A stretch of 34,031 bases of DNA from assembly GCF_001435895.1 (NCBI RefSeq), contig NZ_AZFZ01000029.1:1-34031 (forward strand), read 5' to 3'. Origin of the DNA: Lentilactobacillus parafarraginis DSM 18390 = JCM 14109. GTDB lineage: Bacteria > Bacillota > Bacilli > Lactobacillales > Lactobacillaceae. Positions 1 to 34,031 of the stretch are shown one piece after another (position 1 is the first letter of the stretch; each line of letters starts with the position of its first letter). The position numbers were made by a program, and so were the translations under genes. A model generated the notes under the pieces. That model was not told the DNA's origin and ran no database searches. It saw nothing but the letters and a program-made list of their open reading frames with translations.

Positions 1-72
1 AAGTGTCCAACTTGCAGGGTTCACTTCAATCATTTATGGTGGTTGAAACGGCTCTTTAAATTGTGCTTGATG

Positions 73-1278
73 CTAGTCCGTGAAGAAAAATGACTGATCA
101 TTATTATTTGAGTTTCCGGTTGGGTCGGTTTGGCCAATCACGATCGCATAACCGTTGGCATACCCGTCGCCATCGTTGGCAACGATTTGGCCTAAAATAT
201 CGGGAACGTTATCGATGATCTGAATGCCAATTTGATAATTTGCCATATTCGAACGTTTGGTAGCGTCGTAACCGGCTTCGTCTAAGAGTTGCTTAACGGC
301 TTTGAGCTTCTTTGCGTCCGACCACGTGGCGTGTTTCAGCAGGTAACGATCAATGGTTGGAAATGCCTTGATGTTGCTGTAGCCGCTGGTGCTGACAGGG
401 GTGACGTCCTCAGCACTCATAATTGACTGGTCCGCTGCGTCATAGTTATAAGCGGCGATTCGGGAAAGATTATAGTCAATTTTGCTGTAAGGAAATAAGT
501 CGGCAATGGCCTTGGTGAGTTTCTGATACTTTGCGGTTTTAACAAACTGGTTGTAGTCAGTGTCGCCCTGAAAGTCGTCGATTGGCACGTAATTTTGACC
601 GGTGTGGTTGGGATTCTTCCCGTGTTTAAGGTAGCCGTGCCAAACGTAGCCGCCGACGTCACGGCCATTACCCCGGAGCGTTCCGGTGACGTAATAGTAA
701 ACGGCGCGTTTATTGCCGTGGCGCATGACGACAGTTTCCGTTCGGTACCAGTTCATCCCGGGGAAGTTCTTGAGGTGAACGCGCACCTTGGTGTGATTAT
801 AGTTCCACATTTTGACGTCTTGACCATAGTAACGGGCGTAGTAGGATCCGGACTGGTTTGCCCACTTTTGCTTGATGATTTGGTAGCCTTTCGGGCTGTA
901 ACCACTGGCTAAGTTTCCTCGCCAGACATAACCACTGATTGAATTGGTGGTGTTTTTGACCAAATAATAAACCCGCTTATGCGAACCGTGTTTCAGGACA
1001 ACCGATTTTGAAAGAAACCAGGTTGTCGCCTGATAGTTCTTGAGATTATGCAATTTTTGGGTGTGTTGTTTGTTCCACATATAGGCTGTTTTTGAGGATT
1101 TGGCGTGAAAGGGTAGGCGGACAGCGTGTTTTTTATCGCTGTAAACATGCGAGTAATCCTTGGTTTTCACGATTTGGTAGCTGCTGGTTTTCTTGCTTGC
1201 AGCCTGTGTTTCCATTGGACTCACGGCAAGCCCAAATAAAAGTCCAAATGCAACAACAACGGCAGTGGGTCTTTTCAT
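73..1278 (-). CDS. Secreted protein with two Trp/Tyr-rich surface repeats
   Basis: This is a 401-residue protein of unknown function, predicted to be exported. I start it at the ATG at 1278 because AAAGGA lies 8 nt upstream and the product then opens with a clean Sec signal peptide (MKRPTAVVVAFGLLFGLAVS, likely cut after ETQA); the frame is open further upstream but that part has no signal-like sequence. Residues about 34-126 and 132-220 are two copies of one repeat. Each opens with YQI-(V/I)-K, contains MWN, and ends with GYVWRGNL or GYVWHGYL. Basic, aromatic repeats of this kind in lactobacilli are usually assumed to bind the cell wall; that is inference here. The C-terminal 170 residues form a separate acidic region that I do not recognise. 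No LPXTG anchor or catalytic motif is visible. The gene is monocistronic and reads toward the left edge. Confidence 0.8.
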   Translation of the reverse strand: MKRPTAVVVAFGLLFGLAVSPMETQAASKKTSSYQIVKTKDYSHVYSDKKHAVRLPFHAKSSKTAYMWNKQHTQKLHNLKNYQATTWFLSKSVVLKHGSHKRVYYLVKNTTNSISGYVWRGNLASGYSPKGYQIIKQKWANQSGSYYARYYGQDVKMWNYNHTKVRVHLKNFPGMNWYRTETVVMRHGNKRAVYYYVTGTLRGNGRDVGGYVWHGYLKHGKNPNHTGQNYVPIDDFQGDTDYNQFVKTAKYQKLTKAIADLFPYSKIDYNLSRIAAYNYDAADQSIMSAEDVTPVSTSGYSNIKAFPTIDRYLLKHATWSDAKKLKAVKQLLDEAGYDATKRSNMANYQIGIQIIDNVPDILGQIVANDGDGYANGYAIVIGQTDPTGNSNNNDQSFFFTD

Positions 1279-1404
1279 CAACAAAATCCTTTCCAACTTT
1301 GATTGATACATATTTATGATTAATATAGCATAACTAATTTGAAAATGGCGTTGAAAGCCAATTGATCCGCGTAATTTTAGCAAAAGTTACGAATTCGGCC
1401 ACCC

Positions 1405-1440
1405 AAAAAGGCTGAGTATCCGACGCGCGAATACTCAGCC
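1405..1440 (-). terminator. Rho-independent terminator
   Basis: On the minus strand a 10-bp stem (GGCTGAGTAT pairing with ATACTCAGCC, 11-nt loop) is followed by five T. It sits just after the small membrane protein gene and before the upstream end of the secreted repeat protein gene. Confidence 0.85.
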
Positions 1441-1466
1441 CTCAATTGTGACAAATATGGATCGAT

Positions 1467-1649
1467 TCAGTTTGAATCCGTTGCGACTAGCGAATATAGA
1501 ACCATGACCAGCCCGATTAATGTGCAGATGACATGGTACCACCAAAAGCCACCAAGCACGGGAGATCCGGTCATCATTAAGAGATTGCCTAAGATAACGA
1601 GGCCACACCAAAACGGGAATGTTTTGTAGAAATGTCGATTGAAAGTCAT
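1467..1649 (-). CDS. Small two-helix membrane protein
   Basis: A 60-residue hydrophobic protein of unknown function starting MTFNRHFYKTF. Two hydrophobic segments can be seen, around residues 10-28 and 34-53, joined by a short loop containing GGFWWYH. I chose the ATG at 1649 because AGAGTGG lies 9 nt upstream; in-frame ATGs at 1658 and further upstream are possible but would overlap that site. A strong terminator directly downstream supports a real transcription unit. Proteins of this size and layout are common and uncharacterised in lactobacilli, so no function is assigned. Confidence 0.55.
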   Translation of the reverse strand: MTFNRHFYKTFPFWCGLVILGNLLMMTGSPVLGGFWWYHVICTLIGLVMVLYSLVATDSN

Positions 1650-1765
1650 TATAATCATCCACTCTATCATTGATAAGTAATTAATTCACAATACCTACCA
1701 TAATCGTAAATCATAACCGATATGAAGGCAATTAAGATGTCTTATAAAGTGGGTTGGACTTTGAC

Positions 1766-3502
1766 TCATCGAGGACGCTGCTGTTTTGATGGCATCATTA
1801 GCATAATCAATCCAAAGAGGCTGAGGAGAATGACTGTGCTGGTCATTAAGAAGTTTTCATAGACGACATGAATTTTGTGCGGGCCTGAGGATATATGGTT
1901 AATTGTTAATAGGCTTCGGTGGGACTTTGATAGGGGTATGGATTTGCCATCTAGCGTGACACGATAATGGGCATTGTAAATGGCAAATGGAAGTTCAACG
2001 TGAGAAAGTGGGTTTTGACCATCGATTGAGATCGTCGCTTGATTTGGACCGCTTTGTATTTTTGTTGGGATCACAACGTTAGTATTGCCGATTATTGCGT
2101 AGTGTTCCGGAGCGGCAACGGTGTCAAAACTGCTTCTCATCTTTTGAGGCAAATAATCCGCAACGCCAATGTGACCCATGAGGTTTTCGTATTCATACTG
2201 ATTGGTGATTTTATACCACGCAAGTCCCTTATGGTAGCTAAATCCCTGGGATTTACTCAGTTGGTAGTTAATTTCTGGCGAGCTAATCTCGAATTTAATA
2301 TGATTATGTTGAACATCGAGAGACAATAACACAGTGACCAGCAAAATAACGGCGACCAACGAACCTCGAAGACGACGGGAAGCGATTTCTCTTAATAATT
2401 CAGTTATTGCGACGCTAAAAATAACCGTTAAGAAAAATTGTGGAAAAATCAAAAGACGCCATGGAAATTGAATAAGTCGAAGTGGTGTTGATTGAAACGC
2501 ATGCCATGGAACCAGGGAACTGCTGATTAAAAAATAAGCAATTGATAGCCACAATAAGGGTCTTAAAAATCTTGTCAGACGTCGATAATAAACAATGCCA
2601 AGCAAGAATCCGGCCAATGAAAAAAGGGTAATGCCATATGTGATTTGGTTCGTCAATGTCTGTGACAAATAGCGGGTTATCGATACTCCGTTCAAAGCAA
2701 AAGCATACGGTGTTACCAATTGAGTTCTTGAGAAGTTGAAGGCAGGAAGCCAAAAGCTGATTGTCAAAAGAATCGTAAGACTAACGGCTTTTGCCAATTG
2801 AAAAAATTTAAATTTTGAAAGTTCATGATAATTGATAATTGTGATGATGACAAACGTACAAATTAAAAAGATGGTGTTTAACACGTGGCTGAGACAAATC
2901 AACGTCACACCAAGGGCCAGCATTTTATACTTACCAAATTTTAACCAATGATAAAGTCCGGCAAATGCTAATGGCAAGAAAATAAGACTGTACGTAATCC
3001 CGATATCACCCATATAAAAGTTATAATTAACAGTCATCCCCGAAAGCATGTATACGGCGGCAAAAATATAGGCAGACAGCCGACGATTAATCACTGACTG
3101 ATAACTGTAAAGGGCGATTATCAGTCCTAAAAACGAGCTGAAGATCATGCCAACATAATAGCTCACAATCGGCTGACCAATTATCAATCGACAAAGTGCG
3201 AACGGGTACAGTGGCAGCTTGGGGTATAAGCTCATGACCGCTGAGCCGTTTTGGTTGAATGTATAAGTTGCGATCGCCGGTAAGAAGTTAAGATGGCGCA
3301 AAGTTTGATAGACTTCCTCAATTCGCTGGAGGTGAAATTGCAAGTCTTGGGCCCCAAAAAGCCAACCATATCTGGCAAACAAAATGACATTTAGAATGCT
3401 AAAAATAACAAACGATCCCAGAATCAGGCCATCACGCTTCCAAAAACGGGTGGTGAATAAGTGATTTTCATGAGTGGATGAACCAACTTGTTTATGAGTC
3501 AC
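1766..3502 (-). CDS. GT-C-type membrane protein, PTPS-related/YfhO-like
   Basis: A 578-residue polytopic membrane protein with roughly a dozen hydrophobic helices and a C-terminal beta-rich outer segment closed by one last helix. After the first helix (about residues 28-48) the loop reads AQDLQFHLQRIEEVYQ, resembling the D-x-x-FH-x-x-RI motif of the bacterial 6-pyruvoyl-tetrahydropterin-synthase-related membrane family, which has a GT-C glycosyltransferase layout. An ADYLP motif near residue 450 also occurs in that family. By family it may transfer a sugar from a polyprenyl-phosphate donor to an outer acceptor; substrate and acceptor are unknown. It starts at GTG with AAAGGAGATATC in front and lies 18 nt downstream of another GT-C gene, so the two are probably co-transcribed. 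YfhO-type lipoteichoic acid glycosylation is a possible parallel, but the match is only motif-level. Confidence 0.7.
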   Translation of the reverse strand: MTHKQVGSSTHENHLFTTRFWKRDGLILGSFVIFSILNVILFARYGWLFGAQDLQFHLQRIEEVYQTLRHLNFLPAIATYTFNQNGSAVMSLYPKLPLYPFALCRLIIGQPIVSYYVGMIFSSFLGLIIALYSYQSVINRRLSAYIFAAVYMLSGMTVNYNFYMGDIGITYSLIFLPLAFAGLYHWLKFGKYKMLALGVTLICLSHVLNTIFLICTFVIITIINYHELSKFKFFQLAKAVSLTILLTISFWLPAFNFSRTQLVTPYAFALNGVSITRYLSQTLTNQITYGITLFSLAGFLLGIVYYRRLTRFLRPLLWLSIAYFLISSSLVPWHAFQSTPLRLIQFPWRLLIFPQFFLTVIFSVAITELLREIASRRLRGSLVAVILLVTVLLSLDVQHNHIKFEISSPEINYQLSKSQGFSYHKGLAWYKITNQYEYENLMGHIGVADYLPQKMRSSFDTVAAPEHYAIIGNTNVVIPTKIQSGPNQATISIDGQNPLSHVELPFAIYNAHYRVTLDGKSIPLSKSHRSLLTINHISSGPHKIHVVYENFLMTSTVILLSLFGLIMLMMPSKQQRPR

Positions 3503-3520
3503 GATATCTCCTTTGTGGGC

Positions 3521-5176
3521 TTATTTTCGTTTCAACAACCAATAGGTCACGTTGGCACTCTCGAAATTCTGGGTGTGATTGGTGACCACGCGGTAATTTT
3601 TGAGTAGCGGCTTAGCAATCTTTTTGGTTCCTGGATTGATATTACCGCTGATAATTTTGCCAGCCATATTGGGGCTGCCGTTCCACTTGTTAATTTGCTT
3701 ACCAGCCGGGGTATTTAGAACCACCCACTGAACCTGATGCTTTTTGATGACATTCAGTTGACTGTCCAGAATTTCGGGCGCCTTACTATGCGGAATGTTA
3801 TAGTTCTGGAAATAGTAAGTACTCGGCAGGGCGCCGGACGTGGTGTAAAAGCCCATGTCAATTGAACCGTAATTGAGCATTGTTGGTCGGCCCTTACTTT
3901 GGGCCCGCATGATACGGCCAAACTCAATTTGGGCGGGCTGCTGCGGTTTGTTGGTCTGATTAAGGGTAACGGAACCGTTATTCGGAAAGATTCGCGAACT
4001 TAAAATGTTGTCGTTGACCCCCAAAACGAGGAAGAAACTGAGCAGTGCGCAACTGATTAGGACCATGGATTCGTTTTTCTCGGTAATTTTGACGTCGAAC
4101 CGCTTAATCGCGTTGATCAGTGCAAACACCCCGGGGATAACCAGGTACGGGAAGAAGGCGAGTTCATAGTACTGGTACACTTGCCCAGAATGGTAGCCGT
4201 AGACAATGAAAGCCGCGTTGACGACCATCATCATGACAAATAACATTTTGCCCCAAGCTGATTTGAATGCCGACCGACTGAACAATAGGTAAACGTATCC
4301 CAGAAAACCGCAGAGAAAGATCAACGGATCCTGGCGAAGAAAGCTGCTGTAAATGGTCAGTGACTCGATGAACTTAGCGAATACCGAGTTGTTTGACAGC
4401 ATGTAAATGTGCATGTTTTCGTAAAAGTAAACGTGAAAGAAATCGCCAAGGGAGTGAGTTGCCAGGAAGAAGATTAACCAGGGACCAACGGCAATCGCAA
4501 ACCCCAGCGCGCTCCAGCCAATGAGTTTGGAAATTTCCGGCCACATTTTTTTCTTAACGTAGTACCCAAACATTGCCAGGTAAAAGATGATCCAGCCACC
4601 CAGTAAGGTGTATTTCATCAAAAAGGTCAGCCCAACTAAAAACCCTTGAAGCGTCCAGTCCCAGCGCACAATCACAAATTGATTGCGGTCCGCTTTTAGT
4701 AAGGTGTAAATGAGTGACAGCATCGCTGCAAACAGCAGTGATTCCACCGTATCACCATAGTTATAGTAAGGGTGAAACAGTTGAAATAGTGGCATTAAAA
4801 TTGCAATCGCGCACGCCGCGAGTTGATAAGTATACATTCTGGCGATTTTATAAACTATGTACATTGATAGAAATAGACTCAGCACTTCAAACGGGAACAT
4901 CCCCAGAAGGGAGTGACCGTTGAAGAGGGACGCGATGCCGTGAATCAGGTAAACATAGGGGCCTTTTTGTTCGAAAACGTCCTTATATGGCAGAATTCCG
5001 TGCATTAGGGCCTTGCCAACCGTGAAGAAACAGTTGTTATCTGGAGAATAGTCGAAGTAAAATAGCGGCGACGTATAACTAGCAAACCCCATGAACCAAA
5101 TGCTGATAATGAGGAAAAACAGCAGGTAGGCGCGTTTGGACAGCCAATCCTTTATCTTTACAAACACAATAATCAC
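3521..5176 (-). CDS. GT39/ArnT-like membrane glycosyltransferase
   Basis: A 551-residue integral membrane protein with about 11-12 hydrophobic helices. The first outer loop (about residues 40-80) reads SPDNNCFFTVGKALMHG followed by PYKDVFEQKGP, the pattern of GT39/PMT-like enzymes in Gram-positives (D near a membrane helix, then PYKD-x-F-x-x-KGP). Such enzymes transfer a sugar from a lipid-phosphate donor on the outer membrane face. The C-terminal 150 residues form a soluble outer domain containing GSIDMGFYTTSG and LKNYRVV, typical of the family. The GTG at 5176 is used; its ribosome site is weak (GAGAATTGA). A TATACT box (5205-5210, minus strand) could be its -10 element. It is the first gene of the operon with the PTPS-related protein. 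Substrate unknown. Confidence 0.78.
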   Translation of the reverse strand: MIIVFVKIKDWLSKRAYLLFFLIISIWFMGFASYTSPLFYFDYSPDNNCFFTVGKALMHGILPYKDVFEQKGPYVYLIHGIASLFNGHSLLGMFPFEVLSLFLSMYIVYKIARMYTYQLAACAIAILMPLFQLFHPYYNYGDTVESLLFAAMLSLIYTLLKADRNQFVIVRWDWTLQGFLVGLTFLMKYTLLGGWIIFYLAMFGYYVKKKMWPEISKLIGWSALGFAIAVGPWLIFFLATHSLGDFFHVYFYENMHIYMLSNNSVFAKFIESLTIYSSFLRQDPLIFLCGFLGYVYLLFSRSAFKSAWGKMLFVMMMVVNAAFIVYGYHSGQVYQYYELAFFPYLVIPGVFALINAIKRFDVKITEKNESMVLISCALLSFFLVLGVNDNILSSRIFPNNGSVTLNQTNKPQQPAQIEFGRIMRAQSKGRPTMLNYGSIDMGFYTTSGALPSTYYFQNYNIPHSKAPEILDSQLNVIKKHQVQWVVLNTPAGKQINKWNGSPNMAGKIISGNINPGTKKIAKPLLKNYRVVTNHTQNFESANVTYWLLKRK

Positions 5177-5217
5177 TCAATTCTCAAAAAAGTTTTATAG
5201 AAATAGTATAATTGATC

Positions 5218-5246
5218 TTAACAAAAGATTAAATACATATTATGAT
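5218..5246 (+). promoter_or_regulatory. Promoter for the Lys/Ala-rich secreted protein
   Basis: TTAACA (5218-5223), a 17-nt spacer, then TATGAT (5241-5246) match sigma-A elements. The -10 lies inside a short palindrome (ACATAT, TATG, ATATGT; 5235-5250) that could be an operator. The 174-nt gap between the divergent genes also holds a TATACT box on the minus strand for the glycosyltransferase operon. Confidence 0.55.
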
Positions 5247-5350
5247 ATGTAATTAAGGATGTAGGGCTTGAACATTTTAACCGATGAATCATTGTTTGTA
5301 CCAAATTAACTAATTTATTTGGAATAACATAACTCGGAGGGTATTCATAC

Positions 5351-5920
5351 ATGAAGAAAACTTTACTATATCTAACAGCAGCCGTTACCTTATTTTCCGT
5401 TGGCAGTGTAGCTTCAGCAAGCTTACATACCAACAACACTGACAACGTCACCGCCACTGCCACTAGTGGTTCAGGTGTGACTGCAACCAGCGGCTCAACG
5501 GTCACTGTTTCCAGCTCATCGACGCCAACTAGCGAATCATCAAGCACCACACCAGTTACCACTACAACCTCAGCTGCCTCAAAGAAGGCCAAAGCTGTTA
5601 AGTCAGCTAAGGCCGCCGTTGCCAAAGCTAAGGCATCCGCTAACAAGGCCAAGGCTTCATACAAGAAAGCCAAGAAGGCTTCAACTAAGGCCAAGTACCT
5701 TAAGTCATACAAGAAGGCCTATGCTTCTTACAAGAAGGCTCAAGCTAAGTTAGCAACTTTGAAGCACCCAACGGCCGTTAAGAATGCTAAAGCAAAGGTT
5801 GCCAAGGCTAAGGCTTCATACAAGAAAGCCAAGAAGGCTGCAACTAAAGCTAAGTATCTTAAGGCTTACAAGGCTGCCACAGCTAACCTTAACAAAACCT
5901 ACGTTAAGTACGGCAAGTAA
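5351..5920 (+). CDS. Secreted Lys/Ala-rich repeat protein
   Basis: A 189-residue exported protein. GGAGG lies about 10 nt before the ATG. Residues 1-23 form a signal peptide (MKKTLLYLTAAVTLFSVGSV, cut near ASA). Residues 24-75 are Ser/Thr-rich and look like a disordered linker. Residues 76-189 are very rich in Lys, Ala and Tyr, with two units built on ASYKKAKKA followed by TKAKYLK. A 27-nt stretch of the first unit (5654-5680) recurs exactly at 5813-5839, an offset of 53 codons. The product would be strongly basic and probably helical, and could bind anionic wall polymers such as teichoic acids; that is inference. No anchor motif is seen. It is monocistronic, with a terminator right behind it. 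Confidence 0.8.
   Translation: MKKTLLYLTAAVTLFSVGSVASASLHTNNTDNVTATATSGSGVTATSGSTVTVSSSSTPTSESSSTTPVTTTTSAASKKAKAVKSAKAAVAKAKASANKAKASYKKAKKASTKAKYLKSYKKAYASYKKAQAKLATLKHPTAVKNAKAKVAKAKASYKKAKKAATKAKYLKAYKAATANLNKTYVKYGK
5654..5839 (+). repeat. Direct repeat inside the Lys/Ala-rich gene
   Basis: The 27 nt at 5654-5680 and 5813-5839 are identical, and flanking codons continue the similarity (ASYKKAKKA then TKAKYLK in both). The offset of 159 nt is a whole number of codons, consistent with in-frame duplication. Confidence 0.85.
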
Positions 5921-5930
5921 TTCGAAACAA

Positions 5931-5963
5931 AACGTGTAATCTGCGTGATTACACGTTGCTTTT
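5931..5963 (+). terminator. Rho-independent terminator
   Basis: A perfect 10-bp stem (AACGTGTAAT with ATTACACGTT, 7-nt loop) followed by GCTTTTT, 10 nt after the stop codon of the Lys/Ala-rich protein gene. Confidence 0.85.
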
Positions 5964-6015
5964 TGCACAGCATGGTTAGGCACAGACTTGGTTAAAGTGG
6001 CTTACATCCGACATT

Positions 6016-6056
6016 AAAAAATCCGCTTCCAAAATCATTTGGAAGTGGATTTTTTT
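6016..6056 (-). terminator. Bidirectional terminator after the MetE-like gene
   Basis: A long stem (AATCCGCTTCCAAA with TTTGGAAGTGGATT, one G-T type pair) is flanked by A-tracts on one side and T-tracts on the other, so it can stop transcription in either direction. It lies about 35 nt beyond the stop codon of the minus-strand MetE-like gene. Confidence 0.8.
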
Positions 6057-6091
6057 AAGTTCTAATGGTCCTTTTCGGGCCAAGGCACGCG

Positions 6092-7219
6092 TTAAACGTC
6101 CCAGACCTTCTCGGCAATTCGCTTAACCAGTTGCAGTTTAGCCCACTGCTGTTCAGCCGTTAGCTTATTGCCTTCTTCAGTTGATGCAAAGCCGCATTGG
6201 GTTGACAGCGCCAAATTTTCGAGCGGCACCTGAGCACTCGCTTCATGAATCCGGTTGATTACCTGATCGGCATCTTCGAGTTTCGGATCTTTGGAGGTGA
6301 TAAGCCCAAGAACCAAGCGTTTGTTGTGATCGCCATTCCAGATCCGGCTCAGCGGTTTAAAGTTACCAGAACGGGAGTTGTCATACTCTAAGAACAGCCC
6401 GTCGTAGTGAAGTTCGCCCAGATAGTCGGCGATGTCATCGTAACCACCGGAGAACAGGTAAGTGGACTTGAAGTTGCCCCGGCAAATATGGGTGGTTACC
6501 GTTAGATCATCCGGGAGCCCTGTCAACAGTTGGTTAATCACGTGAACGGCATCCTCAGCCATTTTCACGTACTTTTGGTGTTCATCGGCATCTCCAACAG
6601 TTTCGTTTAATTGACTGATTAGAAACGCCCACGTTGTGTCGTCTAGTTGGATGTAGCGACAGCCAAGATCATAAAAATGTTGAATAGTTTCGTGGTAGGC
6701 AGCAGCCAGATCGGTGAGATAGGCGTCCCAGGAATCGTAAAATTTAGCCCAGTTATCACTACGGTTATCGCGAAACATCATTGTTGGTGATGGAATGGTT
6801 TGTTTAGGGGTGACGCCATCCGGGGTAATCGATTGCAAGAACTGGAAACTATCAAAGAAGGGATGGTTGGGGTTATAGGCGATCTTATCAACCAGGTCCG
6901 CGTTATCGGTTCGCGTTTTGCTGCCGTGGAATTTGTAACTCTTGTGATAGTCGTAATGGCCGACGCCACCGAGTCCCCACAGAAAGTCCAAATGCCACCA
7001 GGAACGGTTGAATTCACCATCGGTAACGTCCTTTAAACCCAATTCAACCTGTTTGTTAACGATTTTCTTGGTTTCTTCATGTTGAATCGCCCGCAGCTGC
7101 TTTTCGTCAATCGCCCCGTCCTTGAATTGTTTGTGGGCGTCCTTTAGCGCTTGGGTTCGCAGTAAGCTTCCCACAACGTCGTAACGGTATGGAAATTTAA
7201 CTTGAGTTGCTTCTGTCAT
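6092..7219 (-). CDS. MetE C-domain-like methionine synthase (YxjG/YxjH type)
   Basis: A 375-residue protein of the cobalamin-independent methionine synthase superfamily, in the short single-domain form (compare YxjG/YxjH of Bacillus), about half the length of full MetE. Expected activity is methyl transfer to homocysteine or a related thiol in the cytoplasm. The zinc site can be read: H244 and C246 in THICRGN, E278 in FLEYD, and C342 in STQCGFAS. The acidic motif QLDDTTW at 191-197 is also typical. The ATG at 7219 has AGGAGG 7 nt upstream. The gene lies behind a T-box whose specifier reads ATG, so expression should rise when tRNA-Met is uncharged, which agrees with a role in methionine supply. 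The methyl donor cannot be read from sequence. Confidence 0.88.
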   Translation of the reverse strand: MTEATQVKFPYRYDVVGSLLRTQALKDAHKQFKDGAIDEKQLRAIQHEETKKIVNKQVELGLKDVTDGEFNRSWWHLDFLWGLGGVGHYDYHKSYKFHGSKTRTDNADLVDKIAYNPNHPFFDSFQFLQSITPDGVTPKQTIPSPTMMFRDNRSDNWAKFYDSWDAYLTDLAAAYHETIQHFYDLGCRYIQLDDTTWAFLISQLNETVGDADEHQKYVKMAEDAVHVINQLLTGLPDDLTVTTHICRGNFKSTYLFSGGYDDIADYLGELHYDGLFLEYDNSRSGNFKPLSRIWNGDHNKRLVLGLITSKDPKLEDADQVINRIHEASAQVPLENLALSTQCGFASTEEGNKLTAEQQWAKLQLVKRIAEKVWDV

Positions 7220-7258
7220 AATTAACTCCTCCTAAAATAGTATTCATAATCAGCTTAC

Positions 7259-7512
7259 AAAAAAAGCATTCGCCCCTAACTGCCAGTTGACAGCTAAGGG
7301 GCGAATGCTCGCGTTACCACCCTTGTTCACACCTACTGGAGGTGCCTTAACGATACCAAATGATATCCGGGAAGTTAACGGTTCCTACCGATGATTCTGC
7401 GTGAACAAAACCATGTAAACGGGAGCTCATCTTCACCGGAAACCCCATGCCCGATTCCATCAGCCGAGCTTTCTGAAATGGGTGCTGCCGGTTACTCTTC
7501 TCCTTAAAGTTC
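7259..7512 (-). promoter_or_regulatory. T-box riboswitch, methionine specifier
   Basis: On the minus strand the leader begins near 7512 with a stem I containing GAAGATGAGC. The ATG there (7430-7428) is placed as the specifier codon for methionine. The T-box core AGGGTGGTAACGCG lies at about 7323-7310; its TGGT can pair with the ACCA end of uncharged tRNA, which fits A as discriminator base. It overlaps a terminator with a 12-bp stem (arms 7297-7308 and 7266-7277) and seven T (7265-7259). The canonical core has ACC where this one has AAC. The leader fills most of the 380-nt gap before the MetE-like gene. Confidence 0.92.
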
Positions 7513-7542
7513 TAAATTCGTAAGCTAATCAAATTTTAATCT

Positions 7543-7571
7543 AGGATAGCTTAAAACTCGGTGAAAGTCAA
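7543..7571 (-). promoter_or_regulatory. Promoter of the T-box/MetE-like unit
   Basis: On the minus strand TTGACT (7571-7566), a 17-nt spacer and TATCCT (7548-7543). Transcription would begin about 25 nt before the T-box stem I. Confidence 0.7.
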
Positions 7572-7599
7572 TTCTTCAAACATCACGGGACGTGGATCC

Positions 7600-8265
7600 T
7601 TAATCAGTCTGAGGTTTGTTCTTGAAACCGACCATCATAACGATGAGAAAAATATTAATCACCATTGCGACTAACAAAACATTCGGCCCAACGGCATGGA
7701 GCCAGTACGCGCTAAATATGATTCCGAGCACAAACATCATGATGCCGCTCAAGAAGAACCCCGCCTGTAAGAGTGCTTGGTGATTGCGGCTAAAAATGGC
7801 TTCATAAACGTTGTTGGAAAAGTTCTTGAGGTTTCCGGTCATAATGCCGTTATTGACGCTGGTGCCGCCAATTTTATTGAAAACCGTTAACTCGTAACCG
7901 GAAAAGAACCCCAGGATAAATAAAATCGTCAATTCACCAGCGCCTAATAGAATGGTGCCGTCAACAATTGCCAGTAATAAAGTGCTGAATGCTAATAGGA
8001 TGATAAACCGATTTCGGTCAGAAAATGGCAAGTGCTTAGCAGCTTGGGAGATAAACGCTCCGATTAAAAACCCAATGAGGACCGGCAGGCGCACGTAAGC
8101 GGTTTGCCAGCCCTTAGAGACTAACTCGTAAGCGAAAACGACCAGGTTTCCGGTTTGCGCACTCACAAACGAGCCGGCAAAGTTCTGAAAGGTATAGGCG
8201 TCAATGGCCCCCATGATGAAGGTTTGAAAGAGGGTTGTCAGGCTATTCTTGGTTGAAAAGGTCAT
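7600..8265 (-). CDS. DUF1275 (YoaK-like) membrane protein
   Basis: A 221-residue membrane protein with six or so hydrophobic helices. The N-terminal portion carries the signature of the DUF1275/YoaK family: DAYTFQNFAGSFVSAQTGNL near residues 21-40, and GGTSVNNGIMTGNLKN near residues 133-148, a second T-G-N element that mirrors the first. The family is widespread and of unknown function; transport of a small molecule has been proposed. The ATG is preceded by AGGAGGAATTAGCG, a good ribosome site. The gene is divergent from the B6 unit and has no obvious operon partner. No terminator is clear between its stop and the T-box promoter, which overlaps this short gap. Confidence 0.85.
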   Translation of the reverse strand: MTFSTKNSLTTLFQTFIMGAIDAYTFQNFAGSFVSAQTGNLVVFAYELVSKGWQTAYVRLPVLIGFLIGAFISQAAKHLPFSDRNRFIILLAFSTLLLAIVDGTILLGAGELTILFILGFFSGYELTVFNKIGGTSVNNGIMTGNLKNFSNNVYEAIFSRNHQALLQAGFFLSGIMMFVLGIIFSAYWLHAVGPNVLLVAMVINIFLIVMMVGFKNKPQTD

Positions 8266-8344
8266 CGCTAATTCCTCCTGAACACATCAAAGCAAACAAT
8301 CCGACCTATGCACCCTAATTTTCTCACTTTCGGCTAAATCTTGG

Positions 8345-8423
8345 TATAATTAGGCTACTTTTAATGAGAATTGGATCCATTTTCTGAGTGAACTATTAAT
8401 TTCAGGTCATTCTGCGGTACAAT
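8345..8423 (+). promoter_or_regulatory. Possible tandem -10 boxes before the B6 unit
   Basis: Two related strings occur here: GGTATAATTAGGCTA (from 8343) and GGTACAATAGGCTGG (from 8416). Each contains a -10-like hexamer (TATAAT 8345-8350; TACAAT 8418-8423), but neither has a good -35 at 17 nt. They may be tandem promoters, or a repeated regulator site overlapping promoters. Confidence 0.35.
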
Positions 8424-8464
8424 AGGCTGGAGTTATTTTATTTCAGTGGGTAGGGGGAACGAGA

Positions 8465-9322
8465 ATGACGCAGGCAAGCGTATTGGTCGCAGAGGATTTT
8501 TCTGCCGTGGGGCGGATGTCCACAACGGCCGCAATTTCAATATTTTCCGGGTTTGGCATTCAAACGGCTGCTGTACCGACGGAAGTCCTCTCTACACAAA
8601 CAGAAGGGTTTGGTAAGCCGGCGGTGTTGAAGACTGACGACTGGATTAAGCGAGCATTGAAACATTGGCGAACCGTCAGCGATCTGGATTTGAGCGGGGC
8701 AGTGGTTGGCTATGTTGGCAGTGCGAAGACGTGTGAGTTACTGGCTGATTTTTTAACGAAATCAGCTATCAATCGGGTAATTGTCGACCCGGTTCTTGGT
8801 GATCAGGGGGCGCTCTACGACGGCTTTGACGCGGCGTATGTCGATGCGGTTAAGAAGCTGATTGCCACGGCCACCGTGATTACGCCGAACATCACCGAAC
8901 TGGCGCTGTTGACCCATACGCATTTGGTACCGGAATCCAGCGATGCAGATATCTTAGCGGCCATCGACAAGCTTACCCGGGATTTTGATAACCATCCGCG
9001 GGTGGTTGTGACCAGCGTTCATCGAGATGCTGGGATGGGATCGTGTTTCGAGCGTGACGGCCAGTTGAGCTGGAACGGCGCGCCGTTGGTAACGGGTCAC
9101 TTTTATGGTACCGGGGATCTGTTTACGGCACTACTCTGTGGCTATCTTGATTTTGGCATAACATTTGAAAGTGCGGTTCAACGCGCGGTGATGGGCACCT
9201 ATGAAGCGGTTACCCGAACCGCTAAGCAGGCACCGGAACAGCGTAAGTATGGGATGGATTTGACGAAAACCCTGAGTGATGTCACTAAATTCACGCTGGG
9301 TCAAAGAAGAGGGGAATTCTAA
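8465..9322 (+). CDS. pdxK: Pyridoxal kinase-like PfkB/ThiD-family kinase
   Basis: A 285-residue ribokinase-superfamily kinase, predicted to phosphorylate pyridoxal/pyridoxine at the 5'-hydroxyl using ATP. Visible family marks are the N-terminal VLVAEDFSAVGRMS (substrate side), VDPVLGDQG near residue 110, TPNITELALL near residue 140, and the GTGD anion-hole/catalytic-base motif at 215-218 (D218 as base). The ATG follows AGGGGGAACGAGA. The TAA stop overlaps the next ATG (TAATG), so the next gene is probably translationally coupled. Hydroxymethylpyrimidine kinase (ThiD) is the main alternative; the DFSAVGRMS start and the neighbouring S component favour vitamin B6, but this is not decisive. Confidence 0.8.
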   Translation: MTQASVLVAEDFSAVGRMSTTAAISIFSGFGIQTAAVPTEVLSTQTEGFGKPAVLKTDDWIKRALKHWRTVSDLDLSGAVVGYVGSAKTCELLADFLTKSAINRVIVDPVLGDQGALYDGFDAAYVDAVKKLIATATVITPNITELALLTHTHLVPESSDADILAAIDKLTRDFDNHPRVVVTSVHRDAGMGSCFERDGQLSWNGAPLVTGHFYGTGDLFTALLCGYLDFGITFESAVQRAVMGTYEAVTRTAKQAPEQRKYGMDLTKTLSDVTKFTLGQRRGEF

Positions 9323-9921
9323 TGCCGACATTATCAACCATTAAGAACGACTTAAGTGACGTATTGACGGAGTACTTTGATCGGGTGTCATTTCCAAAGA
9401 ACGGCATCTTCGTTGTTGGCTGCAGCACCAGTGAAATCAGCGGGGATTGGAAGGGAACCAATTCCCGACTCGATGTTGGTAAAGCCGTTGTGGAAACCCT
9501 GGAAGACTTTTTGCTGCCGCGGGGTATTCATATTGCAATTCAAGGTTGTGAGCACATTAACCGGGCATTGTTGGTCGAACGTGAGGTTGCCGAACAACAC
9601 AATTTAGAAATTGTCTCGGTGGTTCCGGCAATTCATGCTGGCGGTGGCACGCAGGTAGCTGCTTATCAACGAATGACCGATCCCGTTGAGGTTGAACACA
9701 TTACCGCGTTTGGCGGCATCGACATTGGCGGAACGGAAATTGGCATGCACGTTAAATTTGTGCAGCTGCCAGTCCGCATGAACCATCGAAAAGTTGGCGC
9801 GGCTAATGTCGTTGCACTAGCATCACGGCCAAAGTTGATCGGTGGTCAACGGGCGCGGTATGATTTCACTGAGGAAAATCTCAAAGACTATACGTTAGAA
9901 GGTAATCGAAATAATGGATAA
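9322..9921 (+). CDS. UPF0340 / TIGR01440 (YwlG-like) protein
   Basis: A 199-residue soluble protein of the UPF0340 family (YwlG in Bacillus). Family-typical segments can be seen: GCSTSEISGDWKGTNSR near residues 33-49, IAIQGCEHINRALLVER near 74-90, and a Gly-rich GGIDIGGTEIGMHVK near 132-146. The biochemical role of the family is not established. The ATG overlaps the stop of the kinase gene, and its own end overlaps the start of the S-component gene by 8 nt. It therefore sits inside a tightly coupled unit, which suggests it acts in the same vitamin pathway or its regulation. Confidence 0.85.
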   Translation: MPTLSTIKNDLSDVLTEYFDRVSFPKNGIFVVGCSTSEISGDWKGTNSRLDVGKAVVETLEDFLLPRGIHIAIQGCEHINRALLVEREVAEQHNLEIVSVVPAIHAGGGTQVAAYQRMTDPVEVEHITAFGGIDIGGTEIGMHVKFVQLPVRMNHRKVGAANVVALASRPKLIGGQRARYDFTEENLKDYTLEGNRNNG

Positions 9922-10423
9922 TAAAAGTGTTGGGCACAGCAGTCAATTCCGAACGGTCATTTTAACGGCGATGTTTGTTGCCGCGACCCTTGCCGTTAGT
10001 ATGGCGATTCCGCCAATCCCCATTCCGGGAACTCACGGGAATTTTAACCTCTGTGACGCCGGGATTCTGATTAGTGCCCTGTTACTCGGGCCCAAGGTTG
10101 GGGGCGTTGTTGGGGCTTTAAGCGGCTTCTTGCTTGATATTCTGACTGGTTACAGCAATTATTCGATTTTTTCATTTATTGTCCACGGACTGGAAGGCGT
10201 TGTTGCTGGGTGGTTGGCTCATCGCAGTGCTAAGAAGTATGCCAGCGTGATTGCGGTGATCGTGGCAGCCTTGGTCATGGTGGTCGGCTACTTTTTCGCC
10301 GATTCATTTCTATACACAATCTACGCCGGCTATCTCGGAATCTTTACCAACCTGATTCAAGGATTGGTCGGGGCTGTGATTGCGATGTTTGTAATTCCGT
10401 TTTTGCGAAAACGGGTGCACTAA
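9914..10423 (+). CDS. ECF transporter S component, probably for a B6 vitamer
   Basis: A 169-residue membrane protein with six hydrophobic segments, of the size and form of energy-coupling-factor substrate-binding (S) components. It would bind a vitamin outside and dock on the shared EcfA-A'-T module, which is not in this window. The segment VSMAIPPIPIPGTHGNFNLCD after helix 1 and the small-residue-rich helices GPKVGGVVGALSGFLLDILTG are typical. Substrate is inferred from the pyridoxal kinase two genes upstream; PdxU-type transporters pair with pdxK in lactobacilli. A pyrimidine or thiamine precursor is the alternative. The start overlaps the previous gene by 8 nt, and a terminator follows 17 nt after the stop. 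Confidence 0.8.
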   Translation: MDNKSVGHSSQFRTVILTAMFVAATLAVSMAIPPIPIPGTHGNFNLCDAGILISALLLGPKVGGVVGALSGFLLDILTGYSNYSIFSFIVHGLEGVVAGWLAHRSAKKYASVIAVIVAALVMVVGYFFADSFLYTIYAGYLGIFTNLIQGLVGAVIAMFVIPFLRKRVH

Positions 10424-10440
10424 GCGTTGTCATCAATGAG

Positions 10441-10471
10441 CACCACTCACATTAATGGGTGGTGTTTTTTT
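10441..10471 (+). terminator. Rho-independent terminator of the B6 unit
   Basis: A 9-bp stem (CACCACTCA with TGGGTGGTG, one G-T pair, 6-nt loop) followed by seven T. Confidence 0.88.
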
Positions 10472-10505
10472 ATGGGCTGTGAGAACCGATTCTTTAACAG
10501 CACCA

Positions 10506-10534
10506 TTGACGAGTCACATTAAATATGATAATTT
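10506..10534 (+). promoter_or_regulatory. Candidate promoter for the CPBP gene
   Basis: TTGACG (10506-10511), 17-nt spacer, TAATTT (10529-10534). The region is AT-rich and lies about 60 nt before the start codon. Confidence 0.4.
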
Positions 10535-10597
10535 GATTAAAATATTAGAATTAGATAATTGAGTGACCCGATTGTTTGGAGAAAGCTGGCTTGAATC

Positions 10598-11257
10598 ATG
10601 ATCATTGAAAATCGGTGGCCCTGGGGAAAGCAACTCAGCCTTGGCATCATCTTGATGATATTTTATATTATTTTGGGATTTTTCGTGTATGGGAGTCAGC
10701 TGCTTACAACTGCCATTTTTATTTGCGGGTACAGCGTGATAACCGCTGGATTAGTTTATTGGTCACTGGGTTCGTGGAAAGTCTTCCAGAAACGTGTCCG
10801 GATAACGGCTCCTCTCAAATTGTGGACTTGGGTTCTGGTGGTGGCGTTTGTCATCTTTGCTTTTGCCGCACAGTGGCCGGCAATGTTTGCCGTAACGCTT
10901 CATTCAAAGGCCATTTTGGCGACAACGTTGATTGCTTTGGGCACCGGAATTTTTGAAGAAAGTTTATTTCGCGGGACCTTCTTTTCAGTTTTCATGGCCA
11001 ACATGCAGTATCGAAGCCGGTCGTATCAGCTGACCCGCTCGGCAATCTATTCATCGATTATCTTCGGACTCATTCATATCACGAATGTAATCGGTGGAAA
11101 CTTGCAGGCCGTGCTTCAGCAGGTGGTTTACGCAATGGCATTTGGTTTGTTCCTGTGCGTGATCCGGGTGATGACCAACACGTTACTGTGGGTCATCATC
11201 ATTCATGCGGTCGCGGACTGGGCACCCGCCACAGCCACGGGTAGTGGGCCGACGTAA
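10598..11257 (+). CDS. CPBP-family membrane protease, apparently shortened
   Basis: A 219-residue membrane protein of the CPBP (Abi/CAAX-like) intramembrane protease family. The family motifs are present: E120-E121 and R125 in EESLFRG, H160 in FGLIHI, and H203 in HAVADW. These are the presumed metal-binding and catalytic residues. Hydrophobic helices lie around residues 13-33, 35-55, 75-95, 104-118, 148-165 and 170-205. In lactobacilli such proteins are often linked to bacteriocin immunity or protein processing, but no bacteriocin gene is seen here. Translation ends at TAA 11255-11257, yet the same frame runs on for another 43 codons encoding a further membrane helix (described separately). 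The motifs are all before the stop, so a shortened but active protein is possible. Confidence 0.8.
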   Translation: MIIENRWPWGKQLSLGIILMIFYIILGFFVYGSQLLTTAIFICGYSVITAGLVYWSLGSWKVFQKRVRITAPLKLWTWVLVVAFVIFAFAAQWPAMFAVTLHSKAILATTLIALGTGIFEESLFRGTFFSVFMANMQYRSRSYQLTRSAIYSSIIFGLIHITNVIGGNLQAVLQQVVYAMAFGLFLCVIRVMTNTLLWVIIIHAVADWAPATATGSGPT

Positions 11258-11389
11258 GTATCAAGCTGGTGGCTGATTGTTGGCGTGTTTGGCGTGCTGA
11301 TGGTGGTCAGTTTGGTTTACTTGGCGAAGGTTGACCGGCTGCTCGAACGAAGCGCAAATTCGGGGATGCCAAATGAGCAGGGTGGTTAG
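11258..11389 (+). pseudogene. In-frame remnant of the CPBP protein C terminus
   Basis: Directly after the TAA at 11255-11257 the same frame stays open for 43 codons to TAG at 11387-11389. The encoded peptide starts VSSWWLIVGVFGVLMVVSLV and continues YLAKVDRLLER, a plausible final transmembrane helix with a basic inner tail. It has no ribosome site or start codon at its head. The simplest reading is that one base change (for example CAA to TAA) cut off the last helix; sequencing error or stop-codon readthrough are alternatives. Confidence 0.6.
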
Positions 11390-11404
11390 CCGCCTGGCAT
11401 GGTG

Positions 11405-11434
11405 TTGACAATTTGAAGCATTAATTTGTATAGT
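11405..11434 (+). promoter_or_regulatory. Promoter of the small membrane protein gene
   Basis: TTGACA (11405-11410), 18-nt spacer, TATAGT (11429-11434). This placement makes any translation start at 11433 unlikely, because it would overlap the -10 box. Confidence 0.65.
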
Positions 11435-11486
11435 GGAATTTAAGATCGTGAACCGAAGGCAACTCTCAAGGAGGCTATTACATAAA

Positions 11487-11786
11487 TTGGATTGGTTTGA
11501 CGCAATTACTGATGCTATCTCATTTTTCTTTATCGACGCGTGTCCCGAATTTTGGAAAAATACCAGGGTTCCCCGCTGGCTGCGGGTACTCTCCCTTCTG
11601 CCGGTGATCGTCCTGGCATTGATTGCCTTGGCGATTACCTGGTTGATCTTACTTAATGGGATTGCCTGGTTGATCATCATTAGTGGGGGTCTGGCCGTGG
11701 TCTTCATTTGGATAAGCTGGCACTACCTGAGAATTATTTTTTCGAAATCCGCTCAACCGGCTGAAGATGGCGGTCAACGTCATTAA
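11487..11786 (+). CDS. Small membrane protein of unknown function
   Basis: About 99 residues beginning (M)DWFDAITDAISFF if the TTG at 11487 is the start. I prefer it because AAGGAGG lies at 11468-11474 and the promoter -10 box lies at 11429-11434. Start codons at 11433 (GTG) and 11448 (GTG) are in frame but lie in or next to the promoter. Two strongly hydrophobic helices, LLPVIVLALIALAITWLILL and AWLIIISGGLAVVFIWISWH, are separated by a very short turn and followed by a polar tail. I do not recognise a family. It stands alone between the CPBP gene and pepC. Confidence 0.5.
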   Translation: MDWFDAITDAISFFFIDACPEFWKNTRVPRWLRVLSLLPVIVLALIALAITWLILLNGIAWLIIISGGLAVVFIWISWHYLRIIFSKSAQPAEDGGQRH

Positions 11787-11795
11787 TTATCCTGA

Positions 11796-11824
11796 TTGCT
11801 GATTCGACAATAAAGCTCTACAAT
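11796..11824 (+). promoter_or_regulatory. Candidate pepC promoter
   Basis: TTGCTG (11796-11801), 17-nt spacer, TACAAT (11819-11824), about 38 nt before the pepC start. Confidence 0.55.
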
Positions 11825-11862
11825 ATTGATAATAACCAAATTGAATCGGGAGGTTTTCGTAC

Positions 11863-13191
11863 ATGACTGAAATCGACTATGCCCTGGACAAGGATGACCT
11901 TGCTCAACTGCATCAAGAATTCGTGAACACGCCCAAAAGTGACGTTCTATCACGCATCATTACCCAAAACGGGATTAATCCGGCAGCCGAGGATCCAAAC
12001 GCCGCGGTGCGTTTAAACCCGGTATTTTCCGTTGATTTGCAAACCGGATCGGTCACCAACCAGAAACAGAGTGGCCGCTGCTGGCTGTTTTCATTGGTGA
12101 ACACTTTGCGCCATGGTTTTGCGAAAAAATACAAGGTGAAGGATTTTAATTTGTCGCAGAAGTATTTATTTTTCTGGGATAAAATTGAACGGGCCAACAT
12201 CTATTACAGTCGGATGATTGCAACTGCCGACCGGCCAGCCAATGACCGTGAAGTGGCGTTCTATCTGGGGATGCCCGGCGAAGACGGCGGTCAGTGGGCA
12301 ATGGCGGCGGCCTTGGTTCAAAAGTACGGGGTGGTGCCGGTTTCCGATTATCCGGAAACCAGTAACGTTGAAAATACCGCTGCTTTTGATGCCGTCATGA
12401 ATCGCAAACTGCGAATCGACGGGATGCAGCTTCGCAATATGGTGAATGCCGGTAAATCGGATGAAGAAATTGAAGCTGCTCGCAAGCACATGCTCGATGA
12501 CGTTTATCACATTGTCGCCTATTCGTTTGGCGAGCCGCCAACTCAGGTTGATTTTGCCTACCGGGATGACGACAAAAAGTACCATAAAGTTACCGGATTA
12601 ACGCCCCAAGAATTTTACGCCCAGTACTTTGATGTTGATCTCGACGATTATGTGGTGATCGCCAACTCCCCAGACAAGGATTACGATAAGCGCTACTCGT
12701 TACCAAGTCAGGACAACGTTCAGGGCGGTAAGCACATTGAATTTTTGAACTTGCCGATGACTGAATTGACAAGGACAGCGATTGCGCAATTAAAAGATGG
12801 TGAGGGTGTTTGGTTCGGTAACGACGTCTTAGAACAAATGGACCGTAAGAAAGGGTATCTGGATAGTCACCTTTATCGGTACTCTGAGTTGTTTGCCGTT
12901 GATCTTGGCATGACCAAGGCACAACGGTTGGAATATCACCAGGCCGAGGTTTCTCACGCAATGACGTTGACGGGGGTCGATCTTGATGATCAGGATCAGC
13001 CAACCAAATGGAAGGTTGAGAATTCTTGGGGTGACAAGAATGGTGAGAAGGGTTATTTCACCATGAGTCCGGATTGGATGGACGATTACGTGTATGAAGT
13101 TGTCGTTCGTAAGAAGTATTTAACGACTAAACAGCAAGCGCTTCTCAAGCAGGCACCAATCGAGTTGCCGGCATGGGATTCACTGGCTTAA
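11863..13191 (+). CDS. pepC: Aminopeptidase C (C1B cysteine peptidase)
   Basis: A 442-residue cytoplasmic cysteine aminopeptidase of the bleomycin hydrolase family, full length for lactobacillus PepC. It removes N-terminal residues from peptides and contributes to casein-peptide and general peptide use. The catalytic triad can be read as C73 in QSGRCWLFS, H365 in SHAMTLTGVD, and N387 in VENSWGD. The Gln of the oxyanion hole is in TNQKQSGRC. No signal peptide is present, in line with a cytoplasmic hexamer. GGGAGG lies 9 nt before the ATG. The C-terminal tail ends AWDSLA; in this family the C terminus lies in the active-site cleft and sets the aminopeptidase specificity. The gene is monocistronic. 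Confidence 0.95.
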   Translation: MTEIDYALDKDDLAQLHQEFVNTPKSDVLSRIITQNGINPAAEDPNAAVRLNPVFSVDLQTGSVTNQKQSGRCWLFSLVNTLRHGFAKKYKVKDFNLSQKYLFFWDKIERANIYYSRMIATADRPANDREVAFYLGMPGEDGGQWAMAAALVQKYGVVPVSDYPETSNVENTAAFDAVMNRKLRIDGMQLRNMVNAGKSDEEIEAARKHMLDDVYHIVAYSFGEPPTQVDFAYRDDDKKYHKVTGLTPQEFYAQYFDVDLDDYVVIANSPDKDYDKRYSLPSQDNVQGGKHIEFLNLPMTELTRTAIAQLKDGEGVWFGNDVLEQMDRKKGYLDSHLYRYSELFAVDLGMTKAQRLEYHQAEVSHAMTLTGVDLDDQDQPTKWKVENSWGDKNGEKGYFTMSPDWMDDYVYEVVVRKKYLTTKQQALLKQAPIELPAWDSLA

Positions 13192-13210
13192 GCCTTTCAA
13201 AACCGTTATT

Positions 13211-13267
13211 AAAAAGGCCACCGCGTCTTCCCTGACTAAAACAGTCGGAGTTGAAACGGTGGTCTTT
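13211..13267. terminator. Terminator shared by pepC and the lipoprotein gene
   Basis: AAAGGCCACCG pairs with CGGTGGTCTTT across an inner region that can fold on itself (CTGAC with GTCGG). The minus-strand side ends in five T, so it best serves the convergent lipoprotein gene; the plus-strand T-run is short. Confidence 0.6.
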
Positions 13268-13279
13268 ATCAATGCTTCA

Positions 13280-13834
13280 TTATTTTGCGGGGGTCACTAA
13301 AACTTGAGCGGCATTATCGTCATCCAGGTTGCGAACAACCTTGAAGCCGGTAACGGACAAGTTGCTGGTGTGATTCTTGCCGTTTACCTTACTTTTAACG
13401 GTGACGGTTTGATCCATTGGAATATCAGATAACTTTCCCTTCATATAAATAATGGGTTTATTAGCTGATTGATTTTTGAAAGTGTATTTTAAGGTCCCCT
13501 GTTTATTCAAATCATTAGCTTTTTTGGCGGCCTGATAAGTTTTATACATTTTGGAAACACTATAAATGGTAACGGTATGGTGCTTCTTATCGAACCGATA
13601 GGCATCAATGCCAGTTTTACTCTTGTCATTGATTGCTCCGTTCATATACCACAGATTATCGGAAGCGGTTAACGCGGTTTTTGCCGATTTGTGGGCAACG
13701 GGGTTGTTCTGCATACTAGTCTTACTGCTTTGATTGGATGACCCCTTATTGGAAGAAGTCCCACACCCGGCGAGGACAAGCCCAAGGCCGGCAACCGTCA
13801 CAAAAATGGCGGCTAATGATTTACTCGTTTTCAT
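13280..13834 (-). CDS. Putative lipoprotein
   Basis: A 184-residue predicted lipoprotein of unknown role. The ATG at 13834 is preceded by AGGTGAAAGCGA. The signal sequence ends in the lipobox LAGC, with C24 as lipidated residue. A Ser/Asn/Gly-rich linker follows to about residue 45. The mature domain, about residues 55-184, includes LWYMNGAINDKSKTGIDAYR and a C-terminal basic strand region (TVTVKSKVNGKNH, FKVVRNLDDDNAAQVLVTPA). I do not recognise the fold; small single-domain lipoproteins like this are common in lactobacilli. It is divergent from the LacI-type regulator gene with a 153-nt gap, so it may be a target of that regulator; no clear operator was found. Confidence 0.75.
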   Translation of the reverse strand: MKTSKSLAAIFVTVAGLGLVLAGCGTSSNKGSSNQSSKTSMQNNPVAHKSAKTALTASDNLWYMNGAINDKSKTGIDAYRFDKKHHTVTIYSVSKMYKTYQAAKKANDLNKQGTLKYTFKNQSANKPIIYMKGKLSDIPMDQTVTVKSKVNGKNHTSNLSVTGFKVVRNLDDDNAAQVLVTPAK

Positions 13835-13987
13835 ATTCGCTTTCACCTCATAAGATGAAATTATCACACAACACTTGCAAAATCTAGTCGGATGACTGAA
13901 TATTAATAATTGAAATAGAATCTTAATACGTTCGAAATTTTCAAAACCATCTCGACAAATGATCTCTATAGATAGGAAGAAAAAGCT

Positions 13988-14941
13988 ATGGCAACAATTC
14001 GTGATATCGCCAAACAAATGGGGCTCTCAGTTTCAACCGTTTCTCGGGCCCTTAATGATAATCAGCGCATTAGTGCGCGCACTCGTAAGAAAGTTAAGCA
14101 AATGGCGGCCCATCTTGGCTATCAGCCTAACTATAACGCTCGTAATTTAACCAATCAGGAGGCTAACGCCGTCGGGGTTATTTTCCCCGTTAACAATCGG
14201 GTGGTTGACAACATTTTTTATGTGGGTCTATTACGAGGGATTAATGAACGCTTAACGGCCAAAAACTTTGTCCTGTCTGTTGCAATCGGAAACGCAACGG
14301 AACAGGTTCTCGAAAATGTTAAATCAATGATTAACCGTGCCCAAATTAAGCGATTCATTTTGTTATATTCTCACATTAATGACCCCATTATTGAGCTCTT
14401 ACGAAAACAAGATGTTGAATTTGTGACCGTCGGTAAACCAGCAGCTGGCCAAAATTGGCCCTACGTTGATAACAACAATGTTAAGGCCGGCGCGGACGCT
14501 ACCCGATTTTTGATTAATCATTATCAAGTTAGTCACCCCGTGTTTGCGGAGTCCCCAAATGGATGGCCGTATGAGTTGGACCGCCGCGAAGGGTACCTAA
14601 AGGAAATGGCCCAAACAAATCGCAAACCGGTTATCTTTGCGGTTCCCGATGATAATGATTCCCAACTGACGCAGTTGATCATTGCCAATCCCCAAATGGA
14701 TGGGATCGTGGCAACGGACGACTACACCGGTTTGTTAATTTACCATCGATTTAAAGCGCTGTTTCCGGACAAATCAATTGAAGTTATTGGCTTTAATAAT
14801 TCGCTTCCCAACGAGCTAACCGACCAGCACTTTCACTCCGTTGACCTTCATCCAAAAGAGATGGGCAAGGCTGCCGTCGATCTTCTGTTTTCTGAGGAAG
14901 TCGGCAAGCCCCAACGCGCAATTGTGACGCATACGGTCTAG
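13988..14941 (+). CDS. LacI/GalR-family transcription regulator
   Basis: A 317-residue LacI-family repressor. Residues 2-22 form the helix-turn-helix (ATIRDIAKQMGLSVSTVSRA), followed by the hinge-helix region RTRKKVKQMAAHLGYQPN. The remaining periplasmic-binding-protein-like domain (about residues 60-317) should bind a sugar or similar effector; the effector cannot be told. AGGAAG lies 8 nt before the ATG. The C terminus (QRAIVTHTV) is a few residues shorter than usual in this family, but the frame after the stop shows no family-like sequence, so it is probably natural. It may regulate the MFS transporter gene that follows 85 nt later, or the divergent lipoprotein gene. Confidence 0.9.
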   Translation: MATIRDIAKQMGLSVSTVSRALNDNQRISARTRKKVKQMAAHLGYQPNYNARNLTNQEANAVGVIFPVNNRVVDNIFYVGLLRGINERLTAKNFVLSVAIGNATEQVLENVKSMINRAQIKRFILLYSHINDPIIELLRKQDVEFVTVGKPAAGQNWPYVDNNNVKAGADATRFLINHYQVSHPVFAESPNGWPYELDRREGYLKEMAQTNRKPVIFAVPDDNDSQLTQLIIANPQMDGIVATDDYTGLLIYHRFKALFPDKSIEVIGFNNSLPNELTDQHFHSVDLHPKEMGKAAVDLLFSEEVGKPQRAIVTHTV

Positions 14942-15026
14942 GGACTTGGGGGTGATTTCCTGCCATGCGTGGCGATCATCGCCGGTCCCACCGGTCATTT
15001 CTAACATGAAAGCTGGTGCTTGATTC

Positions 15027-16433
15027 GTGAAGCAACCAAATCAATGGATCCTGTTGATGTCCACGTCGATTGTGTCGTTCATGTCGACGATTGACGCCAG
15101 TATTGTGAACATTGCCGTTCCTAAAATGTCACGGGATCTACATATCTTGAATAATCAAGCCGAGTGGGTGGTTTCGGTCTATTTAGTAACGATTTGCGTG
15201 CTGTTAATTTTGTTTGGGCGGTTATCTGATCAGATTGGTCGGGTGCGTCTGTTTCAAATTGGTACGCTGATTTTCGTGACCGGGTCCCTTTTCTGCGGTC
15301 TCAGCGTTAATTTACCAACCATTCTTGCCTCAAGGATGCTTCAGGCACTTGGGGCGTCGATGACGATGGCAACGAACTTCGGGATCATCACCGATATCTT
15401 TCCACCGAGCCGTCATGGCTTGGCGCTTGGGGTGAACAGTTCATTCGTGCAAGTTGGCAACATCGCCGGCCCTGGAATTGGCGGGCTTATTCTGAATGTG
15501 CTGAACTGGCACTATATTTTTTTCATTAACGTGCCAATCGGCATTGTCGCATATTTCTTGGGCCATCATTTTTTCCCGCGGGCCAAACGGCATGCTGGTC
15601 GACCGGCAATCGATGTTCCGGGGTATCTTACCTATGCGGCGATGATTATCAGCTTCTTCTTGATGATCTTTTGGGGGCAGGTGATCGGCTTTGGCCACTG
15701 GAAAATTCTTTGCCTGGCAGGATTAACTTTGGCTTTGATTATCGCTTTTGTGCTGATTGAACGTCGGCAAAGCAAGCCGCTGATTGATCTGCGGATTTTT
15801 CATAATCTGGGCTTTTCCTTCGGGATTATTTCCGCCATGCTGGTCTACATGTGCGGGTACTTTAACAACGTCATCATGCCATTTTATTTGCAGGATCGCC
15901 TGCAGCTATCAGCCGGGATTACTGGCTTGATCCTGATGGCCGTGCCAATTGTCAACGTGTTTAGCGCGCCGGTTGGCGGTACGATTTCAGACCACATTGG
16001 TGCTGAAAAAATTTCATTTTTCGCCCTGTTTATTTTTTTAGTGCCCGAAATTATTTTTATCTTGGTAACGCCCCAGTGGTCACTCCTGTGGCTGGTAATT
16101 GGGCTGGCTTTCTTCGGTTGCGCCAACGGGGCTTTCCAGAACAACCCGATGATCATGGGAAATGCCGGCAAAGAGTTTCAGGGAATCGCCGGTTCAATTG
16201 CCGCTCTCGGAAGAAACCTGGGGATGTCGATTGGCTTGGCGCTGGCAACGACATTGCTGTATCACGGCATTAGCTTGCGGGCCGGTTACCGGATGACGAC
16301 TTTTCCGGATGCGCATCCGGATTGGTTTGTCTGGGGGATGCACTACGCGTATGCCTTTGCCCTGGGATTAATCGTGGTTGCGATCGGCATCTTGGGGGTG
16401 GTCTTGAGACGAAAGGCCAGCCGGACCAGCTAA
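15027..16433 (+). CDS. MFS transporter, DHA2 (EmrB/QacA) type, 14 TM
   Basis: A 468-residue proton-coupled multidrug exporter-like protein. Helix 1 is followed by the family signature (STIDASIVNIAVPKMSRDL), the loop 2-3 motif reads GRLSDQIGRVRLFQ, and motif C of the antiporters appears as GNIAGPGIGGLI near residue 150. About 14 hydrophobic helices fit the DHA2 group. The GTG at 15027 is the only start that keeps helix 1 complete; the ribosome site is weak. It ends in a basic tail (LRRKASRTS). It follows the LacI-type regulator in the same direction, so local control is likely. Substrate unknown; drug, bile or organic acid export are all possible. Confidence 0.88.
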   Translation: MKQPNQWILLMSTSIVSFMSTIDASIVNIAVPKMSRDLHILNNQAEWVVSVYLVTICVLLILFGRLSDQIGRVRLFQIGTLIFVTGSLFCGLSVNLPTILASRMLQALGASMTMATNFGIITDIFPPSRHGLALGVNSSFVQVGNIAGPGIGGLILNVLNWHYIFFINVPIGIVAYFLGHHFFPRAKRHAGRPAIDVPGYLTYAAMIISFFLMIFWGQVIGFGHWKILCLAGLTLALIIAFVLIERRQSKPLIDLRIFHNLGFSFGIISAMLVYMCGYFNNVIMPFYLQDRLQLSAGITGLILMAVPIVNVFSAPVGGTISDHIGAEKISFFALFIFLVPEIIFILVTPQWSLLWLVIGLAFFGCANGAFQNNPMIMGNAGKEFQGIAGSIAALGRNLGMSIGLALATTLLYHGISLRAGYRMTTFPDAHPDWFVWGMHYAYAFALGLIVVAIGILGVVLRRKASRTS

Positions 16434-16500
16434 TTTTTGAAATCGGTAGTAGGCCGGCAGTCACCAAAATGACCCGGATCCAGGTTCGATGCTAGAATAA

Positions 16501-16521
16501 GTTTTAGTTTCAAGCTAAAAC
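16501..16521 (+). other. Hairpin in the srtA leader
   Basis: GTTTTAG, 7-nt loop, CTAAAAC form a perfect 7-bp stem just downstream of a TAGAAT box (16493-16498) and 25 nt before the srtA start. There is no T-run, so it is not a terminator. It may stabilise the mRNA or be an operator. Confidence 0.45.
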
Positions 16522-16546
16522 GGAAAATCAATGGGGGAACGATTCG

Positions 16547-17197
16547 ATGAACAGATCCAAAAAGCATTTTCGGGGAAGACGATTAGCCGTTTGGGGACTC
16601 TTGGGGGTCCTTGTTTTGCTTTGCCTGGGCCTTATTTTTAACCAGCAGCTTGCAATGCTGCTGGTAAGGCATAATCAGGCGCAGTTGGCTCATTTGCCAA
16701 AGTCGACCTTAGTTCAAAATGATCGGCAAAAGCACTGGGAGAGTCATCCTGCGAAGGTGAGAAACTTTTCAAACGGTGACGCGGTTAAATCCGTTTCACA
16801 ATCGGCCCAAAATAAACGGGCGACGGTTGCGTACTTGAATATCCCGGCAATTAATGTTCATCTGCCAATCCTGTATCAGGTCACCAATGCCCATTTAGCC
16901 GTGGGAGTGGCCACCCTGCGGGCAAATCAGAAGCTGGGAAAGGGCAATTACGTTGTCTTCGGCCATAACTTTGAGAATTCAACGATGCTGAGCAATTTGC
17001 AAAATCTGCATAGGGGAAACACCATCACCGCCACCAATGGCCTGCATACTTATAAATATCGCGTTACCAAGAACATTGTGATTAACGAATATAATTGGCG
17101 ATACACCAAGCCGACCAAGCATAAGGTGATGACCGTGATTACCTGTGCTGATGGTGGGGCTACTCGCCAGATGGTCAGAGCAAGGCTGGTATCGTAA
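16547..17197 (+). CDS. srtA: Class A sortase
   Basis: A 216-residue membrane-anchored transpeptidase that cleaves LPXTG-type motifs and links surface proteins to the cell wall. Residues about 12-32 form the N-terminal membrane anchor. The sortase barrel spans about residues 92-216, with catalytic H140 in VFGHNF, C200 in TVITCADGG and an arginine at 207 (R211 is the alternative). The protein stops right after the last strand, as class A enzymes do. The ATG is preceded by TGGGGGAACG. It lies about 11 kb upstream of the giant Ala/Ser-rich surface protein and would be the expected enzyme if that protein carries a C-terminal LPXTG motif beyond the window. Confidence 0.92.
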   Translation: MNRSKKHFRGRRLAVWGLLGVLVLLCLGLIFNQQLAMLLVRHNQAQLAHLPKSTLVQNDRQKHWESHPAKVRNFSNGDAVKSVSQSAQNKRATVAYLNIPAINVHLPILYQVTNAHLAVGVATLRANQKLGKGNYVVFGHNFENSTMLSNLQNLHRGNTITATNGLHTYKYRVTKNIVINEYNWRYTKPTKHKVMTVITCADGGATRQMVRARLVS

Positions 17198-17283
17198 TGC
17201 GAACGCTGGCATCGCTTGATCGGTCAGCAAGCCTGTGAAAAAGTAATGGGCGGTCGTTTCGACCATTTCCGTTTCAGACAACA

Positions 17284-17359
17284 AAAAAACAATCTAAGAT
17301 TAGAGCCGGTTGGAAGCCGTAAGGGCCATCGCAGTCGGCATTAATCTTAGATTGTTTTT
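17284..17359. terminator. Bidirectional terminator between convergent genes
   Basis: AATCTAAGATTA (17291-17302) and TAATCTTAGATT (17342-17353) form a perfect 12-bp stem, extended by A-tracts on the left and T-tracts on the right. The 39-nt loop contains its own G/C-rich pairing. It ends srtA on one strand and the DUF-type membrane gene on the other, whose stop codon lies in the right T-tract. Confidence 0.75.
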
Positions 17360-17981
17360 ATTTAACGAAATTTTGAACGGGTTTGCCATCTTTGAGCGTC
17401 AGGAGGGTGGTTAGTTTTGGAAGGTGATCCTTGATAATCAGCTGGTAACCAGGACCCAAGGTTTTTTTGATTGAGCGGCTGGTCTTTTCAAAGCTGGCGA
17501 CACTATCCGACCACTTAATTTGTTTAGCCTGATTGGGGTGAGCTTTCAAATAAACCATTGCCTTGGTATACCCGGAGTCGGTGATGGTCAGGACGTAAGT
17601 TTTCTGGTTTGAATTAAAAGTGAGTTTGCCCATTGATTGATAGCTGGTCGCAAGCTGTTTTCGGGTGGCCTGTTCATTGAGCTGTTGATGAGCGGCTGCC
17701 CGTTTCTTAGCCCCGCCATCAAAAACCATGTTTTGCGGGTGCGGTGCCAGGGAGGCCTTCTTGGTAGATTGGCTGCTTCTTGCTTTCTGGGTGCTGAGCT
17801 GATTATGCCAATCCTTGGGCAGGGTGACGATACCAAAGATCACCAGCGCCATGCCGGCAACCATTAACCCCACAATCCATGAACGGCTTTCATGATGATA
17901 AGTTGCCGAGACAAAAGAAAAAAATCCTAAAAATAACATAATTGCCCCGATAATGCTGACGTAGACGGTAAAGCTGAACAT
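17358..17981 (-). CDS. Membrane-anchored protein of unknown function
   Basis: A 207-residue protein beginning MFSFTVYVSIIGAIMLFLGF. I use the ATG at 17981 because GGGAGG lies 8 nt upstream and it places the first hydrophobic helix at the N terminus; the open frame upstream lacks any ribosome site. Two helices (about residues 3-23 and 34-54) are followed by a basic, Ser/Gln-rich linker and a soluble C-terminal domain (about residues 110-207) with SYQSMGKLTFNSNQKTYVLT and LIIKDHLPKLTTLLTLKDG. I do not recognise the domain. The gene is convergent with srtA and divergent from the glycosylation cluster. Confidence 0.65.
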   Translation of the reverse strand: MFSFTVYVSIIGAIMLFLGFFSFVSATYHHESRSWIVGLMVAGMALVIFGIVTLPKDWHNQLSTQKARSSQSTKKASLAPHPQNMVFDGGAKKRAAAHQQLNEQATRKQLATSYQSMGKLTFNSNQKTYVLTITDSGYTKAMVYLKAHPNQAKQIKWSDSVASFEKTSRSIKKTLGPGYQLIIKDHLPKLTTLLTLKDGKPVQNFVK

Positions 17982-18099
17982 AAAAATAGCCTCCCAAAGA
18001 TAAGTTAACCCGACGTTACGATAAGTTTTAGTTGTAAAATTTCGGGTGAGATGGTAAAACATAAATGATTATTAGCATTTTAATCAAAACCTAATTTTC

Positions 18100-18128
18100 T
18101 TGATAAGAATTCAGGAAAATCATACAGT
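18100..18128 (+). promoter_or_regulatory. Promoter of the glycosylation cluster
   Basis: TTGATA (18100-18105), 17-nt spacer, TACAGT (18123-18128). It would give a leader of about 165 nt before the first coding region. The leader contains a small hairpin (GCAGAA, TGGGGG, TTCTGC; 18148-18165) and nothing else that I can name. The whole gap 17982-18298 has no convincing small gene. Confidence 0.5.
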
Positions 18129-18298
18129 AATTTTTAGCGGCTGTAAAGCAGAATGGGGGTTCTGCGGCGGGGCTGTTAAGTTTACTTGGTGCTCATCATC
18201 TTAGAATTAGATGTGGACACCGGCAGTTCCAACATATCGCTGGGTAAGTTTGTTTTCGGTTTTGTGGTGTCGCGGGGACGCCATAAGAGGGAATTATC

Positions 18299-20152
18299 AT
18301 GACAAATCATCACGGGGAAGAAGCACTTTTTAATGCGGCCAGCCCGGTCTTTAATGATCGGATTCCGCAAACTTTAATTGATCAATCAAATGAGCTCGTT
18401 TTAGCCGCACGTCCAATTTTCGGCAGTCTTCCAAAAAATACTGCTGATCAGACGTTTTCTTTGACTTTGAAAACGTTACGAATCGAACGCCAGTTGAAAC
18501 GGGCCCAGACTGTCTCTGAAGCACTCAAAAAACAGTTAAGCACGCAGCTTAATGCCGAGTTTAAAGCGCTCGAAGTCCAGTTGAATCAGGTGAACCATGA
18601 GCTGAATCGATACGCCCCGCGGCATGATGAAAATGGCAGGGGTACGAAGGATCAATTGAGACAACAGCTCGATGGGTTAGCCAAAACCCATAATGCGCTG
18701 CTAACTCAGGGTGATCAGATCAAGGATCAGCTGCGAGCTCGCAAAATTAAGCAGGCGAAGTTAGCTCAGGTTGCCGCCAATTTAACCGGTCGGCTCAAGG
18801 ACCTGGACTACTCTTTTTCAGGTGTGATTGAGACAATCAAGAAAATGCAAAATCCCGACGAAGCCGATGGTGCCCTGGCAAGCATCTCAGCGGAGTCAGG
18901 TTCTTTCAGGTCGCTTATTTCAGATACTCGACGGCGGCTTAACGAGGTCCAGGCGGCTTCCAAACAGCTGGATCTTGAAATTGACGAATTAAATAAGCAA
19001 ATCGGTTCACAAAACTCCCACATGGCATCGCTCGGCCTTCAACTTGGTCAAATTGCGAAGGTCGTCAGCTTTTCCAGTGGGAGTTTTAAGCATGGCAGAA
19101 ATCGGGATCCTTCACAACAGAATGTCGAAGTCGTCCAGAGAATGCAACGGCAGCGTGATTGGCTGGTTAAACGGCTTAAGTCAATTGCCGCCTCCCAAGC
19201 ATTATCCAGGACGGGTCATGCGATGATGCCCCAGTTTATTGCTGATTCGGGACATCACTATTACATTTATTCCAATACACTGCAGCCGGAAAATAAAAAC
19301 ATTGATTTTGAGCTTAAACGGCTGATGACCGTATTTGACGGCGTTGAGCCCCAGACAACCTTGCTCACCACGCAATTTAGTGACGATGGGCCAGCTGCGT
19401 TTCAGCAATACGTTGCAAGAAACGTGATTAGTGATCAGGTAACCTACACGAATTTGTATGATGACCTTTTCCGCTATGACAAACGGTTTGCCGGGCTGCA
19501 GGTTGGATCGCTGCTACACCGAATGCACGAACAGGGATGGCGTCGAGAAGATGTCGATCCCGATGGTGGGCAGATATGGGTACGTGAAGCGCTGAGGCGG
19601 AAGTTGTTTTTGCGGGCCGACCAAACGGTTCGTCAAATCTTTAGTTACGACCGCAACCAAGTCCTCATTCAGGTCGATGTCTTTAGTCCTGAAGAGCAGC
19701 TCATGGCGACCCAGTATATAAAAAATGGTAACCAGGTTTCCACTGAGGATTTCTTCCGAAAATCGGACCACAGTGTCGTGATTTCCAAGGAATATCGGGA
19801 TAACCGGTTACTCAATATTCAAGTTCGCGACCGCTCAGGAATCCTGGTTTCGGTGTTAAAAGACCCGATTGACCTGGAGCGATGGTGGTTTAATCAAAAA
19901 CTGACGAGTTCCCGCGACGTGTTGGTCTTGGATGGCCAATCGGAACTTTGTCACCGGTTGATGACTGATTCAGACCGCAAGTTCTCACTGTTACCGATTT
20001 TTTCGACTTTCGATGCCAAGCAACCGGTTGAAACCGATATTTTGGCGGGAAAGGGTGATTTTGCGGGGGTACTGGCAGTTGATCAGCAGGTATTGGCGGC
20101 GTTGGCGACAGCGCCCCACGGAGTATTTGATATCGCGGTAATTGGGGATTAA
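18299..20152 (+). CDS. Coiled coil fused to a half GtfA/GtfB-like module (1)
   Basis: A 617-residue soluble protein and first gene of the cluster; AAGAGGGAATTATC precedes the ATG. Residues about 55-300 are heptad-like, rich in Leu, Gln, Lys and Glu, and predicted coiled coil. From about residue 317 the protein resembles the first half of GtfA/GtfB-type transferases: a hydrophobic strand (HYYIYSN), an NLYDD motif at 385-389 where the transferases have NLFDF/NMYDF, then a strand-rich stretch (about 441-520) matching their extended beta-sheet (DUF1975-like) domain. It ends about where those enzymes start their nucleotide-sugar domain; no E-x7-E motif exists. So it is likely non-catalytic. Infer a scaffold or acceptor-binding partner of the GtfA/GtfB pair. 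The domain comparison is by eye and needs a structure-based test. Confidence 0.75.
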   Translation: MTNHHGEEALFNAASPVFNDRIPQTLIDQSNELVLAARPIFGSLPKNTADQTFSLTLKTLRIERQLKRAQTVSEALKKQLSTQLNAEFKALEVQLNQVNHELNRYAPRHDENGRGTKDQLRQQLDGLAKTHNALLTQGDQIKDQLRARKIKQAKLAQVAANLTGRLKDLDYSFSGVIETIKKMQNPDEADGALASISAESGSFRSLISDTRRRLNEVQAASKQLDLEIDELNKQIGSQNSHMASLGLQLGQIAKVVSFSSGSFKHGRNRDPSQQNVEVVQRMQRQRDWLVKRLKSIAASQALSRTGHAMMPQFIADSGHHYYIYSNTLQPENKNIDFELKRLMTVFDGVEPQTTLLTTQFSDDGPAAFQQYVARNVISDQVTYTNLYDDLFRYDKRFAGLQVGSLLHRMHEQGWRREDVDPDGGQIWVREALRRKLFLRADQTVRQIFSYDRNQVLIQVDVFSPEEQLMATQYIKNGNQVSTEDFFRKSDHSVVISKEYRDNRLLNIQVRDRSGILVSVLKDPIDLERWWFNQKLTSSRDVLVLDGQSELCHRLMTDSDRKFSLLPIFSTFDAKQPVETDILAGKGDFAGVLAVDQQVLAALATAPHGVFDIAVIGD

Positions 20153-20193
20153 CGCGACAGCTCGTTTAACAACGCATTGAAGAGGGGGTTCAT

Positions 20194-21750
20194 ATGTTTT
20201 TCTTCTTAAACGATGGCATTAACTTTAATAAATCAGGGATTGAACATGCTCAGATCAAACGACTTCGATTGTTCAACGAATATGGGCAACCGGCTAAAAT
20301 TGTGACGCGTCAATTGGCAATGAATTTGCACGAGATTACGGCTGACGCGGGGATTGCGGATAAGGATTTCGTTAACCTGTTTGATTTCTTTCAGGGGACA
20401 ACCATGTATAAGCCGCAGCGCTTTACGATGACCGACCTCGACTTACCTAGTGATTACACTTACGAAGCCGAGGGCGACGAAAAGATCCACGTGAAGGATC
20501 ATGGTCAGCAAATTATGATCGTGGCCAAACGGTCCAAGGATGACGACCGGTTAAATTGGGTCCAGTACTTTGGCAGTAACGGCCGGCTGGTTCACATGGT
20601 ATGGTATGACACCCGCGGATTCGCGGCTTTGGAGCAGTTCTTCTCGTTTGGAACCAAGTTGGTTTCAGAGCAGTTGCTGGCGCCAAACGGCAAGGTAGTG
20701 TATCAGCGTTACCGCCTTCCAAAGCGGGATGGCGCGGCTGACACCTCCCTGCAGCGGATCATTGACTTTCACGGCCGGGACTACAAATTTGCCGGGTTCA
20801 ATGATCTCACGACGTTCTTTTTGGACCAGTTGAATTACGCAACCGGTGAGGCCAATGCGATTATCGTTGACCGAACCTTTGAGTTAGCCTGGGCGGTTCA
20901 GCACATGGATACGCCAATCTTTAAAGTGATGCATTTGCATAACAATCACGTGAACGATAGTCGTGACAGTCAGCACTCGGATTTGAACTTTAATTACCAG
21001 TACATGATTACCAACCGCCGGCGCTGGGATGGCATCATTGCCCTGACACCGTGGCAATACGATGACTTCACGAAGCGCTTTGGCAAGAATCGCCCGAAAG
21101 TGTACGACATTCCGGGTGCCGTGACTGACGACGCGATTTTGAAGAAGCCCCACGTCAAATGGGCTACCAGAAAGCCGCATTCAGTCATCATGGTTGCCCG
21201 TTTATCACCGGAAAAGCAGCAGGATGATTTAATCCACGCCTGGAAAACGGTGCACCAACAGGTTCCGGATGCCACGTTGGATTTCTGGGGTTACAGCAAC
21301 GGCGATACCGGCAAACAACTCCGTGAGCTGGTAACTAAACTCGGATTGAATGACACCATCACGTTCAACGACTATTCGAACAACATTTCAAAAGTTTATG
21401 AAGCGGCACAATTATTGATTCTGCCGTCAAGAGCGGAGGGGCTGCCACTAACGTTGGTTGAAGCCCAGGCCCATGGGTTGCCGATTATCGCGACGGATAT
21501 TAAGTATGGGCCGCGGGATGTGGTCAACGATACCGTCGATGGGTTCTTAATCAAGAACCATGACATTTCTGCCTTGGCTGACAAGATTATTGAACTCCTC
21601 ACCCATCCCAAAGAAATTCAAGAATTTAGTGAAAATGCTTACAAGGACAGTTGGAAATATTCGGGCCAGTCAGTCTGGAAAAAGTGGCTGCAGCTGGTCA
21701 AGGACGCCCAAAAGCAGGCGCAGGTTCCCGAAAGAATTGAGGTGAGCTAA
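20194..21750 (+). CDS. gtfA: GtfA-like GT4 protein glycosyltransferase
   Basis: A 518-residue cytoplasmic retaining glycosyltransferase with GT-B fold, of the GtfA/TagE/TarM group. Layout: N-terminal acceptor Rossmann part (1-90, NLFDF at 61-65), extended beta-sheet insertion (DUF1975-like, about 90-190), rest of the acceptor domain with HLHNNH (247-252), and the nucleotide-sugar domain from about 325. Donor-site residues R336 and K341 (ARLSPEK) and the E-x7-E pair E415/E423 are intact, so it should be active. In Lactiplantibacillus plantarum a GtfA/GtfB pair of this kind adds GlcNAc to Ser/Thr in Ala-Ser-Thr-rich domains; in accessory Sec loci GtfA does the same to serine-rich adhesins. Wall teichoic acid glucosylation is the main alternative. 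AGAGGGGG precedes the ATG, and the next gene starts 2 nt after its stop. Confidence 0.87.
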   Translation: MFFFLNDGINFNKSGIEHAQIKRLRLFNEYGQPAKIVTRQLAMNLHEITADAGIADKDFVNLFDFFQGTTMYKPQRFTMTDLDLPSDYTYEAEGDEKIHVKDHGQQIMIVAKRSKDDDRLNWVQYFGSNGRLVHMVWYDTRGFAALEQFFSFGTKLVSEQLLAPNGKVVYQRYRLPKRDGAADTSLQRIIDFHGRDYKFAGFNDLTTFFLDQLNYATGEANAIIVDRTFELAWAVQHMDTPIFKVMHLHNNHVNDSRDSQHSDLNFNYQYMITNRRRWDGIIALTPWQYDDFTKRFGKNRPKVYDIPGAVTDDAILKKPHVKWATRKPHSVIMVARLSPEKQQDDLIHAWKTVHQQVPDATLDFWGYSNGDTGKQLRELVTKLGLNDTITFNDYSNNISKVYEAAQLLILPSRAEGLPLTLVEAQAHGLPIIATDIKYGPRDVVNDTVDGFLIKNHDISALADKIIELLTHPKEIQEFSENAYKDSWKYSGQSVWKKWLQLVKDAQKQAQVPERIEVS

Positions 21751-21752
21751 CC

Positions 21753-23291
21753 ATGTACTTTTTCTTAAATCAATACATCATGGCGTTAAATTCCGGCCTT
21801 GAACATGCTGAAATGAAGCGCCAGGCACTTTTCAAGAAAAAGGGCGTGGCTTCCAGAATTGTGACGCGCGATTACGACCGGTCTCTTCATCGAAACGCCG
21901 CTGAATTCGGTCTTGATCAGGATGATTTGGTGAATATGTATGACTTCTTTCAGGACAGCGTCACCGTCACGCCCCAAAAGTTAACCACGAAATCATTGAA
22001 TTTGCCGATTGCCTATCAGGTCAGCCCGGACAACAACCTTTCTCAGGTCTACGAAGGTGATCGACTGGTGTTGAACATTCACCATACGCCGGGCCGGGTT
22101 GGTGAGTTATTCTTCACCGAATATTTCGACGAATACGGAAATGTGACGAACCGGGTACTGTACGACTCGCGGGGATTTAAGTCATCTGAGCAGTTTCTTA
22201 ATGGGGATGGCGTCGTGTACGCGGAAATCTTCTTTAAGCCGGATGGCACCCGCGCGATTGAGCGGTATTATGAAAAGCTTCCGGATTCAAAAGCGGCACC
22301 AATTATCTTTAACATTCGCCTGATTAATTATCAGGGGCGCGACTACTATTTCAATAGCGAAGCGGATTTCTTCACATTTTTCTTAAACGAATTGAACCAA
22401 TCAGAGGGTGGCAACAACGTCTTTATTGCCGACAGACCGGCGATTGCCAACATGCCGATGATTGAAATGAAGACACCGGCGCGCAAATTAATTTGGTTCC
22501 CGATTCTGCACGCCGTTTCGCCCGCGGATCAGGTTGACTCGGAACTTGATGGTAACTATAAGGTTGCCCTGAGCAGTCACCTTAACGACATTGATGGCTT
22601 AATTACCATGACCGAAGCCCAGGCCCGCCAGTTGCGCACGCGGCTGCATGATGACCACTTACCAATCTATGTCATTAATGGGGCGCCCGTTAGTACCAAA
22701 CAATTACGCAAGAAGAAGCTGCCGGCGGTCAACCGGGTTGGCAGCAAAGTCCTCTACGTGGGGCGGCTCGATGCCAGTAAGGGTGTTGACAATCTGATTC
22801 GGGCCTTTGCGTTAGTTGCCCGGCAGGTTCCCGAGGCCCGGTTGGATATTCGGGGTTATGGGCCGACCGATTACGTTAAGATCCTGGAGAATTTAATCAA
22901 AGATCTCAAGTTGAACGACAAGGTGGCGATTTCCGGTTATACATCAAAAATTGATGACGTTTACGATACCGCGAAAGTTTTCGCAACGGCTACTAAGCAG
23001 GATGCCTTCCCCCTGGCAATGGTCGAGGCACTCTCCCATGGGTTGCCGTTGATTGCCTTTGATGTCAATTACGGGCCCAAAGAAATTATTGAAAACGGCC
23101 AAAACGGCTATCTGTTGAAGGATGGCGACATTTACAACCTGGCGCAACGGATGATTGAACTGTTAAAGGACCCGGCCCAGCTGGAAGCAATGAGCGAAAA
23201 TGCCTACCAATCGGCAAAACGGTATTCAATGACAAAAATATGGCAACAGTGGCAGCAGTTGCAGAAAACGCTCGCGACGCAGCCGACATAG
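21753..23291 (+). CDS. gtfB: GtfB-like partner glycosyltransferase, altered active site
   Basis: A 512-residue homologue of the preceding GtfA-like protein with the same domain order: NMYDF at 61-65, extended beta-sheet part with YFDEYGNVTNRVLYDSRGF (124-142), then acceptor and nucleotide-sugar domains. Differences in the active site can be seen. The HLHNNH of GtfA is replaced by ILHAVS (251-256), and the first Glu of E-x7-E is Asp (D417, with E425 kept). Donor residues R338 and K343 remain. It may therefore be a substrate-binding partner that activates GtfA, as GtfB does in known pairs, or a second enzyme with another sugar. Unlike streptococcal GtfB it keeps a full C-terminal domain. The 2-nt gap to gtfA indicates coupled translation, in line with a heteromeric complex. 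Confidence 0.85.
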   Translation: MYFFLNQYIMALNSGLEHAEMKRQALFKKKGVASRIVTRDYDRSLHRNAAEFGLDQDDLVNMYDFFQDSVTVTPQKLTTKSLNLPIAYQVSPDNNLSQVYEGDRLVLNIHHTPGRVGELFFTEYFDEYGNVTNRVLYDSRGFKSSEQFLNGDGVVYAEIFFKPDGTRAIERYYEKLPDSKAAPIIFNIRLINYQGRDYYFNSEADFFTFFLNELNQSEGGNNVFIADRPAIANMPMIEMKTPARKLIWFPILHAVSPADQVDSELDGNYKVALSSHLNDIDGLITMTEAQARQLRTRLHDDHLPIYVINGAPVSTKQLRKKKLPAVNRVGSKVLYVGRLDASKGVDNLIRAFALVARQVPEARLDIRGYGPTDYVKILENLIKDLKLNDKVAISGYTSKIDDVYDTAKVFATATKQDAFPLAMVEALSHGLPLIAFDVNYGPKEIIENGQNGYLLKDGDIYNLAQRMIELLKDPAQLEAMSENAYQSAKRYSMTKIWQQWQQLQKTLATQPT

Positions 23292-23303
23292 GAGGTGGCT
23301 TCA

Positions 23304-25361
23304 ATGAGTTTTTTCCATCCATTCAGAGATCGAAAAAAAGCTAAGAAACAGCAGGAATTGACATTGCAGGACAAGCAGCCAGATAAAAAGGATCCCGAAA
23401 AATCTTCAGCTGATCCGGCCGTCAAGCAACGATCGATTTCCACTAACGTTGCGTATGATCTGTCAAAATCAACCGGCAAGAAAGTGAAGCCGGTTGCCCA
23501 AGATTCCCGGGACCAGTCGGCGACGACTTTGGCCAATTTGGAATCCGTCACGGCAACCCGGGAATCGATTGAAAGTGATATCAAATCAATTTATAGCCGC
23601 CTTCACGAGGTTCAAAATAGTCTGAAAGACAATTTAAACCGGGAGTCTGGACTCATTCAGGATCAAATTGCTTATAGTGATTCCAAGCGGCGGATGGTTG
23701 ATCGCAAGTCCGAACACATCCGCAACTCGATCGACGATGTGAAGAGCAAGCTTGCCGAACTGGATTTGAAGAAGCTTGACGCTCAGGTGGCCCAGCTTCG
23801 GGAACGCAAGCAAATCACTGAAGATGACCAGCATAATAACGAAGTGCGGATCACCTCGATTCAGCAGCAGATTGCCGAGAGTAAGAAGCAGCGTGGTGCG
23901 CTTCAACAGGACATTCGCAATTTGGAGGCGGATAAAAACGACCTGTTTGTCCAGCTGAAGAGCGAAGACAAGGTTGAAGTATTCTTGGAAAAGGCCGAGC
24001 CGGTTCGTAACCAAATTAAGGCGCTTACCAAGCAGCAGGATCAAAAGGCGGCTGACATCGAGAAGATGGTCGATCGCGAGAAACAGCTTCAGGAAACGAC
24101 CGAAAAGGTGACCGAGCAGAATAAAACGCTGCAGGATCGCTTAAATGATATTGAAACCACCATTGAGCAAATCGGTCACCGCCGCAATAAGTGGCAGGCC
24201 GACATTGGTGAATACGAAGCGTCATTGAAGGACCTGAACAGCCAGCTTGTCGCCACAACCCAATCCTCTGAAGCCCTAGAGAAGCAGCGTGGTGAGTGGG
24301 ACAAACGCCTTAAGGTTGTTCAGCAAAAACTTCTACAGTTTACCAACGCCAACGTTTCAACCAGCAATATTGACCTTGGGCACGGCAGTTATTACTTTTA
24401 CACGCCGGATGTGCCCCAAATAACTCAAGAAAATCAAGATGTGATTCGCGGCTACGAACAGTTTTTTAAGCAACGGCACATCACCCCGATCTTACTAACG
24501 ACGGCCTATAACGAAGAGGGCCAACGCCAGTTATCGGAATTAAAGCGCAAGGGCAAGATTGATAATCAGGTCACCATGATCAATTTGTATGATGACCTTC
24601 AGGGGCGCTTGACCACCCGAATTCCCAAGAAAATTGCGTTTACCCCCGATCCGACTTGGCGAAAAGAAGAAGCAAAGCATGCCAATCAGATTCAGTACTT
24701 TAACGTTAATGATGAAGTTGTTCGGGTGGTGGTGTACCGACCAAATCGACCGCAAATTTGGATGATTAACTATTTTGAAACTGGTCAACTGATGAAACGG
24801 GATGTGTTTGATCATGACGGGTACCTGTCCGTGACGCAGACCTTTGATATTTTGGATCACAACCAAATTAAGGAGGAACGGTTCTATAAGGATGACGGGT
24901 CCGTTCGTTTGGTGAAACACTATGACACCTTTGCCGGCGACCTCATCGATATTCAAGTAATGGATGATCAGGAATTATTATTTAACGTCTTTCATTCCGA
25001 GGTTGATTTTGAGGCAAACTGGATTCGCCAAAAGATTTCCGAGCAGGATCAAAGCCGGCTAATGATTAATGTTTCCTATCCCGGATTTGCGCAACTTGCC
25101 GGGTCTGGCAGTGCCAGCTACTCATTGATCCCGATCCTTGATTCCATGAATCAGGACAAGCTAAAGGATGCGTTGGACCGGGCCAATCTGGTTCAAACCG
25201 TGGCCACGGATGACGAAAAGAAGGCCCAGCAATTTCAGGACTGGTTCGGCCAACGGTATTCAATTTGGATTATCAAAAAAGCCGATTACGACCCTAATAA
25301 TTTTCACATGGTATTGCCTAACGTTACGGGTGGTAAACAGGCGTCGACACCAGGAGGCTGA
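23304..25361 (+). CDS. Coiled coil fused to a half GtfA/GtfB-like module (2)
   Basis: A 685-residue soluble protein, start chosen at ATG 23304 because AGGAGG overlaps the gtfB stop and lies 8 nt upstream. Residues 1-70 are basic and polar. Residues about 75-350 are a long predicted coiled coil. From about 357 the sequence matches the N-terminal half of GtfA/GtfB: YYFYTPDVPQ, then NLYDD (427-431), then a beta-sheet part containing YFETGQLMKRDVFDHDGYL, which lines up with YFDEYGNVTNRVLYDSRGF of GtfB. It ends without the nucleotide-sugar domain. It is clearly related to the 617-residue protein that opens the cluster, and the two flank the gtfA-gtfB pair. Likely a non-catalytic subunit; membrane or complex scaffolding through the coil is inference. 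Confidence 0.75.
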   Translation: MSFFHPFRDRKKAKKQQELTLQDKQPDKKDPEKSSADPAVKQRSISTNVAYDLSKSTGKKVKPVAQDSRDQSATTLANLESVTATRESIESDIKSIYSRLHEVQNSLKDNLNRESGLIQDQIAYSDSKRRMVDRKSEHIRNSIDDVKSKLAELDLKKLDAQVAQLRERKQITEDDQHNNEVRITSIQQQIAESKKQRGALQQDIRNLEADKNDLFVQLKSEDKVEVFLEKAEPVRNQIKALTKQQDQKAADIEKMVDREKQLQETTEKVTEQNKTLQDRLNDIETTIEQIGHRRNKWQADIGEYEASLKDLNSQLVATTQSSEALEKQRGEWDKRLKVVQQKLLQFTNANVSTSNIDLGHGSYYFYTPDVPQITQENQDVIRGYEQFFKQRHITPILLTTAYNEEGQRQLSELKRKGKIDNQVTMINLYDDLQGRLTTRIPKKIAFTPDPTWRKEEAKHANQIQYFNVNDEVVRVVVYRPNRPQIWMINYFETGQLMKRDVFDHDGYLSVTQTFDILDHNQIKEERFYKDDGSVRLVKHYDTFAGDLIDIQVMDDQELLFNVFHSEVDFEANWIRQKISEQDQSRLMINVSYPGFAQLAGSGSASYSLIPILDSMNQDKLKDALDRANLVQTVATDDEKKAQQFQDWFGQRYSIWIIKKADYDPNNFHMVLPNVTGGKQASTPGG

Positions 25362-25396
25362 TAAGCCATCAATAAGCGAAGAGGAGGTTAACCGTC

Positions 25397-26659
25397 ATGC
25401 AGGATCGCTTTGATGAATTGATGGATGATCTTTTTGAACGGTTTGATTTTGTTCATAGCGATATCCGGTTGGCAGATTTGCTGGATTTAGGGTTATTTCT
25501 TGCCCGGCGTTACGGGGCAATGCCGCCGTACCCGTTTCCGATGGTCTATTCAACCATTCAGAGTCGGCTGTCGCTGCAGCTTATTGAGGATTTAATCTGG
25601 GCTGACCATTGGACGTTGGCGCAGTTGGAAACGTTTCTTCTTCGGGCCGAACAGCTATACATCACCAAAATAGCGGACTGGCAACAGCTTGCCGGACCCC
25701 ACGCGCAACGGCTTGCCGAATTAGTGACGGATGCCAAACTGCGTTATCTGCCACTGGCGACCGTTGACCTGGCGGCGGATCTGGATTTTAAGTCCAACGC
25801 TGACGAAAAGTTTTACGGCGTTGAGCAGGTCACGTGGTACCAGAATACCGACGCGATCCAGGAATTTGATGAGCGGGTAGCCCTTCCCGGCAACGTGGCA
25901 ATTATCACCGCCCTAAAGGATCAGCTGCACGAATACAGTCCGCAGGGGACGCTGGTCCTCTCAAATCAACGGCTGGTGCACCACTACCGGGATGCAAACG
26001 GTGAGTTAGTCATCAAACAGCTGCAGGTCAGTAAGCTTTCAGTGGTGAAAATTTATCAAGACGCGGTCCTCATCTGGATGGACCAGCTGCCCCTCCTGTT
26101 GAAAACGGCCAACCCCAATGAGTTGGGGACGCTGATTCTCAGGCTAATGAATGCGACGGAGACTGATTCTTTTGTCACCAATGGGCTGACGATCGATCAC
26201 GACCAAATTGTCCTGGCAAAGCCAGCGGCTAACGAGATTTTTCACCAGGCAAAGGATCAGTTAACGACGTTTGCGGGGACGCAGTTTGAGCTCACTTTTC
26301 AAACCCATCAGCAGGTGGTTGATTTATCGCTACTGCTGGCAAATGACCATCTGGCCGCCCGCGTCCGTCAGCTATTGGCGGCAAAGGACGTTGTGAAGTG
26401 GCGGGACACGATCAGTACGCCGCTGCTGAAAATCATCTTTCGACTGTTATTTATCGGGTACGACGTGAACCTAGAAGTGATTGATCCGTTTGCAGCGGAT
26501 GGGGCCACCATTTTATTGGAGATGCTGGCCGGTAACCTAACCGTTAATTTGGGAGTGGGACTACAACGCCCAATTTCTCAGTTTAACAACGATCAGTTAA
26601 TTATGAATACCGAGGCGGGCTTGATTGACCGCCGTTCACTGAAGTATTTGGCAACTTAA
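25397..26659 (+). CDS. Cluster protein with a PH-like central segment
   Basis: A 420-residue soluble protein that I cannot place in a named family. GAGGAGG lies about 11 nt before the ATG and the gene follows 35 nt after the previous one. The N-terminal part (1-160) looks all-helical, with aromatic and acidic residues. Residues about 165-252 show the strand pattern of bacterial PH/GRAM-like domains: TLVLSNQRLVHHYRD, then a QLQVSKLSVVKIYQD strand, then VLIWMDQLPLLLKTANPNEL and a closing helix LGTLILRLMN. Such domains often bind lipids or proteins. The C-terminal part (260-420) is helical and mixed. There is no signal peptide or membrane helix. Its place between the glycosyltransferase set and the Ala/Ser-rich proteins suggests a role in delivering the substrate or docking the complex at the membrane. 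Confidence 0.65.
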   Translation: MQDRFDELMDDLFERFDFVHSDIRLADLLDLGLFLARRYGAMPPYPFPMVYSTIQSRLSLQLIEDLIWADHWTLAQLETFLLRAEQLYITKIADWQQLAGPHAQRLAELVTDAKLRYLPLATVDLAADLDFKSNADEKFYGVEQVTWYQNTDAIQEFDERVALPGNVAIITALKDQLHEYSPQGTLVLSNQRLVHHYRDANGELVIKQLQVSKLSVVKIYQDAVLIWMDQLPLLLKTANPNELGTLILRLMNATETDSFVTNGLTIDHDQIVLAKPAANEIFHQAKDQLTTFAGTQFELTFQTHQQVVDLSLLLANDHLAARVRQLLAAKDVVKWRDTISTPLLKIIFRLLFIGYDVNLEVIDPFAADGATILLEMLAGNLTVNLGVGLQRPISQFNNDQLIMNTEAGLIDRRSLKYLAT

Positions 26660-26719
26660 GGGGATGGTGCCAAAGTGGGGCTTTACTAAATATCTCAAAA
26701 TGGGTCTGGTGATAACGTG

Positions 26720-27964
26720 ATGAAAGAATCAAGAAATCAACTAAATACATCTTCCGGCACCTCTCCCAATAACGATAAAATGGCGGCAAATGCGCTTTCG
26801 ACAGCCAGTGCAGCCGTAACTCAGGCGTATGAAGCCAGCGAAAGCCTGCTGGTTGCTCAGGTGGCGGCTGCCAATGAATCGCAGAACACCGTGGTGGCTG
26901 ATTGGGTAAAAAAAGCTGCCGCAGCGTATTCGTCGGCTGATTCTTATGCAGCCGTTGCCAGTGCAGCTGCCAGTGACCTGCAGGTGAAGTCGGGGGATGC
27001 CAAAGCGGTGGCGTCGGGCAGCCAGCGAATTGCCAGTGCGGCAAAGATGGTTGGCGCCCAAGTTGATTTGGCGAAGGCTCATGCCAGTGCGGCGGTTAGC
27101 GCGACCGACCAACAGGCCACGGCGCCGCTTGCCAAAAAAGCAGCGGGTTCAGCGACCGCTTATCACCAGCAGATTCAAGCGTTAGCGTCAAAAACCGCTA
27201 AGGCGTTACAATTGGCGGCCAGTGATTATGATCGCGCCACGGTTGCGGCTGCTGCCGGCGGCCTCACCTCGGCGGGGGCGCTGTCAATGACGGAGTTGGA
27301 TCAGGCGGCTTCCGAAATTCAGACGCTTGCCGGCGTTAATGATCTGGGTGTTCAGCTGTCATCTGATTATGCCAGCCAGGCCGCGTCGTATGCTGCCGAT
27401 GGAAACGGTATTTATGCCCAAGTTGCCGCGATTGAGCTTTCTCAAAGCGTTGATCTGTTGAAGTCGGCAAATGATTATATTACCCAGTATGCACAGCTGA
27501 TGAATCATCATGCCACCGCCATTTTTGAAGGGGCCGATCAGGTGGCGCCATCTGCTGAGCCACCCATGCAGCCGGCGGGCAGCGAGTCGGACCCATCACT
27601 TGACGGTTCGGATACGCTGCCCGCTGATCAATCATTGGCTGCAGCGGCCGTGACTGAAGAACCAAGCGCGTCGTCACCAGCGACTGATTCTCACGTTCCA
27701 AGCGCATCTTCGGCAGCTGTTGGGAAACAAAACGCCACAAGCTCGGTTGAAATGACAACGCCGAAGAATGGCACGGCGGGAGTTGTGCCGCCGATTGTCG
27801 CCCCGATTGTGCCGGTTGGCCCACCAGAAGAAGCCCAAGCGCATTCCGGGACCACGCCACCCGCCGCGAATTCGGCTCAAGAAGCGGCCCAGGCAAGTCG
27901 TCACCATGGGGTAGCAGAACAAGAAAACGCCCAATCCGCTGCTGAAATGGCATTGATTGGATAA
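26720..27964 (+). CDS. Ala/Ser-rich protein without signal peptide
   Basis: A 414-residue protein starting MKESRNQLNTSS. A GTG directly before the ATG (26717) is an alternative start; the ribosome site is weak (TGGTGA). No signal peptide or membrane helix is present, so it should stay in the cytoplasm. Residues about 20-270 are very rich in Ala, Ser, Gln and Asp and look helical (AAAAYSSADSYAAVASAAAS), much like the repeat region of the giant surface protein downstream. Residues about 275-395 are Pro/Ser/Thr/Ala-rich and probably disordered (VVPPIVAPIVPVGPPEE). No LPXTG or repeat unit is found. Options: a substrate mimic or chaperone for the adhesin, a glycosylated cytoplasmic protein, or a scaffold. 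Function unknown; the frame is supported by its strong amino-acid bias and gene spacing. Confidence 0.65.
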   Translation: MKESRNQLNTSSGTSPNNDKMAANALSTASAAVTQAYEASESLLVAQVAAANESQNTVVADWVKKAAAAYSSADSYAAVASAAASDLQVKSGDAKAVASGSQRIASAAKMVGAQVDLAKAHASAAVSATDQQATAPLAKKAAGSATAYHQQIQALASKTAKALQLAASDYDRATVAAAAGGLTSAGALSMTELDQAASEIQTLAGVNDLGVQLSSDYASQAASYAADGNGIYAQVAAIELSQSVDLLKSANDYITQYAQLMNHHATAIFEGADQVAPSAEPPMQPAGSESDPSLDGSDTLPADQSLAAAAVTEEPSASSPATDSHVPSASSAAVGKQNATSSVEMTTPKNGTAGVVPPIVAPIVPVGPPEEAQAHSGTTPPAANSAQEAAQASRHHGVAEQENAQSAAEMALIG

Positions 27965-28058
27965 ATTATTTGCTGCTAATTCTCTGTCAGCGTTAAAGGA
28001 TCAGTCATCAAACACCACTGCTAAGCATGAATAACGCTTATTAAAGGGGGAAGTTACG

Positions 28059-28103
28059 ATGTCAATTCAATTGTTAGTGACCATTATCGGATTCACACCC
28101 TAG
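28059..28103 (+). CDS. Possible 14-residue leader peptide
   Basis: AAAGGGGGAAG lies 6 nt before an ATG that opens MSIQLLVTIIGFTP, followed by TAG. The ribosome site is as good as that of the giant surface protein gene 58 nt further on (AAAGGGGGAGAAG), and the two upstream strings are nearly the same. The stop codon lies in the loop of a perfect inverted repeat. It may be a leader peptide acting through that hairpin, or a decayed start of a former gene. Confidence 0.35.
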   Translation: MSIQLLVTIIGFTP

Positions 28104-28117
28104 CTGGTGTGAATCCG
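28088..28117 (+). repeat. Perfect 12-bp inverted repeat before the adhesin gene
   Basis: CGGATTCACACC and GGTGTGAATCCG are exact reverse complements separated by CTAGCT. No T-run follows, so it is not a standard terminator. It lies 45 nt before the adhesin start and covers the end of the 14-codon ORF. It could be an attenuating or mRNA-protecting hairpin, or a protein-binding site. Confidence 0.85.
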
Positions 28118-28161
28118 AATCATTAAGCCTCAAGATAAATTAACATAAAGGGGGAGAAGAT

Positions 28162-31100
28162 ATGACCTTAGACTTACTGAACAAGAGTAAGCGGCATGCC
28201 TATCGATTGGCGAAAGCTAATCCCAAGCAGCGCTACAAGATGTATAAGTCACATAAGGGTTGGTTAATTGCCTCGATGACGATCCTGTCTTTTGGATCTG
28301 AATTCGTGTTAGGCAACGTGCATCAAACTAAAGCCGACTCTACGGGGAGTGACGCATCAAGTTCGAGTAGCTCGACTGAAAGTTCCACTGCCAATCAAGG
28401 CGTTAATGTGAATTACGTTGATACAGATGGTAATCAGGTTGCTGAAAGTCAAACAATCGTCCCTGCCCAGGGAGGCACTTACGACCAACCGCAACAGGTT
28501 GAAATTCCGGGTTATGCGTACGTTGGAACTGAAGGGAGTTCACAACAGGCGGCCGGCAATTCAAGCTCGGTCACTGTGCGTTACGCGAAGGTGACCACGC
28601 CTGATTCCACGACCCAATCAACGAATGATGGGGCGTCTTCACAGGCATCTGATACAACCGGCACCCAGGCGCAGAGTGAGTCAAGCGCGCAAACTGCTTC
28701 GAGTACACAGTCGGCGGCAAGCGCCGTCGCCGCAACACCAAGTGCCAATGTCACAACGGCGACGACTTCGGCCGCAGCTGATGACAGTAGCCTGACAAGT
28801 GCCAGTCAAAGCACGATTGATAACGCCAGCGCAATGGCTGCAAGTCAATCAGCTTATGACGCCATTCAAGCTCAAAATAAAGTTTTGAGCCAGGCTGCCA
28901 GCACGGTTTCACAAGCTTCATTGACGGATCCTGATCAAGCGGACATCTCGGATCATAGCGTTGCCTTTGACCTTAATGGCAACCACACGTTTGCTTCCGG
29001 ATCGGATTTATTTGCCCAGTCAGATTCAACAGCTGATCAAGGCGCCGCCTCAGCGCAAACAACGACCAGTGACGTGCCGGTTCTTTCAGGAACAACTTCG
29101 GCTGCCGTTGAAGTCAAGAGTACTGATCCTAAATTACAAGCCGGTCTGGATTTACTTAATCAACTGGCCGTAACCCGGGACGTTGCTTCTGACGTTGTCG
29201 TTGACAGTACCACCAGTCGGAAACGTGAGGGGGGCGTTCCAGCCGATTTTGATTTGGAACAGCTGGCACCAACCGCCATGACTTTGGGGGCAAGTTCGTT
29301 AGCTGCCACACCGGTTGCTGAAAATCTTGCCGCTGCGGCGGACGCTGCAACAGACAGCCAGTTTTCATTCTCATACAGTGATTATCGCACTAATCCTGAT
29401 GGGTCCAAGGCAGGATGGACCAACGATGTCGTTGTTACAAACGTCACATTTAATGCCGGTGACTCAAATGCGGCTAGTGCGTTTGCGACGGGGGACACTT
29501 TTTTCAATGCTACTTCAGATCCTTCTGAAGTTACGTTTAACTTTGGAAATGGTGCAAGTCTTAAGATCACCCCAACTAATCTTTTACCTGCGGGAACAAC
29601 TTATAATATCGATTACTCTCGGCCAATAGGCACTCATTCCGGTCCTTACGCGACAATAGTGGTTAGCCAAGCAAAAGTTGGGACGACCTTAGCAACAACG
29701 GCTGGACGACCTGGGGATGCCAATATTCCCGTTTGGAATGCTAACAATGATTATAACAAGCCTGGTACCTATGCCGTAATGCTTGATTTTTCAAGTAACC
29801 AGCCAAGCGCGGGAGCACCGTTTCCTTATGGAGGCGCCTATTACTTCTTAGTCACGATTAAAGACAGCAGTGCCGAAAACGCTGCTTCCGATTATGCCTT
29901 GGCTCAGTCCGGGCAAGCCCAGATTAACCAAGATTTGGCCAATGCAAGTAATGCGAAGGCCCATTATAGTGATGCCGCAACGAGTGCATATAACCAAGTA
30001 TCCACAGCTGCATCGGCGGCCGCTATTGCAATGGCCGCTGCTTCAGCCGCTGCAAAGGCGGCGAGTGACGCAACGGCCTCCGGTGGCTCTGACGCGGTTT
30101 CCGTCGCGGCTTCACAAGCTGCAATTGCTTCGGCTCAAGCGGCCGCAATTGCTAAACTTGTGCCAACAGCCGCAAGTAATGCCTCAACTGCGGTATTTCT
30201 TGCTACCGCAGCCGCTAATTCCGCTGCCAATTCTTACAATGTCATTGCCAGTTCCGCTGCAGCCACTTCCCCAGTCGCTTCGTCGGACGCAGCTGTTGTC
30301 GCTGCGGCATCCGACGCCGTTGCCAGTTATGCTACATTGGCAAACAGTGACTATCGGGATGTCACGGCAGGTTCAGGAGCCGGTAACCGAAGTGATGCCG
30401 GGACCAATGCCCAATCCGCATACGATGCCGTTGCTTCCGCTTCCGCTGCTGCCGCCGATGCCGCTAACAAGGCGGGTCACTCGGATGACGTTGTGAAGGC
30501 AAAAGCCGCCGCCTCAACCGCCGTTTCACAAGCGACCGCGGCTCAAAGCCAGATTGCTCAAGATGTCAAGAACGCTTCTGACGCGCGAGCCGCATACCCA
30601 TCTGATACCCGGGTTGCGAGTCAATACGCCAATGCAAATGCTGCCGCTCAGTCAGCCAACGCTGCGTTGTCGGCTGCCAAGGCCGCCAGCGATGCGATTA
30701 ACTCATTGGCTGCCGGGCAAGTGACATCAGCGGTTTTCGATCAGATTTCTGCCGCTGCTTCAACGGCTGTTTCACAAGCAAGCTTGGTTGCAGCTGCGGG
30801 ACCAAAGGCCGCCTCGGCCGCATCGAATGCCGTTTCCGGGGCTACCAGTGACGCGGTTTCTGCCGGCAATTCGTACAGCGCCATTGCCAGTGCGGCTGCT
30901 TCAGCTTCGCCAGCCGCTGCCAGTGATGCTGCCGCTGCTTCCGACGCCGCCAGCACCGCTGCAAGTTACGCCGCTAAGGCAAACAGCGAGTACGCGCAAG
31001 TAGTTGCTGGCTCGGGTGACCGAAGCGCTGCCGGAAGTGATGCCAGTGCCGCATACGATGCTATCAAGACTGCCAGCGCCGCTGCTTCTGACGCTAAGGA

Positions 31101-34031
31101 TAAGGCGGACTCCGATGCTGCTCCAGGTGTCATGAGTAATGCCAAGTCGACCGCTTCGGCAGCCGTTGCCTCGGCAATTGCCGCCCAAGCTAACATGGCC
31201 CAGGACGTGAAGAACGCTTCTGATGCCAATGCCTACAGTAAGGATGCATCCGGGGCATACCGGGACGTTATTGCGGCATCCAACGCCGCTTCGGCAGCCG
31301 TTGCCTCAGCTCAGGCCGCATCTAACGCCGTTGCTTCTTACGCTGCTCAAACCATTAGCGCTTCAACGGCCGCATTAGCCAGTGCCGCTGCTTCAACGGC
31401 GGCATCACAGGCCGTAATTGTTGCCAGCGCGGCTTCAACCGCTGACGGTCGGGCTTCGGCTGCCGTTTCAACGGCTACCAGCGCGGCTCAATCAGCTGCT
31501 GGTTCCTACTTTGCGATTGCCAGTTCAGCCGCAACCGTTACCTCCGATGCTTCCGCGGCAGCTGTTCAGGCTACCAGCGCATCCGCCGCCGTAACGAGTT
31601 ACGCCAACGCGGCTAATAGTGATTATGCGAATGTTGTTGCCGGATCCGGGGATCGTTCTGACGCTGGGGCCAATGCTCACAACGCGTACGATGCCGTTGC
31701 GTCAGTTTCGGCCGCCGCATCTGCCGCTAAGAACGCTGTCGATTCGGCAAGTGCTAACAGTGCCATGTCAGGTAATGCTGCGGCTGCTAATTCGGCATAC
31801 TCGGCCGCATCCAACGCTGCGGTTATCGCCAAAAATGACGCCGATAACGCCAAAGCTGCGCATGACTTTACGCCAAACAACGTTGCCGTCAGTGATGCTG
31901 CCAGCACGGCTGCCTCCAACGCTGCTTTGGCAAGCAACGCTGCTTCAGCTGCGCGGGCTGCTGCAATGGCTGCCAACCAAGCACTGGCTAACAAAGATAC
32001 CAGTGGGGTTGCCACCGCATCGGCCGCTGCCAATGCTGCTTTGGCAAGCGCTCATTCAGCAGCGTTGCAAACTGCCAGTGCCGCTTCTGACGCCATTTCC
32101 GGTGCCACAAGCGATGCCGTTACCAGTGCCGCTGCTGCCAGTGCTGCCTCGGCCGCGCCTTCCAACGCGGCGATTAAGAGCGGGGCCGCCACGGTAGCTG
32201 CCTTAGCCAGTGATGCGGTTATCGCTGCTTCGGCTGCCAACTCAGCTGCCAGTGCGGCAGTTGATGCGGCTTCAAGAAATGACGATACCGCTCACGGACC
32301 TGCTGCTTCGGCTGCCGGTTCTCAAGCTGCCCGCGCTTATAGTGATGCGAAGGCCGCTTCAACCAGCGCCGGCGCCTTGGACAGTGCTGCTAAGAGTGAC
32401 GCGGCAAGTAATGCTGCCAGCGGTGGTCAGCAATACGCCACGGATGCCAGTAAGTTTGCCGATGCTGCTAAGAGTTACGCTTCGCTCGCTTCAGGAAATT
32501 CAAGTGATGCGGCTTCATTAGTGGCTAAGCACGTCACCGATCCGACATACGCGAAGTTTGCTTCCGATGCTGCGTCTCAAAATACGATTGCTTCCGGGGC
32601 TGCCTCTGACGCAGTGATCGCTGCTGCTTCGGCCAGTGCTGCCGCTTCAGATGCAACCGCGGCTTCCAAATCAGGAAACGCCGAGGCTGCTGGAAGTGCG
32701 GCTACCATTGCCCAACAGCAACGTAACCGGGCTTCTGATGATGCCGATAAGGCTTCAGATGCTGCCAGTGCTGCTAAGTTAGCTGCTGATTCAGCTGCTA
32801 GCCGGGATAAGTCAGATGCTGTCAACTCAGAATCCGGCGCGATCAATAGCGGGGCTGCTCAAATTCACGGTTACGCTAGCGATGCCGCTTCAGCTGCCAG
32901 TCAAGCTAAATCAGCAAGCAGTGAAATTGGTGGGCTATCAAGTGCCCATCCTGGCAATCCGCAAATCACCAGTGATCAGAGTATTGCTTCAGATGCTGCC
33001 AGTGCTGCGAGTGCCGCTGCTCAATCAGCTGCAACCGCTGACGCTGTCGCCTCAAAGGCCGCTTCTGATTACAACAAGGCGGTTTCTGACTTTAACGCTG
33101 CCGGCCAACAACTTCCTGATTCGATTACCTCAAACGCTAAGAAAGCAATTTCCGATGCCCAAAGTGCTGGTTCCGCAGCCGATTCTGCTGCGCAATCACA
33201 AAATGCAATTGCTCAGAATGCGTTGTCCGATGCAAAGAGTGCGGCTGATAAAGCAAGCTCAAGTTCCGCTCAATCAGCTGCCAGCGCCGCTTCAAACGCT
33301 GCCGTAAGTGCCGGAAACTTTGCTTTACAAGCGGCTTCTGATGCCAAAACGGCCAGTGACGCTGCCAGCGCCTTTCCAAATGATCCTAATTTGGCTGCTG
33401 ACGCTCAGTCGGCTGCGAGTGCTGCAAGAGTTGCTTCTGATCAAGCGGCGATGGTTTCCAATGCTGCCAAGTCCGCTAGCGATGCCGCTGCTAAGACCCC
33501 GGCTGATGCTTCGGCTGCTTCAAATGCGGCATCCGCTGCTTCGAATGCTTTAGCTGCCGCCAGTGCTGCTGGTTCCCAAGCCGCTAGTGCCGCCCGGGAC
33601 GCGATCAATCGCGCTACGAGCTCAGCTGCCAGTCAAGCCAACTCAGCATCCACATCGGCCGCCGTTGTAGCATCTAACGCGCCAACCAACGCTGACATCC
33701 AATCACAAGCTCGAAAAGTCAGTGATTTGGCGTCGGCTGCCAATGCGGCTTCAACCGCTGCGGTTGCTGATGCCCGGGCTGCCAGCGACGCGGCTGCTTC
33801 TGGTCGGCCATCCGATCAGGCCAGCTACGCCCGGGCTGCCAGTGATCAGGCTCAAAGTGCTTACGCCGCTGGTAGTGCTGCTGCCAGTGAAGCTAAGGCG
33901 ATGTCCGATAGTGCCGCAAACGGTGCCAAGTCGGACGCCTCAACCGCCGTTTCTGATTTCTCAGCCGCAAGTTCTGCTTACGCTGAGGCCAACAGTAACG
34001 CTAAGAAGCTGTTTAGTATCTTTGATTTTGA
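28162..34031 (+). CDS. Giant Ala/Ser-rich surface adhesin, 5' part
   Basis: The frame opens at ATG 28162 (AAAGGGGGAGAAG upstream) and stays open through the right edge: at least 1956 residues, C terminus missing. Residues 1-58 form a long signal peptide of the KxYKxGKxW type: K26, Y28, K29, K32 and W34 match, but G at 31 is His; cleavage is likely near residue 58. Residues 60-80 are Ser-rich. Residues 81-143 resemble a MucBP-like domain (VNVNYVDTDGNQVAES to SVTVRYAK). After an Ala/Ser/Thr-rich part, residues about 401-570 look like a beta-rich binding domain (FSFSYSDYRTNPDGSKAGW). From about 575 on the protein is almost only Ala, Ser, Asp, Asn and Val, with four units of about 211 residues. 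Such proteins are usually O-glycosylated before export and sorted to the wall; here the upstream gtf cluster is the likely modifier. Any LPXTG lies outside the window. Confidence 0.88.
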   Translation, partial: MTLDLLNKSKRHAYRLAKANPKQRYKMYKSHKGWLIASMTILSFGSEFVLGNVHQTKADSTGSDASSSSSSTESSTANQGVNVNYVDTDGNQVAESQTIVPAQGGTYDQPQQVEIPGYAYVGTEGSSQQAAGNSSSVTVRYAKVTTPDSTTQSTNDGASSQASDTTGTQAQSESSAQTASSTQSAASAVAATPSANVTTATTSAAADDSSLTSASQSTIDNASAMAASQSAYDAIQAQNKVLSQAASTVSQASLTDPDQADISDHSVAFDLNGNHTFASGSDLFAQSDSTADQGAASAQTTTSDVPVLSGTTSAAVEVKSTDPKLQAGLDLLNQLAVTRDVASDVVVDSTTSRKREGGVPADFDLEQLAPTAMTLGASSLAATPVAENLAAAADAATDSQFSFSYSDYRTNPDGSKAGWTNDVVVTNVTFNAGDSNAASAFATGDTFFNATSDPSEVTFNFGNGASLKITPTNLLPAGTTYNIDYSRPIGTHSGPYATIVVSQAKVGTTLATTAGRPGDANIPVWNANNDYNKPGTYAVMLDFSSNQPSAGAPFPYGGAYYFLVTIKDSSAENAASDYALAQSGQAQINQDLANASNAKAHYSDAATSAYNQVSTAASAAAIAMAAASAAAKAASDATASGGSDAVSVAASQAAIASAQAAAIAKLVPTAASNASTAVFLATAAANSAANSYNVIASSAAATSPVASSDAAVVAAASDAVASYATLANSDYRDVTAGSGAGNRSDAGTNAQSAYDAVASASAAAADAANKAGHSDDVVKAKAAASTAVSQATAAQSQIAQDVKNASDARAAYPSDTRVASQYANANAAAQSANAALSAAKAASDAINSLAAGQVTSAVFDQISAAASTAVSQASLVAAAGPKAASAASNAVSGATSDAVSAGNSYSAIASAAASASPAAASDAAAASDAASTAASYAAKANSEYAQVVAGSGDRSAAGSDASAAYDAIKTASAAASDAKDKADSDAAPGVMSNAKSTASAAVASAIAAQANMAQDVKNASDANAYSKDASGAYRDVIAASNAASAAVASAQAASNAVASYAAQTISASTAALASAAASTAASQAVIVASAASTADGRASAAVSTATSAAQSAAGSYFAIASSAATVTSDASAAAVQATSASAAVTSYANAANSDYANVVAGSGDRSDAGANAHNAYDAVASVSAAASAAKNAVDSASANSAMSGNAAAANSAYSAASNAAVIAKNDADNAKAAHDFTPNNVAVSDAASTAASNAALASNAASAARAAAMAANQALANKDTSGVATASAAANAALASAHSAALQTASAASDAISGATSDAVTSAAAASAASAAPSNAAIKSGAATVAALASDAVIAASAANSAASAAVDAASRNDDTAHGPAASAAGSQAARAYSDAKAASTSAGALDSAAKSDAASNAASGGQQYATDASKFADAAKSYASLASGNSSDAASLVAKHVTDPTYAKFASDAASQNTIASGAASDAVIAAASASAAASDATAASKSGNAEAAGSAATIAQQQRNRASDDADKASDAASAAKLAADSAASRDKSDAVNSESGAINSGAAQIHGYASDAASAASQAKSASSEIGGLSSAHPGNPQITSDQSIASDAASAASAAAQSAATADAVASKAASDYNKAVSDFNAAGQQLPDSITSNAKKAISDAQSAGSAADSAAQSQNAIAQNALSDAKSAADKASSSSAQSAASAASNAAVSAGNFALQAASDAKTASDAASAFPNDPNLAADAQSAASAARVASDQAAMVSNAAKSASDAAAKTPADASAASNAASAASNALAAASAAGSQAASAARDAINRATSSAASQANSASTSAAVVASNAPTNADIQSQARKVSDLASAANAASTAAVADARAASDAAASGRPSDQASYARAASDQAQSAYAAGSAAASEAKAMSDSAANGAKSDASTAVSDFSAASSAYAEANSNAKKLFSIFDF
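29920..32451 (+). repeat. Four tandem units of about 211 codons in the adhesin
   Basis: Unit starts are marked by QINQDLANASN (29920), QIAQDVKNASD (30550), NMAQDVKNASD (31192) and VIAKNDADNAK (31822): spacings of 210, 214 and 210 codons. A second marker about 141-144 codons into each unit reads NSDYRDVTAGSG (30343), NSEYAQVVAGSG (30982) and NSDYANVVAGSG (31615), and is worn down in the fourth unit (NSAASAAVDAAS, 32239). The end of the fourth unit is approximate. Confidence 0.75.

Follow-up and report, generated by a model that had tools for sequence, protein, structure and literature searches.

Coiled-coil proteins carrying the acceptor half of a GtfA/GtfB-type glycosyltransferase flank a gtfA-gtfB pair in Lentilactobacillus parafarraginis

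On either side of a gtfA-gtfB pair, Lentilactobacillus parafarraginis DSM 18390 = JCM 14109 encodes two proteins, here CC1 and CC2, in which a long coiled coil is joined to the acceptor half of a GtfA/GtfB-type glycosyltransferase; the acceptor Rossmann domain and the DUF1975 domain of the GtfA/GtfB/SdgB type are present, and the C-terminal nucleotide-sugar donor domain is absent from both. By analogy with GtfB and Asp1, the two may work as non-catalytic adaptors or chaperones for the glycosylation or export of an adhesin, a reading to which we assign a probability of about 0.45. As judged from sequence comparison, their relatives constitute a conserved family, as yet without a family name, that extends across many lactobacilli. 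The window, meaning the whole stretch of 34,031 nucleotides that was analysed, contains the following genes of interest:

16547..17197, forward strand: sortase-family protein, upstream of CC1, possibly a member of the island
18299..20152, forward strand: CC1, 617 aa, with a coil at about 46-304 and the acceptor half of a GtfA/GtfB-type enzyme at about 319-617
20194..21750, forward strand: GtfA-like GT4 O-GlcNAc transferase, EX7E motif intact (EGLPLTLVE)
21753..23291, forward strand: GtfB-like partner with Asp in place of the first EX7E Glu (DAFPLAMVE) and presumably no catalytic activity
23304..25361, forward strand: CC2, with a basic N-terminal peptide, a disordered linker, a coil at 74-347 and an acceptor half at 362-670; alternative GTG start at 23295
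25397..26659, forward strand: 420-aa protein of unknown family, also part of the tandem run, with a match in its own genome alone among the 201 searched
26717..27964, forward strand: 415-aa protein rich in Ala and Ser, matching no family significantly
28162..34031, forward strand: Ala/Ser-rich adhesin cut by the contig end, at least 1956 aa long, bearing a KxYKxGKxW signal peptide and a MucBP domain

The genes are observed in tandem, with gaps of 41 bases between CC1 and gtfA, 2 between gtfA and gtfB, 12 between gtfB and the ATG of CC2 and 35 between CC2 and the next ORF; the adhesin has an atypical signal peptide, and no SecA2 or SecY2 match exceeds its cut-off. The four central ORFs lie where an earlier sequence-only reading had placed them, with two in-frame starts available to CC2, GTG 23295 and ATG 23304, of which the ATG is preferred because it gives MSFFHPFRDRKKAKK, resembling the N-termini of some relatives. 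Within the window, no RNA family above its gathering score and no tRNA was found, and promoter and terminator scans returned counts no higher than in shuffled sequences. A defence-system interpretation suggested by the name of PF20706 was dropped, since the matches of this model among nine scanned proteins are limited to GtfA and GtfB, within or close to the GT4 domain.

Homology to the transferases, the predicted fold and the lack of a donor domain and of donor and catalytic motifs are all computed observations. Built from 42 family members, among them CC1 and CC2, a family profile aligns with one of nine Gtf proteins at a probability of 99 and an E-value of 3e-18 (reversed-profile controls, 0.54 and 0.75); in the PDB it matches SdgB (E 3.4e-11, chain residues 4-305). 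The alignment stops at GtfA residue 320, ahead of the first donor-domain strand at about 327, and Glycos_transf_1 matches neither CC1 nor CC2, in agreement with the earlier proposal that both proteins end before the nucleotide-sugar domain. In a search against known families, which that reading had suggested for the C-terminal parts, the single proteins fall short, CC2 matching PF09318 (E 0.0018) and GtfA_EBD (E 0.13) weakly and below cut-off, CC1 alone giving no Pfam match for this half, and neither protein passing the cut-off of any curated family. Predicted structures of the C-terminal parts can be superposed on the Rossmann and beta-sheet domains that make up the N-terminal half of the transferases, as had been expected. 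The shared motif reported across the four proteins is likewise present (NLYDD, NLYDD, NLFDF and NMYDF), as is the strand pair YFETGQL in CC2 and YFDEYGN in GtfB. At the level of individual residues, the histidines of the SGxEHA column and of both HxNxH columns occur in none of 45 CC rows, compared with 8, 7 and 8 of nine Gtf rows, and no CC row has S, G, E and H together at SGxEHA; the Asn of NLFD is retained in 39 of the 45.

The coiled-coil character of the N-terminal parts, another element of the initial proposal, is borne out by AlphaFold helices (46-104, 114-182, 186-261 and 273-304 in CC1; 74-152, 155-219 and 224-347 in CC2) and by heptad periodicity against shuffles, with z values of 7.1 and 6.1 for the window's two CC proteins. 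A helix of 124 residues would span about 18-19 nm; helix breaks, among others at 182-186 in CC1 and 219-224 in CC2, suggest that the modelled coil is a folded-back arm rather than a straight rod. Across 44 family members, long N-terminal parts (287-378 residues, z at least 5.6) are found in 27 and shorter ones (133-262 residues, z at most 2.9) in 17. Basic N-terminal peptides fitting MxLF..KK, a pattern written after the N-termini had been seen, are found in 19 of the 44 members, compared with 13 of the 518 remaining ORFs at these loci; CC2 has one and CC1 does not, and the peptide is putatively a signal for targeting to the membrane or to a partner.

With the donor domain and active-site motifs missing, CC1 and CC2 might be taken for functionless, decaying remnants of former GtfA/GtfB genes. 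This is very improbable, given that both are open frames without internal stops, that the family signature (one invariant Trp and near-invariant Y, N, Q, YR, F, W and P) holds across 42 proteins from 12 genera, and that the long coil is found in well over half of the members examined (27/44).

Clues to a function for the retained half come from better-known relatives. In SdgB, an SD-repeat peptide is bound in the DUF1975 groove (PMC8561734), GtfA and GtfB touch the acceptor and each other through DUF1975 (reviewed in PMC5796085), and GtfB is described as an inactive, acceptor-binding chaperone (PMC12809243). A protein with this half alone could bind an acceptor or dock on GtfA. The surface chemistry differs, however: the acceptor groove of SdgB is positive, whereas the half domains of CC1 and CC2 are net acidic, at -10 each. 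Among the basic contacts of SdgB, Arg137 is the only one often kept (12 of 21 rows), Arg101 being Lys in 4, Lys134 being Lys in 2 and Arg132 being Lys in 1 of the 21; an aromatic residue at the position of Phe128 is retained in 17.

According to the adaptor or chaperone reading, the island would make the giant Ala/Ser-rich adhesin and glycosylate it in a genome where no accessory Sec is detected, with GtfA as the likely active O-GlcNAc transferase and GtfB as its catalytically dead partner. CC1 and CC2 belong by descent to the same enzyme family; they retain its acceptor half alone (Rossmann I and DUF1975), joined to a long coil that probably doubles back into an arm. The half domain might bind the unfolded adhesin, use DUF1975 to dock on GtfA in the manner of GtfB, or both, and the arm might keep several half domains together or hold the precursor near the membrane; here we infer substrate binding, docking on GtfA and the roles of the arm and of the basic peptide of CC2. 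A wider generalization is that the CC proteins represent an unnamed class of split pseudo-glycosyltransferases, whose coil-mounted acceptor halves replace or supplement GtfB and Asp1 in a machine that needs no accessory Sec and takes giant adhesins from capture through glycosylation to delivery; we consider it rather doubtful.

The adhesin is the likely substrate of the window's glycosylation genes. Its KxYKxGKxW signal matches PF19258 at an E-value of 3.8e-10, and its composition is 31% Ala and 17% Ser. In the draft genome of this strain (254 contigs), nothing matches SecA2 or SecY2 above the curated cut-offs, the sole SecA and SecY matches lying below them and in housekeeping neighbourhoods. 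More broadly, SecA2 above cut-off is rarer in genomes with CC proteins (2/46) than in those without (32/155; p 0.007, related genomes counted as independent). A somewhat unlikely alternative is that CC1 and CC2 are export factors in the role of Asp1/Gap1, itself a dead GT-B protein, bringing the adhesin to the housekeeping Sec system in the absence of SecA2/SecY2 and taking no part in glycosyl transfer. With E-values up to 1 admitted, the Asp1 models TIGR03713 and PF16993 match neither CC1 nor CC2; of 42 family members they match 3 and 1, respectively, at E up to 0.01, judged on E-values only.

The family itself was found in 46 of 201 Lactobacillaceae genomes and 12 of 40 genera, the 46 being the union of CC2-matching (52) and CC1-matching (44) genomes after removal by hand of 11 genomes from the CC2 search whose matches resembled ordinary GtfA-family enzymes or short beta-domain matches, with loci read for part of the set. 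Within the genus of the window, full-length members are confined to 1 of 24 genomes, the window's own. Named records fall mostly in Loigo-, Agri-, Compani-, Lapidi- and Schleiferilactobacillus (43 loci from a contig scan with an 11-row alignment subset, not a census); a scan of genome contigs with CC2 as a single protein gave no matches, and plasmids yielded no CC relatives. In an order-wide sample of 246 genomes, strong near-full-length matches occur in Lactobacillaceae and weaker ones in other families, where two loci were read: L142, a transferase, and L141, retained as a CC protein (575 aa, E 1.9e-12, N-terminal coil z 8.0). At class level, 53 of 398 genomes match, this genome included, and the 11 loci read there hold full-length transferases or pieces of them, save for one 456-aa ORF in L159. 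In a tree, CC1 and CC2 have two copies from genus g21 (Schleiferilactobacillus by its named record) as weakly supported neighbours (90/79), the CC pair of genus g24 are close kin within their own genus, and an ancient shared CC1/CC2 pair receives no support.

The order CC-GtfA-GtfB-CC, whose conservation the sequence-only reading had made a test of its proposal, did not reappear in any other genome for which loci were read. Further genera, and in one case another family, have variant arrangements that include a transferase and a giant adhesin, and pairs of CC genes occur at this locus, in three g21 genomes and in three g24 genomes. In g21 the pair accompanies one Gtf; in g24 the order is CC-adhesin-CC-GtfA, and the GtfA has EX7E. 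In both g24 loci that extend far enough, the gene after GtfA encodes a 241-aa protein that matches the front of GtfB only; these genomes have additional GtfA-family genes elsewhere. At L141, a Gtf (504 aa) is followed by an LPXTG adhesin (3430 aa) and then by the CC gene. Should the split pseudo-glycosyltransferase machine exist, arrangements with a single EX7E-keeping Gtf and half-enzymes only (g21, g24, L141) would be its minimal form.

Arm length and linkage go together: among CC proteins with a long coil, 20 of 33 have a Gtf or adhesin gene within three ORFs, and among short ones 2 of 20 do (Fisher p 4e-4); leaving out a set of loci picked in part for a nearby Gtf gives 16 of 27 and 0 of 17 (p 5e-5). 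These counts, covering 53 CC proteins, treat related genomes as independent, label adhesins by simple motifs and score L141 as short by length despite its coiled N-terminal part; neighbours may also be missed where a locus reaches the end of its contig, as several do, mainly in Loigolactobacillus. Most short-armed members are found on their own, many at conserved places.

These data bear on the proposal that CC proteins serve in the cytoplasm as coiled-coil scaffolds or polymer binders of a general kind, with no relation to adhesins, and that the island captured them incidentally. In its favour are the many short-armed members at conserved stand-alone places, for instance directly upstream of what its sequence suggests to be a gpmA-like gene, together with the 13 of 33 long members that are unlinked and the 17 of 46 CC genomes in which GtfA is absent at E 1e-40. 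Against it, long-armed members are linked to Gtf or adhesin genes in six genera of the sample, a further member is so linked at L141 in another family, and CC1 and CC2 sit in a tandem run around gtfA-gtfB (gaps of 41, 2 and 12 bases); we regard it as unlikely.

With 17 CC genomes lacking GtfA at E 1e-40, the originally suggested role of acceptor clamp for GtfA/GtfB cannot hold for the family as a whole, and GtfA is present in 29 of 46 CC genomes and 83 of 155 others (p 0.31), that is, without association. Nor is a CC protein obligatory for an adhesin-GtfA-GtfB set, because the present genome encodes a second KxYKxGKxW adhesin followed by GtfA and a contig-cut GtfB, as well as a third gtfA-gtfB pair, with no CC gene beyond the two in the window.

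The adaptor or chaperone reading can finally be set against known systems. Unlike GtfA/GtfB and SdgA/SdgB, which are GT4 protein O-GlcNAc transferases with DUF1975, the CC proteins have no donor domain and neither donor-loop nor histidine motifs, and they carry a long N-terminal coil. The family suggests an enzyme split in evolution, with substrate binding separated from catalysis. SMC and Rad50 also possess coil arms, but their ATPase head domains are absent from CC2, whose hmmscan matches all fall within the coil, as when residues 74-343 align with positions 228-500 of the 1165-position SMC model. Asp1/Gap1 has both Rossmann halves, and Asp1 accompanies SecA2/SecY2, whereas the CC proteins combine a coil with one half in a genome with no accessory Sec detected. 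The content of accessory Sec clusters, with Asp1 beside SecA2/SecY2, is described in PMC6973325.

In the literature searched on coiled coils with GtfA/GtfB/SRR, Lactobacillus adhesins or DUF1975, with subscription papers largely outside its scope, this architecture is not described, which together with the absence of a curated-family match upholds the initial impression that no such glycosylation locus had been reported. Adhesin glycosylation and surface delivery in lactobacilli without accessory Sec are unsettled, and the CC family, often encoded with such adhesins, is a concrete candidate for a part in them. The nearest system found is the SpcB locus of Lactobacillus rhamnosus (PMC3584209), whose Discussion names SpcA, SpcC and SpcD and no coiled-coil half-enzyme, describes in part seven ORFs downstream of spcA in strain GG, and presents export of SpcB by the standard Sec pathway as merely expected. 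As far as that account goes, the SpcB locus likewise combines a giant Ala/Ser-rich KxYKxGKxW adhesin with two GtfA-family enzymes and no annotated accessory Sec (PMC3584209).

Downstream of CC2, the second of the coiled-coil half-enzymes flanking gtfA-gtfB, the window carries the following reading frames:

25397-26659, 420-aa protein, located after CC2 and before the adhesin
26717-27964, 415-aa ORF, Ala/Ser-rich
28162-34031, KxYKxGKxW adhesin, Ala/Ser-rich, with a MucBP domain; its reading frame continues past the contig end

The 420-aa protein had no match in Pfam or NCBIfam and was matched in a single genome of the 201 Lactobacillaceae genomes, namely its own, and no significant family match was found for the 415-aa ORF. 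Elsewhere in the window, a 551-aa PMT_2 protein resembling dolichyl-phosphate-mannose mannosyltransferases is encoded at 3521-5176 (minus strand).

The second adhesin locus of the same genome comprises a 1793-aa KxYKxGKxW adhesin, then GtfA and a GtfB cut by the contig end, with no coiled-coil genes within the visible stretch around them. At two other loci (L079, L144), a 241-aa ORF follows GtfA at the position expected for GtfB, its similarity being limited to the front part of GtfB.

Short-armed members of the coiled-coil half-enzyme family (L042, L043, L073, L075 and others) occupy the same conserved gene position across several genera, with a putative membrane-protein gene on one side and a putative gpmA-like gene on the other. 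Outside Lactobacillaceae, one locus (L141:4967-18609) presents a row of Gtf, a 3430-aa LPXTG adhesin and a coiled-coil half-enzyme.
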